Below are positions 1-64,000 of a stretch of 64,000 bases of DNA, in pieces. Location: contig NZ_FQWL01000001.1 in NCBI RefSeq assembly GCF_900129665.1, forward strand, positions 310,001 through 374,000. Reading direction: 5' to 3'. Every line of letters starts with the position of its first letter. The stretch's first letter is position 1. This stretch comes from Flagellimonas flava (GTDB lineage: Bacteria > Bacteroidota > Bacteroidia > Flavobacteriales > Flavobacteriaceae). Both the position numbers and the translations under genes were made by a program. Under the pieces are notes generated by a model that saw only the letters and a program-made list of their open reading frames with translations, did no database searches and had not been told where the DNA came from.

Positions 1-21
1 ACTAAACTAATTCTCATTAAA

Positions 22-654
22 ATGTCATCATTTCCTGGGCTTTTATCAGATTATGACAAAGATGACAATGGCAAGGAATTTCTAGGTAAGAAGTCCGAAC
101 CCGTTGATTTCGATTCTACTTTGGAATGGAAATTATTTTGCGAGGGTAGTGAAGCTGCATTTGTAAGAATTTACAATCATTATTTCAAGACCTTATATAA
201 TCTTGGAAGACAATTTTCCGGAGATACGGATCTGTTAAAGGACACACTTCAGGAAACCTTTATCAATATTCGGAAAAAACGTGCGAAACTGCATAAGGTA
301 GTTTCTGTTAAGGCTTTCCTAATCAAGTGCTACAGAAATAGAATAATCACAGAGCAAAAGAAAAGGAAGAAAAGCATGAACCTAAGCTTTTCTTTGGGCG
401 CATACGGATTCTTACTTACACCTTCCCACGAAAGCGTGTTGATCAACAGGCAATTTAAACAAGAACAAATCGAATTGATTCGTGAATCCCTGAATAAATT
501 GACCCGCAGGCAAAGGGAGGTGGTTTATTATTTCTATTATAATGGACTTTCCTATGCCCAAATTAAAGATGTGATGGGCTTCTCCAGTGTCCGCGCCGTA
601 AGGAACTTGGTTTATAGGTCGCTTTCCGAGCTGAAGAAACACGTGGGCAGGTAA
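22..654 (+). CDS. ECF-type RNA polymerase sigma-70 factor
   Basis: Extracytoplasmic-function sigma factor of 210 residues. A sigma-70 region 2-like segment lies around residues 45-90 (it includes DTLQETFINIRKK), and a region 4 helix-turn-helix lies around 150-205 (LTRRQREVVYYFY, then SYAQIKDVMG). It is followed at 855 by a FecR-type anti-sigma factor and then by a SusC with an N-terminal STN signalling domain. That order is the known Bacteroidota trans-envelope arrangement in which substrate binding at the outer membrane receptor releases the sigma factor to transcribe the susCD pair. The N-terminal 30 residues before region 2 are longer than in many family members. ATG at 22 is the first in-frame start; only 21 bases of upstream DNA are in the window, so its own promoter is not visible. 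Confidence 0.93.
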   Translation: MSSFPGLLSDYDKDDNGKEFLGKKSEPVDFDSTLEWKLFCEGSEAAFVRIYNHYFKTLYNLGRQFSGDTDLLKDTLQETFINIRKKRAKLHKVVSVKAFLIKCYRNRIITEQKKRKKSMNLSFSLGAYGFLLTPSHESVLINRQFKQEQIELIRESLNKLTRRQREVVYYFYYNGLSYAQIKDVMGFSSVRAVRNLVYRSLSELKKHVGR

Positions 655-801
655 CCTTTTACCATATACCTCCAACACCTAAATACATGTTGTCTGCACT
701 TTACCGAATCAAGCATTGGATTGCGGAAAACTCCACATTTTTTAGATATTATTGATAATAGTATCAGAGAGTTATGATATTTATTTAAATAAATTCATTT
801 T

Positions 802-817
802 TTTTGATGTCATTTTA
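802..817 (+). promoter_or_regulatory. 16-base element shared with the 21.3-kb intergenic region
   Basis: The sequence TTTTGATGTCATTTTA upstream of the FecR gene occurs exactly, on the other strand, at 21321-21336 in front of the PQQ-dehydrogenase operon. Both copies lie in promoter-proximal intergenic DNA. It could be a shared operator, but the AT-rich composition makes a chance match possible. Confidence 0.3.
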
Positions 818-854
818 CATTTTATGAAGTCTTATAATTAATAGTGGAATACCT

Positions 855-1889
855 ATGGATTATCACGAGTACGATTTAGAGGATTTTTTGGCGGACCCCG
901 AGTTTAGGAATTGGGTGCTGAGGCCGGATCCCGCTTCACATATTTTTTGGAAGAAATGGCTGGCTGCAAATCCGTCCAAAAGAAAGACGGTTTTGGCTGC
1001 CAAGGAGATTATCCTTTCTTTAAAATTCCGCTCCGGCACCAATGAGATTGGTGATAAGGATCAAGATGAGCTGTTAAAATCAGTCTTGGGCAAACCCAAT
1101 AACTCAATTGGTCTTAAGAAACAGAAGTGGGTGACGGTTGCTTTTCAGGTTGCCGCCTCTTTGGTATTGCTGATTGGTTTGTCCATTACGCATAAAATGT
1201 CAACTACCCAAGAAATCCATCCGGCTTACAAAACGGTAAAACGGATAGTCAAGGAAAACCTTAAGGGACAAAAATCTAGGATTACATTGCCAGATGGGTC
1301 CACTGTGTTCTTGAATAACAACAGTAGAATATCATACGCCTCCAAGTTCGGGGATGAAAGAGAGATTTTTTTGGAAGGAGAAGCGTTTTTTGAAGTGAAA
1401 AAAGATCCTACCAAACCGTTCTTGGTAAATTCAAGAGGTTTGATCACTAAGGCACTGGGAACTTCCTTTAATATTAAGGCTCCTCTAGGCAAAAAAGTTG
1501 AAGTTGGTCTTGTGAGTGGCAAGATTTCGGTGGCTTCGGTTGCCCAAGTACAGGAAGTAGAGATTATTGATGACCGGGGCGGTAAAGCAACTTTTGACGC
1601 AACTCAGGGTAAGTTGGACATATCCAGTTACAAGGATATGGATTTTTACAAGTGGACCAAACGGATTTTGGTTTTCAAGTCCGCAAGCTTTGAGGAAATT
1701 AAGGAAACCTTGGAGAATTGGTATGATGTTGAAATCTCCGTGAACAATCTAAATAGACGTATAAACTATACCGGAGAATTTCCAAGTGAAAGTTTGGAAA
1801 GCGTTCTGGAGCGAATGGCCTTTGTGGAGAAATTCTCTTTTGAAATTAATAGGGGAGACGAAAGGTCCATTTCCATAACCTTTGAATAA
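855..1889 (+). CDS. FecR-family anti-sigma factor
   Basis: Inner-membrane anti-sigma factor of 344 residues. An acidic cytoplasmic N-terminus (about 1-90) precedes one membrane segment near residues 93-111 (FQVAASLVLLIGLSI). A FecR domain follows at about 140-235 (LPDGSTVFLNNNSRI, then FFEVKKDPTKPFLV, ALGTSFNI), and the C-terminal DUF4974-like region covers about 270-344. By family knowledge it holds the upstream sigma factor (22-654) inactive until the STN domain of the next gene's receptor signals. A gap of 200 bases separates it from the sigma gene and 150 bases from susC, so separate promoters are possible. Confidence 0.93.
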   Translation: MDYHEYDLEDFLADPEFRNWVLRPDPASHIFWKKWLAANPSKRKTVLAAKEIILSLKFRSGTNEIGDKDQDELLKSVLGKPNNSIGLKKQKWVTVAFQVAASLVLLIGLSITHKMSTTQEIHPAYKTVKRIVKENLKGQKSRITLPDGSTVFLNNNSRISYASKFGDEREIFLEGEAFFEVKKDPTKPFLVNSRGLITKALGTSFNIKAPLGKKVEVGLVSGKISVASVAQVQEVEIIDDRGGKATFDATQGKLDISSYKDMDFYKWTKRILVFKSASFEEIKETLENWYDVEISVNNLNRRINYTGEFPSESLESVLERMAFVEKFSFEINRGDERSISITFE

Positions 1890-1945
1890 AAGCGATGCTA
1901 ACACTTAAACTAAACATATGAAAATCAAAAACTATCCGTAAAAAA

Positions 1946-1993
1946 ATAAGTTTGCTCCAAAGAAAATGGCACTTTCAATGGAAACAAACTTAT
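1946..1993. promoter_or_regulatory. Inverted repeat in the fecR-susC gap
   Basis: ATAAGTTTG at 1946-1954 is the exact reverse complement of CAAACTTAT at 1985-1993, separated by 30 bases, about 46 bases before the susC start. It could be an operator, part of a leader structure, or include elements of the promoter used by the cognate ECF sigma factor. No start-site evidence is available. Confidence 0.3.
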
Positions 1994-2039
1994 CATCAAA
2001 AGTTCAATTAAAGTATATCAACTAAACCGACGTAAAAGT

Positions 2040-5000
2040 ATGAAATTTAAACTATCTAAAACAATCGCCATGCTCTCTCGGATGTTTATTTTGCAACTAG
2101 TTTTCTGCTATTTTGCAATGGCAAATGAGGGGTACACCCAAAGCATGAAGGACATCTACTTGGAGTGGGATAACTCGCGACAAGTTAAAGTACTTGATGT
2201 CTTCGATGAAATCGAGAACCAGTCCTTGTTCAAATTCAATTATGATGAACGGGACGTTGACAGAAAAACAAGATTTTCCATAGAACTAGGTACACATTCC
2301 GTATACAGTTTATTGGAACAGATCAGCAAAGAAGCTGCTCTAAATTTTAAAAGGATTAACAGCACAATCGCGGTTACTCCCAGACTGACTAAGGAAGACC
2401 CGGAAATTGTCGAAAAGGAAGCCGTACAAAAAACGGTCACTGGTACGGTCACGGCGTCATCCGATGGTGCTCCCTTACCCGGAGTCAGCATTCTGGAACA
2501 AGGGACTACCAATGGAACACAGACCGATTTTGATGGAAATTATTCCATAAATGTTTCGGAAGGAAGTGTTCTTGTGTTTTCCTACTTGGGGATGTTGTCC
2601 CAAAGCATTCCCGTAGGTGCATCCAATACTATCAATATCATCCTGCAAGAAGATGCAAGTCAGCTTGATGAGGTAGTAGTAACAGCTTTGGGCCTTGAGC
2701 GATCGGAGAAATCACTTTCCTACGCTAACCAACAGGTAAGAACGGAAGAGCTTACACAGGCACGCCCTGTAAACGTGTTGGAAGGTTTGAGTGGTAAGGT
2801 TGCAGGTCTTTCCGTGACGCAATCCGCGTCCGGTGTAGGTGCTCCAACCAAGGTGCTCTTAAGGGGTAACCGATCCATTAACGGAAGTAGCCAACCGCTG
2901 TATGTGGTGGATGGTATTCTATTAAATGGTGATATCAACAACATTAGCCCAGACGATATACAGGAAATCTCTGTACTTCGAGGAGCTAATGCAGCAGCAC
3001 TTTACGGAAGTAGGGCTGCCAACGGTGCGATAGTAATTACCACAAAATCAGGTAAGGGAGCCCCGGAAGGAGTTTCCACCTCAGTTGGATTTGTGGCTAC
3101 CTTCTCTAGCGCTATTAATTTGTTGGAATTGCAGAACGAATACGGTCAGGGAGCCGGAGGAAGTTATGGGGCCCAAGCAACTACTTCTTGGGGACCTCGT
3201 TTTGATGGAAGCCAAGTAGCGCACTGGTCCAATAACCCCGAGTATCCCTTATTTGGGCAAACCTATGCCTATGAGGCACAACCGGATAACGTAGATGATT
3301 TTTTCCAAGTTGGACATAATTTGGCCACTAACATTGGGGTCAATATCAATAGTGAAAAATCAAATGTGTTTTTGGGCTATACATTTACGGATGCTGGTGG
3401 TATAGTTCCCGGCAATGACTTGAACCGTCACAGTTTATCCACAAGAATCAATACTAAAATATCGGACAAATTAACAGCCGATGTGAAATTGAACTATATC
3501 CGAGATGACTTTTCCAACCAATTGGCGACGGGTGAAGGTTTTGACAATCCTGTACGGTATTTGTACAAAACTCCGAGAAACATACGAACTGAGGATTTTG
3601 AGGCCTTCAGTTTTGTGAATCCGGAAGGTAAGGTCCGTCAACACTACTTCCTACCACAGTTTAACGGTGGAGGTAACCCTTACTGGACCATTAATAACGT
3701 CTTGCGTCCTAGGGTACAAGAACGTGTTCTTGGGCTATTGTCACTGAAATATCAAATCACGGATGACCTTTACATCATGGGTCGTTCCGCAATTGATAGG
3801 GATAGCTATAGGTCAGAGATTTTGCGTTCAAATGATACCTATACAGTGGCTCAATTTGGTAGCTATCGAAATGAACAGCAAGCGTTATCGGACTGGAACA
3901 GTGATGTTCTGATCAACTATAACAAACAGATTACTGATGATTTCAAAATAGATTTAAATGCAGGTGCCAACCTTAGGGTCTTTCAGAGAGATAGACTATG
4001 GGGAGAAGGAACCAATTTTACCATTGAGAATTTCTTTGCTCTCAGTAATACGCAAAATCCGGTGGCACGAGAGGAATTTGAGAAGTTTGAACAACAATCT
4101 GTATATGGTTTCGGAGAATTCTCTTATAAGAACGCCATATTCTTGAATGTTACAGCCAGAAATGACTGGAGTTCCACTCTTCCTGAGGATAACCGCTCTT
4201 ACTTCTACCCATCGGTAGGTTTGACCGCTGTGGTCACCGACTTGATAGATACAGACTTTGGGCCTTTGAGCTTCTTGAAGTTAAGAAGCAACTGGGCAGA
4301 AGTGGGTAACGATACAGACGCGTTCCAATTGTCTAGAAGAGCGAATATCATTTTTGGTACCGCAGAATTGGATCCGGAATTACCTAATCCAGATTTGCGT
4401 CCTGAGACCACAAGATCTTTGGAGTTAGGTTTTGATTCCCGCTGGTTGGAGAATCGTTTAAGACTTGATTTTACCTGGTTTAAGACCAATACCTTTGATC
4501 AAATATTTGCAACACCCACCCCGGTGGCATCTGGTATCGCCAGTCGCTTCCAAAATGGTGCGGATATCCAAAATACTGGGGTTGAAGTCATTCTTGGTGC
4601 AACCATCATAGACAATCCAGACTTTACCTGGGATTTGGATGTGAACTTTGGTACTTTTAAAAGTGAGGTACTGGAAATTGCAGAAGGTTTTGATCGCTTA
4701 ACAGAAAGTAGCGACTTTATTCGTGATTATGTCTTGGAAGTTGGAGGTGAATTTGGTGATATCTATTCCAGAGGTTTCCAACGTGATGATCAGGGTAGGG
4801 TGCTCATCGATGATTTGGGGCTTCCATTGATTACTCCTGGAAGGGATGAAGTATTGGTAGCGAATTTCAACCCAGATTGGTTGGGTGGTATCCGTAATTC
4901 CTTCCGTTATAAGAACTTTAATTTCAGTGCTCTAATAGATATTCGTCAAGGAGGTACGGCAACTAACTTTACCGACGCTATTTTGGCTCGTGATGGAGTT

Positions 5001-5426
5001 TTGGAATCAACCCTTCAAGGCCGTGAAGGCGGGTTGATCTTTGGTGAAAATTTCTTCGCAGGCGAGACTGCTGTTGTTCAGTCCAGCGGTGCGGCGAATA
5101 ATATAGCCGTCAACGCTGAAGAATTTTGGAACCGGGTAGGTGGTCGTAACACCCCGGTTGGTGAAGCTTTTGTTACTGACCTGTCCAACGTTCGCCTTAG
5201 AGAATTGGTTATCGGTTATACGGTACCACAGAGTTTGCTTTCAAAGACCTTTATATCGTCAGCCAGTGTATCCTTGGTGGGCAGAAATCTTTTCTTTATT
5301 TCCAATAAAGCAGAAAATTTTGACCCAGACCTGCTTGCAAGTACGGAGAATACAGCAGAAGGTACAGCAGCTTTTCCTTTGCCGACCACAAGACAGATTG
5401 GTGTGTCGATAAACTTTGGATTCTAA
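2040..5426 (+). CDS. SusC/RagA-type TonB-dependent outer-membrane receptor with STN domain
   Basis: Large receptor of 1128 residues that imports a ligand across the outer membrane using TonB energy. A signal peptide covers about residues 1-33. An STN (secretin/TonB short N-terminal) domain follows at about 40-115, then a carboxypeptidase-regulatory-like beta-sandwich at about 132-205 (VTGTVTASSDGAPLPG). The plug begins near DEVVVTALG (about 210) and a 22-strand barrel runs to the C-terminal aromatic GVSINFGF. The STN domain makes it a transducer for the FecR/ECF pair upstream. The SusD-like partner begins 30 bases downstream. The ligand cannot be deduced: no glycoside hydrolase is encoded beside this pair. 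Confidence 0.95.
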   Translation: MKFKLSKTIAMLSRMFILQLVFCYFAMANEGYTQSMKDIYLEWDNSRQVKVLDVFDEIENQSLFKFNYDERDVDRKTRFSIELGTHSVYSLLEQISKEAALNFKRINSTIAVTPRLTKEDPEIVEKEAVQKTVTGTVTASSDGAPLPGVSILEQGTTNGTQTDFDGNYSINVSEGSVLVFSYLGMLSQSIPVGASNTINIILQEDASQLDEVVVTALGLERSEKSLSYANQQVRTEELTQARPVNVLEGLSGKVAGLSVTQSASGVGAPTKVLLRGNRSINGSSQPLYVVDGILLNGDINNISPDDIQEISVLRGANAAALYGSRAANGAIVITTKSGKGAPEGVSTSVGFVATFSSAINLLELQNEYGQGAGGSYGAQATTSWGPRFDGSQVAHWSNNPEYPLFGQTYAYEAQPDNVDDFFQVGHNLATNIGVNINSEKSNVFLGYTFTDAGGIVPGNDLNRHSLSTRINTKISDKLTADVKLNYIRDDFSNQLATGEGFDNPVRYLYKTPRNIRTEDFEAFSFVNPEGKVRQHYFLPQFNGGGNPYWTINNVLRPRVQERVLGLLSLKYQITDDLYIMGRSAIDRDSYRSEILRSNDTYTVAQFGSYRNEQQALSDWNSDVLINYNKQITDDFKIDLNAGANLRVFQRDRLWGEGTNFTIENFFALSNTQNPVAREEFEKFEQQSVYGFGEFSYKNAIFLNVTARNDWSSTLPEDNRSYFYPSVGLTAVVTDLIDTDFGPLSFLKLRSNWAEVGNDTDAFQLSRRANIIFGTAELDPELPNPDLRPETTRSLELGFDSRWLENRLRLDFTWFKTNTFDQIFATPTPVASGIASRFQNGADIQNTGVEVILGATIIDNPDFTWDLDVNFGTFKSEVLEIAEGFDRLTESSDFIRDYVLEVGGEFGDIYSRGFQRDDQGRVLIDDLGLPLITPGRDEVLVANFNPDWLGGIRNSFRYKNFNFSALIDIRQGGTATNFTDAILARDGVLESTLQGREGGLIFGENFFAGETAVVQSSGAANNIAVNAEEFWNRVGGRNTPVGEAFVTDLSNVRLRELVIGYTVPQSLLSKTFISSASVSLVGRNLFFISNKAENFDPDLLASTENTAEGTAAFPLPTTRQIGVSINFGF

Positions 5427-5456
5427 AAAAAAGAAATGTAATTAAAAAGAAAAAAC

Positions 5457-7052
5457 ATGAAAAGTATTGTAACTAAATTATGTATAGGCTTCGTTCTGGG
5501 AGTTTTCCTGCTGGGCTGTACAGATGATTTTACGGAAATAAATACGGATCCGAAAAACTTTACCACGGATGCAATAACCTCCTCGGAGTATCCTCTGTTC
5601 TTCCAAAGGGCGTTGTATACCCCAAACTTCTTGCCTTTTGACAGTGCAAGAGGACCTTTCCAGTTATGGCATTCCTTATTCTCGGATGTGTATGCGAATT
5701 ATTTTGCCACCACGGCTCCTAACTTTGACAGTGACCAGTTCATCTTGGTGGGGGGATGGCTTAATGGGGCGTATCGCTATTTTTATAGTAGGGCTGCTCC
5801 AAACATTAAGTTTGCTGAGGATGCAGCTGTAGATTTAGAGTTTGATTTGGAGAATGCCATGATGAAGGTATGGCGTGTATATGCATACCACAGGGTTACC
5901 GATTATTGGGGACCTATCCCATATTCCAATTTTGGCAATTTGGAAAATCAAGTTCCTTATGACTCTCAAGAAGCTATTTATGCTGACTTTTTTACCACTT
6001 TGGCAGAAGCCACCACAGTTTTACAGGCGAATGCAGGTGGAACCTCCTTCTTAGGAAGTAATGATGTTCTTTTTGGTGGAGATGTTGACAAGTGGATCAA
6101 GTTTGCTAATACATTACGTCTACGTTTGGCCATGAGGGTAAAATATGTAGATGCTGGTTTATCCCAGTCCAATGCGGAAGCAGCCATCGCCGGAGGAGTT
6201 ATGACATCGAATGATGACAATGGTCTTATCCAAACCAATTTGAATTTCACGAACAGTTATACTACCATCACACAATGGGGTGAGTTCCGTATGAGTGCAG
6301 ACATGGAAAGTGTGCTTAAGGGATATCAAGATCCTAGGGTTGCTACCTATTACGCTCCTGCTGCCACTCCGGATGCGGCGGATGACCCGGCGGGTGTTGA
6401 ATTCCCATATGAGGGAATGCGAAATGGACAGACAGCTGAATCCAAGGCCACAACCACGTTCAATGATTTGGCTTCTAATATGGCCGGACCGTATACCGCA
6501 GGTGGTGATCCTGGTCCAGCTTGGATCGTGATGACAGCTTCGGAAGCTTATTTTCTAAGAGCGGAGGCCGCTTTGGAAGGATGGGCTGCTGGTGGAACAG
6601 CTGAAGACTTGTACAATCAGGGTATTACACAATCACACTTGCAACATGGGTATGATGGAACCAACCTTTCCGGAGACGACTATGTAACAAGTGCTTTGAC
6701 CCCTGCTGCTATCGATGGTACAGATGGTCCCGTTTCCACGGTTCCTGTTGCCTATAATGCTGGAGGTAGTGCCGAGGAGCAATTAGAGCAGATCATCACA
6801 CAAAAATGGATAGCACTATGGCCAGATAGCGAGGAAGCTTATGCTGAGCGCAGAAGAACTGGCTATCCAACATTGTACAACAGATTAAACACGCTTAACC
6901 CTAATATAGCGGTGGATGAGATTCCTAGAAGAATGACTTATACCGCTACAGAGTTCGCTGACAATACAGATGCTGTTAACGCAGCAATTTCTACCTTGTT
7001 GGGTGGCCCAGACCTTGGGACTACCAAACTATGGTGGGATGCAAAAAATTAG
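5457..7052 (+). CDS. SusD/RagB-family outer-membrane nutrient-binding lipoprotein
   Basis: Surface lipoprotein of 531 residues that forms the lid of the SusC channel encoded immediately upstream. The signal peptide ends in a lipobox with Cys21 (VFLLGC) and is followed by acidic residues (TDDFTEIN). TPR-rich SusD-like features are visible, for example MMKVWRVYAYHRVTDYWGPIPY near 135-156 and the C-terminal ITQKWIALWPDSEEAYAE. The sequence style matches the SusD-like_2 subgroup rather than classical SusD. The gene is followed by a strong hairpin terminator at 7076-7112, so the susCD pair seems to end its transcript here. Confidence 0.93.
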   Translation: MKSIVTKLCIGFVLGVFLLGCTDDFTEINTDPKNFTTDAITSSEYPLFFQRALYTPNFLPFDSARGPFQLWHSLFSDVYANYFATTAPNFDSDQFILVGGWLNGAYRYFYSRAAPNIKFAEDAAVDLEFDLENAMMKVWRVYAYHRVTDYWGPIPYSNFGNLENQVPYDSQEAIYADFFTTLAEATTVLQANAGGTSFLGSNDVLFGGDVDKWIKFANTLRLRLAMRVKYVDAGLSQSNAEAAIAGGVMTSNDDNGLIQTNLNFTNSYTTITQWGEFRMSADMESVLKGYQDPRVATYYAPAATPDAADDPAGVEFPYEGMRNGQTAESKATTTFNDLASNMAGPYTAGGDPGPAWIVMTASEAYFLRAEAALEGWAAGGTAEDLYNQGITQSHLQHGYDGTNLSGDDYVTSALTPAAIDGTDGPVSTVPVAYNAGGSAEEQLEQIITQKWIALWPDSEEAYAERRRTGYPTLYNRLNTLNPNIAVDEIPRRMTYTATEFADNTDAVNAAISTLLGGPDLGTTKLWWDAKN

Positions 7053-7075
7053 TTTGAGTTAGGTTTAAGTCGCGA

Positions 7076-7112
7076 AAATACCAATGCTGTTCCTGGCATT
7101 GGTATTTTTTTC
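7076..7112 (+). terminator. Rho-independent terminator after the first susCD pair
   Basis: A perfect 12-bp stem, AAATACCAATGC paired with GCATTGGTATTT, with an 8-base loop, runs straight into a T tract ending near 7111. It lies 24 bases after the SusD stop codon. Confidence 0.88.
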
Positions 7113-7175
7113 TTTAATTACTTTACCTAGGGATAATTCCTCTTGGGGTATCATAATATTACCTAATCTGTACAT

Positions 7176-10100
7176 ATGAAGCGTTTTCGTTTAAGACTTT
7201 TTTTGGCCGGAATTCTCGTCGCTACTTTTTTATCTTGTTTGGACCCAGGTACTGACACCATGTTTTCTCAAATGCCCGCCCAAAAAACAGGTATCTCCTT
7301 TGTAAACAAACTCTTGGAGACCGAAGAGTTTAATGTTTTGGAATATAGTTATCTGTATAACGGAGGAGGTGTGGCCATTGGAGATATCAACAATGATGGT
7401 TTGTTGGATATTTATTTTACAGGAAATATGGTCGGAAGTCACTTATATCTTAATCAAGGGAATTTTGAGTTCAAGGAAATTGCCAAGGAAGCCGGTGTTT
7501 TTGCTGAAGGTCTTTGGAACACAGGAACCACAATGGCCGATGTAAATGCCGACGGTCTTCTGGATATTTATGTGTGCCGGTCGGCCGCAAAGGCCCCGCA
7601 CAAAAGGAGAAACTTGTTGTTCATCAACAATGGGGACCTAACCTTTACGGAAAAGGCCGAACAATTCGGTGTGGACGATTCCGGATACACTACGCATGCA
7701 TCCTTTTTTGATTACGATAATGACGGGGATCTTGACCTCTACGTCCTTAATCACTCAACCCAAGAGTACGCAGGTTTTGATAGGATTACTCATACCCTTA
7801 AAAAAAGAAAGAATGCCGCCTATTCGGATAAACTCTATAAAAATGAGGGAGGTTATTTTCTGGACATGGGCTCACAGGCCGGACTGATTTCGAATGTTCT
7901 TGGTTTTGGACTCGGACTATCTGTTTCTGATGTCAATAATGATGGCTGGCTGGATATTTACATCTCCAACGATTACAACGAACAAGATTACCTCTATATC
8001 AATAACCAAGATGGAACCTTTACGGAAGATTTGGAAAACCACGTGGGCCATACTTCTCTCTTTTCCATGGGAAGTGATGTAGCAGATCTTAATAATGATG
8101 GTTATACCGATATCATTACGCTGGATATGCTCCCTGAGGATAACTACAGGCAAAAAATGGTTTCTGGTCCAGACAATTACGAAAAACACAGTCTTCTTGC
8201 GGAAACAGGATTTTATCACCAAACCATGAGGAACATGGTTCAGTTGAACAATCAGGGCAACTCTTTTTCTGAAATAGGACAGTTCTCGGGCATTTCAAAT
8301 ACGGATTGGAGCTGGGCAGCTTTGGCAGCGGATTATGATAACGATGGTTTTAAAGATGTCTATATCACAAATGGGTACAAGCGGGATTATACCAACATGG
8401 ATTTCATCAACTATGCCGTACAAGAGAAACTCAATGAGGATAAAACTGGTCAGCGCACCGCAATTTCAGAGTTGCTGGAGAACATGCCCTCGGCGGTGGT
8501 GGAAAACTATATGTACCATAACAATGGAGACCTGACATTCAACAAGGTTAACTCGGAATGGGGACTTGATCAGAAATCACTTTCCAATGGTGCGGCCTAT
8601 GCAGATTTGGACAATGACGGGGATTTGGATTTGGTAATCAATAACATTGATGAACCTGCCTTCATCTATAGAAATAATAGCGAGACACATCTTGGCCATA
8701 ACTTTTTAAAAGTCAAACTGCAGGGAAGCAAATGGAACACCTTTGGTATTGGAGCAAAGATTAGCGTAAACTCAGGGGAAAATATTATGGTCCAAGAAAT
8801 GATTCCCAGCAGGGGATACCAATCCTCTATGCCCTATGACCTTGTTTTTGGATTAGGGAAAGATAGTGTTGCGGAAAAACTGACAGTACGATGGCCCGAT
8901 GGAAAGGTTCAGGAACTCCATGATATAGAAGCCAACACCGTCCAAACGCTTTCATACGCAGATGCCGTAACCATTTTAGAAAGCGAGATAAGCGAAAAAT
9001 CAACCCATTTTGTTTCGGTGGCCGCGGATAGTCTTATGCGTTACCGTCATCAAGAAAATGAATACAATGATTTTAAGAGGGAACGCCTTCTTCCACATCA
9101 GTTGTCGACCCAGGGCCCGAAAATTGCCCAGGGAGATTTCGACGGTGATGGCCTATCGGATATTTATATTGGTGGTGCAAAAGGAAGCCAGGGAGGACTG
9201 TTCAGGCAGGATAGAAAAGGCGGTTTCACCGCCATTAACACCTCTTTTATGGAAGAGGATGGCGGTTCGGAGGATATAGACGCTGAGTTCTTTGATGCTG
9301 ATGGTGATGGAGATTTGGACCTCTACGTCGTCAGTGGGGGCAATGCCTTTGATAAAGGGTCAGAGGCGCTTCAAGACCGATTATATATCAACGATGGTAA
9401 AGGTAATTTCCGTAAAAGCCCAAATGCGCTACCTAAAATGTATAACAGTGGTTCCTGTGTTAGCATTGGGGATTTTGATGCTGATGGGGACCAAGATCTT
9501 TTCGTGGGAGGAAGGGTGCTGCCCGGAGAGTACCCAGAATCACCTAGAAGCTTCATTTTAATAAATGATGGTAAAGGACAGTTTAGCGATGGCACGGAAA
9601 ACGTGAATCCAGATTTAAAATTTCCTGGAATGGTCACAGATGCGATATGGTCTGATATTAACTCGGATGGAAATCTTGATTTGATCGTTGTGGGAGAATG
9701 GATGCCCATCCGGGTATTTTCCAATTCAGGGAACAAGTTGGAAGAAATTACCCAAACCTGTGGTAACAAAGATTCAGAAGGATTCTGGAACAGTATTATA
9801 GGTGAGGACTTTGATAATGATGGGGATATGGATTTTGTTGTGGGCAATTTTGGGTTAAACTCCCAGTTAAAAGCATCCCTTTCGGAGCCTGCGACACTAT
9901 ATGTAAAGGATTTTGATGGTAATGGATCGCTAGACCCTGTTCTTTGCTCCTACATCATGGGAGAGGAATACCCGGCTTTCTCAAAAGATGACCTGGTGGA
10001 ACAATTGAATGGTCTCAAGAGCAAGTATGTGAATTATAAGGATTACGCCAATGAACGGATAACTGATATTTTCACATCGGAAGAATTGGATGGGGCAACC

Positions 10101-10484
10101 ACTCTGGTGGCCAAAAACCTTAGCACCGGTTATTTAGAAAATTTAGGGAATGATCAGTTTCAGTTTAAAGCTCTGCCTACTGAAACACAGACAGCTCCAG
10201 TCTATGGACTGCTCTCTGGTGATTTCAACCACGACGGAAAAAAGGATATTCTTCTGGGAGGTAACTTTTTCGGTACCCGGGTAAAATATGGCAGGTATGA
10301 TGCAAACAAGGGCACCTTGCTCTTAGGAGATGGTACTGGTGATTTTGAGCCGGTCAATGTAGCCTCTAGCGGACTCAACATTGATGGAGAGGTAAGGGAC
10401 ATCACCAATATAAAACTATCAGATGGAAGTAATTTGGTGGTTTTTGTCAAAAATAACACTGATGTGGAATGTTTTAAATATTGA
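7176..10484 (+). CDS. FG-GAP/VCBS-repeat lipoprotein with ASPIC/UnbV domain
   Basis: Secreted lipoprotein of 1102 residues with a lipobox at Cys21 (TFLSCLDPG). Many calcium-binding-type FG-GAP repeats are spread along it, seen as D-x-N/D-x-D-G motifs such as DINNDGLLDIYF, DYDNDGDLDLYV and DFDADGDQDLFV. They indicate one or more beta-propellers. An ASPIC/UnbV domain sits near 510-590 (GIGAKISV, then TVRWPDGKVQEL). In Bacteroidota such proteins are common beside SusCD pairs, but their biochemical role is not established; binding of polysaccharide or protein at the cell surface is inference. Its stop codon is followed after one base by the ATG of the next gene, which indicates a two-gene operon. 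Confidence 0.88.
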   Translation: MKRFRLRLFLAGILVATFLSCLDPGTDTMFSQMPAQKTGISFVNKLLETEEFNVLEYSYLYNGGGVAIGDINNDGLLDIYFTGNMVGSHLYLNQGNFEFKEIAKEAGVFAEGLWNTGTTMADVNADGLLDIYVCRSAAKAPHKRRNLLFINNGDLTFTEKAEQFGVDDSGYTTHASFFDYDNDGDLDLYVLNHSTQEYAGFDRITHTLKKRKNAAYSDKLYKNEGGYFLDMGSQAGLISNVLGFGLGLSVSDVNNDGWLDIYISNDYNEQDYLYINNQDGTFTEDLENHVGHTSLFSMGSDVADLNNDGYTDIITLDMLPEDNYRQKMVSGPDNYEKHSLLAETGFYHQTMRNMVQLNNQGNSFSEIGQFSGISNTDWSWAALAADYDNDGFKDVYITNGYKRDYTNMDFINYAVQEKLNEDKTGQRTAISELLENMPSAVVENYMYHNNGDLTFNKVNSEWGLDQKSLSNGAAYADLDNDGDLDLVINNIDEPAFIYRNNSETHLGHNFLKVKLQGSKWNTFGIGAKISVNSGENIMVQEMIPSRGYQSSMPYDLVFGLGKDSVAEKLTVRWPDGKVQELHDIEANTVQTLSYADAVTILESEISEKSTHFVSVAADSLMRYRHQENEYNDFKRERLLPHQLSTQGPKIAQGDFDGDGLSDIYIGGAKGSQGGLFRQDRKGGFTAINTSFMEEDGGSEDIDAEFFDADGDGDLDLYVVSGGNAFDKGSEALQDRLYINDGKGNFRKSPNALPKMYNSGSCVSIGDFDADGDQDLFVGGRVLPGEYPESPRSFILINDGKGQFSDGTENVNPDLKFPGMVTDAIWSDINSDGNLDLIVVGEWMPIRVFSNSGNKLEEITQTCGNKDSEGFWNSIIGEDFDNDGDMDFVVGNFGLNSQLKASLSEPATLYVKDFDGNGSLDPVLCSYIMGEEYPAFSKDDLVEQLNGLKSKYVNYKDYANERITDIFTSEELDGATTLVAKNLSTGYLENLGNDQFQFKALPTETQTAPVYGLLSGDFNHDGKKDILLGGNFFGTRVKYGRYDANKGTLLLGDGTGDFEPVNVASSGLNIDGEVRDITNIKLSDGSNLVVFVKNNTDVECFKY

Positions 10485-10485
10485 T

Positions 10486-13400
10486 ATGGGGCTTTTAAAA
10501 TATATCGTTTCGACTTTTATTGGATTTTTGCTGTGCGCATCCAACAACCTGATTGCACAAACAGCTACTATTACGGAGGAGACGAGAAGTTTGGATACCT
10601 ATGGGTTCCACACTCCCAACCCTGTTCCAATACTTACAGAAAACACGAAAATCTTTCCTTACTATAAGTTTGAGGGATATGAACATGATTCGAGAAAAAA
10701 GAATTGGAAGGTCATCAAATTGGAAAATGAGTACATAGAAGTCTATGTGTTACCAGAGATTGGCGGGAAAGTATGGGGTGCCATTGAAAAGAGCACCGGC
10801 AATGAGTTCTTGTACCGGAACGAAGTAGTTAAATTCAGAAATATCTCCATGAGGGGTCCCTGGACCTCCGGGGGAATCGAATTTAACTTTGGAATTATCG
10901 GACACCATCCGTCCACGGCGACTCCGGTGGATTACAAAATCCAGAAAAATGAAGATGGAAGCGTAAGCTGTATTGTTGGTAATTTTGACTTGCCCTCAAG
11001 GACCTATTGGCAAGTGGAAATACGACTGGAAGGTGATAAGGCATTTTTTGAAACCAATGCATCATGGTATAACGGAACCCCGTTGAGTCAATCCTACTAC
11101 AACTGGATGACCGGAGCTGCGGTAGCAACGGATGATTTGGAATTCTTTATTCCCGGAAATGGTTACTTGGAGCATAATGGCACTTGGCAAAAATGGCCTA
11201 TTGACAATCAAGGACGAAACCTTGCCATGTATAGGAACAATGATTTTGGCCCCGCCAAATCCTACCATATAGTAGGAGACTATCAAAATTATTTTGGCGG
11301 CTATTACCACGATAGAAAAGTTGGGTTTGGGCATTGGTCTTCATACGAGCAAATGCCAGGACAAAAACTTTGGTTATGGGCGCTTTCCCGTGCAGGAGGT
11401 ATTTGGGAGGATCTATTGACGGATACGGATGGACAATACATAGAGTTTCAGGCAGGTCGCTTGTTCAATCAGTATTTCCCCGGAGCGGAGAATCCGGTTT
11501 CCCAGGTAGGTTTTGACCCCTATGTCTTGGATTCTTGGCAAGAACTCTGGTTTCCTTTTAAGCAGATTGGCGGAATGGAGGCCGCATCTGAATATGGTGT
11601 GCTCAACTTGGAAAGAAATGGGGACACAGCTTATATAGGAATCAATGCACTACAAACGTTTAATGAACCTCTCAAGATTTTTGTCAATGGGAAGGAAGTT
11701 GTAAGTCAACAACTAGATATGAAACCTATGGAAGTTTTTGAAACGGACATTAGCTGTAATCAAGGAGATTCCATCGAGGTAGTTCTGGGAAATGGCAAGC
11801 TCTACTACACCTCAGAAAATGTTACTTTGCTTAAGAGGGACTTCGTGCACAAACCTGAAGTGCAGCGCTCCCACATGGAAAAACTATACCATAAGGCTTC
11901 GGAAGCCATGAAGTATCGGGAGTACGACTTGGCCGAAAAAAAGCTTGGGGAGCTGTTAAGTTTGGATCCTACGCATACCGGTGCACTCCTTCTTTCTGGG
12001 GAGGCGGAATATAGAAAAACCAACTATGATAAGGCCTTGGGTTATGCCAATAAAGTGTTGCAGCTCGATACCTATGATTCCAAGGTGAATTATTTGGCGG
12101 GGATATCCTATAGGGCCAAAAATGATGCTGTAAATGCGCTTGAAGCCTTGGGCTGGGCCGCGCGTTCCATTGCATATCGTTCTGTAGCCTTTGCTCAAAT
12201 GGCCGAAATTTATTTGGGCATGGACAATTTGGACCAGGCGGAATCTTATGCGCTTCAGGCCTTGGATTTCAATGCACATAATTTAAATGCACGTCAGGTT
12301 TTGTTGGTCGTTTACCGAAAACAAAAACAAACCGAAGCCCTTGACTTACAGCTTCAGCAAATCGAGCAGGTAAGTCCAATCAACCATATGGCTAAGTTGG
12401 AACAATTGCTAATGGCCGAAAAAGATATAACCGCCATTCAGGGAGATATCCAGAACGAATTTGCCAAAGAGACCTTATTGGAACTGGCTTTGGGCTATTT
12501 AAGTCTTGGCCAAAAAGACGTTGCACAAGAATTATTGAAGATCAATGGGGGAGATAGTAAGACCAAACTGTTTTTGGCTGCTCTGATTCGTGATTCGGAT
12601 ATTGAAAAAAGCGATGCTCTGTTAGAAGAAGTAGATAAGGCTGCCCCTGACTTTGTTTTTCCATATAGGAGGGAAATGATTCCTGTTTTGGAAGAGATTG
12701 TTGGTGTGCATGACAGTTGGAAGTTCAAGTACTACCTCGCTCAAAACTATTTAGCCGTTGGTCTCAGGGATAAAGCAACACAACTCTTGGAGGAATGTGG
12801 CAATCAACCCGATTATGCACCTTTTTATATGTTTAGGGCCAAAATATGGGATAAACCATATGGCGACTTGCTAAGCGATTATACTACCGCACTAAATTTG
12901 GACAATGCTTCATGGAAAAATTGGGACGATTTTATCCGTTTTCACCAAGATAGTGGTAAGAATGAAGAAGCAGCCAAGTTAGGAAAGAAGGCCTTCAAGA
13001 AATTCCCGGACAACTACAACGTGGGATTGAGTTATGCACGGGCCTTGGTCGCCATCCAAAGTTACACTAAGGCCATATCTGTCCTTTCTGGATTACGTAT
13101 TTTACCTTTTGAGCACGCTTCGGAAAGTAAAAAAATCTATAGTGAAGCACATCTGTTCTTAGCAAAACAACTGATGGATAAAAAGCAATTCAATAAGGCC
13201 GCTCAATTGTTGGAGGCTTCAAAGGAATGGCCCGAGCATTTAGGTATTGGGGCACCTTACAATCCTGATAACCGTATACCGGATTATCTCCTTGGGCTTT
13301 GTTATAAAAACCTCGGAGACATCGATAAGGCAAAGTCATACTTTGAATCTGTATCATCCTATAAAAGCACTGCCGAGCAGATTTCCAAAAACACCTTTTT

Positions 13401-13605
13401 TGAACTATTGGCCCTAGGTGAAATCGGAGAAAAAGACAGTCAAGGGCAACTATTTGATAAAATCAAATCAGCGGCGATCGACAACAAGAATGCTGGGTTG
13501 ATTTTGGCCTTGTATAATAAGGATATCGATCAAGTTGAATCACTTCGGAAATCGCAGGGTATCGATTCTAGAATCATTCAAATTATGGAATATAGCATGC
13601 CCTAG
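10486..13605 (+). CDS. DUF5107 and TPR-repeat protein
   Basis: Exported protein of 1039 residues from the ATG at 10486, which gives a proper signal peptide (MGLLKYIVSTFIGFLLC...). The reading frame is open 63 bases further upstream, but that would put 21 unlikely residues before the signal and overlap the previous gene. Residues about 30-390 are a DUF5107 domain, a galactose-mutarotase-like beta-sandwich fold by family knowledge (YVLPEIGGKVWGAIEK, then GPWTSGGIEFNFGI). From about 450 onward there are TPR-type helical repeats. It is translationally linked to the FG-GAP gene (1-base gap). The substrate is unknown; a carbohydrate-related role is inferred from fold and context. Confidence 0.85.
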   Translation: MGLLKYIVSTFIGFLLCASNNLIAQTATITEETRSLDTYGFHTPNPVPILTENTKIFPYYKFEGYEHDSRKKNWKVIKLENEYIEVYVLPEIGGKVWGAIEKSTGNEFLYRNEVVKFRNISMRGPWTSGGIEFNFGIIGHHPSTATPVDYKIQKNEDGSVSCIVGNFDLPSRTYWQVEIRLEGDKAFFETNASWYNGTPLSQSYYNWMTGAAVATDDLEFFIPGNGYLEHNGTWQKWPIDNQGRNLAMYRNNDFGPAKSYHIVGDYQNYFGGYYHDRKVGFGHWSSYEQMPGQKLWLWALSRAGGIWEDLLTDTDGQYIEFQAGRLFNQYFPGAENPVSQVGFDPYVLDSWQELWFPFKQIGGMEAASEYGVLNLERNGDTAYIGINALQTFNEPLKIFVNGKEVVSQQLDMKPMEVFETDISCNQGDSIEVVLGNGKLYYTSENVTLLKRDFVHKPEVQRSHMEKLYHKASEAMKYREYDLAEKKLGELLSLDPTHTGALLLSGEAEYRKTNYDKALGYANKVLQLDTYDSKVNYLAGISYRAKNDAVNALEALGWAARSIAYRSVAFAQMAEIYLGMDNLDQAESYALQALDFNAHNLNARQVLLVVYRKQKQTEALDLQLQQIEQVSPINHMAKLEQLLMAEKDITAIQGDIQNEFAKETLLELALGYLSLGQKDVAQELLKINGGDSKTKLFLAALIRDSDIEKSDALLEEVDKAAPDFVFPYRREMIPVLEEIVGVHDSWKFKYYLAQNYLAVGLRDKATQLLEECGNQPDYAPFYMFRAKIWDKPYGDLLSDYTTALNLDNASWKNWDDFIRFHQDSGKNEEAAKLGKKAFKKFPDNYNVGLSYARALVAIQSYTKAISVLSGLRILPFEHASESKKIYSEAHLFLAKQLMDKKQFNKAAQLLEASKEWPEHLGIGAPYNPDNRIPDYLLGLCYKNLGDIDKAKSYFESVSSYKSTAEQISKNTFFELLALGEIGEKDSQGQLFDKIKSAAIDNKNAGLILALYNKDIDQVESLRKSQGIDSRIIQIMEYSMP

Positions 13606-13640
13606 ATAAATCTTTAAGACACCTAGGGCATTTATCTTTT
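13599..13640. terminator. Possible bidirectional terminator between convergent genes
   Basis: GCCCTAG (13599-13605) can pair with CTAGGGC (13623-13629) across a 17-base loop, followed by ATTTATCTTTTTG. It overlaps the stop codon of the DUF5107 gene and faces the end of the minus-strand RidA gene at 13656. Confidence 0.4.
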
Positions 13641-13655
13641 TGTACGTGGATAGGT

Positions 13656-14234
13656 TTACTCTACTTCCACGATCATTTCAATCTCCACGGCAATGTTGGT
13701 GGGCAAAGAGCCCATTCCAACAGCTGCACGCGCATGTTTTCCACGTGCCCCAAAAACTTCAACCATAAGGTCGGAAAAGCCATTGATTACCTTGGGGTGG
13801 TCCACAAAGTCCGGTGCGGCATTCACCATACCAAGGACTTTTACAACCCGTTTTACCTTGTTCAGATTGCCCAATTCAGCCTTAAGCACAGCGAGTTGGT
13901 TCAGAGCCGTAATACGTGCGGCCTCATAACCTTCTTCAATAGATAAATCAGCTCCAACCTTTCCAGTGATGTATTCTCCATCATCCATTTTAGGTCCTTT
14001 GCCAGCCAGAAAAATCAAATTGCCAGTTCGCACGGCATTTACATAGTTGGCCACCGGAGCGGATGGGGTGTTCAGTGTCACACCCATTTCTGCCAGTTTC
14101 GCCTCTGGATCATAATTGGGATCTGTTTCCTGGGTTTGTGTGTCCTTTTGCGGTTTCTCTGGAGCTTTCTCAGATGTAGGGCCACACGAAACTAGAACCA
14201 AGGATAGCAATAGGCCTTGAAATATGTTTTTCAT
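13656..14234 (-). CDS. RidA/YjgF-family lipoprotein
   Basis: RidA-superfamily protein of 192 residues with an N-terminal lipoprotein signal (lipobox ending at Cys17, LVLVSCGPTSEK) and a charged linker to about residue 45. The body is a complete RidA fold (about 50-192). It contains GKHARAAVGMGSLP with the conserved Arg and a C-terminal VEIEMIVEV, matching the YjgF-like subgroup that has an ARG-K-HAR pattern. Classical RidA proteins hydrolyse reactive enamines/imines made by PLP enzymes in the cytoplasm. This one is predicted to be membrane-anchored outside it. It is the last gene of the minus-strand operon, directly after the PLP enzyme (21-base gap). The activity is inferred from the family. 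Confidence 0.88.
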   Translation of the reverse strand: MKNIFQGLLLSLVLVSCGPTSEKAPEKPQKDTQTQETDPNYDPEAKLAEMGVTLNTPSAPVANYVNAVRTGNLIFLAGKGPKMDDGEYITGKVGADLSIEEGYEAARITALNQLAVLKAELGNLNKVKRVVKVLGMVNAAPDFVDHPKVINGFSDLMVEVFGARGKHARAAVGMGSLPTNIAVEIEMIVEVE

Positions 14235-14255
14235 AATTATTGGATTTGCATAAAA

Positions 14256-15470
14256 TTAAGCGTTTTCCAAAACTTCTTTCACCCTTTGGGCCACGATTCT
14301 CTCTTGACCCGGAATCATCATCCAAGTGGTGATGCCAATCGTATCCTTGTTACCAACGGTGGCGATGGATGGGTGCCCATCCTTTAATTTCTTGCGTGCC
14401 TCTTCAGCAGTAATTTTGACCACATTTTCATCCCACTTGATACGCAGCGACGGTACATGGTTCGCATGTGGGGGCACGTGAATCTCAGTCTCCACACCCT
14501 TGACGGATCTTGCGCTATCCGAAATCAATTTTATCTGACTTTCCCAAAGCTTCCATTCGGCGTCGTGATCTTTGTTCAAATAGGTTTCCAAAGCTGCCAA
14601 CATGCCCAGAACCTCTTCCTTGTTCACTTTCATTCCCCTTCCAATTGTGGTGCCTCTTGGGGGTGTATGCATCCTGGCGGCTTCAATGTATTTGCGTTTG
14701 CCTAAAAGTAGCCCGGCACTCTGAGGACCACGGATTCCCTTGCCTCCAGAAAAAGCAACCAAATCAAACCCCATTTTAGTAAACTTGAATAAATTCTCAA
14801 CCGGAGGTACATCGGCAGCGCAATCGATAAAAGTTGGAACGCCGTGTTTCTTGCCCAGAGCCACAAATTCCTCCCTTTTTATTTCGCCCTCTTCGGTGTT
14901 TGCATTTAAGAACCAGAGCATGGCCGTATTCTTGTTGATGGCCTTTTCCAGATCTTTGGCAGTTTTTACCCAAACCAGTTTAGCGCCAACATTTGTCAAT
15001 GCCTTGGAATAACCAATATTATGGGCTTCTTGGAGGATGATTTCGTTCTTGATTCCAGAGGAATCGGGTAATCTGGCCACAATTTTTTCATCCATTCCAC
15101 TTAGCACGCCTGCGGTACCAATAGACATGGCTCCAAACGCTCCTGAGGTTACCGTGGCATATTCACATTCCAATAATTGGGCTATACGTTCACCAACCTT
15201 ATCCTGAAGCTCATCCAAATCCACATATTCCGTTGCTCCATAAGTGATGGCGGAAAGTACTTGCTCGGACATCAATGAACCGGTCATGGAAGTGTAGGTT
15301 CCCGCAGCATTGATGAAGGTTCGTATTCCCAATTCCTTAAAGAAATTGCGTGATGCTGTTGTTTCCACAGCGGCGTGCATCATATTCGTGGTGAGCAATC
15401 CCGTTCCAACCAAACCTCCCACTACGGGGACACTGGAAAGGGTCTTTAAAAGTTTTCTTCTAGTAAGCAT
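14256..15470 (-). CDS. Tat-exported SelA/DgaE-like PLP-dependent enzyme
   Basis: Fold-type I PLP enzyme of 404 residues. The PLP lysine is predicted at K244 in FSGGKGIRGPQS, the motif of the SelA / D-glucosaminate-6-phosphate ammonia-lyase (DgaE) group. The N-terminus, TRRKLLK followed by a hydrophobic stretch (about 12-27), resembles a twin-arginine signal. Tat export of a folded, cofactor-loaded enzyme would be logical for PLP. It lies between two exported RidA genes (20- and 21-base gaps), which fits a beta-eliminating ammonia lyase whose enamine/imine product is cleared by RidA. It is not a selenocysteine synthase: no tRNA-Sec or selenophosphate context is seen. The substrate is unknown, possibly a 3-hydroxy amino acid or amino sugar acid. 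Confidence 0.85.
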   Translation of the reverse strand: MLTRRKLLKTLSSVPVVGGLVGTGLLTTNMMHAAVETTASRNFFKELGIRTFINAAGTYTSMTGSLMSEQVLSAITYGATEYVDLDELQDKVGERIAQLLECEYATVTSGAFGAMSIGTAGVLSGMDEKIVARLPDSSGIKNEIILQEAHNIGYSKALTNVGAKLVWVKTAKDLEKAINKNTAMLWFLNANTEEGEIKREEFVALGKKHGVPTFIDCAADVPPVENLFKFTKMGFDLVAFSGGKGIRGPQSAGLLLGKRKYIEAARMHTPPRGTTIGRGMKVNKEEVLGMLAALETYLNKDHDAEWKLWESQIKLISDSARSVKGVETEIHVPPHANHVPSLRIKWDENVVKITAEEARKKLKDGHPSIATVGNKDTIGITTWMMIPGQERIVAQRVKEVLENA

Positions 15471-15490
15471 GATCTTGTTTTTATAATTCG

Positions 15491-15958
15491 TTAATCCAAT
15501 GCTGCTATGCAGTCAATTTCTACCAAAGAGTCTCCGGGAACACCACCGTAAACGGCAACTGTTGTTCGTACTGGGGGATTTTCACCGAAGCGACCCCGAT
15601 ATACCTCGTTCATGCCATGATAATCCTCCAAATCGTGCAGGTACACATTTACCTTCAATACCTTGTCCATGGAGGAGCCATTTTTTACCAGCTCTTTTTC
15701 TATTTCTTTGAGCACATGGTCTGTGTGCGATTTAATATCTCCTTCAAAATGCGCGCCTTTACCGGCAACGTATAAGGTGTTTCCATGTTTCACGGCCCCA
15801 GAAAACAAGGGGATTTTTTTGTCTTGGACGATTTCACCAACTACCTCTTTCTTTGGAGCTGGTGCTTTGCCCATTGCCTTCACTGAGCCCGCACCCAATA
15901 GGGCGGCTACCCCCATTCCTAATTTTTTAAATGCTGACCTTCTATCAGTTTTTTCCAT
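15491..15958 (-). CDS. RidA-family enamine/imine deaminase with Tat-like signal
   Basis: RidA-family protein of 155 residues. The N-terminus (DRRSAFKKLG, then VAALLGAG) is twin-arginine-like and is followed by a RidA domain at about 40-155. The catalytic-type Arg lies in NPPVRTTVAV and the C-terminal acidic motif in LVEIDCIA, as in true enamine/imine deaminases. It sits immediately upstream of the PLP enzyme in the same operon and presumably hydrolyses that enzyme's reactive product to a 2-keto acid plus ammonia. Sequence and length differ clearly from the second RidA at 13656, so the two are not a recent duplication. The periplasmic location is predicted from the signal only. Confidence 0.88.
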   Translation of the reverse strand: MEKTDRRSAFKKLGMGVAALLGAGSVKAMGKAPAPKKEVVGEIVQDKKIPLFSGAVKHGNTLYVAGKGAHFEGDIKSHTDHVLKEIEKELVKNGSSMDKVLKVNVYLHDLEDYHGMNEVYRGRFGENPPVRTTVAVYGGVPGDSLVEIDCIAALD

Positions 15959-16006
15959 TGTATAGTGCTTTTAATTAATGATTTGATTTCGTGTATGATT
16001 CTTTGA

Positions 16007-16960
16007 TTACCACATGCGTTTTTCCAAGAGTTCCTTTACTTGTTCCTTTGGTACCGGAAGTTCATCAATATGATTCCGAAGCCATTGGGAGAAGTCTTTT
16101 TCGATTTCCTCGGTCCATTTATTGTCGATTTGCCCTGGAGTGTATTTGCCCTCCTTAAGTCTGGTGATTCCGAACAGGTCCCTAAGTCGGACCACTTCAG
16201 AGGTTACCACCACCTTTTCAGCGAGATGGGCCGGAATAAACATGACACCTTCTTTTTTGGCCAAGACGATATCCCCGGGAAGCACAGTGGCCGCACCCAT
16301 TCTAATCGGTGTATTAATGCTGAGCAGCATCACTTCGGTGAGAAATGATGGGTCCCAGCCTCTTACAAAAGCATTAAACCCTTCAATTTCTGAAAGTCCC
16401 TCCATATCCCGACTAGAGGCATTAAAGACGACGCCATTTTTTGATTTGGCATAAATGGAATTTCCCAAATTGTCGCCAATCAAGGTTCCGTTAACAATTT
16501 TACCGAACGCGTCTGCGACATAAACATCTCCTTCCACAAGCATATCTATAGGCCAAGAATTGGTATTCCCAATTCTTCCATCGGCTTTGCCTTTTTTCTT
16601 TATTTGGTCCGAAACATCCGGCCTATTTGGCATGTATTGGACCGTAAGGGCCCTTCCTATCACCGGAACGTCGTCATGTAGCGGTTGCCAGCCACTTTCA
16701 AACTGATTGTGGTAGCCTTCGTTGCGTAAAACACCCCATGCCTCTTCAATGGTTACCTTTTTCATCCTTTGCAGGACATCATCTGCCACTTTGGGTCGTC
16801 CGTCGTCAAATCGTTCGCCTGTGTACTGGGGTGTAAGGAATTCCATTTGACTTTTGGTCAGGGTCTGTGCTTGTAGGTTTCCCACAGCTAGTACCGAAAA
16901 AACCAGGAGTAAGCTTAATATATCATGTAGTTTCATCTCGAAATGTTTAATTAGGGTCAT
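16007..16960 (-). CDS. RraA-like (HMG aldolase / oxaloacetate decarboxylase-like) exported protein
   Basis: RraA-superfamily protein of 317 residues, longer than usual because of an export signal and an N-terminal extension. The likely start is the second Met at 16936, giving a Sec signal (MKLHDILSLLLVFSVLAVG). The first ATG at 16960 would overlap the BASS gene end by 14 bases. Visible family motifs are GDVYVADAFG, GDNLGN, the SSRDME segment with the substrate/metal Arg-Asp pair, and PGDIVLAKKEGVMFIP. Family members are divalent-metal aldolases or decarboxylases acting on 4-hydroxy-4-carboxy-2-oxo acids. Placed after a PLP lyase and RidA, it could split a 2-keto acid to pyruvate plus a smaller product; that is inference. 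Confidence 0.82.
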   Translation of the reverse strand: MTLIKHFEMKLHDILSLLLVFSVLAVGNLQAQTLTKSQMEFLTPQYTGERFDDGRPKVADDVLQRMKKVTIEEAWGVLRNEGYHNQFESGWQPLHDDVPVIGRALTVQYMPNRPDVSDQIKKKGKADGRIGNTNSWPIDMLVEGDVYVADAFGKIVNGTLIGDNLGNSIYAKSKNGVVFNASSRDMEGLSEIEGFNAFVRGWDPSFLTEVMLLSINTPIRMGAATVLPGDIVLAKKEGVMFIPAHLAEKVVVTSEVVRLRDLFGITRLKEGKYTPGQIDNKWTEEIEKDFSQWLRNHIDELPVPKEQVKELLEKRMW

Positions 16961-18083
16961 TTTGTTCTTTATCAGAATCGGTTGTTTCAGTATCTGGATC
17001 TTTGTCGCGCCACCATGTTGCGAGGGAGGAACCTGAAATATTCATCCATGGGCCAAAAACTGCTGGAGCTAGGCCTATAGTGGCCACTTTTCCCATCTCC
17101 AAGGCTATGCCGGAAGCCAATCCACCATTTTGCATACCTACTTCCAACGCAATGGTTCGGCAATCCTGTTCTTTCATTTTTAATACTCGGCACGACCAAT
17201 ATCCCAGGAAATAGCCGGCGATATTATGGATGATAGCTGCCAAAATCAGGAAAAGACCAATGGTGAGGAGGCTATCACGGCCAGCAGCTGTGATGATTGC
17301 AATTATGAGCGCAATTCCAGCCATAGAAACTATGGGCATGGCCCGGTCCAGCCATTTGGCCTTACCATGGAAAAAGTAATTGAAGAGTAATCCCAGAATT
17401 ATGGGAAGGATTACAATTTTGACGATGCTCAACATCATTCCCCAAAAATCTATAGGGACAAATTGCCCGGCAAAAGTTTTCATTAAAAGGGGGGTCATTA
17501 AGGGGGCCAATACGGTTGAAACTGCGGTCAGGGTAACGGAAAGTGCCAAGTTGGCCTTTGCCAAATAGGCCATGACGTTGGAAGCCAATCCACTTGGAGA
17601 AGACCCCACCAGTACAATACCAGCAGCTATTTCAGCTGGAAAACCGAATAAACTTGCGATGGTGAATCCTAGAACAGGCATGATGGTAAATTGGCAGACC
17701 AGACCGACCAGAACACCCTTTGGCATTTTAACCACTCCAGCAAAATCCTTAATGCTCATTGCGGTCCCCATACCGAACATAATAAGCTGCAAAAGTGGAA
17801 CAATCAACGATTTAAGCTGGAACTCTCCAATTGATGTAAAATAGGAGGGATAGTACATGGAAACGCTTACCGCGGCAAAAACCAAAATGGTAAAGGAGAA
17901 CCCCTTTAATTTTTTTGAACCTCTGAAGCCCAATGCCAACAAAAGGAAAAACAGGACAACGGTTGGTCCTGTTTGTTGTCCATGTCCGAGAATCAGCAAG
18001 ACCAGCGTAGCTACTAAACAGAGCAATGCTGCAATTAAAAGAAGTTTATATTGTTTTTTCATTGGTTGGTTGCGTTTTGTCAT
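16947..18083 (-). CDS. BASS-family sodium/organic-anion symporter
   Basis: Inner-membrane transporter of 378 residues with about ten hydrophobic segments and SBF/BASS features: LVGSSPSGLASNVMAYLAKAN in the core and a second half with EVGMQNGGLASGIA. The two Asn/Gly-rich motifs are those around the sodium and substrate sites of bile-acid:sodium symporter homologues. In bacteria this family carries various organic anions (for example pyruvate or pantoate in characterised relatives), so a bile acid substrate should not be assumed. Its ATG overlaps the amidohydrolase stop by 4 bases (ATGA), indicating coupled translation. It probably takes up the acid made by the periplasmic enzymes encoded around it. 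Confidence 0.88.
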   Translation of the reverse strand: MTKRNQPMKKQYKLLLIAALLCLVATLVLLILGHGQQTGPTVVLFFLLLALGFRGSKKLKGFSFTILVFAAVSVSMYYPSYFTSIGEFQLKSLIVPLLQLIMFGMGTAMSIKDFAGVVKMPKGVLVGLVCQFTIMPVLGFTIASLFGFPAEIAAGIVLVGSSPSGLASNVMAYLAKANLALSVTLTAVSTVLAPLMTPLLMKTFAGQFVPIDFWGMMLSIVKIVILPIILGLLFNYFFHGKAKWLDRAMPIVSMAGIALIIAIITAAGRDSLLTIGLFLILAAIIHNIAGYFLGYWSCRVLKMKEQDCRTIALEVGMQNGGLASGIALEMGKVATIGLAPAVFGPWMNISGSSLATWWRDKDPDTETTDSDKEQNDPN

Positions 18084-19351
18084 TTATCCCAAGGTGTGCT
18101 GGCCAGGCCATTTAAGTCCCACACTACCTCACCCTCTCGAATTGTAAGTTCGCACTCCAGTTTTTGAGTGCCTTTCATTTTTTTCTTTCTAGTATCAATA
18201 AAACCAAAATCCCCTTTTCTCAAATTCAGAATGGCTACATCCGCCACAGCTCCTTCTGAGAGATGGCCTAAGTCCTCTCTTTGGATGATTTGAGCCGGTT
18301 GCCAGGTGGAACTGCCGATTACCTCATTTAGCGGCATGTCCATATTCAAGAATTTGGACATGACATTAATTTGGGTTTTCATACCACCGTTCATGCTCCC
18401 GGTATGCAAATCGGTACTGATGGAATTGGGTTTTAACCCCTGTTTCATGGCCGGGATAGCTTGCTCGAATAGAAAACTACCGCCTCCGTGACCCACGTCA
18501 AAGATAATTCCTCGTTCTTGAGCGGTAAAAACGAAATCCCTGACCTTTCCATTTTTGTCCACAATGGGAGTTCTACCATTTACATGGGCATAGGCATGGG
18601 TGAAAATATCCCCAGGTCTCAATTTTTCCAAAAACAAGGTTTTTATGGGCAGTTCAGGATCGCTACCTCCAAAATCAATCATCACAGGTATGCTGGCCAA
18701 TTTACCTGCTTCCACTGCCCGTTCGGTCGGGGTCCAATTATACCCACTATAATGAGCCAGCTTTACACCGACCACAATATCTGGAAATTGCTTTGCCACC
18801 ATGGCAGTCAATCTGGCATCCATGTCTGAAACATCTTGTTCAATGGCGCCACCCTTCATTCCCAAGCCCACAATATTCAAAAAAGCCAATACTCTAGTTT
18901 TGGAACGATCAACAACCTGCTCCTTAAACTTCCTGAAATCTCTCCAACCCGAACTACCCGCATCAGCCACGGTGGTCACCCCACTGCGAAGGGTAAAGCC
19001 GTCTGGAGGAAGCGCTGCAAAACTGTTATTTAAATAACCAAAAGGAACGGTTCCATGGAAGTTATGGGTATGAATATCCAACAAGCCAGGGGTAACGTAA
19101 AGCCCTTGGGCATCAATTACCTTTTTTGCCTGCCTTTGTGGAATTTGCGCATCAACTTTGGCAATCTTGCCTTCTAGAATGGCTACATCCATTATTTGGT
19201 CTACTCCATTTTTTACATCGATTACATGGCCATTCTTAATAAGCAAGTCATAGTCTTGGGCAGTAATAGGGAGCATAGCCAAAAACATAACCATAACTTT
19301 GGCCGCATTTTGAATGCAGGACGGAATCTTGATTTTACTTTTTTTGCACAT
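18080..19351 (-). CDS. Exported amidohydrolase/deacetylase-family metallohydrolase (cog3964-like)
   Basis: Amidohydrolase-superfamily enzyme of 423 residues with an N-terminal hydrophobic export segment (about 16-31, ending ITAQ). The binuclear metal site is visible: H94 and H96 in DIHTHNF, the probable carboxylated K197 in GVKLAHYSG, H252 or H256 in FTHAYAH, H288 in DVGHGGGS and D314 in STDLHTGS. Together with the ISTDLHTGSM pattern this places it in the EF0837/Atu3266-type amidohydrolase/deacetylase group. Characterised members cleave acylated small carboxylates. In other bacteria such genes neighbour DgaE-like PLP lyases, as here. It could provide the PLP enzyme with a de-acylated substrate. 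The stop is coupled to the BASS gene (4-base overlap). Confidence 0.86.
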   Translation of the reverse strand: MCKKSKIKIPSCIQNAAKVMVMFLAMLPITAQDYDLLIKNGHVIDVKNGVDQIMDVAILEGKIAKVDAQIPQRQAKKVIDAQGLYVTPGLLDIHTHNFHGTVPFGYLNNSFAALPPDGFTLRSGVTTVADAGSSGWRDFRKFKEQVVDRSKTRVLAFLNIVGLGMKGGAIEQDVSDMDARLTAMVAKQFPDIVVGVKLAHYSGYNWTPTERAVEAGKLASIPVMIDFGGSDPELPIKTLFLEKLRPGDIFTHAYAHVNGRTPIVDKNGKVRDFVFTAQERGIIFDVGHGGGSFLFEQAIPAMKQGLKPNSISTDLHTGSMNGGMKTQINVMSKFLNMDMPLNEVIGSSTWQPAQIIQREDLGHLSEGAVADVAILNLRKGDFGFIDTRKKKMKGTQKLECELTIREGEVVWDLNGLASTPWDK

Positions 19352-19410
19352 ATCTATATCTTTTTTGGCTCTATCGATATGGGGTTTAAGCCAGGGTTGT
19401 TTCTTTGGTT

Positions 19411-21210
19411 TTATTGTCCGCTTGATGCTTGTATATCATTTCTGATTTTTTTCACTTCCATGGAATCTATGGCACTGGCATTATTCTCAAAGTTGGCACG
19501 GATATATGTTAATACCTCGGCAATTTCCTTATCGGATAAAAAACTATGCTGGGGCATTACACCATTATAGGTTTCACCATGGACCTGAATACTACCTTCC
19601 ATACCTTCCAGCACAATTTTTATGAGTCTTTCCTTATCTCCCATTACCCAATCTGTGTTGGCAATCGGGGGAAATCTTCCTGTTGCCCCACCACCATCTT
19701 TTTGATGACAGGCACTGCAATAGGTGTAATAGGTCTTTTCTCCTCCGGCGATTTCATCTTTCATTAAATTATCGGCGATTCTATCCGGCGTTCGAATGTG
19801 GGTAAACGTTTTTCTTTGCTCCATTTCCGCAAGCTGGTCAAGACCAAACCCATCTTTATCTCCAGTAAAGGTTATCTTCCAAATTTTACCTTTTACGGAG
19901 TCTGAAACATACATGGAACCATCTGGGCCAAAAGCAATTCCCATGGGGCGGAAGTGTGCATCATTGACACTGACAATGGGGTCTACCCCAGCAAAACCAT
20001 CTATAAATACCTCCCAATCTCCCGAAGGCTGACCATTTTCAAACGGTACAAAACCTACGAAATATCCTGATTGCGGATAGGGTGCTCTGTTGGTAGAACC
20101 GTGAAAGGCAATAAAAGCACCATTTTTATAGTGTTCTGGGAACGCATCTCCTTCGTAAAAAACCAAATCGTTTGGAGCCCAATGTCCGGGAAATCCAACA
20201 ATAGGATCATCAAATTGGTCGCACCTTCCAATGATATTGCCATCGCCACCGTATTCGGGGGCCAGCACTTTTTTCTCTTGAATTTGATCATAATAGCAAT
20301 ACGGCCAACCAAAATCAGAACCCTCCGTTACCTTAATAAATTCTTCCGAGGGAAGCAGGGCACTTTGCCAAGGGTCATAAACATTGGGGAATAACCTCAA
20401 AAGATCGTCCCGGCCATGCATCACCACATATAAATTTTGATCATCGGAATTCCAGTCCATTGCGACTACACTCCTGATTCCGGTAGCGTATTTGACCCCA
20501 TCTTTTTGCGTCTGCCCTAATTTATTGGCATCAAATTTCCATATGCCCCCATGGTCCTCCAACTGTGGGCAGGGGTCCAAGCCAGGTGCGCCTGGTGTTC
20601 TTTTGGGATCTTGGCAGGCGTTGGAGGGTGCGCCAAACGGGATATACATATGTCCATCATCATCAAATGCCAAAGGTTTTCCAATATGCTCGTGCTTGCC
20701 ATGGGGATGGTCATCCGTAAAAACGATTTCCATCTCCCCCTCGGGTATCAGGGTTCCTGGTTTTAGCTTGTACCGATACACAACAAGTTCAGAACTAAAG
20801 TAGAGATAGCCATTGTAGATGCGCATGGCAGTGGCATAACTCCATTTTTGACTAGTGCGATACGAGCCGAAGCGTTCAACCGCATCAGCCCTACCATCTC
20901 CATTGGAATCTTGCATGACCGCAATAGAGCCATCGGCGCTTGAGTTCCTAAGTTTTGCATATAGATATCCATCCTCAGAAACCGCCATATGACGTACTTT
21001 TCCCTCTGTGCTATCAACAACTACAACAGCTTCAAAACCATCAGGAAGGAAAAGACCACCATTGGGAGGGCCCTTATCAGTGCTACATTGTACAAAGAAA
21101 AGAGCAAGGCAAGCCCATATGAGCGCTGGATGTACCCTAAATACCAAATTTATATAGGCAATTTCATTGGTAATTGGCTGTTTTGGTTGGTCCTTCATGG
21201 AAATGGTCAA
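19411..21210 (-). CDS. PQQ-type sugar dehydrogenase beta-propeller fused to cytochrome c
   Basis: Protein of 599 residues, probably a periplasm-facing lipoprotein (Cys42 in LFFVQCSTD, after a hydrophobic stretch from about 27). The start at 21210 leaves a long charged leader, so an internal start such as the Met five codons later is possible. Residues about 55-455 form a glucose/sorbosone-dehydrogenase-like propeller (LPDGFEAVVVVDS, then RHMAVSEDG, ATGIRSVVAMDW, RPMGIAFGPDGSMYVSD). A single-heme cytochrome c domain follows with C498-x-x-C501-H502 and a likely Met ligand in GVMPQHS. It would oxidise an alcohol or sugar-like substrate and pass electrons to the respiratory chain. First gene of the operon; 59 bases precede the amidohydrolase. 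Confidence 0.85.
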   Translation of the reverse strand: MTISMKDQPKQPITNEIAYINLVFRVHPALIWACLALFFVQCSTDKGPPNGGLFLPDGFEAVVVVDSTEGKVRHMAVSEDGYLYAKLRNSSADGSIAVMQDSNGDGRADAVERFGSYRTSQKWSYATAMRIYNGYLYFSSELVVYRYKLKPGTLIPEGEMEIVFTDDHPHGKHEHIGKPLAFDDDGHMYIPFGAPSNACQDPKRTPGAPGLDPCPQLEDHGGIWKFDANKLGQTQKDGVKYATGIRSVVAMDWNSDDQNLYVVMHGRDDLLRLFPNVYDPWQSALLPSEEFIKVTEGSDFGWPYCYYDQIQEKKVLAPEYGGDGNIIGRCDQFDDPIVGFPGHWAPNDLVFYEGDAFPEHYKNGAFIAFHGSTNRAPYPQSGYFVGFVPFENGQPSGDWEVFIDGFAGVDPIVSVNDAHFRPMGIAFGPDGSMYVSDSVKGKIWKITFTGDKDGFGLDQLAEMEQRKTFTHIRTPDRIADNLMKDEIAGGEKTYYTYCSACHQKDGGGATGRFPPIANTDWVMGDKERLIKIVLEGMEGSIQVHGETYNGVMPQHSFLSDKEIAEVLTYIRANFENNASAIDSMEVKKIRNDIQASSGQ

Positions 21211-21550
21211 AAATGTGAATCTAGATTTGCGTTTCTCTCGAATATTCGAAAAATTGTTTCAAGTATTCCAAAGTTGATAAGGGAAGAGAAACTTTGTTAC
21301 TATTATGACATTAAAAACCTTAAAATGACATCAAAATCATTTTTATGATTTTCCTAAATAATTGGAAAACTGTCTAACCTAGGTTATAGTATTAAATCTA
21401 TGGTCGAAAAAAGCAAGAAGCAAAAGATTTAGACCAAGGTCATTGTGAGGTATCTGTTCAACCGTAAACCAACTACCATTATTCCATTTAATATGAAGTA
21501 GAAGAGATTTGAAACTTTGGATCGGTATTAAAAGATACTCGAGAAAGGGC
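21211..21550. other. 340-base intergenic region upstream of the PQQ-dehydrogenase operon
   Basis: AT-rich and without a credible gene. It holds two ATGACAT direct repeats (21305-21311 and 21325-21331, period 20 bases), a perfect 20-base palindrome at 21333-21352, and the 16-base element shared with 802-817. It must contain the promoter of the minus-strand operon; no convincing -33/-7 pair could be assigned by eye. Confidence 0.6.
21305..21352 (-). promoter_or_regulatory. Candidate operator: ATGACAT direct repeats plus palindrome
   Basis: ATGACAT occurs twice exactly 20 bases apart (about two helical turns), followed at once by the perfect palindrome AAAATCAT-TTTT-ATGATTTT (21333-21352). The block sits about 100-140 bases before the PQQ-dehydrogenase start. 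Spaced direct repeats are typical of regulators that bind as tandem units; the protein that binds here is unknown. Confidence 0.35.
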
Positions 21551-22279
21551 CTATTCAAAAATCAGTTTTCCGAAAAACTCGGGACGATGGAAGTCTGGTT
21601 TTTTAGTATGGACCGGATTCCAACTTAGGTAATGTTTCTCTGAGGTTGCATCTCCACATTTGTAAAAATTTGCTCTTGAGCTAAGCCCCTTTAACTGGAT
21701 TTGAGGATTATGAGCGAGGCTTTCGGCAGGTATAATAATGGTAATTTCCCATTGGTGCCCACCCTTTTTTTCAGCAAAAGGTTGAGAACCCAGCGAAGAT
21801 TGAACCTGAATTTGTTTGTGGATATCGTCTGGGTTGCTAAACTGTCTTTTTTTCCTTTGCGGTCCGTAAGCCAAGTGTGTTGTCCCTATACAATTGAATT
21901 CGAAATTGTAATAGCTACCATCACCCAAGGGATCAAAGAAAAACTCAACACAACTATCCTTGGAGACATAATCATTGGTTTGTGTCTTTTCGGCAAGAAT
22001 ATTATCCTCCACCACCTCATATTTTAACCAGATGTTATTGTTCCAATGCGCTATCTTAAAAGATACTTTAGGTTGGTAGGAAAAGCGTTCCCAATTGACT
22101 AGGTCTACCGCATGGCTTTCCGTGTTCGTATCCAATAGTTTTGAAACCTGTTGGATATCAGGGTTTCCTTCAAATTTGATTTCTTTTACTATTATGGTTT
22201 TATCCACATGGTTGGTTTTAGGGTTACAGCCTGCAATCAGCAAACAAAGGAAAAAGAGGGTGGACCACTTTTTAAACAT
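21551..22279 (-). CDS. CBM9-like carbohydrate-binding lipoprotein
   Basis: Lipoprotein of 242 residues (lipobox at Cys18, CLLIAGCNPK). The mature part resembles the carbohydrate-binding module family 9-like domain used in sugar-binding proteins: WERFSYQPKVSFKIAHWNNNIWLKY near 65-90, DSCVEFFFDPLGDG near 105-120, and the terminal LSWNPVHTKKPDFHRPEFFGKL. A ligand cannot be predicted. It follows the AraC regulator on the same strand after 52 bases, so they may be co-transcribed, and it precedes the 340-base gap before the PQQ operon. Whether it belongs with the hydroxyproline genes or with the periplasmic operon is unclear. Confidence 0.75.
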   Translation of the reverse strand: MFKKWSTLFFLCLLIAGCNPKTNHVDKTIIVKEIKFEGNPDIQQVSKLLDTNTESHAVDLVNWERFSYQPKVSFKIAHWNNNIWLKYEVVEDNILAEKTQTNDYVSKDSCVEFFFDPLGDGSYYNFEFNCIGTTHLAYGPQRKKRQFSNPDDIHKQIQVQSSLGSQPFAEKKGGHQWEITIIIPAESLAHNPQIQLKGLSSRANFYKCGDATSEKHYLSWNPVHTKKPDFHRPEFFGKLIFE

Positions 22280-22331
22280 GGCAAGGTTGACTAGTTGAGC
22301 ACTAAAGGTACAAATTGTAAGTGGCTATGAA

Positions 22332-23201
22332 CTAGAATTTTGCTCGATATTGGGAGGGTGTGCATCCCTTTATCTGTTTAAACTTTCTGTTGAAGTTGGC
22401 AATATTCTTAAATCCGCAACGCTCCGCAATCATTGAAATGGACAGTTCCGCGCCACTTGAAATAAATTTACTGGCCTGTTCAACCCTGATTTCAATTAAA
22501 AATTGAAAAAAGGTCTTATTGGTCCTTTTTCTAAAATAGCGACAAAAGGCATTTTTGCTCATGTTGGCTACATTAGAGACTTGATCTAAAGTGATAGGTT
22601 CATGAAACTTTTCCATCGCAAACCTGAAAACATCACCCATTCGTTTCCCCTCGTCATCAGAATACATTTTTTTATAGACAAATGAAGAAAGAGGGGCTGT
22701 TTTGGCCTTGGAAATTAGATTTAGAACAAGTAGCAAAGTGGCCATCTGTTCTACCTTATTTTGCTTCGCCAAGGACTTAAAGAGTGGGATGATATGATCC
22801 TTTTTCGACAGGATTTTCATCCCATGCTTGGATTTTTCAAAGAAATCTTGAAGGGAGGAAAGATCTGGAATGTCAAAGAAAGTTTCTCCGAAGGCATCCT
22901 TGTCAAAAAAAAGCGTGTACATCACGGATTGATGTGCCGCCTTGGAGTCACTTTTAAATACATGTGGAAGAAAACCACCAATAACCAAAATATCGTTTTC
23001 CCTGTATTCATTTATAGTATCTCCCACAACTAGGGAACCCAAACCTTTTTCCACAAAACTAATCTGGATTTCTCCATGCTGGTGCAACTGGTTATAAAAG
23101 ACGTGCTCCCGGTCTTCTTGATAGACCAAGGCCTCATTTTTAGGTTTCGGGATTTTAAAAGGGAGGACCTTCAATTTGTTGTTTGGACTTAAATTAATCA
23201 A
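22332..23201 (-). CDS. AraC-family transcriptional regulator (cupin sensor)
   Basis: AraC/XylS-type regulator of 289 residues. A cupin-like sensor domain occupies about 25-110 (HQHGEIQISFVEKG, then DILVIGGFLPHVF). A double helix-turn-helix fills the C-terminus (about 195-289), with ITLDQVSNVANMSKNAFCRYF and SISMIAERCGFKNIANFNRKFK. It is transcribed divergently from the hydroxyproline-type catabolic genes starting at 23311 and is their obvious candidate regulator. The inducer is probably an imino acid or an intermediate of that pathway, by analogy only. Confidence 0.92.
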   Translation of the reverse strand: MINLSPNNKLKVLPFKIPKPKNEALVYQEDREHVFYNQLHQHGEIQISFVEKGLGSLVVGDTINEYRENDILVIGGFLPHVFKSDSKAAHQSVMYTLFFDKDAFGETFFDIPDLSSLQDFFEKSKHGMKILSKKDHIIPLFKSLAKQNKVEQMATLLLVLNLISKAKTAPLSSFVYKKMYSDDEGKRMGDVFRFAMEKFHEPITLDQVSNVANMSKNAFCRYFRKRTNKTFFQFLIEIRVEQASKFISSGAELSISMIAERCGFKNIANFNRKFKQIKGCTPSQYRAKF

Positions 23202-23284
23202 AAAAACAAAATATTAATTACATTTTGGGTAATATAGTATTAGTATAGGTTAATTTTTGGCCCAACGGATTCTGTTGACTCACC

Positions 23285-23292
23285 TAATTTTG
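23285..23292 (+). promoter_or_regulatory. Bacteroidota-type -7 element (TAATTTTG)
   Basis: TAATTTTG matches the TAnnTTTG consensus and lies 18 bases before the ATG at 23311. A TTTG at 23256-23259 is 25 bases upstream, further than the usual spacing, so the -33 element is doubtful. If real, it supports translation starting at 23311 rather than at the in-frame ATG at 23257. Confidence 0.4.
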
Positions 23293-23310
23293 CGTCAAAT
23301 AACTATTATT

Positions 23311-24234
23311 ATGGTACAATGGGAGGGTGTTATGCCCGCAGTTACGACAAAGTTTACAGCTGATGATCAATTGGATTTGGTCATGTTTGAAAAAAACATT
23401 CGCGCTCAATTGGAGGCAGGAGTTCATGGTATTATCTTGGGTGGCACCTTAGGGGAGGCCAGCACCTTAACACGCGAAGAAAAGGAGGTACTGATTAAAA
23501 CCTCTTTGTCCATTGTTGAAGGGCAGGTACCTGTAATCATTAATATTGCAGAACAAAGCACTTCGGATGCTATAGCGGTTGCCCAACATGCAGAAGCGGT
23601 TGGAGCGGAAGGCCTGATGTTGTTACCGCCAATGCGCTATAAGGCTACTGATTTTGAAACTGTGACCTATTTTAAGGCAATTGCCAATAGCACTTCGCTA
23701 CCTATAATGATATATAACAATCCTGTCGACTATAAAATTGAGGTAACTTTGGAGATGTTCGATGCGTTGACCGAATGCGAAAATATTCAGGCGATAAAAG
23801 AATCGACCAGGGATATCACGAATATTATCCGATTGAAAAACCGTTTTGGTGACAGATTCAAAGTGTTCACTGGGGTAGATACCCTTGGTTTGGAAAGCTT
23901 GGTCATTGGGGCAGATGGATGGGTTGCCGGTTTGGTTTGCGCCTATCCGGCGGAAACCGTGGCCATTTATGAATTGGTCAAGGCAGGAAAGATAGAGGAA
24001 GCCATGAAGATTTACAGTTGGTTCATTCCGTTGCTGGAACTTGATATTAGTCCACAATTGGTTCAAAATATTAAATTGGCCGAAGTGGCAACGGGCATAG
24101 GGACGGAACACGTAAGAGCTCCAAGGCTGCCACTTCATGGTGCGGAAAGGGCGAGGGTCATTGGTGTTATTGACAAGGCGATGCAGAATCGTCCAACCTT
24201 GCCAGATTATAAAAATCTTAGAACCATAGCATAA
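23311..24234 (+). CDS. Dihydrodipicolinate-synthase-family lyase, probable Pyr4H2C deaminase
   Basis: Class I aldolase of the DHDPS/NAL family, 307 residues from the ATG at 23311 (an in-frame ATG at 23257 would add 18 residues and bury the -7-like element). The Schiff-base lysine is near residue 163 in QAIKESTRD, the catalytic Tyr near 135 in MIYNNPVDY, and the carboxylate-binding loop is GGTLGEAST. With a hydroxyproline epimerase and an oxoglutarate-semialdehyde-type dehydrogenase downstream, the likely reaction is delta-1-pyrroline-4-hydroxy-2-carboxylate to 2-oxoglutarate semialdehyde plus ammonia. A sugar-acid lyase role is less likely. The stop directly abuts the next ATG (TAA then ATG at 24235). 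Confidence 0.87.
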   Translation: MVQWEGVMPAVTTKFTADDQLDLVMFEKNIRAQLEAGVHGIILGGTLGEASTLTREEKEVLIKTSLSIVEGQVPVIINIAEQSTSDAIAVAQHAEAVGAEGLMLLPPMRYKATDFETVTYFKAIANSTSLPIMIYNNPVDYKIEVTLEMFDALTECENIQAIKESTRDITNIIRLKNRFGDRFKVFTGVDTLGLESLVIGADGWVAGLVCAYPAETVAIYELVKAGKIEEAMKIYSWFIPLLELDISPQLVQNIKLAEVATGIGTEHVRAPRLPLHGAERARVIGVIDKAMQNRPTLPDYKNLRTIA

Positions 24235-25758
24235 ATGATTACAGGAAAGAATTACATTGGGGATAGGCTAAGCTCGCTTGGCAAGGTTATATATAAGACC
24301 ATAAACCCAAAGCTGAATGTTGAAAACCCAACAGATTTCTTTGAAGCTACCTCTGAAGAAATTGGTCAGGCTGTACAATTGGCGTGGGAGGCATTTAGCG
24401 TGTACAGAAGGACACCAGGCTCGCAGCGGGCCTCTTTTTTAAATGCCATTGCCGATGAAATTCTTGCTTTGGACCACGAATTGGTTGATTGTTATACTTC
24501 GGAATCTGGTCTTCCTGAAGGTAGGGCCATTGGAGAGCGGGGAAGGACTGTGGGGCAATTGCGTTCCTTTGCCACCTTGATCTCCAACGAGGACTGGCGG
24601 GAAAATACGTTTGATGCTGCGGAACCGGATAGAAGTCCAATGCCAAAGGCAGATTTACGTAAGACCCTTGTCCCATTGGGTCCGGTGGCCGTTTTTGGCG
24701 CCAGCAACTTCCCCTTGGCCTTTTCAGCTGCGGGAGGTGATACGGCAAGTGCCCTAGCCGTAGGTTGTCCGGTGATAGTAAAGGCTCATCCCATGCACTT
24801 AGGTACTTCAGAGTTGGTATCTGGTGCCATCATCAAGGCCGCCAAAAAGACAGGAATGCCGAATGGGGTGTTTTCGAGTGTTATTGGAGGCAAGGAGGCC
24901 GGTATGTCTTTGGTAAACCATCCTCATGTAAAAGCAGTGGGATTTACGGGTAGCCTAGGTGGAGGTAGAGCTTTGTTTGATTTGGCCGCAAAAAGGAGGG
25001 AACCAATTCCTGTTTTTGCAGAAATGGGGAGTGTCAATCCGGTGATAATTACTCCGAATGCCATTTCAAAGCGGTCTTCGGCAATTTCAGATTCCTACGC
25101 TGCTTCCATTACCTTGGGAGCAGGTCAATTTTGCACAAGCCCTGGTCTATTGTTGACCATAGCGGGTGAAGAAACAGATAATTTTGTGCGGGATTTGGCG
25201 GATAAGACCATTCAGGTTGAAGCGCAGTGTATGTTGCATCCAAATATTAAAAATGGTTTTGAAGCCCATGGCGCAGAGGTAATTGATCAGTCAGGTGTGT
25301 CCATTGTGGCTGCCCATACAGGAGCTCAAGTGAACTATGCCGACCCCAAAATAGCAATGGTTTCCGGCTCCGATTTTTTGGCCAACCCTCAAATGGGACA
25401 AGAGGTTTTTGGTCCTTTTTCTTTGGTCGTTAAGGCTGAGGATGAAGCACAGCTTGTGGAGATAGTCAACAATCTTGAAGGTCAGTTAACAGGAACAATA
25501 ATTGCTGAGGACAATGACGGATTGAATCTTACGACTTTGGTTGATGCCATGGAACAAAAAGTGGGTAGAATTATCTTTAATGGTGTGCCAACAGGCGTAG
25601 AAGTTTGCCCGTCCATGCATCATGGTGGACCGTATCCTGCCTCTACTGATTCCAGGTTCACGGCGGTTGGCGCAGATGCTATTAAAAGGTGGGTGCGACC
25701 AGTGAGTTATCAATCGTTTCCAAAGACATTGTTGCCCAATTCCCTAAAAACAAAATAG
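24235..25758 (+). CDS. Aldehyde dehydrogenase, probable 2-oxoglutarate semialdehyde dehydrogenase
   Basis: NAD(P)-dependent aldehyde dehydrogenase of 507 residues. The catalytic Cys is C300 in LGAGQFCTSPG and the general base is E263 in FAEMGSVNP. The coenzyme-loop motif GFTGSLGGGRALF and FGASNFPLAFS are also seen. The EMGSVNP / GQFCTSPG combination is typical of the ketoglutarate-semialdehyde dehydrogenase type used for hydroxyproline and pentose catabolism. It follows the deaminase with no gap and precedes the epimerase by 15 bases, so the three form one operon. The product, 2-oxoglutarate, would enter the TCA cycle. Confidence 0.9.
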   Translation: MITGKNYIGDRLSSLGKVIYKTINPKLNVENPTDFFEATSEEIGQAVQLAWEAFSVYRRTPGSQRASFLNAIADEILALDHELVDCYTSESGLPEGRAIGERGRTVGQLRSFATLISNEDWRENTFDAAEPDRSPMPKADLRKTLVPLGPVAVFGASNFPLAFSAAGGDTASALAVGCPVIVKAHPMHLGTSELVSGAIIKAAKKTGMPNGVFSSVIGGKEAGMSLVNHPHVKAVGFTGSLGGGRALFDLAAKRREPIPVFAEMGSVNPVIITPNAISKRSSAISDSYAASITLGAGQFCTSPGLLLTIAGEETDNFVRDLADKTIQVEAQCMLHPNIKNGFEAHGAEVIDQSGVSIVAAHTGAQVNYADPKIAMVSGSDFLANPQMGQEVFGPFSLVVKAEDEAQLVEIVNNLEGQLTGTIIAEDNDGLNLTTLVDAMEQKVGRIIFNGVPTGVEVCPSMHHGGPYPASTDSRFTAVGADAIKRWVRPVSYQSFPKTLLPNSLKTK

Positions 25759-25773
25759 TCCTAACATCAGTAA

Positions 25774-26781
25774 ATGGCGAAGAAGACCTTTTTTTGTGTA
25801 GATGCACATACTTGCGGTAACCCTGTTAGAGTTGTTGCGGGCGGTGGACCTACTCTTGTTGGTAGGAACATGAGTGAAAAACGACAGCACTTCCTTAGGG
25901 AATTTGACTGGATTCGAAAAGGTCTTATGTTTGAGCCACGCGGGCACGATATGATGAGTGGAAGTATTTTGTTCCCTCCCCATGACCCGCAAAATGATGT
26001 GGCTATTCTTTTTATTGAAACCTCGGGCTGTTTACCCATGTGCGGGCACGGAACCATTGGTACCGTAACCATTGCTATTGAAGAAGGGTTGGTTTCCCCA
26101 AAAGTACCAGGAAGAATCCGTTTGGAAACCCCCGCCGGATTAGTGGAAATAGAGTATAAGCAAACTGGCAAAAAAGTAGAATGGGTAAGATTGGTCAACG
26201 TTAAGTCCTATCTCGCGGCCGAAAATCTTTCGGTAGAATGTCCGGAACTGGGAGAGGTTTTTTTCGATGTTGCGTACGGAGGTAATTACTACGCCATCGT
26301 GGACCCACAAGCTAATTTTAGTGGAGTACATGATTTTACTGCTAGTAAAATTATCCAGTTTTCGCAGGTGGTTCGAGATCGCATAAATGCGAAATATCCC
26401 AATACTTTTGTGCACCCCGAGAATGAAACAATCAGAGATGTAAGCCACATGCTTTGGACTGGTGATACGCTGGATCCATCATCCTCTGGACGGAATGCTG
26501 TGTTTTACGGTGATAAGGCCATAGATCGTTCCCCATGCGGTACGGGAACATCGGCCAGAATGGCCCAGTTATATACAAAGGGCAAATTGAAAATTGGAGA
26601 GCGGTACATTCATGAAAGCTTTATCGGCAGCAAGTTTATAGGACAAGTTCAGAAGGAAACAACCTTACAGGATAAAAAGGCAATTATCCCGAGTATTCAA
26701 GGCTGGGCACAAGTAACAGGATACAATTACCTAATTATTGATGATGATGACCCTTATGCCCATGGTTTTCAGGTTATTTAG
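25774..26781 (+). CDS. Proline-racemase-family 4-hydroxyproline 2-epimerase
   Basis: Enzyme of 335 residues, the usual family length. Both catalytic cysteines are present: C90 in PMCGHGTIG and C255 in DRSPCGTGTSAR. That argues for a two-base epimerase/racemase and against trans-3-hydroxy-L-proline dehydratase, in which the first Cys is replaced. The preceding deaminase and semialdehyde dehydrogenase favour conversion of trans-4-hydroxy-L-proline to cis-4-hydroxy-D-proline over proline racemisation. The next step needs a D-hydroxyproline oxidase/dehydrogenase, which is not in this operon or anywhere in the window. Hydroxyproline could come from algal wall glycoproteins or collagen-like protein. 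Confidence 0.9.
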   Translation: MAKKTFFCVDAHTCGNPVRVVAGGGPTLVGRNMSEKRQHFLREFDWIRKGLMFEPRGHDMMSGSILFPPHDPQNDVAILFIETSGCLPMCGHGTIGTVTIAIEEGLVSPKVPGRIRLETPAGLVEIEYKQTGKKVEWVRLVNVKSYLAAENLSVECPELGEVFFDVAYGGNYYAIVDPQANFSGVHDFTASKIIQFSQVVRDRINAKYPNTFVHPENETIRDVSHMLWTGDTLDPSSSGRNAVFYGDKAIDRSPCGTGTSARMAQLYTKGKLKIGERYIHESFIGSKFIGQVQKETTLQDKKAIIPSIQGWAQVTGYNYLIIDDDDPYAHGFQVI

Positions 26782-26859
26782 AATCTGATTTTATAGCATA
26801 GCTACGAAGTTGATGCACTGTGCTGTCGTCATTTGCAGAATTTTTTGAAGTTGAAAACA

Positions 26860-26867
26860 TAATTTTG
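26860..26867 (+). promoter_or_regulatory. TAnnTTTG-type -7 element before the sensor-regulator gene
   Basis: TAATTTTG lies in the 222-base gap before the gene at 27004. A TTTG at 26832-26835 is 24 bases upstream. Matches to the Bacteroidota consensus are common in AT-rich DNA, so this is only a candidate. Confidence 0.3.
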
Positions 26868-27003
26868 TTTGTGCCCATACCAGGATTTTGTGTAATTTAA
26901 AGGTACAGCTAAGGTTTTTGTTTAACGAATAAGGGGACATGGAGCTTATTTTAGAAGCTCTACTTAGACAAAACAAGACCTTCTTACTTAACTCGCAACT
27001 AAC

Positions 27004-29823
27004 TTGGTGGTCATCCCTCGAAATATTTTTTTGCCCATTGCGCTATTCCTATGGAGTGTTGGGATTTCACAAGAATTACCTCCCATTCAAAACTTTTCTC
27101 CTGCCGATTATAGTTCCGAGAGCCAAAACTGGGCGGTTTCCCAATCCAGCCAAAAACTCATCTATATTGCCAACAATAAGGGTCTCCTGGAGTTTGATGG
27201 GGCCAGATGGACTTTATATCCATCACCAAATGCATCTATCCTAAGATCTGTAAAGGTAGTTGGCAGCAGAATTTATACTGGCTGCTACATGGAGTTCGGT
27301 TTTTGGGAAAAGGACAATGTGGGCATCTTGCAGTATACAAGCCTTTCAGCTAAAATAAAGGACCAACTTTCTAGGGACGAGGAGTTTTGGGGCATTTTGG
27401 AGTTTGGAGATTGGATTGTTTTCCAGTCCCACAACAAAATCTATAGTTATAATCTCAGCGATGATAGGGTCAATACCATAGATTCGGAAACCTTCGTGCC
27501 CAAAATCTTTAAAGTGGATCGCACTATTCATTTCCAAAAAATGGGTAAAGGGGTATTCCGCATTGAAAATGGACGTGATATACTGGTTTATGATCAAGAG
27601 CCCTTAAAAACCAATGAAATCATCAATATTTTCACATCAGGTAGAGAACTACTTTTTTTAACAAGGGATGATGGCTTTTTTCGAACCAACAATGGTAAAC
27701 TCGAAAAATGGAATGTCCCTGTTGATAAACTGCTTTCTGGCATTAGCCTGTACAGTGGGCTTCAATTAAATAATGGAAATTTTGCGCTGGGAACCATATC
27801 ACATGGACTCATCATCACAGACGAATATGGAAACATCATACAGCAAATAAACCAACTTAACGGTCTCCAAAATAATACGGTTTTGTCTTTGTACGAAGAT
27901 TTGGACCGTAATATTTGGTTGGGATTGGATGTGGGGATTAGCTACATCAATATTGGTTCACCATTTAGGGTCTATCCTGATGGCAAAGGTCTGGTCGGCG
28001 GAGTTTATGCCTCTATAATCAAAGATGGAAGACTGTATCTTGGAACCAACCAAGGACTTTTTTATAAAGTATTGGACACCAAGGAGGATTTTAGATTTAT
28101 CGAAGGAACGGAAGGACAGGTTTGGTCCCTCAGCAATATTGATGACACTCTCTTTGTTGGGCATCATACCGGAACCTACCAAGTAATCGGTAACAGTGCT
28201 AGACAAATATCCAACGTTCAAGGAACATGGAAGGTAGGTTCCCTAGAAAACAAGCAGAACCTGCTTTTACAGGGAAATTACGATGGACTATATATTTTGG
28301 AAAAGGTTGCGGATACGTGGCGACTTAGAAACAAGATTGATGGTTTTGAGCACTCTGCGCGCTATTTCGAGGTATTCGACAACCAAATATTCGTCAATCA
28401 CGAATACAAGGGAGTTTTTAAATTGGAGGTAAAGGAGGACTTTTCAAACGTAACCAGCTTGAATGTGGATACGGACATACTAGGTTCCAATTCTGGAATT
28501 ATAAAGTACAAAGGGGACCTTCTCTATGCCTACCAAAAAGGAGTTTTTAAATATGATTGGAATTCCAATTCCTTTGTCAGGGACTCAATTCTGAGTGGGC
28601 TATATAAGGCAAAGGACTACACATCTGGTAAAATGTTGGTGGATCGCAAAAATGGATATCTATGGACCTTCTCCAATACAAATATTGGATATGTGACTGA
28701 AGGTAGGTTGGCGAGCACCCCGACCATAAATCAAATACCACTTACTGAGAATATCCGCAATGGGATAATCGGGTACGAAAGTGCAACCGCCCTACCAGAA
28801 AATGACCACTATCTATTTGGCGCCAGATCAGGTTATTTTACGATAGATGTCCAAGATTTTAGAGAGAACGAGATCGAAGTGTCTATAGGTTCAGTTCAGA
28901 AGGCAGGTAAAAACAGGATTGAAACCGAAAAAAGTCTTATCGATCCAACAGGTGAAGGAAAGTTTAATAGCGAGGAAAACAGTTTGGAAATAACGTATTA
29001 TGTTCCAGATTACAGCAAGTATTTAAAACCGCAATATCAATATAGACTTGAAGGTATTTATCCAAACTGGAGTGATTGGTCCGAGACCGCATCTGTATCT
29101 TTTGAGAATCTTCCATCAGGAAGTTATACTTTCCAAGTAAGGGCAAAAATGGGCGAACGTATTTCGGACAAGATGGATAGCTACAGCTTTAAGATTGCCA
29201 GACCATGGTACCTTTCCAATTTGTTTTTGGCGCTTTACATTATAGGTGGAATATTGGGATCTATCCTTATTCACAGTTCCTACAGGCGTTACTATCACAG
29301 TAGACAAAGGAAATTGATAGCGGAGAACCAACGAGAAATGGAATTGACCAAGGCCCAGAACGAAAAAGAGATTATAAAGCTTAAAAACAAACAACTTCAG
29401 GAAGAGTTTAAGAGTAAGAGTAACGAATTGGCGGCCTCTACAATGAGTATCATCAAAAAGAACGAGTTGCTCACAAAGGTCAAAGAGCAACTTGCGTCAA
29501 GTATAGAGGACAAAGAATCCGTGAAACCCATAATTCATGTCATTGATAAGAATCTCAATCAAAACGACGATTGGGAATTGTTCAAGGAAGCGTTCAATAA
29601 TGCGGACCGAAAATTCCTCAAGAAACTAAAAAAGGCACATCCAAATCTTTCTCCCAACGACATCAGGTTATGCGCTTATTTGCGTTTGAATCTTTCCTCC
29701 AAGGAAATTGCCCCAATGTTCAACATTTCACCAAGAAGCGTGGAGATTAAACGGTATCGCCTTCGTAAGAAAATGAACTTGGAGCATGATGATAACCTAG
29801 TAGACTACATCTTAAAGCTATAA
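27004..29823 (+). CDS. Periplasmic-propeller sensor with Y_Y_Y domain and LuxR-type DNA-binding domain
   Basis: One-piece membrane regulator of 939 residues. An N-terminal signal/anchor (about 5-20) leads to a long beta-propeller-like sensor (about 30-660; motifs such as GLLEFDGARWTLYPSP and IWLGLDVGISYINIG). A Y_Y_Y (triple tyrosine) domain follows at about 690-755 (EGIYPNWSDWSE). A membrane segment lies near 760-785, a coiled coil near 790-850, and a C-terminal LuxR-type HTH in the last 60 residues (LSSKEIAPMFNISPRSVEIKR). There is no histidine kinase or receiver domain, so signal and DNA binding are in one chain. The frame has no ATG: a stop at 26989 is followed only by TTG (27004) or GTG (27007). 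It is placed to control the glucan operon starting at 30132. Confidence 0.9.
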   Translation: MVVIPRNIFLPIALFLWSVGISQELPPIQNFSPADYSSESQNWAVSQSSQKLIYIANNKGLLEFDGARWTLYPSPNASILRSVKVVGSRIYTGCYMEFGFWEKDNVGILQYTSLSAKIKDQLSRDEEFWGILEFGDWIVFQSHNKIYSYNLSDDRVNTIDSETFVPKIFKVDRTIHFQKMGKGVFRIENGRDILVYDQEPLKTNEIINIFTSGRELLFLTRDDGFFRTNNGKLEKWNVPVDKLLSGISLYSGLQLNNGNFALGTISHGLIITDEYGNIIQQINQLNGLQNNTVLSLYEDLDRNIWLGLDVGISYINIGSPFRVYPDGKGLVGGVYASIIKDGRLYLGTNQGLFYKVLDTKEDFRFIEGTEGQVWSLSNIDDTLFVGHHTGTYQVIGNSARQISNVQGTWKVGSLENKQNLLLQGNYDGLYILEKVADTWRLRNKIDGFEHSARYFEVFDNQIFVNHEYKGVFKLEVKEDFSNVTSLNVDTDILGSNSGIIKYKGDLLYAYQKGVFKYDWNSNSFVRDSILSGLYKAKDYTSGKMLVDRKNGYLWTFSNTNIGYVTEGRLASTPTINQIPLTENIRNGIIGYESATALPENDHYLFGARSGYFTIDVQDFRENEIEVSIGSVQKAGKNRIETEKSLIDPTGEGKFNSEENSLEITYYVPDYSKYLKPQYQYRLEGIYPNWSDWSETASVSFENLPSGSYTFQVRAKMGERISDKMDSYSFKIARPWYLSNLFLALYIIGGILGSILIHSSYRRYYHSRQRKLIAENQREMELTKAQNEKEIIKLKNKQLQEEFKSKSNELAASTMSIIKKNELLTKVKEQLASSIEDKESVKPIIHVIDKNLNQNDDWELFKEAFNNADRKFLKKLKKAHPNLSPNDIRLCAYLRLNLSSKEIAPMFNISPRSVEIKRYRLRKKMNLEHDDNLVDYILKL

Positions 29824-30131
29824 GCCCTCTACAGTTTTAAGTTTTTACCTCAACATTACCTATACAAAGAGCAAAAAGTGTGTAAATCAGCTTTTCTGTA
29901 TTCCCTTCTCAGCCCCCATTAAATCTAACTTTTTGACGATTTGACAAAAAAAGCGAACATTTTTTGAAATGTATATTTTTTGTTGAGGTCATTTTTATGG
30001 ACTCGGTAGTTTTTTAAGATAAGTTTAGACGTTCACAAAAGTGGGGAATTGTGTTTAATCTGCGCGATTTTGTTTAAGCAACGATCATCACCTTCCTCCC
30101 TTAGTAAGCTAACATCAAACTAAAACTAAAC
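29824..30131. other. 308-base region holding the glucan-operon promoter
   Basis: No gene is seen. The stretch 29940-29985 is notable: CAAAAAA near 29945 faces ATTTTTTG at 29959-29966, and ATTTTTTG repeats at 29975-29982 (period 16). TAAGTTTA at 30020-30027 differs by one base from the -7 consensus. The region between the regulator and the first glucan gene is the logical binding place for the LuxR-type regulator. Confidence 0.5.
29944..29982 (+). promoter_or_regulatory. A/T-tract direct and inverted repeats upstream of the glucan operon
   Basis: Two identical ATTTTTTG octamers (29959-29966, 29975-29982) with an opposing CAAAAAA tract. They may be an operator or a curved-DNA element; simple T tracts make chance likely. 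Confidence 0.25.
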
Positions 30132-33100
30132 ATGACTATGAAAAACAATTTAATGAGATTGCTGCTCTTATTGTTTGCAACGGGTATGTATGCCCAGTCC
30201 GATAAGGTCTCTGTTGTAAGTAATGAGCAAGGAACGAAATTAGTTGTGAACGGTGAGGATTTCATGATCAATGGTATGAATTGGGATTACATTCCGATTG
30301 GAACCAACACCGTGAACGCGGATTTCTGGAACAAACCCGATGATATCATCAAAGCGGGTCTGGATACAGAAATGGCATTACTCAGGAACATGGGAGTAAA
30401 TGTGATTCGTCAATATACAGGTGTCCCTGCAAAGTGGATTCAGTATATCTACGAAAACTACGGTATCTACACCATGTTGAACCATTCGTTCGGACGCTAC
30501 GGACTGACCTTGAATGGGGTTTGGACACCGGTAACCATTTACGATGACCCCACAACTTCAGACTTTTTAATGTCTGAAATGAAGGAGTTGGTGGAAGGCT
30601 ATAAAGATACTCCCGGCCTTTTGCTATACCTATTAGGAAACGAAAACAACTATGGACTGTTCTGGGCCGGAGCGGAAACAGAGGATTTCCCTGATGATGA
30701 AGGCAGAATAGAGTTTATAGGTGAAAGTCGTGGAAGACCCATGTATAGGTTGATGAACGAGGCTGCGAAAATGATGAAGTCTATGGACGCATCGCACCCA
30801 GTGGCCATCTGTAATGGAGATGTGCTCTTTATTGATATCGTTGCAGAGGAATGTAAAGATGTGGACATCTACGGAACCAATACTTATCGTGGAGCTTCTT
30901 TTGGTGATATGTTTCAGGTTGTAAAGGACAAACTGAACAAACCAGTAATGTTCACGGAGTTTGGTGCCGATGCATTTAACGCAGTAGAAAACAAGGAAGA
31001 CCAGTACTCACAAGCCTATTATATGCTTGAAAACTGGAAGGAGATTTACGAAAATGCGGCCGGATTGGGCCAAGTGGGCAATTCCATAGGTGGATTTACT
31101 TTTCAGTTTAGTGATGGATGGTGGAAATTCGGTTTTGATGACCGAGAGAATGCTGATGTCCATGATAACAATGCTTCATGGTCCAACGGCGGTTACGCAA
31201 GGGATTTGGCCTCTCCAGGAGCCAATAATATGAATGAGGAGTGGTTTGGAATATGTGCCAAAGGAGCAACAAACCCTAGAGGACTCTATGACCTCTACCC
31301 AAGAGCTGCCTATTACGCGCTGAAGGATGCACACCAGCTGAATCCATATGAAGAAGGTGTTGATATGGACTTTTTGCAGAACCATTTCAACAATATCCAA
31401 ATTATGGATGCCGTATTGAGGGCTCGCGGTGATAAGGCCGCTTTGACAGGTGAACAAAGTAATTTGCTTCGAATCAGTAATTTACAGGCCAAGTTCGCAA
31501 CCTTTAGCACTGGAGGTAGATTGATTACCACACCGGACAATGCCGATCCGGACGACCCTAACACCTTTCCAAGCGAGTTAGGTTTTGATCATATGCAATC
31601 CTATTTTATTGGAGTAGAGGGGAATCCAGCACCAAATATGCGTGCCGAGGTTAATGTTAATGTTGTAGGGAATGTGGCCCAAAATCCAATTAACGAGATT
31701 TTTTATGAAAACAATTCCCGACCCTTGGAGGTGAATACCGATCAAGGTAACGTACTCGTGCAGGACGTCAATAGGATTAGGGTTTACCAAGCTGAATTTG
31801 AATGGAAGGCCAAGGAGTTCGATTTGAGAGGTTTCTACAGAACGGGGCACTACCACTGGGGATACGAAGGTGACTTTTTTGGATTTTATCCAGAAGCCAA
31901 CTACGGGCCAAACCTCGATATCTACAACGGTGAAATTCTTGGAGCAGAGGTGGATGGAAAAGGTGTGCTTAAGGGATTCAAAGCTGCAATTGGACCGCAA
32001 TTGTGGTGGGGTGCCAATCCAACGATGCTTTTCAAGTATAAAAGACATATTGGAAAGTTTGACGTGACGGGTATTTACCATCGCGATTTTGAAACGAATA
32101 TCGTTTTTGATGATAGTGGACGGCGTGTTTTGGACATCAACCAATTACGTAGTGGTGTGGTTCCACCCTGGCCGACAGAAAGAGCCGCCATTGCCATAGA
32201 AAGAGAGATTGGAAAATTTGGTTTCGAAATTGGAGGTATTTGGGCAGGAAGCCCTCTGAATGGTACAGCCTTTCAAGATGTAAGAGGTACCCCCGGGAAC
32301 TATACCGTTTTTGAGGATAGAATCCAAGCAAGCGATAACTGGGGAGGTAAATTCAAAATGACTTACGAAGGCGGTAAATTCAATTGGTACGGTCAAACCG
32401 CGGCCATGGGCTTAATTGCTAATGGAGGTCGCGATCAAACTATGACCTTCACGGGATGGAAACTGAGAGACACGGGAAGTGGAAATCAGGTGAATGTATT
32501 ATCCGGATTTACATACGCCACCGGCAATTTCCAGATTGCACCCAATTTCTTATGGCAAAAACCCCTAGTGGATGCCATCCCCCAAGATGTACAGGCACCT
32601 GGAAGATTAAGAAATATTATTGACGATCCTTTTTCGGTACGTTGGAATAGGGAAACCACCGCTGGAGAGTTATTGTTGACCTTCGACCCTACACCCGGCA
32701 CCTGGATGTACGAGTGGGATAACGATAGGGCTGAAGATGCCAAGTTCGCCATGAACCTGGGCTTTGTATACCGTCATCTTCCTACAACCATGGATGCACA
32801 TATTGGGTTCTTGGCCGATCGTACCATTTTTTCTTTTCCCAATTCAGCACCAGCCCAAGACCTATGGGAGATTCATTCCAGAATGGTTTCCAAGGTCAAT
32901 CCTGACCTAGGAATCATCGGAAACTTCTACTATGGAAATGGACAGGGCAATGGTGACAGCGATCGACTCATAAAAAGATTTGGCGCCGATGTTAGGGCGA
33001 TATATAAGAATATGAAATTTCGAACCCATGTGAAAGCCAACGATTGGGGACCTTATGATTACCACAGGGATTTCAACCTTACATACCCCTTGCAATTGAT

Positions 33101-33329
33101 GTTGGACATTTCAACGACCTTGGGCAAACCGGATTGGTTCATTTTGCCCAGCACCCAAGTTGGGATTCGAGGAACCTGGAGATCTTTAAATGAGTTCTCG
33201 CCCAGGTATTCGCCCAACGCGCTTCGACCAAACACATTTCCTCCGACACCCATTTTAAGTACGGTTGGATTTGACAATGGGCAAGAGTGGGAGATTATGA
33301 CATATGTACATATCAATATCGGGAAATAA
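30132..33329 (+). CDS. Clan GH-A glycosidase domain with C-terminal outer-membrane-barrel-like region
   Basis: Exported protein of 1065 residues with a signal peptide ending near ATGMYAQ (residue 21). Residues about 25-400 are a TIM-barrel glycosidase related to GH2/GH5-type enzymes: NGEDFMINGMNWDYIP at the start, a candidate acid/base E171 in LLGNENNYG (the clan GH-A Asn-Glu pair) and a candidate nucleophile E276 in PVMFTEFGAD. From about 480 to the end the sequence changes to long alternating, Gly/aromatic-rich strands (for example FDVTGIYHRDFE, GFEIGGIWAG, FRTHVKANDWG) resembling an outer-membrane beta-barrel. It is the first gene of the beta-glucan operon. No exact GH family can be assigned; the barrel is inference from strand pattern. 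Confidence 0.7.
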   Translation: MTMKNNLMRLLLLLFATGMYAQSDKVSVVSNEQGTKLVVNGEDFMINGMNWDYIPIGTNTVNADFWNKPDDIIKAGLDTEMALLRNMGVNVIRQYTGVPAKWIQYIYENYGIYTMLNHSFGRYGLTLNGVWTPVTIYDDPTTSDFLMSEMKELVEGYKDTPGLLLYLLGNENNYGLFWAGAETEDFPDDEGRIEFIGESRGRPMYRLMNEAAKMMKSMDASHPVAICNGDVLFIDIVAEECKDVDIYGTNTYRGASFGDMFQVVKDKLNKPVMFTEFGADAFNAVENKEDQYSQAYYMLENWKEIYENAAGLGQVGNSIGGFTFQFSDGWWKFGFDDRENADVHDNNASWSNGGYARDLASPGANNMNEEWFGICAKGATNPRGLYDLYPRAAYYALKDAHQLNPYEEGVDMDFLQNHFNNIQIMDAVLRARGDKAALTGEQSNLLRISNLQAKFATFSTGGRLITTPDNADPDDPNTFPSELGFDHMQSYFIGVEGNPAPNMRAEVNVNVVGNVAQNPINEIFYENNSRPLEVNTDQGNVLVQDVNRIRVYQAEFEWKAKEFDLRGFYRTGHYHWGYEGDFFGFYPEANYGPNLDIYNGEILGAEVDGKGVLKGFKAAIGPQLWWGANPTMLFKYKRHIGKFDVTGIYHRDFETNIVFDDSGRRVLDINQLRSGVVPPWPTERAAIAIEREIGKFGFEIGGIWAGSPLNGTAFQDVRGTPGNYTVFEDRIQASDNWGGKFKMTYEGGKFNWYGQTAAMGLIANGGRDQTMTFTGWKLRDTGSGNQVNVLSGFTYATGNFQIAPNFLWQKPLVDAIPQDVQAPGRLRNIIDDPFSVRWNRETTAGELLLTFDPTPGTWMYEWDNDRAEDAKFAMNLGFVYRHLPTTMDAHIGFLADRTIFSFPNSAPAQDLWEIHSRMVSKVNPDLGIIGNFYYGNGQGNGDSDRLIKRFGADVRAIYKNMKFRTHVKANDWGPYDYHRDFNLTYPLQLMLDISTTLGKPDWFILPSTQVGIRGTWRSLNEFSPRYSPNALRPNTFPPTPILSTVGFDNGQEWEIMTYVHINIGK

Positions 33330-33341
33330 AAAAATAAGAAG

Positions 33342-34760
33342 ATGAAAAATATAAAATATAAAAACTTACGATTTGTTTTTCTTCTGAGCTTGAGTATGGC
33401 TGTTTTTTACAGTTGTGAAAGAGATTTTTCAGATGATGTGGAGTTTGCAACCTTTAGCACAACGGCTGACGTGTTTACTGATTCCCCAGTGGGTTTGGGA
33501 AGTAATTTTTATTTTCCTTTTCTCAATTCAAAGGCAACGGCATTCAGAGTGGATAATGAAGTTGGTTTTGAAAGCGAGGCATCAATTCGGATAGATGTGC
33601 CCAATGCAAACGACCCTGAAGGAAGTTTTGCCGGAGCCATTTTCAGAATAGATGGAGCCGGAAGGGACTTAAGCGGTTATGATGCCTTGACTTTCTATGC
33701 AAAAGCCTCTAGAGGAATAGTTATTGGAGAGATTGGTTTTGGACAGGACTTTGAGGAGAATAAGTTCCAAGTAACACGAAACGGGGTTACCTTGAGTACC
33801 GATTGGGTGAAATATGTGATTCCCATTCCCGATCCTTCAAAGTTGGTTGAGGAAAGAGGAATGCTCTGGTTTTCAGCTGGAACGGATGCAACCGCGGGAT
33901 TTGGGTATACGTTTTGGATGGATGAGGTAAAATTCGAAAGACTTGGTAACATTGCACAGCCAAGACCTGCAATCTTAAATGGTGCCGATATTGCTCAAGA
34001 AGGTTTTTTGGGCATTCCAATAACCATACAAGGACTGACCCAGACCTTTAATATTGGTTCCGGAGAAAATATAACACTTACCGCAAAGCCTGGTTACTTC
34101 GATTTTGAATCAACAAACGTGGATGTTGCACGTGCAAACGAACTTGGAGAGGTTTCCGTAGTGGGAACGGGTGAAGCAACAATTACCGCTAGCTTGGCGA
34201 ACGTAGCCGCTGCGGGTTCCCTTGCACTGAATGTTACAAGGGCATTTGATTTTGCTCCGACTCCCCCACAAAGAGATCCAAGCGATGTCATTTCTATTTT
34301 TAGTGATGCATATACCAATGTTGGAGTGGATTATTTCAACGGATTCTTTATCCCTGATGGTCAGACTACACAAGGTGGGGCACCACCTTTGGATTTAAAT
34401 GGTGATAGGGTCATCAATTATACCCAATTGAATTTTGTTGGGATAGGGTTCTTTACGGATGTTGCTCCGGTCAACGCTACGGCCATGGAGACGCTGCATT
34501 TGGATATCAAAGTAAACGAAGCCATTGCTCCAGGCGATTTTATTAGGCTGCAGTTGTTGAACTCGGTTGGAAACAATGAAACATCTGGTGAATACACCAT
34601 TAATGGCGATGCACTGACCACCGATGGTTGGGTAAGTTTCGATATTCCACTATCTGACTTTGTGGGCTTGACAGACCGTTCTCAATTGGGACTACTGTTC
34701 TTTATAACAGATTCCACCATTTCAGACATTTTCGTGGACAACATCTATTTCTACAGATAA
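33342..34760 (+). CDS. Surface glycan-binding lipoprotein with Big_2-like domain
   Basis: Lipoprotein of 472 residues (lipobox Cys25, AVFYSCERD). An N-terminal beta-sandwich at about 35-205 resembles carbohydrate-binding or galactose-binding-like folds (DLSGYDALTFYAKASRG, then FWMDEVKFERLG). A bacterial Ig-like Big_2 segment follows at about 225-300 (VDVARANELGEVSVVGTG). A C-terminal module at about 305-472 (PPQRDPSDVISIFSDAYTNVG up to FVDNIYFYR) is a single copy of the module present three times in the protein encoded at 35654. It lies 12 bases after the glycosidase gene and just before GH16. It most likely holds glucan at the cell surface; no catalytic motif is seen. Confidence 0.8.
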   Translation: MKNIKYKNLRFVFLLSLSMAVFYSCERDFSDDVEFATFSTTADVFTDSPVGLGSNFYFPFLNSKATAFRVDNEVGFESEASIRIDVPNANDPEGSFAGAIFRIDGAGRDLSGYDALTFYAKASRGIVIGEIGFGQDFEENKFQVTRNGVTLSTDWVKYVIPIPDPSKLVEERGMLWFSAGTDATAGFGYTFWMDEVKFERLGNIAQPRPAILNGADIAQEGFLGIPITIQGLTQTFNIGSGENITLTAKPGYFDFESTNVDVARANELGEVSVVGTGEATITASLANVAAAGSLALNVTRAFDFAPTPPQRDPSDVISIFSDAYTNVGVDYFNGFFIPDGQTTQGGAPPLDLNGDRVINYTQLNFVGIGFFTDVAPVNATAMETLHLDIKVNEAIAPGDFIRLQLLNSVGNNETSGEYTINGDALTTDGWVSFDIPLSDFVGLTDRSQLGLLFFITDSTISDIFVDNIYFYR

Positions 34761-34789
34761 GAAAACTAATTCAAACAAAGAAAAAGAAG

Positions 34790-35626
34790 ATGAAGAATTT
34801 CATTAAAAACAATATAGAAAAACGTATGACCCTTCCAGCATTAGTGATGGTACTACTTTTAGCAGTTTGCGGCTGTGAGACGGATGAGGATCAGACTGTG
34901 GCAACTTTGACCAATCTGGTGTTGTCAGAGGAATTTGATTCTGATGGTGCTCCAAACCCTGCGGTTTGGGGATATGATATAGGAAGAGGTCCGAACGGTG
35001 ATGGTTGGGGAAATCAAGAATTGCAGTACTACACGGACCGCTCAGACAATGTTGAGGTACAAAACGGAGTATTATTAATAACCGCACGACAAGAATCGTT
35101 CGAAGGGGCCTCATATACTTCGGCAAGACTATTGACCAAAGATCTTTTCGAGCAGAAATTTGGCCGTTTTGAAGCCAGGATACGACTGCCTTATGGACAA
35201 GGAATTTGGCCTGCCTTTTGGATGCTGGGTGCTGATATTGACGAAAACCCTTGGCCTGCTGCCGGAGAAATTGATATCATGGAATATCGAGGTCAACAAC
35301 CAACGGTTTTGGTCGGAAGTGTCCATGGGCCCGGTTATTCAGGTGGAGATGCCATTTCCAAGGAGTTTATTTTGGAGAACGATCGCTTTGATACGGGCTT
35401 CCACATCTTTGGAATTGAATGGGGTCCGGACTATGTGAACTTTTATGTGGACGACTTTCTCTACAACAGAATCACACCGGAAGATGTGACAGGTCCCTGG
35501 GTGTTCGATAAACCATTTTTCATTTTGATGAATTTGGCCGTTGGAGGCTCTTTCGTAGGTGCCCCAAATGCAGAAACAGAATTTCCCCAGACCATGTTGG
35601 TGGACTATGTAAGAGTATATAATTAA
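34790..35626 (+). CDS. GH16 endo-beta-1,3-glucanase (laminarinase) lipoprotein
   Basis: GH16 enzyme of 278 residues with a lipoprotein signal (Cys27 or Cys29 in AVCGCETD). The catalytic signature E160-I-D162-I-M-E165 (nucleophile, auxiliary Asp, acid/base) is present in PAAGEIDIMEYRG. Flanking laminarinase-type motifs are WPAFWMLG, GSVHGPGYSGG and FHIFGIEWGPDYVNFYVD. The signature with the extra Met matches the beta-bulge laminarinase/lichenase subgroup, typically GH16_3. It would cut beta-1,3-glucan at the cell surface into oligosaccharides. Length is that of a single catalytic domain with no carbohydrate-binding module; neighbouring lipoproteins may supply binding. Confidence 0.93.
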   Translation: MKNFIKNNIEKRMTLPALVMVLLLAVCGCETDEDQTVATLTNLVLSEEFDSDGAPNPAVWGYDIGRGPNGDGWGNQELQYYTDRSDNVEVQNGVLLITARQESFEGASYTSARLLTKDLFEQKFGRFEARIRLPYGQGIWPAFWMLGADIDENPWPAAGEIDIMEYRGQQPTVLVGSVHGPGYSGGDAISKEFILENDRFDTGFHIFGIEWGPDYVNFYVDDFLYNRITPEDVTGPWVFDKPFFILMNLAVGGSFVGAPNAETEFPQTMLVDYVRVYN

Positions 35627-35653
35627 GAAAAGACTAAACTAACGCATACTACA

Positions 35654-38530
35654 ATGAAACTATTACTTAAAAGAGCCAAGATTCTATCGCTATTGATTTT
35701 GGCAATATCCTTTCTAGGATGTGAAGAAGATGACGAGGGGAATATCCTTCCAGCGGTGCTGGCAGGCTTTACCTTTGATTTGAATGAAAACACCGGTACG
35801 GTATCTTTTATCAACATTTCGGAAAATGCTGATTCGTTTGAATGGGATTTTGGAGATGGTACCTCATCGACAGAAATAGACCCCATAAAGACATTTGCCA
35901 ACGGTACGTTTACGGTGCAACTTACGGCATCCAACTCGGCCGGAGCTTCGGATTCCACTGAGGATGAGATTATAATTTCGGTTCCTGAGCCACTCACATT
36001 ACCTGTTTTACCAATCACTTTTGATGGTGCAAATGTAGACTATACGGCAGGCACATTTACTGGAGCAGCTTTTGAAGTGTTAGAAAACCCGGACCTTTCG
36101 GGTACCAACGATACAGCTTCAAATGTAGGTGCAATCACCAATATTGGGGCGGAGTTTGAAGGTATCTTTTTTAATTTGAATACTGCAATTGACCTTACCG
36201 ATGATAAAACCATTACAATGAACTTTTGGGCTGAGGAAGCTATAGATGTCTTGGTAAAATTGGAAGAGGGTACTGGGGCGGATACGGAAGTGTCGGCAAG
36301 CCATGGAGGTACTGGATGGGAAATGTTGTCCTTTGACTTCACCTCCTCGGATAGTTTTTCTAGATTCACGATGTTCGTTGATGGACCTGGTACCACGGCA
36401 GGAACTTTCTATATAGATGATATTGAACAGATGGGCGCTACGGGAGGTGGCGATACGCCTACGGAAGCAGCTCCTGCGCCTCCAACCAGAGATCCGGCGG
36501 ATGTAATTTCCCTCTTTAGCGATGCCTATACAGATATTGCTGTGGATACCTTTTTTGCCAGCTTTAGTAGCGGCGATGGAGTGACCGATGAGCAGGTAGC
36601 TGGCGATGCGGTAAAACTTTACGCTAATTTGGACTTTGCTGGTGTGGAGACGCTGACAGAAACTGTAGACCTATCAACGATGACCAATTTCCATATCGAT
36701 GTCTGGACAGCAACCTCATTCGATTTCATATCCAGGTTGGTAGATTTTGGAGGTGATGGTTTCGGCAGTGGTAACGATACCCAGGCCGATGAAAGGACAA
36801 CCCTTACCGCAGGTGAATGGAACTCGATAGACGTAACCATTGCCGATCTTCAGGCTGCAGGATTAACTGCGACACCCACGGACTTCAGTCAATTGATACT
36901 TGATATTGTTGATGTAGTCGGAACGGTATACGTTGATAACATCTATTTCTACAATGACATCGCAGGTGGAGGTGATGTGCCGACAGAAGCGGCTCCAACC
37001 CCTCCATCTCGGGATGCTGCTGACGTGATTTCCATTTTCAGTAACGCCTATACCGACATTGCGGTAGACACTTTCTATGCCGCTTTTAGCAGCGGCACTG
37101 GGGTATCCGATGTTCAGATAGCTGGTGATGACACAAAACTGTACGCTGATTTGGACTTTGCCGGGGTTGAAACCTTAACAGAAAATGTGGACCTGTCCAG
37201 TATGACCAGCTTCCATATCGATGTTTGGACGGCGACATCCTTTGACTTCATATCCAGATTGGTAGATTTTGGAGGTGATGGTTTCGGCAGTGGCAACGAT
37301 ACCCAGGCCGATGAAAGAACTACCTTAACGGCAGGCCAATGGAACTCTATTGACGTAACGATCGCCGATCTTCAAGCGGCCGGATTAACGGCAACACCAA
37401 CAGATTTTAGCCAGTTGATACTTGATGTCGTGGATGTAATCGGAACGGTATATGTGGACAATATCTATTTTTACAATGATAGTGCTGGCGGAGGTGATAC
37501 GCCTACCACTGCGGCTCCGACCCCTCCATCTCGGGATGCTGCTGACGTGATTTCCATTTTCAGTAACGCCTATACCGACATTACGGCAGACACTTTCTAC
37601 GCCGCTTTTAGTAGTGGTACTGGAGTATCTGATGTTCAAGTTGCTGGTGATGACACAAAACTGTACGCTGATTTGGACTTTGCCGGGGTTGAAACCCTTA
37701 CAGAAACTGTAGATCTGTCCAGTATGACCAACTTCCATATCGATGTTTGGACGGCGACATCCTTTGACTTCATATCCAGATTGGTTGATTTTGGTGGAGA
37801 TGGTTTTGGTGGGGGTAATGACACCCAGGCCGATGAAAGGACTACCCTTACAGCAGGTCAATGGAACTCTATAGACGTAACCATTGCCGATCTTCAAGCT
37901 GCAGGATTAACAGCCACTCCAACAGACTTTAGCCAGTTGATTCTCGATGTGGTAGATGTAATAGGAACGGTGTATGTAGATAATATCTATTTCTACAACG
38001 ATGGCGGTGGCGGTGGCTCAACATGTCCTGCACCGCCAACGGGCGAATTGTTATCCAATGGAGGTTTTGAGGCTAACTCCGGGGATGGCGCTTGCTGGCA
38101 GCTTAATGCCGGTGGTGGATCGGTGACTATAATTGATACGGATGCGAATACAGGTACTTATTCAGCCAGGCTGACCACAGGTACTTCTCAAGTGCCGAAC
38201 TTGAAACAAGAACGATTTGCGGGAAGTATAGCTGGTAATCAAGGAGTACAGGTTACATTTAGGTATAAGATCACCTCGGCTTTTGTTGACGGATCCATCC
38301 TGCAGGTATTGGCCTTCTCAGAATTTACAACGAATCCAGCTGTTTCACATGACTTAGGTAACGCCATGGACGTTAGCACGGTTGATGTATGGCAGACCTA
38401 CACAGGTAGTTTTACTACAGATGCTGGTATTGAAGAAGGGATATCCCTGTTGATTCAAGCTACATGTGGTGGAGCGGCAACTTGTGCCGGTGAAGTACTT
38501 ATTGATGACGTAGTTGTAACTGAAATATAA
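35654..38530 (+). CDS. PKD and triple-repeat carbohydrate-binding lipoprotein
   Basis: Lipoprotein of 958 residues (lipobox Cys23, ISFLGCEED) without catalytic motifs. Order: a PKD domain at about 40-110 (SFEWDFGDGTSSTE); a beta-sandwich at about 115-260; three tandem modules of exactly 174 residues each (about 264-437, 438-611, 612-785), starting PPxRDxADVISxFSxAYTDI and ending GTVYVDNIYFYND; then a C-terminal CBM4/9-like domain at about 795-958 (ELLSNGGFEANSGDGACWQ). The repeated module is also at the end of the neighbour encoded at 33342. The likely job is multivalent capture of beta-glucan at the surface for GH16. DNA identity between repeats is patchy and mosaic. Confidence 0.85.
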   Translation: MKLLLKRAKILSLLILAISFLGCEEDDEGNILPAVLAGFTFDLNENTGTVSFINISENADSFEWDFGDGTSSTEIDPIKTFANGTFTVQLTASNSAGASDSTEDEIIISVPEPLTLPVLPITFDGANVDYTAGTFTGAAFEVLENPDLSGTNDTASNVGAITNIGAEFEGIFFNLNTAIDLTDDKTITMNFWAEEAIDVLVKLEEGTGADTEVSASHGGTGWEMLSFDFTSSDSFSRFTMFVDGPGTTAGTFYIDDIEQMGATGGGDTPTEAAPAPPTRDPADVISLFSDAYTDIAVDTFFASFSSGDGVTDEQVAGDAVKLYANLDFAGVETLTETVDLSTMTNFHIDVWTATSFDFISRLVDFGGDGFGSGNDTQADERTTLTAGEWNSIDVTIADLQAAGLTATPTDFSQLILDIVDVVGTVYVDNIYFYNDIAGGGDVPTEAAPTPPSRDAADVISIFSNAYTDIAVDTFYAAFSSGTGVSDVQIAGDDTKLYADLDFAGVETLTENVDLSSMTSFHIDVWTATSFDFISRLVDFGGDGFGSGNDTQADERTTLTAGQWNSIDVTIADLQAAGLTATPTDFSQLILDVVDVIGTVYVDNIYFYNDSAGGGDTPTTAAPTPPSRDAADVISIFSNAYTDITADTFYAAFSSGTGVSDVQVAGDDTKLYADLDFAGVETLTETVDLSSMTNFHIDVWTATSFDFISRLVDFGGDGFGGGNDTQADERTTLTAGQWNSIDVTIADLQAAGLTATPTDFSQLILDVVDVIGTVYVDNIYFYNDGGGGGSTCPAPPTGELLSNGGFEANSGDGACWQLNAGGGSVTIIDTDANTGTYSARLTTGTSQVPNLKQERFAGSIAGNQGVQVTFRYKITSAFVDGSILQVLAFSEFTTNPAVSHDLGNAMDVSTVDVWQTYTGSFTTDAGIEEGISLLIQATCGGAATCAGEVLIDDVVVTEI
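36443..36964 (+). repeat. 522-base tandem repeat, copy 1
   Basis: First of three in-frame copies, opening with codons for GGGDTPTEAAP. It is the most diverged copy at its 5' end, but nearly identical to copy 2 around 36735-36795. Confidence 0.9.
36965..37486 (+). repeat. 522-base tandem repeat, copy 2
   Basis: Same phase and exactly the same length as copy 1. Its first part is almost identical to copy 3 (for example CTCCATCTCGGGATGCTGCT), while its central part matches copy 1 better. Confidence 0.9.
37487..38008 (+). repeat. 522-base tandem repeat, copy 3
   Basis: Third copy, ending at a Gly-rich linker before the CBM4/9-like domain. Its central DFGGDGFGGGND segment carries several synonymous and one or more coding differences from copies 1 and 2. 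Confidence 0.9.
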
Positions 38531-38611
38531 ATCTATTAAAGTGTTATTCTGACCATCGGAATAATGCAAAAATTAGGGTTGTTAAAGCCTTTTTGCTCAA
38601 GAGGTTTTATC

Positions 38612-38642
38612 GGATAGGTCGGGTAAACCACCCGGCCTATTC
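38612..38642 (+). terminator. Strong hairpin between the binding-protein and transporter genes
   Basis: GGATAGGTCGGGT (38612-38624) pairs with ACCCGGCCTATTC (38630-38642) over 13 positions with two G-U pairs and a 5-base loop. No T tract follows, so it may attenuate or stabilise mRNA ends rather than act as a classic terminator. It divides the surface-protein genes from the uptake and cytoplasmic genes. Confidence 0.5.
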
Positions 38643-38689
38643 ACACCTAATTTTCAACTTGGGCGATTGAAACCAACCATTTCAAACAG

Positions 38690-40231
38690 ATGAAACAAAG
38701 CAACCAAGTGATTAAAATGAATAGATCCTACACTATTCTCATAAGTTTAATAGTAGCCTTAGGGGGATTTTTGTTAGGATTCGACAGTGCGGTAATCTCA
38801 GGTGCCATCAAGGGTATCACCTCTTATTTTGAGATGACGGACGCTATGCTAGGATTTGCGGTGGGATGCGTCATTTTCGGAGCTATGGCCGGTAACATTT
38901 TGGCCGGACCACTTGCCGATAGGTTTGGGAGAAAACGTGTTCTGATTATTGTTGCTGCCCTCTTTGCCATTTCAGCTACTTGGTCGGCCCTGGCAACCGG
39001 ATATACGGAGTTTATAATTGCCAGAATCTTAGGAGGTATAGGCATTGGCGGTGCTATCTTGATAGCTCCAATTTATATTGCTGAGATCGCACCTCCACAT
39101 CTTAGGGGCAGTTTGGTATCCTTTAACCAGTTGAACATAGTCATTGGTATTTCAGTGGCTTATTTTTCAAATTATTTCTTTGTGAACTCCGGTGAAGATA
39201 GTTGGCGATGGATGCTTGGGGTAGAGGCCGTTCCTGCCGTAGTTTATTTCCTTTCGCTATTCACGGTGCCCAGAAGTCCAAGGTGGCTTATTTTAAAATT
39301 GAACAAGATTCAATTGGCCCGAAAAATCCTAATGAAAATAGGAGGAGAGGAATACGCTGAGATTACCGTCGCGGAAATACAACGTGGACAATCCAGACAA
39401 GAAAAGGCCGGACGATTTACAGACCTAACGAAAAAAAAGTATACCACCATTATGATAATCGCCTTGGGTATCGCTTTTTTCCAACAAATAACAGGAATCA
39501 ATGCTATCTTTTATTACGCCCCAACAATTTTCGAACAAGCCGGCGGCAGCACAGATTCATCATTTCTACAAGCCATTGTTGTAGGGCTCACCAACTTAGT
39601 GTTTACCCTTGTTGCGATTTGGTTGATCGATAGATTGGGAAGAAAACCTTTGTTGTTGATTGGTACCAGCTTGATGACCGTTGCACTTTTGATGGCAACA
39701 CTTGCCTTTAAAAATGCTACCTACCATTTTGGGGATACCTCACTGAGAAAAGTGGGAGATTATCAGGTATATAAAGCCTTGGGAGATTTTGAAGGAAAGA
39801 CTTTTGACAATCAGGCCGCACTATTTACCGAGGTTCGGAAAAAATTGAATGACCAACAGTTTTTGGATTTTAAACGCAATGAAGTAACCAATTTCATTCA
39901 GGTCAATGCTACCTTGGTCTTAGTGGCAATTTTGCTGTATGTTGCAGCCTTTGCCATATCCTTGGGGCCGGTCATGTGGACTTTAATTTCCGAAATTTTC
40001 CCAAGTAAGATTAAGGGGATTGCCATTTCGGTTGTTGGATTTTTCAATTCCTTGGTGAGTTTTTCGGTTACACAGGTATTCCCATGGGAATTAACAAATC
40101 TAGGCCCTACTTTAACTTTTGCCATTTATGCCTTATTTTCCTTACTCGCTATGTTCTTTGTATACCGATTTGTAATAGAGACCAAAGGAAAAACCTTGGA
40201 AGAAGTTGAGGAATTATTAATTCGATCATAG
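38690..40231 (+). CDS. MFS sugar porter
   Basis: Sugar:proton symporter of 513 residues with 12 predicted membrane helices. Sugar-porter signatures are present: GFLLGFDSAVISGA in helix 1, DRFGRKR between helices 2 and 3, PRSPRWLI after helix 6, DRLGRKPLL between 8 and 9, and the C-terminal ETKGKTLEEVEEL. A polar insertion of about 65 residues (about 345-410) lies between late helices. The Met at 38717 is an alternative start that removes nine residues. It probably imports glucose or short glucan products into the cytoplasm, where the phosphorylase and GH17 encoded downstream act. Confidence 0.92.
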   Translation: MKQSNQVIKMNRSYTILISLIVALGGFLLGFDSAVISGAIKGITSYFEMTDAMLGFAVGCVIFGAMAGNILAGPLADRFGRKRVLIIVAALFAISATWSALATGYTEFIIARILGGIGIGGAILIAPIYIAEIAPPHLRGSLVSFNQLNIVIGISVAYFSNYFFVNSGEDSWRWMLGVEAVPAVVYFLSLFTVPRSPRWLILKLNKIQLARKILMKIGGEEYAEITVAEIQRGQSRQEKAGRFTDLTKKKYTTIMIIALGIAFFQQITGINAIFYYAPTIFEQAGGSTDSSFLQAIVVGLTNLVFTLVAIWLIDRLGRKPLLLIGTSLMTVALLMATLAFKNATYHFGDTSLRKVGDYQVYKALGDFEGKTFDNQAALFTEVRKKLNDQQFLDFKRNEVTNFIQVNATLVLVAILLYVAAFAISLGPVMWTLISEIFPSKIKGIAISVVGFFNSLVSFSVTQVFPWELTNLGPTLTFAIYALFSLLAMFFVYRFVIETKGKTLEEVEELLIRS

Positions 40232-40244
40232 AAGAACACAAAAG

Positions 40245-43200
40245 ATGATTGGTGAACTACAATTGACAGAAAGACAAAAAAAGCATAACAATAGAAATAT
40301 GGAACAGGTTCAAATAGGAAGGGAGAATTATTTCAAGATTTCCAATAGCGATGAACTACGGCCATTTTTTATGAGTATCGTAAGCGACTCTGATCACTGG
40401 ATGTTTATTTCCAGTAATGGTGGACTTACCGCGGGGCGCAAAAACTCCGAATTTTCCATTTTTCCCTATTATTCTGATGACAAGATTACGGAGTCAACGG
40501 AAATAACCGGTAGCAAAACGATCTTCTGGGTCGATGCCAAAGGGAAATCGAAGTTGTGGGAACCTTTTTCCGAACGATACGAAGGTCTATATCGCGTTTC
40601 AAGGAATCTATATAAAAGTGTTTACGGAAACAAAATCCTTTTTGAGGAGATCAATCACGATCTGGAATTGACGTTTCGGTATGAATGGAATTCAAGCGAC
40701 ACGTATGGCTTTATACGAAAATCGACCTTGGCCAACACGGGAGAGGAAGAGGTTAAAATTTCCATGCTTGATGGTGTGCAAAATGTACTGCCGTATGGCG
40801 TTGGGAGCGATTTGCAGAACCGGCAAAGTAATCTTGTGGATGCCTATAAGAGAAGTGAACTTATCAAAGATTCTGGGCTTGGTATTTATGCCCTTAGCGC
40901 AATAATAGTGGACAAAGCGGAACCCAGTGAGGCCCTAAAGGCCAATATTGCTTGGTCCTTGGGATTGGAACATCCTACCCATCTGCTCTCATCACTTCAG
41001 CTAAAAAAGTTTCGAAAAGGCGATTCGGTCCAGGAAGAGACCGATCTAAAGGCAGAAAAAGGAGCATATCTACTTCATACCCAGCTTTTGTTGGCCCCTC
41101 AAACGGAGAAAGAATGGATGATGGTACTAAATGTAAGTCAAAACCACTCATCCATCATAAACATTTCCAAAAAGCTTAAGAATGCGGAGGCCTTAAAGAA
41201 TGAGGTGGAAAAAGACATTGAGCTAGGGACCCAATCTTTGATATCCCTCACAGCTGCTTCTGATGGTCTTCAATACACCACGGATGTACTACGTGATACT
41301 CGGCATTTCTCGAACACTCTGTTCAACATTATGCGAGGAGGAATCTTCGATAATGCTTATACTATTGAAAAATGGGATTTCACCAACTATCTTAAAAATG
41401 CGAATAAAAAGGTTTTTGTAAATGCAAAAACTCTTCTGGCATCACTTCCGGAGACTTTCCAACTTTCAGACCTTAAAAAAGTGTCAGACCAAGGAAAGGA
41501 CAACGATTTGGTTCGACTTTGTTTGGAATATATGCCGCTCAAGTTCAGCAGACGACATGGAGACCCCAGTAGACCATGGAACCGTTTTTCCATCAATATG
41601 CGTAATGAGGACGGCTCAAAGATTTTGGATTACGAAGGAAATTGGAGGGATATTTTCCAAAATTGGGAGGCTTTGGCCCATTCATATCCAGAGTTTATTG
41701 AAAGTATGATCCATAAGTTTTTGAACGCCACTACTTTTGATGGCTACAATCCCTATAGGGTGACCAAAGATGGATTTGACTGGGAAATCATTGAACCGGA
41801 TGACCCATGGTCCTATATCGGATATTGGGGTGATCATCAAATCATTTACTTGCTCAAATTCTTAGAGTTTGCAGAAGACCATTATCCAGGCAAATTGAGA
41901 GCTTATTTTGATCAGGACCTATTCGTATATGCCAATGTGCCATACAGGATCAAGGAGTTTACCGAAATACTAAAGAACCCGAAAGACACCATTGATTTTG
42001 ATCACGATTCTGATAAGAATATTCGGGAACAAAGGGAAAATATTGGAGCGGACGGCGCCCTGCTTGTAGATCAGACTGGAAGCATACATCGGGTAAATTT
42101 CTTAGAAAAGATATTGGCAACAACGCTTTCCAAATTATCCAATCTTGTTCCAGAGGGAGGTATTTGGATGAATACTCAAAGACCAGAATGGAACGATGCC
42201 AATAATGCATTGGTGGGCAACGGGGTATCCATGGTAACGCTCTATTACCTTAGAAGGTTCTTGACGTTTTTTCAAAAGACCCTGTCCAATTCCCCGCAAG
42301 AAAATATCAAGATTTCAGTGGAGATGCATAGTTTCTTTGAAGGTGTTTTGAACACCCTAATAAGTCACAGGCAAACACTATCCGGGGCGGTCAGCGACCA
42401 AGACCGCTTTAAAATTGTTGCAGGGCTCGGTAAGGCAGGAAGTGATTATAGAATGGGAATCTATGGTCAAACTTTTACTGGAAAAAAGAAAGAGCTCTCC
42501 CTAAAACACATACAGGAACTAATTGAAGTTGGACTGGAGTATTTGGAGCATTCTACGCGAGCGAACAAGCGAAGCGATGGCATGTATCACGCATACAATT
42601 TAATGTCGCCAGAAGATGGAAATGCCATATCCATCGCTCATTTAAGTGAAATGTTGGAGGGCCAGGTAGCAGTTTTAAGCTCGGGATATCTTTCTCCTGA
42701 AGAAACCTTAAAGGTACTGGACGCATTGAAGAGCAGCAAGCTTTTTAGACCTGATCAATACAGTTATTTACTTTACCCCAACAAGGATTTGGCTCCATTC
42801 ATGAGAAAAAACACAATCCCTGGGGATGCCGTAAAGCAATCTGCCTTGCTCACCGCGCTAGTTGAAGAAGGAAATACTCAGATTGTTGAAAAGGATGGGA
42901 ATGGTATTTTCCATTTCAATGGAGACTTCAAAAACGCGGCAGACTTGGAATCCGCTTTGGATGCCATTTCCAATACCAAATACCAAAAACTTGTAGAGCG
43001 CGATAAGGATTTGGCGCTAAATGTCTTTGAGGAGGTCTTTAATCACAAAGCTTTCACCGGAAGGTCGGGAACTTTTTATGGTTACGAAGGACTTGGCTCA
43101 ATTTATTGGCATATGGTTTCCAAGTTGCAACTAGCTGTGAGCGAATGTGTTTTTAGCGCTGTGGACGCCGGGTCCAGCGAGGAGATTATTGGAAGATTAT

Positions 43201-43706
43201 TGGAGCATTACTATGAAATCAATGAAGGAATTGGGGTACATAAATCCCCAGAACTGTATGGCGCCTTCCCAACAGATCCCTATTCGCACACCCCGGCAGG
43301 TAAAGGAGCTCAACAACCGGGAATGACCGGTCAGGTAAAGGAGGATATACTAAGTAGGTTTGGAGAACTAGGTATTGTTATGCAAGACGGCAAACTCGGG
43401 TTTAACCCTTGCATGCTTCGAAAAAGTGAATTCCTACAAGAATCCAAAACCGTCCAGTACATAGATGTGTTTGGAAAGGAAAAACAGTTGCTGTTGGATG
43501 AAGGCTCATTATGCTTTACCTATTGTCAGGTACCTGTAGTGTACAAGTTGGCTGCGGCAGAAAGTATAGTCATCATGAATAAGGATGGAAATCAATCCGT
43601 TCATGAGAAACTGTTCTTAGATGCCCCGTACAGCCAAAAATTGTTCCTAAGAACTGGTGATATCGCTCAAATTAGTGTTAACCTAACGGAAAATAGATTA
43701 AGATGA
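40245..43706 (+). CDS. Large GH94/GH149/GH161-type beta-glucan phosphorylase
   Basis: Cytoplasmic protein of 1153 residues (no signal; the Met at 40299 is an alternative start). The N-terminal beta-sandwich (about 25-310, SSNGGLTAGRKNSEFSIFPYY), helical linker and (alpha/alpha)6 barrel follow the plan of inverting disaccharide/oligosaccharide phosphorylases. The candidate general acid is D651 in RPEWNDANNALVG, comparable to the WND motif of GH94. The length (about 1100) suits GH149 or GH161 beta-1,3-glucan phosphorylases, or GH94 1,2-beta-oligoglucan phosphorylase, better than cellobiose phosphorylase (about 800). GH16, GH17 and GH30 neighbours favour beta-1,3-glucan. The reaction would yield alpha-glucose 1-phosphate, saving ATP. 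Confidence 0.8.
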   Translation: MIGELQLTERQKKHNNRNMEQVQIGRENYFKISNSDELRPFFMSIVSDSDHWMFISSNGGLTAGRKNSEFSIFPYYSDDKITESTEITGSKTIFWVDAKGKSKLWEPFSERYEGLYRVSRNLYKSVYGNKILFEEINHDLELTFRYEWNSSDTYGFIRKSTLANTGEEEVKISMLDGVQNVLPYGVGSDLQNRQSNLVDAYKRSELIKDSGLGIYALSAIIVDKAEPSEALKANIAWSLGLEHPTHLLSSLQLKKFRKGDSVQEETDLKAEKGAYLLHTQLLLAPQTEKEWMMVLNVSQNHSSIINISKKLKNAEALKNEVEKDIELGTQSLISLTAASDGLQYTTDVLRDTRHFSNTLFNIMRGGIFDNAYTIEKWDFTNYLKNANKKVFVNAKTLLASLPETFQLSDLKKVSDQGKDNDLVRLCLEYMPLKFSRRHGDPSRPWNRFSINMRNEDGSKILDYEGNWRDIFQNWEALAHSYPEFIESMIHKFLNATTFDGYNPYRVTKDGFDWEIIEPDDPWSYIGYWGDHQIIYLLKFLEFAEDHYPGKLRAYFDQDLFVYANVPYRIKEFTEILKNPKDTIDFDHDSDKNIREQRENIGADGALLVDQTGSIHRVNFLEKILATTLSKLSNLVPEGGIWMNTQRPEWNDANNALVGNGVSMVTLYYLRRFLTFFQKTLSNSPQENIKISVEMHSFFEGVLNTLISHRQTLSGAVSDQDRFKIVAGLGKAGSDYRMGIYGQTFTGKKKELSLKHIQELIEVGLEYLEHSTRANKRSDGMYHAYNLMSPEDGNAISIAHLSEMLEGQVAVLSSGYLSPEETLKVLDALKSSKLFRPDQYSYLLYPNKDLAPFMRKNTIPGDAVKQSALLTALVEEGNTQIVEKDGNGIFHFNGDFKNAADLESALDAISNTKYQKLVERDKDLALNVFEEVFNHKAFTGRSGTFYGYEGLGSIYWHMVSKLQLAVSECVFSAVDAGSSEEIIGRLLEHYYEINEGIGVHKSPELYGAFPTDPYSHTPAGKGAQQPGMTGQVKEDILSRFGELGIVMQDGKLGFNPCMLRKSEFLQESKTVQYIDVFGKEKQLLLDEGSLCFTYCQVPVVYKLAAAESIVIMNKDGNQSVHEKLFLDAPYSQKLFLRTGDIAQISVNLTENRLR

Positions 43707-43723
43707 AAGTATAAAATTGTATT

Positions 43724-45016
43724 ATGAGACCACTAATATCAATATGCTTTGCAATTGTGGCTCTGGTTTTGAGCTATTCCTGCAAGGAAAATAAAAAAGT
43801 AACTGAAGAAAAAGAATCCCAAATACAAAACGAAGTGACAGCTAAAGATATCTTAGGTAATCCGGACTACTTGGCCATATCCTACGGCGGATATAGAGAG
43901 GTTACACGCGATATACAACCAACAATCGATGAACTTAAGGAGGATATGAGATTATTGTCCGCCATGGGCATCAAGATTGTAAGAACCTATAATGTGCAGT
44001 TACAACAAGCTTCCAACTTAATGACCGCTATCCGGGAGTTGAAGCAGGAAAATGGAGATTTTGAAATGTATGTGATGCTTGGGGCCTGGATCGATTGTAA
44101 GAACGCATGGACCGATCAAGAGCCCGATCATAATGTGGAAAGCGAACAAAATGAAGCCGAGATTGAAAGAGCGGTGGCTTTGGCAAATCAATATCCTGAC
44201 ATTATTAAAGTCATTGCGGTAGGTAACGAGGCCATGGTTCGATGGGCAACTAGCTACTATGTGCAACCCAGTGTAATCCTAAAATGGGTGAATCATCTGC
44301 AGCAGCTAAAGCAGGATGGCAAGCTTTCCAAAGACCTCTGGATTACCAGTTCAGACGATTTCGCCTCATGGGGTGGGGGAGACCCTAGCTATCATACGGA
44401 AGATCTGGCTAACTTGATCAAAGCTGTGGACTATATTTCCATGCATACCTATGCGTATCATAACACCCATTACAATCCTGAGTTTTGGGGTGTTCCAGAT
44501 AATGAAGAACAGCTTTCGGACATTGAAAAAATAGACGCGGCCATGTTACGTGCAAAGGATTTTGCGATGAACCAATATAGGGCCGTATCTGACCATATGA
44601 AAAGTTTGGGCGTGGACAAGCCCATTCATATTGGGGAGACAGGCTGGGCCACAGTTTCCAATGGACAATATGGCGCAAAGGGTTCTAAGGCCACTGATGA
44701 ATACAAAGAAGCCCTATATCACAAGCATCTACGGGAATGGACGAATGCAGAAGGAATTTCTTGTTTCTATTTTGAAGCCTTCAACGAGAAATGGAAGGAT
44801 TCACATAACAAGAACGGCTCAGAAAATCATTTTGGGTTGTTTACTCTAGATGGGAGGGCAAAATATGCATTATGGGACTTGGTGGACAAGGGTGTTTTCG
44901 ACGGACTTTCGAGAAACGGCAACCCCATTACCAAATCATATAGCGGAAATAAGGAAGCTTTAATGGCAGAGGTTTTGGTGCCACCACTAAAAAGGGAACA
45001 AGTGGTCCCTCATTAG
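43724..45016 (+). CDS. GH17-like beta-1,3-glucanase lipoprotein
   Basis: Lipoprotein of 430 residues (lipobox Cys20, LSYSCKEN) with a TIM barrel of the GH17 type. The acid/base candidate is E169 in AVGNEAMVRW and the nucleophile E305 in HIGETGWATVSNG. It is longer than a minimal GH17 domain (about 300) because of insertions around 240-270. It would act at the outer membrane or in the periplasm on beta-1,3-gluco-oligosaccharides released by GH16. It starts 17 bases after the phosphorylase gene. A second, signal-less GH17 lies at 50214, so the operon has GH17 enzymes in two compartments. Confidence 0.88.
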   Translation: MRPLISICFAIVALVLSYSCKENKKVTEEKESQIQNEVTAKDILGNPDYLAISYGGYREVTRDIQPTIDELKEDMRLLSAMGIKIVRTYNVQLQQASNLMTAIRELKQENGDFEMYVMLGAWIDCKNAWTDQEPDHNVESEQNEAEIERAVALANQYPDIIKVIAVGNEAMVRWATSYYVQPSVILKWVNHLQQLKQDGKLSKDLWITSSDDFASWGGGDPSYHTEDLANLIKAVDYISMHTYAYHNTHYNPEFWGVPDNEEQLSDIEKIDAAMLRAKDFAMNQYRAVSDHMKSLGVDKPIHIGETGWATVSNGQYGAKGSKATDEYKEALYHKHLREWTNAEGISCFYFEAFNEKWKDSHNKNGSENHFGLFTLDGRAKYALWDLVDKGVFDGLSRNGNPITKSYSGNKEALMAEVLVPPLKREQVVPH

Positions 45017-45048
45017 GGAACTGACGGTTTTAATGAAAACGAAAAAGG

Positions 45049-46548
45049 ATGTTGTCCAAACTCAAATATGTATTAATTCTAACCATGGTAATAGGAGCTT
45101 GCAAAGAAAACCGGTTGAATGTGGAAGTGTATGAAACCTCTGCTGCCGGAAACAAACTGAGCCCAATTACCACTTTGGACATTAACGGTCAAATTGAGCC
45201 GGAGATACGTCTTTTACCAGATAAAAAATTTCAAACTATAACAGGTTTTGGTGGCTCTTTTACTGAAGCTTCTGCCTATCTGCTAAACCAATTGAGCAAG
45301 GAGAATCGCCAAAAGGTCATTGAAGCTTATTTTGGGAAAGAAGGTGCCAAATATTCATTAACTCGTACCCATATGAATTCGTGCGATTTCTCAGTGAGTA
45401 ACTATTCCTATGCACCTGTTGAGAGCGATACGAATTTGGAGCATTTCTCTATTGAAGAAGACCGGGATGACATCATTCCTATGATCAAGGACGCCATTGC
45501 CGTATCCGAGGATGGATTTAAGATTTTAGCTTCCCCATGGACCGCTCCGCCCTGGATGAAGGACAATAAAGATTGGCGAGGAGGTAAGCTACTGCCAGAA
45601 TACTATGATACTTGGGCGCTTTTTTTCTCAAAATACGTGGATGCCTATAAGTCTGAAGGGATTGATATTTGGGGCTTTACCGTGGAGAATGAACCCTTGG
45701 GCAATGATAGCAACTGGGAAAGCATGCATTATACTCCAGATGAAATGACAGCCTTTGTACAAAACCACCTAGGTCCAAAACTGGGGGCAGACGGTAAAGG
45801 CCATGTTAAGATTTTGGGCTATGATCAAAACCGAGAGCATTTAAATGAGTGGGTTGATGAAATGTATAAGGATGAAGCCAGCTCAAAGTACTTTAGCGGT
45901 ACCGCCATTCACTGGTATGCCAGCACCTTCGAAGTCTTCCCTGAGGCACTGCAATATGCGCACGAAAAAGCACCTCATAAACATCTGATTCAATCTGAAG
46001 CTTGTGTGGATGCCCAAGTACCAGAGTGGAAAGACGATGCCTGGTACTGGTCCAAAGAAGCAACCGACTGGGGTTGGGATTGGGCTCCGGAAGATCAAAA
46101 GCATATGCACCCCAAATATGTTCCAGTTTATCGATATGCAAGGGACATCATTGGCTGTCTAAACAATTGGGTGGATGGCTGGATTGATTGGAACATGGTG
46201 CTCGACCGTCAAGGCGGTCCCAACTGGTTCAAAAACTGGTGTGTAGCCCCAGTATTGGTGGACCCTGAAGCAGATGAGGTATATTTTACGCCTTTGTACC
46301 ATACCATGGCCCATTTCAGCAAATTTATTCGGCCGGGTGCCCAGCGTATAGGTCATGAAATGAATGCGGATGGTTTGTTGGTGACAGCAGCCAAAAACCC
46401 TGATGGAACATTTGCGGTGGTAGTGCTAAATCAAGAAGAGGTACCTAAATCGTTTACCCTTTCATTGGATGACGAATCAATACAAATCAACATAAGTGGA
46501 AAGGCCTTGCAAACCATTATAATTCCTGGTGGAACACCCGAAGCCTAA
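45049..46548 (+). CDS. GH30 glucosidase/endo-beta-1,6-glucanase lipoprotein
   Basis: GH30-family enzyme of 499 residues with lipoprotein signal (Cys18, VIGACKEN). TIM barrel plus side beta-domain: TGFGGSFTEASA near 65-76, the acid/base E215 in TVENEPLGND, the nucleophile E317 in IQSEACVDAQ, and a C-terminal beta-sandwich with NPDGTFAVVVLNQ. In flavobacterial laminarin loci GH30 enzymes remove beta-1,6-linked glucose branches, which fits here. Human-type glucosylceramidase activity should not be inferred from the family name. The substrate assignment rests on the GH16/GH17 context. Confidence 0.92.
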   Translation: MLSKLKYVLILTMVIGACKENRLNVEVYETSAAGNKLSPITTLDINGQIEPEIRLLPDKKFQTITGFGGSFTEASAYLLNQLSKENRQKVIEAYFGKEGAKYSLTRTHMNSCDFSVSNYSYAPVESDTNLEHFSIEEDRDDIIPMIKDAIAVSEDGFKILASPWTAPPWMKDNKDWRGGKLLPEYYDTWALFFSKYVDAYKSEGIDIWGFTVENEPLGNDSNWESMHYTPDEMTAFVQNHLGPKLGADGKGHVKILGYDQNREHLNEWVDEMYKDEASSKYFSGTAIHWYASTFEVFPEALQYAHEKAPHKHLIQSEACVDAQVPEWKDDAWYWSKEATDWGWDWAPEDQKHMHPKYVPVYRYARDIIGCLNNWVDGWIDWNMVLDRQGGPNWFKNWCVAPVLVDPEADEVYFTPLYHTMAHFSKFIRPGAQRIGHEMNADGLLVTAAKNPDGTFAVVVLNQEEVPKSFTLSLDDESIQINISGKALQTIIIPGGTPEA

Positions 46549-46577
46549 ACCAACTAATACTAACTAAAACTGAAATT

Positions 46578-48008
46578 ATGTCAAACGTAAAAACCAGCAA
46601 AACAGATAGGGTCCCCTTGGGACAGAAAGCCGCTTTTGGGGCTGGGCACTTGGTTTTGAACCTTTACCCTGGAGCCTTGGGGTTCTTTATGTTCTTCTTG
46701 TTAACCGCTTTTGGGATGGATCCTTTTTTAGCGGGACTTCTAGGTGGATTGCCACGTTTTTTCGACGCTATTACCGACCCTATAATGGGGTTTGTTTCGG
46801 ACAACACCAGCTCTAAATGGGGCAGAAGAAGACCATACATTTTTGTGGGAGGAATTTTAAGTGCTGTTACCTTTGTCTTGCTCTGGCAATTGGATGAAGG
46901 TAATTCCTCCGACTATAATTTTTGGTACTTTTTGATCATGTCAATGGTTTTTCTTGTTGGAAATACCATGTTCGCCACCCCTCTAGTTGGTTTGGGTTAT
47001 GAAATGACCTCGGATTACAACGAGCGGACACGTTTGATGGCATTCTCACAAACAGTGGGACTGTTGGCTTGGGTGATCGTTCCTTGGTTTTGGGTGATTA
47101 TTGCCGATCCCGATATTTTTAGCAATCAAGCGGAAGGGGTTAGGACGATGGCAATCTATGTTGGAGTGGCTTGTTTGCTGCTCGGACTTTTACCAGCCAT
47201 ATTTTGTAGGGGAATAGATGCCTCCCATATGGGCAACAGAAAAAAGTTAACCTTCACCTCTATATTTAGTAATTTGAAAGACTTGTTCGTCAGCATTAAA
47301 GAGGCAGTGAAGAACAAGCCATTTATGAAATTGTGTGGAGCAACGTTTTTGGTTTTTAATGGATATCAAATTGTTGCATCTTTTAGTTTCTTCATTTTTG
47401 TTTTTTACATTTTCAACGGAAGTTATGAGGCCACTTCAACATGGCCGGCCTGGTTTAGCTCAATTGGGGCATTGGTATCGGCCTTTTTGGTCATTCCCAT
47501 CGTTTCAGCCATGGCTACAAAATGGGGTAAAAAGAAAGCTTTTATTATCTCTACGGCACTGTCCATCGTTGGGTATCTCCTGAAATGGTGGGCATTTACT
47601 CCAGAAAATATTTGGCTTTCCTTTATTCCAATACCCTTGATGTCATTTGGTTTGGGCAGCTTGTTTACCCTCATGATGAGTATGACGGCAGATGTCTGCG
47701 ATTTGGATGAGCTTCTAAACGGAATGCCAAGGAAAGAGGGAACTTTTGGAGCCTTGTACTGGTGGGTTGTTAAACTCGGGCAAGGTTTGGCCCTAGTTCT
47801 GGGAGGTTTAGTATTGAAGGTAATAGGTTTTGACGGTAATGCCGCAACCCAAACTGTAGATACACTTACCAAATTAAGAATTGCCGATATTGTAATTCCG
47901 GTAGTTACGGCGGCTTTGGCCATTTGGGTCATGTGGAAATATAGCTTGTCCGAAGAAAGGGCAAAGGATATTAAAGCGCAGTTGGAAGAGCGTCGAGGAG
48001 TGTTATAA
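46578..48008 (+). CDS. GPH-family (MFS_2) glycoside:cation symporter, copy 1
   Basis: Inner-membrane carrier of 476 residues with about 12 helices. The GPH signature is clear: RFFDAITDPIMGFVSDNT followed by SSKWGRRRPYIF. SMTADVCDLDEL in the second half is also typical of the family. It imports glycosides with a cation. It shares layout and many motifs with the carrier at 48741, so the two are paralogues in one operon; different oligosaccharide lengths or linkages are a possible reason. It follows GH30 by 29 bases. Confidence 0.92.
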   Translation: MSNVKTSKTDRVPLGQKAAFGAGHLVLNLYPGALGFFMFFLLTAFGMDPFLAGLLGGLPRFFDAITDPIMGFVSDNTSSKWGRRRPYIFVGGILSAVTFVLLWQLDEGNSSDYNFWYFLIMSMVFLVGNTMFATPLVGLGYEMTSDYNERTRLMAFSQTVGLLAWVIVPWFWVIIADPDIFSNQAEGVRTMAIYVGVACLLLGLLPAIFCRGIDASHMGNRKKLTFTSIFSNLKDLFVSIKEAVKNKPFMKLCGATFLVFNGYQIVASFSFFIFVFYIFNGSYEATSTWPAWFSSIGALVSAFLVIPIVSAMATKWGKKKAFIISTALSIVGYLLKWWAFTPENIWLSFIPIPLMSFGLGSLFTLMMSMTADVCDLDELLNGMPRKEGTFGALYWWVVKLGQGLALVLGGLVLKVIGFDGNAATQTVDTLTKLRIADIVIPVVTAALAIWVMWKYSLSEERAKDIKAQLEERRGVL

Positions 48009-48041
48009 TGTGTAAAGAGGTAAATCGAAAAATATAATATA

Positions 48042-48677
48042 ATGTCAACAAAAATAATAATCGTAGTAGTTGGAATTTTCCTTGTTTTCCTTGCTTTGTT
48101 GGGCAATAGAAAGGGAAATTCAGGTGAGGGATTTCTCAGTAGTAAACTGGTATTGGCCTTTGGGATCATTGGTGTTTTAATGATCATTTTTGGCAGTTAC
48201 TCATCAGATCTTGTGAATTACAATACCCAAATGGAACAGGTTTCCATTGGTAATAAATTAAAGATTAGCGGAACAGTGGATGCTGTTAAGGTAGTTTCCC
48301 CTATTGAAAAGGATTCCGTGGACTGTAGAATTTTGACTATGGGTGTTTACCCCGAAGGGCATTCAAAAGACATCTGGGTGATTATTAGACCTACCGATGA
48401 TCGGTATTATCCACAGTCCGATCACACAAATACTTCTTACAAGCGCGATGGTGAATGGCAGGTGGTTACCCGTTTTGGAGGGGATAAGGGTGAAGCTTAT
48501 GACTTGATCATTTATGAAGCTGATACCGAAGCGTCTGCCTTTTTTAGTACTACCATTGCCAATTGGAAAGAAGCGGATGACTATCCTGGTTTACAGTTGG
48601 CGGAAATGCCAACAGGAGCCAAAGAAGTGGAACGTCTTGTAATTTATACGAAGAAAAACTGCCGGGGAGTCTTTTAA
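48042..48677 (+). CDS. Unknown small membrane protein
   Basis: Protein of 211 residues not recognised as any family. Two hydrophobic helices lie at about 4-22 (IIIVVVGIFLVFLALLG) and 32-52 (LVLAFGIIGVLMIIFG), joined by a short Lys/Gly-rich loop. They are followed by a soluble domain of about 155 residues, rich in beta-strand patterns (GNKLKISGTVDAVKVV, DIWVIIRPTDDRYY). It lies exactly between two GPH transporters on the same strand with small gaps, so a transporter-associated role is possible but unproven. Confidence 0.65.
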   Translation: MSTKIIIVVVGIFLVFLALLGNRKGNSGEGFLSSKLVLAFGIIGVLMIIFGSYSSDLVNYNTQMEQVSIGNKLKISGTVDAVKVVSPIEKDSVDCRILTMGVYPEGHSKDIWVIIRPTDDRYYPQSDHTNTSYKRDGEWQVVTRFGGDKGEAYDLIIYEADTEASAFFSTTIANWKEADDYPGLQLAEMPTGAKEVERLVIYTKKNCRGVF

Positions 48678-48740
48678 ACGAATAGGCGCGATAAGTATTA
48701 ATCCGGAAACAAGTTCAATGGCTATATCAACTAAAATATA

Positions 48741-50150
48741 ATGCATACAACTACCCACAGTGTGCCCTTTGGCCAAAAGGTGGCCTTTGGTATTGGTATG
48801 TTCGCGAACCAAATGTTCCCTGCCATTCTTGCCATTTTTATGGTGGTATTGGTGCAATCCTTGGGATTTAATGGATGGTTGTGGTCCCTGTTATATTTTT
48901 TTCCAAGAATTTTTGATGCCATTACCGACCCAATTATGGGTTATATCTCCGATAATACCAAATCCAAATATGGAAGACGCAGACAATATGTGCTGGCCGG
49001 AGGGATTTTAATGGGCGTTGCCTTTATTTTTATGTGGCAGTTATATGCTGAGAATTCGTTACAGTACAATTTTTGGTATTTCTTTCTTTGGTCCACGATA
49101 TTCTATTTGGGACTGACCCTTTTTAGCGTACCCTATGTGGCCATGGGCTATGAAATGAGCGATGATTTTCACGAGCGTACCAATATCATGGCCGTAGCAC
49201 AATGGATAGGTCAGTGGGCGTGGGTCATTGCACCCTGGTTTTGGGTCATTATGGATGACAAGGATTGGTTCCCATCTTCAGATGTAGCCGTTCGGGAATT
49301 AGCAGTTTGGGTGGCAATTCCATGTGCACTGTGTGCCGCGGTACCTGCAATTTTTATCAAAAGCAAATCCACCCTGAACGAAGACTATGAGCCCTTGAGT
49401 GTATCGAGTATTGGGAGTAGCCTAAAGAAAATTGTCTACAGTTTTAAAGAAGCTTTCAAAATAAGTGAGTTTAGAAAGCTATGCGGAGCAACATTTTTAA
49501 TTTTTAATGCATTCAATACGGTTGCCACGCTCACCTATTTCGTAATCGTATATAAATTGTTCAATGGGGACGCCGGTGCAACAGGTATATGGGTGGCCTT
49601 GTTTGGATGTTTGGGTGCTTTAGGCACGACCTTCATTGTGATTCCGGTTGTGACATGGATGTCGAAAAAAATAGGTAAGAAAAGTGCATTTATGGTATCT
49701 CAGTCCATCTCGGTTGTGGGATATATCATGTTGTATTTTCTTTTTGTCCCGGGTAAGCCTTGGATGTATATTATTGCTCTGCCACTGTTTTCATTTGGAA
49801 TCGGCAGTTTGTTTACCATTATGATGTCCATGACCGCGGATGTGATTGATATTGATGAAGTGAATTCGGGGAAACGACGGGAAGGAATTTTTGGAGCCAT
49901 TTACTGGTGGATGGTCAAAGTTGGCTTTGCCATTGCCGGGGGATTGGGCGGGGTCATTATAGCCGTTGTTGGGTTTAATCCTGATCTACCTACCACGGAA
50001 CAGCAAGTTGCAGTGGATGGACTTCATGCCTTCTTTTGCTTTTTTCCCATGTTGGGAACCTTGGGAGCAATGCTCATTATGCGCAATTATAACGTTACAG
50101 AAGAACGCGCAAATGCCATAAGGATGGAATTGGAAAAAAGAAAAAATTAG
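48741..50150 (+). CDS. GPH-family (MFS_2) glycoside:cation symporter, copy 2
   Basis: Second GPH carrier, 469 residues, about 12 helices. Motifs: RIFDAITDPIMGYISDNT with KSKYGRRRQYV, and SMTADVIDIDEVNSGKRREG in the C-terminal half. Parallel motif order with copy 1 (VPxGQKxAFG at both N-termini) shows a common origin, but divergence is considerable, so the duplication is not recent. It probably brings beta-gluco-oligosaccharides to the cytoplasmic GH17 encoded next and to the phosphorylase. Confidence 0.92.
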   Translation: MHTTTHSVPFGQKVAFGIGMFANQMFPAILAIFMVVLVQSLGFNGWLWSLLYFFPRIFDAITDPIMGYISDNTKSKYGRRRQYVLAGGILMGVAFIFMWQLYAENSLQYNFWYFFLWSTIFYLGLTLFSVPYVAMGYEMSDDFHERTNIMAVAQWIGQWAWVIAPWFWVIMDDKDWFPSSDVAVRELAVWVAIPCALCAAVPAIFIKSKSTLNEDYEPLSVSSIGSSLKKIVYSFKEAFKISEFRKLCGATFLIFNAFNTVATLTYFVIVYKLFNGDAGATGIWVALFGCLGALGTTFIVIPVVTWMSKKIGKKSAFMVSQSISVVGYIMLYFLFVPGKPWMYIIALPLFSFGIGSLFTIMMSMTADVIDIDEVNSGKRREGIFGAIYWWMVKVGFAIAGGLGGVIIAVVGFNPDLPTTEQQVAVDGLHAFFCFFPMLGTLGAMLIMRNYNVTEERANAIRMELEKRKN

Positions 50151-50213
50151 CCTCTTAATATGAAGTAGGGGAGAACAACGAATAGAATTAAGTATAACAA
50201 TTGAAGAACAACT

Positions 50214-51098
50214 ATGTCATATAAAGCAGAACGATTTTTAAATCTGGCCTCGCTGGATTACGCAGGGAAGAGTGAAAAAGAGCTCAAACTATTGTGCAGG
50301 AAAGTTCTAGATGACGGAATGCACGGCCTTTGTTTTAGTCCCTATACTGAAGGGCAGCAACCTGGAGATCAGATTTCGGAGGAACAGATCCATAAACGCA
50401 TGAAAATTATTAAGCCCTATACCAAATGGATTCGATCCTTTTCATGTACGGATGGGAATGAGGCCATACCTAGAATAGCTAAAGAATACGGGATAAAGAC
50501 CATGGTGGGTGCATGGCTGGGGGATAACCCGGAAATTAATGAAAGGGAGGTTGCAGGTTTGATCGAATTGGCCAAAGGAGGTTACGTAGATATAGCCGCG
50601 GTTGGAAACGAGGTCATGTACCGGGGCGATCTCACCGAAGATGAATTACTTAGTTTTATCCACAGGGTAAAGGAAGCCATTCCGGAGACCACTGTGGGCT
50701 ATGTGGATGCCTATTACGAGTTCAGGGAACGTCCTCGAATTACAGAGGCCTGCGATGTAATTTTGGCCAATTGTTATCCATTTTGGGAAGGTTGTGACTT
50801 GGATTATTCCCTACTTTATATGAAGGATATGTTCCGACAGGCGGAGCGAGCCGGAAACGGGAAAAAAGTAATCATTTCTGAAACGGGCTGGCCAAGTCAA
50901 GGAACAAATCTGGAAGGCGCGTTCCCATCCTTTGTGAATTTCATGAAGTATTTTATGAATACCCAAAAGTGGTCTGAAGAAGAAGATATCGAAATATTCT
51001 ATTTCTCTTCGTTTGATGAAAGCTGGAAAGTGGGGGATGAAGGGGATGTTGGAGCGTATTGGGGACTTTGGGACAAGGACGAGAAATTAAAATTTTAA
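50214..51098 (+). CDS. Cytoplasmic GH17-family beta-1,3-glucanase/transglycosylase
   Basis: GH17 TIM-barrel enzyme of 294 residues with no signal peptide. The acid/base is E133 in VGNEVMYRGDL and the nucleophile E223 in IISETGWPSQG, both close to the canonical GH17 signatures. Catalytic-domain size is minimal. It is the last gene of the plus-strand glucan operon and lies only 27 bases from the end of the convergent EEP hydrolase gene. A cytoplasmic retaining GH17 beside a phosphorylase suggests imported beta-1,3-oligosaccharides are trimmed or rearranged inside the cell. Confidence 0.9.
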   Translation: MSYKAERFLNLASLDYAGKSEKELKLLCRKVLDDGMHGLCFSPYTEGQQPGDQISEEQIHKRMKIIKPYTKWIRSFSCTDGNEAIPRIAKEYGIKTMVGAWLGDNPEINEREVAGLIELAKGGYVDIAAVGNEVMYRGDLTEDELLSFIHRVKEAIPETTVGYVDAYYEFRERPRITEACDVILANCYPFWEGCDLDYSLLYMKDMFRQAERAGNGKKVIISETGWPSQGTNLEGAFPSFVNFMKYFMNTQKWSEEEDIEIFYFSSFDESWKVGDEGDVGAYWGLWDKDEKLKF

Positions 51099-51125
51099 GC
51101 TCGTTTAACTACTTTTTTAAGGCCG

Positions 51126-51959
51126 CTACTTCTCGAAATCAAGTTCCGTATACACAGGAAAATGGTCTGAAGGGTATAAACCATTGAACACGGTGCTGAA
51201 GATGGCACTTTTTAGGGGCTTAAATCCATCAGAGACAAATATATAATCGATTCTACGGTCGGTAGGTTTTGTGATATCAAAGCCATTGAAGGTTCCTCCG
51301 GGGCCATAGGCTTTTGCACCCACTTCAATATGGCAGTCTTTCATTTCTTTTGTTATTGATGAGTACCCTGTACTGTTAGGGTCCATATTGAAATCTCCCA
51401 TCAGGATCACAGGCAATCCACCGGTATTTAGTTGCTTGATCTTCGATAAGATCAAAAGGGAGCTTTCCAATCTTGCCTGTTCCCCAATATGATCAAAATG
51501 GGTATTAAAGACATAAAATTGCCGCCCGCTTTCTTTCATTTTAAATAGGGAATAGGTACAGATTCTAGGTAAGGCCGCATCCCAGGCTTTGCTAGGCTTA
51601 TCAGGAGTAAGGGATAGCCAAAAAGTGTTGTCTTTTAACAGTTCCACCGTTTCTTGATGATAAAAAATGGCAGTAAACTCTCCCTTTTCCTTGCCATCAT
51701 CACGCCCAACACCAACGTATCCATAGGCATTCAAACCATTTTTCAAATCCCCCAATTGATGCAGTAGGCCTTCTTGTGTGCCAAAAACATCGGGTGCATA
51801 AAAATTCAATTGGGATATTAAATGTTCTTTTCTATTGTCCCATCGATTCTCACCATCCTGCGGATTGTCATACCGAATATTATAGCTCATGACCCCCAAA
51901 GATTGTCCAATGGCCAAGGTGGCGGTGAACAAAGAGAGTAATAAAAAGGCTTTTTTCAT
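51126..51959 (-). CDS. Exported endonuclease/exonuclease/phosphatase (EEP) family hydrolase
   Basis: EEP-fold metal-dependent phosphoesterase of 277 residues with a signal peptide (about 1-18, TLAIGQS). Active-site motifs: SYNIRYDN, GTQEGL (metal Glu), NTHFDH (catalytic His), MGDFNMD, and PSDHFPVY at the end (Asp-His). Family members cleave phosphodiesters or phosphomonoesters, from DNA to phospholipids and sugar phosphates, so substrate cannot be read from the fold. In this PUL it follows the sulfatase with coupled stop/start (4-base overlap, 51956-51959). It may remove a phosphate-containing substituent from the glucan. Confidence 0.86.
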   Translation of the reverse strand: MKKAFLLLSLFTATLAIGQSLGVMSYNIRYDNPQDGENRWDNRKEHLISQLNFYAPDVFGTQEGLLHQLGDLKNGLNAYGYVGVGRDDGKEKGEFTAIFYHQETVELLKDNTFWLSLTPDKPSKAWDAALPRICTYSLFKMKESGRQFYVFNTHFDHIGEQARLESSLLILSKIKQLNTGGLPVILMGDFNMDPNSTGYSSITKEMKDCHIEVGAKAYGPGGTFNGFDITKPTDRRIDYIFVSDGFKPLKSAIFSTVFNGLYPSDHFPVYTELDFEK

Positions 51960-53581
51960 TGGATTGGATTTCCCCTTAATCGCTTAAAGGATTCGTTGGC
52001 CTCCAAGATATCTTCTTTTGATGCTTTTTCAAACTCTTTTTCCGTCACTTTGTAATGCAGTTGAAGACTGTCCAGTTTTTTGTGCATCAGTTTTACCTCT
52101 GCGGTATACTCATCATCATTGATGGCATTGTAGAGTTCTTGGGGGTCTTTTTCCAAATCGTAAAATTCCCAGGTATCAATATCATCGTAGAAATGAATGA
52201 GCTTGTATCGTTTGGTACGTACTCCATATTGTTTTTTGACCATATGGAAAGCTGGGTAATCGTAATAATGGTAGTAAATGGCATCCTTAAAACCGTCTTC
52301 ACTACCGTTAAGCAAGTTTTTAAAGGATTTTCCCTGCATTTCCGAACTAAATTGCTTTCCTCCCGCCAAATCAAGAAATGTTGGAGCGAAGTCCAGGTTC
52401 TGCACTAAAGCATCTACGGTTGAATTGGGTTCGATTACTCCAGGCAGCTGCATGAGCAATGGCATTCGGAGCGACTCCTCATACATAAATCGTTTGTCAA
52501 ACCAGCCTTTTTCTCCCAGGTAAAAGCCTTGATCCGAGGTATAGACCACCAAGGTGTTGTGGTGTAAGTTATGTTCTTCCAAATAGTCTAACAGTTTACC
52601 AACCCCTTCATCCACCCCTGCTACAGTGGCCAAATAGTCCTGCAAATAGCGCTGACCCTTCCATCGTGCTAATTCCTCACCAGAAAGTCGGGCCTCATGA
52701 AAAGCATTGTTCTTGTTTTCATATGCATTGTCCCAAGCTTTTCGTTGCTCAGGGGTCATACGGTCAAAATCAATGGTCCAGGGATTATGGGCAAGCTCCG
52801 GATTACCCCATTCTCTGGTCATTTTAAGATCATGTCCCTCATACATATCCCTATAAATGGTTTGTTGTTGTTGTTTCGCTGCCTCTTGATTTTCATAGGA
52901 ATGGAAATAGGTTTCCGGTAGCGGAAAGCGAATGGAATCGTATCTATTTGCATGGCGTAAGGCCGGCATCCAATTCCTATGGGGAGCTTTATGGTGCACC
53001 ATCAAAAAGAAGGGGTTTTTGGTATTGGTTCGAGCTTTTAACCAGTCCAAACTTTTTTCCGTTATGATATCAGTGGCGTATCCTTCCATAATGGTGGTAT
53101 CCTTCCCCTGAATGAATTCAGGGTTGTAATAATTACCCTGATCATTTAAGATTTCCCAGTGGTCAAAACCTTTGGGCTCGCCGTGCAAATGCCATTTGCC
53201 TACAATGGCCGTTTCATATCCAAGCTTTTGAAGGTATTTTGGTAGTGTAGCCTGATTTGAATTAAACTTTTCACCGTTCATTCTAAACCCATTTGCATGG
53301 CTGTGTTTTCCTGTAAGAATCACTGCCCTGCTGGGACCGCAGATTGCATTAGTACAAAAACTGTTTTGAAAAAGGGCACCATTCTTGGCCAGACGATCAA
53401 TATTAGGTGTGGGCGCTAGTTGGGACAGCTCGTGACCGTAGGCACTAATGGCCTGAAATGCATGGTCATCCGCCATGATAAAAATGATGTTTGGCGCGCT
53501 ATTGTCAGTATGTTGGGCGGAGTCCTTTTGCTTACACCCCAAAAATAACATCAAACCTGCAACTAAGATTCTATATCCCAT
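51956..53581 (-). CDS. S1-family formylglycine-dependent sulfatase
   Basis: Sulfatase of 541 residues with a lipoprotein signal (lipobox Cys16, MLFLGCKQK). The formylglycine site is C81 in ICGPSRAVILTGK, which matches the CxPSR rule. Metal-binding residues are seen at D38-D39 (IMADDHA) and in TSDQGFYLGEKGWFDKR. It would hydrolyse sulfate esters on a glycan after maturation by a formylglycine-generating enzyme, which is not encoded here. The same superfamily also contains phosphodiesterases and phosphonate monoester hydrolases, so a phosphate ester substrate remains possible. It lies between GH3 and the EEP gene in the GH144 locus. Confidence 0.92.
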   Translation of the reverse strand: MGYRILVAGLMLFLGCKQKDSAQHTDNSAPNIIFIMADDHAFQAISAYGHELSQLAPTPNIDRLAKNGALFQNSFCTNAICGPSRAVILTGKHSHANGFRMNGEKFNSNQATLPKYLQKLGYETAIVGKWHLHGEPKGFDHWEILNDQGNYYNPEFIQGKDTTIMEGYATDIITEKSLDWLKARTNTKNPFFLMVHHKAPHRNWMPALRHANRYDSIRFPLPETYFHSYENQEAAKQQQQTIYRDMYEGHDLKMTREWGNPELAHNPWTIDFDRMTPEQRKAWDNAYENKNNAFHEARLSGEELARWKGQRYLQDYLATVAGVDEGVGKLLDYLEEHNLHHNTLVVYTSDQGFYLGEKGWFDKRFMYEESLRMPLLMQLPGVIEPNSTVDALVQNLDFAPTFLDLAGGKQFSSEMQGKSFKNLLNGSEDGFKDAIYYHYYDYPAFHMVKKQYGVRTKRYKLIHFYDDIDTWEFYDLEKDPQELYNAINDDEYTAEVKLMHKKLDSLQLHYKVTEKEFEKASKEDILEANESFKRLRGNPIQ

Positions 53582-53609
53582 GAAACCAAATTATTAAAGA
53601 ATGATTACT

Positions 53610-55922
53610 TTATTTTAAAGTGAAGGTTTTTTTTAGGCTACAGTCCGAATTGGTACCTACAAAAACTTCAAATTCACCTGGTTCGGAGACAAAGTTCAGA
53701 TCTCCATTGTAGAACTTTAAATCTTCTGGTTTAAGCGTTAGCACTACTTTTTTTTGTTCCCCTTTCTTTAGAAAGACTTTTTGGAATCCTTTTAGCTCTC
53801 TTTTTGGGGGAGTAATGCTCCGGACCACATCGCGCAGATACAGCTGAACGATTTCTTCTCCATCAAAGTTACCTGTATTGGTCAATTTTACAGTTAGTTC
53901 CAAACGCTCTCCATGACCAATCTCGTTCTTTTCCAAGATTAGGTCGGAATACTCAAAAGTGGTATAGCTCAATCCATAGCCAAATGGCAGAAGGGGAGTA
54001 TTGGGGACATCCAAATAGTTGGACTTGAATTTTTCAAAGTTTCCCTCGGGTGCAGGTCTGCCCGTGTTCTTTATACTGTGATAAATGGGAATCTGACCTA
54101 CATTTCGGGGCCAGGTAGCTGTCAATTTTCCAGCCGGATTGTAATCCCCAAAAACCACATCTGCTATGGCGTTACCGGCTTCTACTCCAGGATGCCAAAC
54201 TTGTAGTATGGCAACGGGAAGGTCGAACTCCTCTGGAATGGTAAGGGGTCTACCGCTCATAAGCACCAGGGCAACTGGTTTGCTGGTGGCCACAAGGGCT
54301 CTGATGAGCTTTTTTTGGCTTTCCGGGATTGAAATATCGGTTCTGCTTGCGGCCTCCCCACTCATTTCGGTGGCTTCTCCAATAACAGCAACAATAACAT
54401 CAGCTTTTTCCGCAACTTCAAGTGCCTCTTGTAATAGAGCATCAGAAGAACGTTTTTCTATTTGAATTCTAGGTCCGAATACATTCACCTTTTTCGCAAA
54501 GTCGGTATCATCAGAAATATTAGCGCCTTTGGCATAAAGAAGCGTAGCTTGTGGGGCAACATTTTTGAACCCTTCAAGGACCGTTACCGCGAACTCAGGA
54601 TTACCGGTTGGTGCCCAGGTACCCAGCATATTGTTTCTACTGTCGGCCAAGGGACCTAACAAAGCAATTTTAGTGGTTTTCTTTATGGGTAAAATGTTCG
54701 CATGATTTTTTAATAAAACAAAGGAACGTGTTGCCAGTTTTCGAGCCAGGGCCCTGTTTTTGGGCGTTAAAATCTCTTTTTCTGGTCGATCGGCATCCAA
54801 GTATCTGAAAGGGTCTTCAAAAAGGCCGGCCTGATATTTGGCATGGAGTACCCGCCTACAGGCTTGGGTAACTTCAGCTTCCGAGACCTTTCCTTCTTTA
54901 ACCGATTTGGATAAGGTGGTCAGAAAACCTTCACCTACCATGTCCATATCCAATCCGGCCTTTAAGGCCAATTTGGAAACTGCTTGTAAATCTCCCAGCC
55001 CGTGGGCTATCATTTCATTGAGAGAAGTGTAATCGGAAACCACAAAACCTTCAAAGTCCCATCGTTCGCGAAGCAAAGTGTTCAATAACCATTTGTTCCC
55101 TGTGGCGGGAACACCGTGAACATCATTGAAAGAGGTCATGACACTGGCCACACCCGCATCCACTGCAGCTTTATAGGGTGGAAGGTATTGGTTGAACATT
55201 TTGATTTTGCTCATATCAACGGAATGGTAATCCCTGCCAGCTTCGGAAGCTCCGTACAAGGCAAAGTGTTTTACGCAGGCGAGCATGGTGTTTGAGGCTT
55301 TTAGATCCTTGCCCTGATAGCCTGTTACCATGGCTTTGGCAATGGCGGACCCTAAATAAGGATCTTCGCCAGCCCCTTCGGCGATTCGACCCCATCTTGC
55401 ATCTCTGGCAATATCGACCATGGGAGAAAAGTTCCACATGATACCATCCGCAGTGGCTTCCGAGGCTGCCATTCGAGCTGCTTTCTGAATCAAAGCCATA
55501 TCCCAACTGCAGGATAGTCCAAGAGGTAGGGGGTAGGTGGTTTTATAGCCATGGATTACATCCGAACCTATTAACAAGGGGATTTTTAAACGGGAATGGT
55601 GGACCGCCATTTCTTGGGCTTGCCTCACTTTTTTTGGACCTGCTACGCCAAAAAGTCCACCTACTTGACCAGCCTTTATTTTGGCCTCCACATTTTTACT
55701 GACTACTGCCCCGGTTGCAGCGCCACCTCCAGGGGTAAGAAGGTTGAGTTGCCCAATCTTTTCTTCAAGGGTCATTTTGGCTAGCAGTGCCTCTACTTCA
55801 GGAATAGCTGAAATAGACTGACTTGATAAACTGCTGCTAACAAGGAATACAGCCAAAAAAAGTTGTGAATACCATTTATTTATTTTCATGAGGCCCATGT
55901 GATTTTTTATCCAATTCAGCAA
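53610..55922 (-). CDS. GH3 beta-glucosidase
   Basis: GH3 enzyme of 770 residues with a signal peptide; the Met at 55889 (MKINKWYSQLFLAVFLVSS) is a likelier start than the one at 55922. Domains: N-terminal TIM barrel with the nucleophile D297 in FVVSDYTSLNEM and the KHF motif (K218-H219-F220); a C-terminal alpha/beta sandwich with the probable acid/base region around GEATEMSGEAASR; and a fibronectin-III-like end (about 665-765). Sequence and length match periplasmic Bacteroidota beta-glucosidases. Adjacent GH144 genes suggest it removes glucose from sophoro-oligosaccharides. Confidence 0.93.
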   Translation of the reverse strand: MLNWIKNHMGLMKINKWYSQLFLAVFLVSSSLSSQSISAIPEVEALLAKMTLEEKIGQLNLLTPGGGAATGAVVSKNVEAKIKAGQVGGLFGVAGPKKVRQAQEMAVHHSRLKIPLLIGSDVIHGYKTTYPLPLGLSCSWDMALIQKAARMAASEATADGIMWNFSPMVDIARDARWGRIAEGAGEDPYLGSAIAKAMVTGYQGKDLKASNTMLACVKHFALYGASEAGRDYHSVDMSKIKMFNQYLPPYKAAVDAGVASVMTSFNDVHGVPATGNKWLLNTLLRERWDFEGFVVSDYTSLNEMIAHGLGDLQAVSKLALKAGLDMDMVGEGFLTTLSKSVKEGKVSEAEVTQACRRVLHAKYQAGLFEDPFRYLDADRPEKEILTPKNRALARKLATRSFVLLKNHANILPIKKTTKIALLGPLADSRNNMLGTWAPTGNPEFAVTVLEGFKNVAPQATLLYAKGANISDDTDFAKKVNVFGPRIQIEKRSSDALLQEALEVAEKADVIVAVIGEATEMSGEAASRTDISIPESQKKLIRALVATSKPVALVLMSGRPLTIPEEFDLPVAILQVWHPGVEAGNAIADVVFGDYNPAGKLTATWPRNVGQIPIYHSIKNTGRPAPEGNFEKFKSNYLDVPNTPLLPFGYGLSYTTFEYSDLILEKNEIGHGERLELTVKLTNTGNFDGEEIVQLYLRDVVRSITPPKRELKGFQKVFLKKGEQKKVVLTLKPEDLKFYNGDLNFVSEPGEFEVFVGTNSDCSLKKTFTLK

Positions 55923-55937
55923 TTGGATGCAGTTTGA

Positions 55938-57374
55938 TTATGGTTTTGTGTATTGAAAGCCCAGCAAATCCAGCCCCCTTTGGACATCTTCATTTTGCAT
56001 GAACAAGTTCCAGAGAAGCCCCGACCGATAGTTTTCTATCATGATAATTTGTGGACCTTGATCAATGGCCAAATAAGCCTCTGCTACCCAAAAATCATGC
56101 TCGGGACTAAAAGCGTCATAGAATCCGGCCGGTCCCAGCAATTTGTCCTTGTGGCGATAGAAATAATGAAGAGCACTAAGGGATTCGTTTGGAGTATATG
56201 GGATGGAAGCGACCGCTGCTGTCGGTGAAATAACTCCGATATCGTTGGCAGGATGGTGGGCATTGTATCCAATTCCGCCGTCAGTGTTTCTTGAATAACT
56301 TGCCGTAAGACCCCAACATTCCTCACCGTAATCCTCAAAGTTTTTAGGGTTTTCAACGCAATAGGCATAATTGATATTGGTATGGTTCAGGTTGACATTC
56401 CAATAGTTGACAAAATCATCCGCCAAGCCCTTCGGATTTAAGCCGAGATAGGAGTAGTGAGCCCAAAATAGTGGTCCTCCAAATTGTTGTGCGCCCGGAT
56501 GTCTCACCAACAAAGGAAATCCATATTGGGTATTGGAAGAGGTAATATCCCCATCAGATGTCCATCCTGATGTATAAACTTCTTTCGAAATGCCATAATC
56601 GGGAGAGGCTGCAGCCAATATATAGGTTATCAGCACCTCATTGTACCCTTTGAGCTGTAAATTAATGTCGAATCCAAAGTTGGGGCTCCAATGCCAATAG
56701 AGGGTATTTTGATTTTGTGTAAACCAGTCCCATTCTACCCCTTTCCACAGGTCATCAGCCTGTTGTGCCAGTGTTTTTTCACTTTCAGAGCCATTTTTGA
56801 AATACTCTTTGACGCAAATAAGTCCCTGGACCAAAAAAGCGGTTTCCACCAAATCCCCACCATTGTCCATAGGGCTAAATGGAATTACATTTCCCGTTGC
56901 ACCATTGATCCAATGTGACCATGCGCCATGAAATCGGTCTGCGTTTTGCAAAAAATCTAAAAGTTGGGTGAGACGCTGTTCTCCCTCAACTCTTGAGATG
57001 TATCCCCTTTCGATTCCTACTAAAATGGACATCAATCCAAACCCGGTTCCACCAGAGGTGACCACTTGGGCATCCCTGCTAGGCTCATTGGGATGATATC
57101 TTTCCCTTGCGCCACCTGAATTACTTTCGGCAAAATCCCAAAAGTATTTGAAGGTTTCGCGCTGGGTAAGATCTAGCAACTCGGTATCACTTATGACAGG
57201 TTCAGGTGGTGGTGGAACTTCATCATCGGGGACCGCAATGGGGGTATAGGTAAACTCATCGCTTCCCCCACATGAAACAATTATCAAAGTGAGTAGAAAA
57301 AAGCAGTTGTGTTTAATCATTTTGGGAGGCTTCAGGGTATGTAAAACCAAGTTTGTCCAATCCATTTTGCACAT
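55938..57374 (-). CDS. GH144 (glucoamylase-domain) beta-1,2-glucanase-type lipoprotein, copy B
   Basis: Lipoprotein whose best start is the ATG at 57320, giving MIKHNCFFLLTLIIVSC with lipobox Cys17 and 460 residues. That start overlaps the upstream GH144 stop by 8 bases, indicating translational coupling; the longer frame from 57374 has no sense as a signal. An (alpha/alpha)6-type domain shows TFKYFWDFAESNSGGARER near the N-terminus and a terminal DQGPQIIMIENYRSGLLWNLFM. The old name of this domain is glucoamylase, but family members characterised as GH144 act on beta-1,2-glucan. It is a paralogue of the neighbouring GH144. Confidence 0.87.
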   Translation of the reverse strand: MCKMDWTNLVLHTLKPPKMIKHNCFFLLTLIIVSCGGSDEFTYTPIAVPDDEVPPPPEPVISDTELLDLTQRETFKYFWDFAESNSGGARERYHPNEPSRDAQVVTSGGTGFGLMSILVGIERGYISRVEGEQRLTQLLDFLQNADRFHGAWSHWINGATGNVIPFSPMDNGGDLVETAFLVQGLICVKEYFKNGSESEKTLAQQADDLWKGVEWDWFTQNQNTLYWHWSPNFGFDINLQLKGYNEVLITYILAAASPDYGISKEVYTSGWTSDGDITSSNTQYGFPLLVRHPGAQQFGGPLFWAHYSYLGLNPKGLADDFVNYWNVNLNHTNINYAYCVENPKNFEDYGEECWGLTASYSRNTDGGIGYNAHHPANDIGVISPTAAVASIPYTPNESLSALHYFYRHKDKLLGPAGFYDAFSPEHDFWVAEAYLAIDQGPQIIMIENYRSGLLWNLFMQNEDVQRGLDLLGFQYTKP

Positions 57375-58689
57375 CCTTGTTGGTCATGAATAAGTTCCAA
57401 AGAAGCCCACTGCGATAGTTTTCGATCATTACTGGGATGGGCCCTTGGTCTATGGCCAAATATCTAGGGAGATACCAATCATCTTGAAAGCTAAAAGCGT
57501 CATAGGGACCATATTTTCCAATTAGGCTATCCTGATCTTGGTACATAAACCGGAGAAATTGCATACTCTCTGCAGGGGTATAAGGCATTGAGGAAAGAGC
57601 TGCCGTAGGAGAAATAACCCCAAGGTCTTCATCTGGTCTATGACCAGCATAGCCTTTTGGAGAGTAGCTTGACGTCAATCCCCAACAATTTTTACCATAT
57701 CCCTTAAAGTTTTTTGGGTTCTCCACGGCATGATTATAGTGGATTCGAGCGTGATTCACGTTCAACTTCCAGTAATCCCCATATGAATCGCTTAACCCTT
57801 TAGGGTTCATGCCTAGATAGGAGTAGTGGGCCCAGAATAGGGGACCTACAGGAGCATCATCATGTTCGTAGTGGTTTAATTCGGTCCGAAGACCGTAATA
57901 CAGGGTATCCTTGGAGATCTCACCGTTTTTGGCCCATCCTTTCTTATAAACTTCTTCGCCAATCGGATGGGTAGGAGAGCTTGCCGCCAAAACGTACATG
58001 ATCAATGCCTCATTATAGCCTCCTACCGGGAAGTTCATTTCCCATTGGTATTTAGGGCTCCAATGCCAATAGAGTACATCTTCACCTCCCTTGGTATACC
58101 AATCCCATTCAACTCCTTCCCAAAGATTTTGAATTTTGGCACAAAGTTCTACCTCTCTTTCATTCCCATCTTTGAAGTATTCTTTTACCGTAAGCAGGCC
58201 CTGAATCAAAAAAGCGGTTTCCACTAAATCCCCACCATCATCTTTGGTGCTAAATGGGGCAGTTTTACCCGAGGGCAATAGCCAGTGGGGCCATGCACCA
58301 TGAAAACGGTCCGCTTTTTCAAGAAAACCAACCACTTTCTCAAAACGCTCCAGCGCTTGGCCACGGGTAATAAAACCACGTTCCACTCCAACCAGAATGG
58401 CCATAAGGCCAAAGCCAGATCCACCTGTGGTAACAATATCTTTATCGTGGTTGGGATAAATGTTGTCCAAATGAATGCGTTCTCGGGCCAAGCCTGAAAT
58501 GGGTTCTGCACCATCCCAAAAATAATTGAAGGTCTGTTGCTGAACCATATCCAACAGCTCTGCGTCCGAATGGATGTTTTTGGAAACGTTTTGGGCTATG
58601 GGTTCTTTTTTGGATGCCCTGGGACCATTGCATCCCGCTACTCCGAATGCAATGGCCAGAACAACTGCTGAAATTAAAACTAACCTCAT
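57313..58689 (-). CDS. GH144 (glucoamylase-domain) beta-1,2-glucanase-type lipoprotein, copy A
   Basis: Lipoprotein of 458 residues (lipobox Cys20, GVAGCNGP) with the same fold as copy B: NYFWDGAEPISGLARERIH near 55-73, TTGGSGFGLMAILVGVERGF near 88-107, ENPKNFKGYGKNCWGLTSSY near 310-330, and DQGPIPVMIENYRSGLLWNLFM at the end. The two copies diverge in the insertions between these motifs, so different modes (endo versus sophorose-releasing exo) are plausible. It lies upstream of copy B in the operon and downstream of the LamG lipoprotein. Confidence 0.87.
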   Translation of the reverse strand: MRLVLISAVVLAIAFGVAGCNGPRASKKEPIAQNVSKNIHSDAELLDMVQQQTFNYFWDGAEPISGLARERIHLDNIYPNHDKDIVTTGGSGFGLMAILVGVERGFITRGQALERFEKVVGFLEKADRFHGAWPHWLLPSGKTAPFSTKDDGGDLVETAFLIQGLLTVKEYFKDGNEREVELCAKIQNLWEGVEWDWYTKGGEDVLYWHWSPKYQWEMNFPVGGYNEALIMYVLAASSPTHPIGEEVYKKGWAKNGEISKDTLYYGLRTELNHYEHDDAPVGPLFWAHYSYLGMNPKGLSDSYGDYWKLNVNHARIHYNHAVENPKNFKGYGKNCWGLTSSYSPKGYAGHRPDEDLGVISPTAALSSMPYTPAESMQFLRFMYQDQDSLIGKYGPYDAFSFQDDWYLPRYLAIDQGPIPVMIENYRSGLLWNLFMTNKDVQNGLDKLGFTYPEASQND

Positions 58690-58724
58690 TGAAAACTAAC
58701 TAACTCAAATATTACTGTTCGTTT

Positions 58725-60518
58725 TTATTGATCAAAATTCATTACCGACTGTACTTCGGATTGTGAAAGGGCCTTGCTGAAAAGCCTTAACTCATCCAAG
58801 TAACTCAGGTCGGATAGGTGGTTCCATTGATTGAATCGGGGAGCTCCCGAACCAATGGACAGGATATCGCAGCCCGTCCAATCCACTCCGGTAAAATCAC
58901 CTTGAGCAACCACCTCGCCATCTATATATACCACACATTCCGAATTTGAAATGGTAAATGCCAAATGAACCCAATCCGCAGTATCTGACGGAATGGAAGC
59001 GGTGGCCCCACCATCAAACCAAGAGTCTCCGTCACCACGGCCCACGTTTAATTTGAAGATTTGTCCATCACCACCCGCTTCCCTGAAGAAACGGAAGCCA
59101 TTTGTCCTTAGGTTTTGGATATCTGGATATTCGGCACGTTCCATATCTGGAGGGCCCATTACCAGAATTCCTGCTCTATCTGGGTCTGCGTTTATTTTGT
59201 ACCACATGGTTGCACTAAATTCTTCTGTTGTCAAGCCGTTGGTAGGGAAAGTCAAGTACGAATCTGCAGCACCGGCGTAGGCATCACTGCCCGCAACACT
59301 CTCCCCTGCAAAGCCTGTAGTGCCCACAGTGGAAGCATCGATATCCAAGAATTTTTCTGTGAGGTCTCCATCAAAGGGCATATAGAACATTTCACCTTCA
59401 AAAGAGCCCACAAAACCTCCGGCCTCGGTGGCCATAATGCTTTGAATTTCGTTTTGCGAAAGCTCCCTATTGAACATCCGGAGCTCATCCATATTGCTTA
59501 AATCGGATAAGTGGCCCCACCCTGTAAACCTTGGAGCTCCTGACATAATGGAAACTAAGTCACAATTGGTCCAATCCACTCCGGCAAAATCTCCTTGACT
59601 CACAATTTCTCCATTGATGTACACTGTGGCCCTACTTTGGGAAATGGTAAAGGCCATATGACTCCAACCGGCATCTGCAGGTAGGTCTGCTGCATCTCCC
59701 CCGTCAAACCATGCTTCACCGGCTCCTGTGCCAACATTGAGCTTGAATCGCTGTTCACCTCCCGCGTTTTCCCTAAAGAAGCGGAAACCATTCGTTCTTA
59801 GGTTTTGGGTTTCCGGGAAGCCAGCATTTTCAGTATCCGGTGGTCCGATGACCAAAACACCCGCACGGTCTGGATCTGCATTTACTTTGTACCAAAACAC
59901 TGCGCTGAATTCATCTGAAAGCATACCTTCCGAGGCAAGCTCCAAATGCGAGTTTGATGCCCCGGCATAGGAGTCGAGTCCGACGAAACCTTCCCCATTA
60001 AATCCTGGGGAACCCACTTGGTTTGCAGGTCTTAGTCCTACCAAATCAAAATAATCCCCATCAAAAGGCATGTAAAGGACTTCTCCGGCGTATAAGGGAA
60101 CATATGCCGGTTCCTTTACAAAATTGACCGTGACCGATGTGTTTTTACCATCCAAATCCGTGGCGCTAACGTTAAAAGTATGATTACCATCAGCTAAATT
60201 GTCATAGGTTACATTATCGACCAAGACTCGGCGGTAATCTAAAAAATCGCTCATTGCTGCAATTTGATTGCCATCTATTGAGGCCTGAATGCTGGCAACT
60301 TCAATGTCATCGGTTACTTCAAAATCAACCGTGATGGAGGTGACAGCTTCCAATACTTTTATGGTAGTTCCCTCCAGGGGATAATTAATTGTCACCTGTG
60401 GGGCGGAAGCATCCGCTCCGGGATCCACTTGGGTGAGTCCATCTATACCTTGGTCACAGCTATAAAACAATAGTATGGCCAACAAACTTTGTGCTAAAAT
60501 TTTCGTAGTTCTCATCAT
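58725..60518 (-). CDS. Double LamG-domain surface lipoprotein
   Basis: Lipoprotein of 597 residues (lipobox Cys21, LLFYSCDQG). An Ig-like domain at about 40-135 (INYPLEGTTIKVLEAVTS) precedes two homologous laminin-G/concanavalin-A-like domains of about 200 residues each (roughly 145-365 and 375-597). Both contain RTNGFRFFRE, FKLNVG, WFDGG, and GAPRF followed by HLSDLS. No catalytic residues are recognisable. Position right after SusD and before the GH144 genes is that of a SusE/F-like surface glycan-binding protein. The ligand is presumably the same glucan; this is inference. Confidence 0.82.
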   Translation of the reverse strand: MMRTTKILAQSLLAILLFYSCDQGIDGLTQVDPGADASAPQVTINYPLEGTTIKVLEAVTSITVDFEVTDDIEVASIQASIDGNQIAAMSDFLDYRRVLVDNVTYDNLADGNHTFNVSATDLDGKNTSVTVNFVKEPAYVPLYAGEVLYMPFDGDYFDLVGLRPANQVGSPGFNGEGFVGLDSYAGASNSHLELASEGMLSDEFSAVFWYKVNADPDRAGVLVIGPPDTENAGFPETQNLRTNGFRFFRENAGGEQRFKLNVGTGAGEAWFDGGDAADLPADAGWSHMAFTISQSRATVYINGEIVSQGDFAGVDWTNCDLVSIMSGAPRFTGWGHLSDLSNMDELRMFNRELSQNEIQSIMATEAGGFVGSFEGEMFYMPFDGDLTEKFLDIDASTVGTTGFAGESVAGSDAYAGAADSYLTFPTNGLTTEEFSATMWYKINADPDRAGILVMGPPDMERAEYPDIQNLRTNGFRFFREAGGDGQIFKLNVGRGDGDSWFDGGATASIPSDTADWVHLAFTISNSECVVYIDGEVVAQGDFTGVDWTGCDILSIGSGAPRFNQWNHLSDLSYLDELRLFSKALSQSEVQSVMNFDQ

Positions 60519-60526
60519 TACAATTT

Positions 60527-62077
60527 TTAATTGTTTACGATATCGCCCAATATTGGAAATTCGTCTATTTGATCTTGGTGATAGGTAACAAAGGTCCTAT
60601 CGGGTGTAAAAGTTCTACCACCAAAACTTAGTTCGTCATACCGTTCCAACCGAACCATGTCGAAAAAACGTTTACCCCACTCCATGGAGAGTTCAGCGTA
60701 CTTTTCATCCACAAGTTGATCTAGGTTAACCCCGCTCAATGGGTCTTGTCCGGCTCTAGATCGAACTATGTTTACTGCATCATCTGCTGATATGGCAGTT
60801 TGTGAAGCCCCTTGCAAGAGTGCTTCTGCATAAACCAAAAGAGTTTCGGCATAGCGAAAAACGATGTAATGCTTATTGCTGCCGTATCCCGTACGACCGG
60901 GAATCAGTTGATTGGTTGGCAAATAGTGTTTGCCACTTGAAAATATAGATCGTACATCAGCGGTGTTGGTATCCCCATCCCTGGTGGTAGGCGAAACGAA
61001 GGCTGGTAAAGTGGCTTCGGTATAGGGTGTTGAGGCGATTAGACTATCTATACCTCTTTGGGAGAAGAATACCGAGGTCTCCAAACGTACGTTCTCTTCA
61101 CGGTCCAACATGAATTCAACAAATTTAATGGTGGGTTCAAAAAAGCCCCAACCACTGCCCGAACCTGCTATGGAGGGGTCCCAACTATTTGGTCCGTAGG
61201 GATTGTAAAGGTGACCAACGCGATCTCCCTCACCTTGGCCAAAATCTGAATATTGAAATTCAAACAGGCTTTCATCGCTGAGTTTTCCCGGTGTTTTGAA
61301 CAATTCATAGTAATCGTTGAATAGGCTGAATTTTCCAGAGGTAATAATTTGGCCGGCTGCATCTGCCACAGCCTGATAATTTTTGAGCTCTTGATTTGCC
61401 ACGGCCTTGATCATCAAAGCGGTATAACGTGTTACCCCACCAGGTAAATCGGTACGTTCATTGGGCCGCATATCAGGCAAAAATGGCAGTGCTTCGTCCA
61501 TCTGATCCGATATATGCTGCATAACTTCATCCTTGGTAGGTACGGAGGTTACATTTGCAAATTCATTAAGGTCTGAAGAGGTCGGAATAAATACTGCGCC
61601 ATAGACCTGTGATAGATGAAAAAGCAATACGGCCCTTAACACCTTCATTTCTGCAATATATTGGTTGCCTAAGGCTACCCCATCCTCGTCTGCAAACTCT
61701 TGGTACCTTTCAATCTGCTCCATTCCGGTATGGGCGGTGATAATGTCACCATAGTAGGTTTCCCAAAAGGTTCGTGATCCAAAAAATGAATTGTCATAGA
61801 CATACCGGTCTTGGTTGATAAGTCCCTGTTGGTCCCCGGCCGCATTTACATCGTCTCCCCGAGTGGAAACCACTAACGGCTGTTCCCAGCCCCTGGAGGT
61901 AACCGACTGGTATACACCGATTAGTGAAAAAATCATGTCGTCGGTTTTTGAAAAGTCGGTGCCTCCTGCAAAGTTATTGTTGAGTTCTGGTTGATCTAGT
62001 TCACTGCTGCAGCTCGTAATTAAGACGCCCAAAAAGGCAAGAAGCATACAAAGTTTTTTTGTTTCCATATATATCAT
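60527..62077 (-). CDS. SusD/RagB-family glycan-binding lipoprotein
   Basis: SusD-like lipoprotein of 516 residues; the Met at 62068 is the likelier start, with lipobox in GVLITSCSSELDQPE. A classical RagB/SusD pattern is seen: FWETYYGDIITAHTGMEQIERY near 105-126, AEMKVLRAVLLFHLSQVYGAVFI near 140-165, and the C-terminal DEKYAELSMEWGKRFFDMVRL. It differs from the SusD-like_2 type at 5457. It pairs with the SusC encoded 10 bases upstream and should bind oligosaccharides of the GH144 locus. Confidence 0.94.
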   Translation of the reverse strand: MIYMETKKLCMLLAFLGVLITSCSSELDQPELNNNFAGGTDFSKTDDMIFSLIGVYQSVTSRGWEQPLVVSTRGDDVNAAGDQQGLINQDRYVYDNSFFGSRTFWETYYGDIITAHTGMEQIERYQEFADEDGVALGNQYIAEMKVLRAVLLFHLSQVYGAVFIPTSSDLNEFANVTSVPTKDEVMQHISDQMDEALPFLPDMRPNERTDLPGGVTRYTALMIKAVANQELKNYQAVADAAGQIITSGKFSLFNDYYELFKTPGKLSDESLFEFQYSDFGQGEGDRVGHLYNPYGPNSWDPSIAGSGSGWGFFEPTIKFVEFMLDREENVRLETSVFFSQRGIDSLIASTPYTEATLPAFVSPTTRDGDTNTADVRSIFSSGKHYLPTNQLIPGRTGYGSNKHYIVFRYAETLLVYAEALLQGASQTAISADDAVNIVRSRAGQDPLSGVNLDQLVDEKYAELSMEWGKRFFDMVRLERYDELSFGGRTFTPDRTFVTYHQDQIDEFPILGDIVNN

Positions 62078-62087
62078 AGCTGTTGTT

Positions 62088-64000
62088 TTAAATTGTAATA
62101 TTTACGCCAAATGTGTATACTCCCGGTATGGGATAGGTTTGGTTGTCCCTGCCATTTGGAACCTCTGGTGTGAAACCGTTATAGTCAAATAGTGTAAGAG
62201 GACGCTCAGCAGTTAGATAAAATCTAATCTTGGGATCGAAATCACCACCAAATTTTGGCAGGGTATACCCAAGGGTGACATTTTGCAATCGAATAAAATC
62301 CCCGTCCTCAACAAAAAAGCTGCTCAAAAACTGATTGCTCCAAGGATTTCTTATACCTCTTGCCGAAGGATAAGAATTTGAAGTACCCGCGCCATTCCAT
62401 CGGTTGATGGCAAAGTCCCTATCAATATTGGGATCAGGTGTCTGTCTGATTGCAAAGCGTCTTTGGTTGGCGATGACATTTCCGCCCTGACCAATGACAT
62501 TCAAATAAAAATCCCATGCTTTATAGTTCAGCCCTAGATTGAACCCAAAAGTATAGGTCGGGATATACGAACCTAAATCGACCCGATCTTGTGCGTCTAT
62601 CATCATGTCCCCATTGTGGTCCACAAACCTGAAATCACCCGGTTCAACCGTTAATCCATTTGCTATTGCCGTTTGCGCGGCAGGGTCATTTTGTATTTCT
62701 TCTGGTGTCTGATATACTCCAGCGACTTCAAGTCCGAAAAACGGATTTATGGTTCCCCCGACAACAGTTCTTTGGGCAAGATCACCTCCACTGGTCAAAT
62801 TCTCCTGACCTGCCAAATCGAGTACCTCGTTGTCCAAGGTTGCAAAGTTTGCTCCTATGGTATAACTAAAATCGTCAGAAACCTGTTTGTTCCAGTTCAG
62901 TACAATTTCAAACCCTGTGTTTCTTATTTCCCCAACATTTTGTCTTGTAGTTCCTGGTACCAGAAGTCTGGAAACCGGAATTACTGCGTCTCGGGTGTCT
63001 CTTTGAAAATAATCAGCTTCCAAAGACAGTTGATTGTCGAACAATCTGGCGGAGACACCAAAGTTTGTGCTTTCCGTCACTTCCCATTTTAGGGCCTCAA
63101 AGTCACTACTTGTTACCAAACCTGAAAACTGGGTATCCCCAAAAGCTGCGGTGACCTCCTCCGAGGTAATTCCACCAGAACTTGAGTCTACGTTGGCGTT
63201 ACCTGACTCTCCCCAAGTTGCCCGCAATTTTAAATAATTGAAAACCTTACTTTCAGGAAAAAAGGACTCCTCAGAAACGACCCAACCTGCACCTATGGCA
63301 GGAAAGTACCCCCATTTTTCCTGATACTTGTTGGTGCCGTCCGCTCTAAACGTTCCATAAAGAAGGTACTTGTCGTCAAAATTATATGCCACCCTTCCAA
63401 AGTAGGAGAAGAAGTATTCCCTAGATCCATCGTCTCCGGTGGCCCTATCCCCATCGCCACCTTCACTGACATCTATGGTATCCGATAAATCAATAAAGTA
63501 TGATTCTTCTCCTATACCTGGGCCGTTGGGGAAATTCAAGCCCGTGACCTCCAATTGTTCAAAAGAGCGATCCCTAAATGCTGTACCTCCCAAAAGGGTT
63601 AGATTGTGCTTGTCAAAACTGTCCGTATAGGTCAAAGTGTTGTCCCAGGTCTGTTCGGACAGTGTTTCATTTCTTTTTATCAAAGTGGCATTTTCTCTAA
63701 ATGCGTTTCCGTTACCGAAGAAAAATGGAAGTCGTACTTCTCTAACTTCAAGGGTTTCAAAGTTGTGATAATAAGCCGTTTTAAAGGTGAGCTTGTCAGG
63801 TACAAGTTGGTAGCTAAGATCAAGGGTTATCAAGGAATTTCTTCCTTTGTTTCTGTTCTCGGTGTTTTCCATTATAGGGAAAGGGTTTTGAGTGGCCCTG
63901 TATCCCAAATCCTGCGCATTGGCATACGGTCTGGGAAATGCGTCCGTTTTGGAAGGATCTAGAACGGGCATAACGGGTACCGCAAAATAAGCCAGTGCAA
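62088..64000 (-). CDS. SusC-type TonB-dependent receptor, cut by window edge
   Basis: C-terminal 637 or so codons of a SusC/RagA receptor; the reading frame stays open to the window end at 64000, so the signal, plug and early barrel are outside. Visible features are barrel strands and the family-typical GWVVSEESFFPES, LKLRATWGESGNAN, VGEIRNTGFEIVLNW, a DFRFVDHNGDMMIDAQDR segment, and the end PGVYTFGVNITI. It is the outer-membrane channel for the SusD encoded next (10-base gap) and the first visible gene of the beta-1,2-glucan-type PUL. Confidence 0.95.
   Translation of the reverse strand, partial: ALAYFAVPVMPVLDPSKTDAFPRPYANAQDLGYRATQNPFPIMENTENRNKGRNSLITLDLSYQLVPDKLTFKTAYYHNFETLEVREVRLPFFFGNGNAFRENATLIKRNETLSEQTWDNTLTYTDSFDKHNLTLLGGTAFRDRSFEQLEVTGLNFPNGPGIGEESYFIDLSDTIDVSEGGDGDRATGDDGSREYFFSYFGRVAYNFDDKYLLYGTFRADGTNKYQEKWGYFPAIGAGWVVSEESFFPESKVFNYLKLRATWGESGNANVDSSSGGITSEEVTAAFGDTQFSGLVTSSDFEALKWEVTESTNFGVSARLFDNQLSLEADYFQRDTRDAVIPVSRLLVPGTTRQNVGEIRNTGFEIVLNWNKQVSDDFSYTIGANFATLDNEVLDLAGQENLTSGGDLAQRTVVGGTINPFFGLEVAGVYQTPEEIQNDPAAQTAIANGLTVEPGDFRFVDHNGDMMIDAQDRVDLGSYIPTYTFGFNLGLNYKAWDFYLNVIGQGGNVIANQRRFAIRQTPDPNIDRDFAINRWNGAGTSNSYPSARGIRNPWSNQFLSSFFVEDGDFIRLQNVTLGYTLPKFGGDFDPKIRFYLTAERPLTLFDYNGFTPEVPNGRDNQTYPIPGVYTFGVNITI

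Follow-up and report, generated by a model that had tools for sequence, protein, structure and literature searches.

The window, a stretch of 64,000 nucleotides from Flagellimonas flava, holds on its minus strand six open reading frames running from the lipoprotein Rid-family gene RidA2 to an amidohydrolase gene (Table 1). Their positions and families (DgaE/SelA-like, PF01042 twice, RraA, BASS and amidohydrolase) agree with those given in an earlier note on this DNA. That note rightly joined the genes between 13656 and 19351 into an operon, yet it overlooked the first enzyme, a GSDH-cytochrome c lipoprotein (19411-21210). From 19411 down to 13656 the gaps between genes measure -14 to +59 nt; the operon reaches 21210, its upper end being perhaps at 22279, with the CBM9-type lipoprotein. 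A scan for promoters and terminators stayed near the level of shuffled sequence (22 found against 21.8 expected, and 12 against 10.6).

Table 1. Features of the operon and of its surroundings, with positions counted in the window.
Feature	Position	Strand	Description
RidA2, lipoprotein Rid-family protein	13656..14234	-	PF14588/PF01042; LVLVSC; predicted enamine/imine hydrolase
DgaE/SelA-like PLP enzyme	14256..15470	-	Tat-type signal MLTRRKLLK; predicted 2-amino-aldonate ammonia-lyase
Tat signal peptide of the PLP enzyme, approximate	15369..15470	-	about residues 1-34
RidA1, PF01042 protein	15491..15958	-	Tat-type signal MEKTDRRSAFKKLGMG
Tat signal peptide of RidA1, approximate	15875..15958	-	about residues 1-28
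RraA-like exported protein	16007..16960	-	Sec leader ending LQAQ; predicted metal-dependent 2-keto-4-hydroxy acid (pyruvate-type) aldolase
BASS-family inner-membrane carrier (SBF)	16947..18083	-	PF01758; under narrower NCBIfam cut-offs
Amidohydrolase/deacetylase family metallohydrolase	18080..19351	-	Sec leader LPITAQ; predicted N-acetyl-amino-aldonate deacetylase
GSDH-cytochrome c lipoprotein	19411..21210	-	PF07995 domain and C-terminal cytochrome c (CxxCH); predicted C1 sugar oxidase
CBM9_2-type lipoprotein	21551..22279	-	PF16011; leader read in ORF translation; usual first cluster gene in relatives

Every enzyme of the set carries an export label; the versions of this chemistry described so far are intracellular. 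Export signals had already been proposed for five of them, with a Tat-type signal on the cofactor (PLP) enzyme, and both proposals are borne out, the former more strongly than claimed, since the leader residues are conserved across relatives (49 loci from other genomes, counted together with the window). In the PLP enzyme Arg4 and Arg5 are invariant (50/50), positions 2, 3 and 7 being variable; in RidA1 the twin arginine reads RR in 33 of 34 sequences and KR in one (Arg6 in 33/34, with Lys in L029; Arg7 in 34/34). The lipobox cysteine is kept in 42/42 RidA2 proteins (Cys17) and in 46/47 GSDH-cytochrome c lipoproteins (Cys42; one row is truncated), Gln32 is kept in 47/48 amidohydrolases, and the RraA leader ends in A/S/G-Q, with Gln32 in 28/29 sequences and a truncated piece as the remaining row. 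The PLP enzyme and RidA1 both display the feature of Tat substrates, a twin arginine followed by an N-terminal hydrophobic stretch; TatC is encoded in the genome (E 2e-67), and the N-terminus of the PLP enzyme is about 40 residues longer than that of the solved 7lc0. By a simple rule of my own, distinct from SignalP and TatP, a Tat scan retrieved 49/49 PLP enzymes and 32/33 RidA1 proteins but scored only 26 of the remaining 421 genes in these loci, and the predicted export signals of the operon enzymes are above chance level. As read from their sequences, the four other RidA-family genes found in the genome (L076, L077, L078 and L081) have no export leader.

That these N-termini are not functional signals, the proteins being cytoplasmic via internal starts or else membrane-anchored forms, is hardly credible. 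Although an in-frame ATG lies between the twin arginine and the mature part in 33/33 RidA1 genes and 21/49 PLP genes, and inclusion of GTG and TTG leaves no RidA1 gene (0/33) and only 2/49 PLP genes without a possible start there (47/49 having one), the other 28/49 PLP genes have no ATG in that interval, the twin arginine is invariant, lipoboxes and Sec-type leaders sit on other enzymes of the same operon, and the same leader pattern recurs in an acidobacterium. Export of the enzymes is well supported by sequence.

As to the individual enzymes, the amidohydrolase scores 446.7 bits against the NF006689 cut-off of 371, with His94, His96, Lys197, Asp226, His252 and Asp314 each found in 48/48 sequences. 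Asp226 stands, again in 48/48, where the solved relatives 2ogj and 8wzy have their beta5 histidine, a metal ligand; in 8je0 the beta5 His aligns two residues off. Asp is also found at beta5 in 13 of 14 other exported copies (the 14th matches no pattern), the cytoplasmic Aminobacter copy having His, and the deacetylase chemistry of an enzyme with Asp at this place could differ. Both Rid proteins exceed the PF01042 cut-off of 27.3 bits (77.8 and 50.6) and fall under that of TIGR00004; the conserved Rid-family arginine, presumably of functional importance, is Arg131 in RidA1 (34/34) and Arg169 in RidA2 (42/42). The RraA-like protein (PF03737, 63.4 bits) has D-X20-R-D (D163, R184, D185) in 29/29 sequences, presumably the motif letters of the class II pyruvate aldolases of the RraA/HMG-CHA type. 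Most homologues of this type carry one of two motifs (PMC5065237). The carrier lies above the PF01758 cut-off (153.1 vs 24.3) and under the narrower ones of TIGR00841 (253.2 of 326.3) and PanS (248.8 of 400). Since the GSDH assignment is a Pfam match (PF07995, 48.5 bits, cut-off 25) and the best solved relative of the domain alone is found by sequence only at E 0.088, PQQ dependence and sugar oxidation are putative for this protein, whose cytochrome c residues Cys498, Cys501 and His502 are each present in 47/47.

The PLP enzyme falls far under the cut-offs of both curated DgaE models (167.6 of 600 and 197 of 385.3 bits). Its best solved match is 7lc0, over nearly the whole mature chain, and the PLP lysine, K244 (50/50), aligns with chain residue 213 of that structure, numbered Lys-217 in the text of the paper (PMC9529869). 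By sequence alignment, on which all active-site statements rest, the columns of the DGL arginines to which the phosphate was docked (301, 332 and 346; PMC9529869) hold respectively Ser (50/50), N/D/G/S (50/50) and a gap (50/50), the alignment around R332 and R346 being less certain than elsewhere. His occupies the column of DGL His162 in 2/50 PLP enzymes and that of His163 in 0/50, the latter holding Thr or Asn in 50/50; DGL that has lost His163 releases the enamine (PMC9529869), and the Thr/Asn replacement fits the presence of RidA in the operon. In the alignment, 8t7j has no His at the 162 and 163 columns either. The notion that loss of the proton donor His163 from the PLP enzyme is the sole reason for having RidA proved too strong, as cytoplasmic relatives with both histidines, in Aminobacter (L087) and Thalassospira (L089), also adjoin RidA; the lost histidine alone does not explain it. 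In a tree of 30 of 70 rows of my own choice, without the truncated L069 copy, one branch separates 25 exported from 5 cytoplasmic PLP enzymes (support 100/99), a split to which signal-peptide columns may add. Near the cytoplasmic relatives there is an SDR oxidoreductase in Thalassospira and a molybdopterin-dependent one in Aminobacter.

Observed gene content, export signals, conserved residues and conserved linkage are the ground on which reactions, their order and a substrate can be proposed. The operon would be an extracytoplasmic route oxidising and dismantling an amino sugar, with GlcNAc or a different N-acetylhexosamine as the likeliest substrate, a reading in which I place moderate confidence. 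The lipoprotein GSDH-cytochrome c would oxidise C1 to a lactone, passing electrons to the respiratory chain; the lactone would open spontaneously or, in relatives, through a gluconolactonase-family protein; the Sec-exported amidohydrolase would then strip off the N-acyl group to yield a 2-amino-aldonate, for example D-glucosaminate. From the latter, the DgaE-like PLP enzyme, Tat-exported already folded round its cofactor, would eliminate water, and the resulting enamine/imine would be hydrolysed by RidA1 and RidA2 to a 2-keto-3-deoxy-aldonate and ammonia. RraA, where present, may cleave this product to pyruvate and an aldehyde, and the keto acid would be imported by BASS or, in some relatives, by a TRAP system. 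The sequence put forward in the earlier note (deacylation, PLP-dependent elimination, RidA, an aldol step and uptake by BASS) remains a reasonable proposal, the expected catalytic residues being conserved except for the one amidohydrolase metal ligand. Of the substrates it had suggested beside amino sugar acids, a generic acylated 3-hydroxy amino acid seems less likely than a C1-oxidised, probably N-acetylated, amino sugar, because relatives have lactonases and the operon has a gene for a sugar dehydrogenase joined to cytochrome c. The genome also encodes a GH20 protein and a protein above the NagB cut-off and so has another possible way to use GlcNAc besides the operon; the idea that the operon was the genome's only amino-sugar route was dropped.

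An exported catabolic module for an N-acyl-D-amino acid or a 3-hydroxy amino acid (e.g. derived from cell wall or peptides), having the GSDH-cytochrome c as an unrelated redox partner, is rather unlikely. It would accord with an amidohydrolase family that includes deacetylases of unproven range, with the cytoplasmic Aminobacter and Thalassospira relatives, which have ABC transporters near and, in the stretches read, no annotated GSDH or lactonase, and with the 4-hydroxyproline epimerase gene set adjoining the operon in the window; yet a sugar-oxidase-like gene is present in 46/49 loci, lactonase-family genes recur, and the oxidase and the lactonase of the acidobacterial version belong to families other than these. 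Moreover, at E 1e-10 the hydroxyproline epimerase and DHDPS-type genes have no relative in 58 other loci (49 + 9), the aldehyde dehydrogenase having one (L005), and for want of relatives of the first two the link to the neighbouring 4-hydroxyproline genes was dropped.

Among the 49 loci, all of which contain the PLP gene used as query, the amidohydrolase is present in 47, the GSDH-cytochrome c in 46, RidA2 in 41, CBM9 in 37, RidA1 in 33, RraA in 28 and BASS in 27; in the two loci outside the 47 (L028 and L037) the amidohydrolase is in pieces, which fall under my score cut-offs and count as absent. TRAP DctPQM genes occur in 7/49 loci, four of these being among the 22 without BASS (the family was scanned in L019 and the remaining loci were assigned by clustering), and 18/49 loci, the 11 Arenibacter loci included, have neither carrier in the locus DNA examined. 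This distribution bears on the end of the pathway, for the same exported route could stop at a 2-keto-3-deoxy-aldonate (KDG-type acid) that enters the cell intact through BASS, TRAP or some other carrier, with RraA in an accessory or other role. Such an ending is quite possible, if not the one I favour: RraA is missing from 21/49 loci, again including the 11 Arenibacter loci, BASS occurs without RraA in L022 and L031, and in the ong pathway of oxidative chitin use in Pseudoalteromonas prydzensis KDG is an intermediate phosphorylated in the cytoplasm (PMC9537276); on the other hand, wherever RraA occurs among the 49 loci and in the window, it mostly has a Sec-type leader (one row being truncated) and always the aldolase-type motif (29/29). 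It is very unlikely that the module detoxifies or salvages reactive enamines or amino-sugar degradation products instead of serving growth. Although there are two RidA genes, of a family noted for clearing enamines (PMC9529869), a nutritional role is indicated by the carrier, the cytochrome c, the aldolase-like gene and, at some loci, SusC/SusD-type genes close by.

A model search of 395 genomes, scoring at most four candidates per genome, found eight (the own genome included) with further Bacteroidota PLP enzymes amid the same modules, and each of the 13 PLP copies examined in L067-L074 carries the twin arginine. SGL gluconolactonase-family proteins occur in at least six of nine phylum loci, and a recurrent SGL cluster, one representative of which was scanned, in 7/49 loci. 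The set of the acidobacterium Granulicella comprises RraA, a PLP enzyme, RidA, a second PLP enzyme (PLP2), an amidohydrolase, a seven-bladed lactonase and a BBE FAD oxidase. RidA, the lactonase and the two PLP enzymes have RR leaders; there, the FAD oxidase, which has no export leader at its annotated start, and another lactonase replace the enzymes of the other members, and RraA has no D-X20-R-D. Plasmid searches supplied further relatives for comparison; among the five hits examined, Haloprofundus (L088) has an annotated Rid gene and no amidohydrolase, and Sinorhizobium (L090) has neither amidohydrolase nor RidA annotated nearby.

The module is spread across Bacteroidota and one acidobacterium. 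The layout, which by the earlier note would be new, is not peculiar to the window, and I regard the operon as a relocated variant of known glucosaminate catabolism; within the searched part of the open-access literature, titles and abstract starts describe no exported set of this kind. With more doubt than confidence, it may further be suggested that many Bacteroidota and at least one acidobacterium break down an amino sugar wholly outside the cytoplasm, the products being ammonia, acetate and a three-carbon keto acid, the C1 electrons going to a dedicated cytochrome c, the PLP lyase being Tat-exported with its cofactor, the RidA proteins acting as obligatory periplasmic pathway enzymes and not as housekeeping ones, and only pyruvate-type acids crossing the inner membrane. 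If true, a large group of polysaccharide degraders would run a full deaminating sugar-acid pathway, reactive enamine chemistry included, in their periplasm and with no ATP-dependent activation, and marine and soil bacteria would have one more way of turning amino sugars into ammonia. Such a pathway would also make sense of a protein family of very large size (at least 8000 relatives), whose members currently go by the names selenocysteine synthase or aminotransferase class V, and offer a direct test of the role of RidA in glucosaminate catabolism and of why a cofactor-free RidA should need Tat.

Periplasmic C1 oxidation as such is familiar: quinoprotein dehydrogenases oxidise glucose directly to gluconate outside the cytoplasm, with electrons going to the respiratory chain. 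That oxidation ends at sugar acids and is not known to be followed, outside the cytoplasm, by the action of a deacetylase, a PLP lyase, RidA or an aldolase. PvdN, of Pseudomonas pyoverdine maturation, is reportedly exported by Tat and is said to belong to a different PLP family from the enzyme described here; OngC, the PLP enzyme of the ong pathway, is said to be of fold type III. PvdN is a precedent for a periplasmic PLP enzyme, though it performs a single biosynthetic modification and no catabolic chain. The ong pathway (PMC9537276) resembles the present proposal in that an N-acetyl-amino-aldonate is deacetylated, by a D-aminoacylase-like amidohydrolase, and then deaminated to KDG, with a genetically essential RidA protein, OngD, whose role is stated there as unknown; it differs in that transport by an SSS carrier precedes the chemistry, OngB and OngC are predicted to be cytoplasmic, in contrast to the export leaders found here, and the PLP fold type of OngC is another one. 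PMC12017989 places OngB, which has a Cys/His/His site, in subtype V of the amidohydrolases; the enzyme here belongs to a different group, and the combination of a subtype V deacetylase with cytoplasmic enzymes is absent from the operon. For the haloarchaeon Natrarchaeobius, PMC12343721 presents a GlcNAc route that shares with the operon a glucose dehydrogenase, a DGL-like lyase and a RutC-family gene, clustered with chitinases; it is a prediction only, and its intermediate is phosphorylated, hence intracellular, unlike in the route proposed here.

The closest likeness is to DGL itself, given the conserved PLP lysine, the same proposed class of dehydration/deamination and an aldolase that follows. 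The DGL reaction takes place inside the cell because its substrate is a phosphorylated acid made by PTS uptake, whereas here the arginine ligands proposed for the phosphate and the His162/His163 pair are absent, and dedicated RidA, RraA and BASS genes, as well as export, are additional. In two Klebsiella records (H32 and H33) the DgaE gene is adjoined by a gene of the same amidohydrolase family.

The seven genes of the operon, spaced by -14 to +59 nt, encode a BASS carrier and six proteins whose export leaders are conserved across the window and 49 loci from other genomes that carry relatives of its PLP enzyme; the earlier observation of an exported-looking enzyme set at 13656-19351 is thereby upheld. 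The nearest loci belong to Flagellimonas/Allomuricauda (L002-L006; PLP-enzyme identity of 87-91%), and the top protein matches name a Maribacter and a Flagellimonas (92%).

Features of the window and of loci from other genomes
Source	Position	Strand or orientation	Feature
Window	21210 down to 13656	minus	in order, by family profile matches: GSDH-like/cytochrome c lipoprotein, amidohydrolase, BASS carrier, RraA-like, RidA1, DgaE/SelA-like PLP enzyme, RidA2
Window	18080-19351	minus	amidohydrolase
Window	15491-15958	minus	RidA1, Tat-type Rid protein
Window	13656-14234	minus	RidA2, lipoprotein Rid protein
Window	21551-22279	minus	CBM9-type lipoprotein, preceding the seven-gene run
Window	22332-23201		AraC-type gene, between operon and hydroxyproline genes
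Window	23257-26781	divergent from operon	DHDPS-family, aldehyde dehydrogenase, 4-hydroxyproline epimerase
Window	2040-13605	convergent with operon	SusC/SusD, FG-GAP/UnbV, DUF5107
Window	30132-62077		separate glycan cluster: GH16, GH17, GH30, GH3, MFS carriers, SusD
L068	9235-10956		longer exported PLP paralogue
L070	9169-10848		longer exported PLP paralogue
L086	13701-15299		longer exported PLP paralogue
Granulicella tundricola (acidobacterium)			RraA, PLP enzyme, RidA, second PLP enzyme, amidohydrolase, 7-bladed lactonase, BBE-type FAD oxidase

Counting the window and the 49 loci, the PLP enzyme has R4 and R5 in 50/50, the RidA1 leader a twin arginine (RR) in 33/34 and KR in 1/34, and RidA2 its lipobox Cys in 42/42. 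Cys42 of the GSDH-cytochrome protein (46/47, one row truncated) and a Gln at a fixed column in the leaders of RraA (28/29, one row truncated) and of the amidohydrolase (47/48) are likewise kept. A simple motif scan of my own for Tat leaders was positive for 49/49 PLP enzymes and 32/33 RidA1, against 26 of the 421 other genes of the 49 loci, many of these with what seem to be genuine Tat leaders; within the module it was also positive for 3/37 CBM9 and 1/28 RraA. TatC is encoded in the same 3.83 Mb genome, and its four other RidA-family genes, read by eye, have no export leader. The whole set is very probably exported from the cytoplasm. Internal starts downstream of RR are possible from the sequences of the PLP and RidA1 genes, because in-frame start codons sit between RR and the mature part: ATG in 33/33 RidA1 and 21/49 PLP genes, only 2/49 PLP genes lacking a start once GTG and TTG are counted as well. 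RidA1 is not known to bind a cofactor, yet its leader is of the Tat and not the Sec type, which also holds for the RidA leader of Granulicella.

The PLP-binding lysine (50/50), the D-X20-R-D spacing of RraA (29/29), the Rid arginines (34/34 in RidA1, 42/42 in RidA2), the haem motif residues of the GSDH-cytochrome c protein (47/47) and His94, His96, Lys197, His252 and Asp314 of the amidohydrolase (each 48/48) are invariant, the RraA, Rid and amidohydrolase motifs being read in their usual sense. The amidohydrolase also has Asp226 in 48/48, at the beta5 position where the solved amidohydrolases 2ogj and 8wzy align His; 8je0 has a His aligned two residues away, and a cytoplasmic Aminobacter amidohydrolase has His in that column. 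Fourteen further exported amidohydrolases have Asp in 13 cases, one fitting no pattern, and Asp226 may mark a new metal site.

In DGL, the DgaE-type glucosaminate-6-phosphate ammonia-lyase, docking put Arg301, Arg332 and Arg346 close to the phosphate, and His163 is described as protonating C3, the H163A variant being active yet releasing the enamine (as reported in PMC9529869). In the exported enzymes the Arg301 column is Ser (50/50), Arg332 is N/D/G/S (50/50), Arg346 is a gap (50/50) and His163 is Thr (48/50) or Asn (2/50); 12 of 13 other Bacteroidota copies also lack His163. The lost arginines fit an unphosphorylated substrate, to be expected since there is no ATP at the site of exported enzymes. 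An enzyme without His163 would be predicted to release an enamine, a product RidA would be suited to handle. A simple trade-off between His163 and RidA was rejected, as the cytoplasmic alphaproteobacterial relatives of Aminobacter (L087) and Thalassospira (L089) retain His-His and Arg301 yet have a RidA adjoining the PLP gene (ABC transporters are also present), and 8t7j has Arg-Thr at the two His columns. In a tree of rows that I picked, one branch (support 100/99) parts 25 exported from 5 cytoplasmic PLP enzymes. A second, longer exported paralogue with an RR leader (532-573 aa) forms a separate branch and perhaps handles another epimer.

Besides the PLP gene, which served as query (49), the 49 loci contain the amidohydrolase in 47, GSDH-cytochrome c in 46, RidA2 in 41, CBM9 in 37, RidA1 in 33, RraA in 28 and BASS in 27, and all eight genes in 15; RidA2 is undercounted, for L038, L040 and L046 stop at a contig end just past the PLP gene. 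Among 395 evenly drawn Bacteroidota genomes at least 8, the own genome counted, match the DgaE-family model (E 1e-20), a lower bound because scoring was limited to four candidates in each genome. RR is found on all 13 PLP copies examined in the further loci L067-L074 and on that of L075 (one copy truncated), most being flanked by amidohydrolase, GSDH-cytochrome c, RidA, RraA, BASS or SusC/D-like genes; L073, shortened by a contig end, shows no module partner around its copy. In two metagenome assemblies (L028, L037) the amidohydrolase is broken into several ORFs, as are BASS and RraA in L028, either by sequencing error or by decay, and in L035 a second PLP-like gene with the same type of RR leader adjoins the first.

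A DctPQM TRAP system occurs in 7/49 loci, 4 of them without BASS, which suggests, for part of the set, an organic acid as cargo; 18/49 have neither carrier within the DNA examined.

The pathway proposed in the earlier note stands in part, to which a first step (GSDH-cytochrome c), its breadth and a probable substrate class are added here. SMP-30/gluconolactonase-family proteins occur in at least 6/9 loci of the phylum set and as a recurrent flanking cluster in 7/49 (one representative scanned). The Granulicella tundricola locus, a run of consecutive genes with no annotated GSDH, has RR-type leaders on both PLP enzymes, RidA and lactonase and Sec-like leaders on amidohydrolase and RraA; its FAD oxidase has none at the annotated start, which disfavours exact equivalence of the two sets. 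By their family assignments, these genes point to sugar oxidation, and an amino-acid substrate would be hard to reconcile with an oxidase and lactonase of differing families accompanying the same core. A fucosidase, a GH125 and a beta-galactosidase-family protein are encoded near the Granulicella module. Weak support for amino sugars comes from L017, where genes for an N-acyl-D-glucosamine 2-epimerase (634 bits against a cut-off of 600) and for a NagB-like protein scoring below cut-offs lie on the opposite strand, about 5-9 kb from the module. An amino-sugar route (C1 oxidation, lactone opening, deacetylation, PLP elimination, RidA hydrolysis, RraA cleavage, BASS/TRAP uptake) is, on balance, the best reading; breakdown all the way to pyruvate outside the cytoplasm is possible though less likely than not, with RraA absent from 21/49 loci. 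Sulfatase genes lie near the module in 6/49 loci (L015, L017, L018, L021, L029, L045; one representative scanned), possibly serving sulfated amino sugars.

The ong pathway of Pseudoalteromonas, as presented in PMC9537276 and PMC12017989, shares the logic of GlcNAc-aldonate deacetylation, deamination to KDG and a RidA (essential, its role given as unknown in PMC9537276), whereas its enzymes are predicted to be cytoplasmic and belong to other families. The haloarchaeal route predicted in PMC12343721 has chitinase genes clustered with those of GDH, of an enzyme like DGL and of a RutC-family protein. PvdN is a previous example of a periplasmic PLP enzyme. Apparently new is the extracytoplasmic placing of an entire set that includes an oxidase and a cytochrome c of its own.

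Genes for hydroxyproline use neighbour the operon, the 4-hydroxyproline epimerase scoring 590 bits against a cut-off of 376. Across 58 other loci these genes are not kept next to the module, except for one aldehyde dehydrogenase (L005). The separate glycan cluster is, by family content, presumably laminarin-like. In L030 and L036, FG-GAP and DUF5107 genes immediately precede GSDH in the same orientation, which hints at an uptake system shared with the module.
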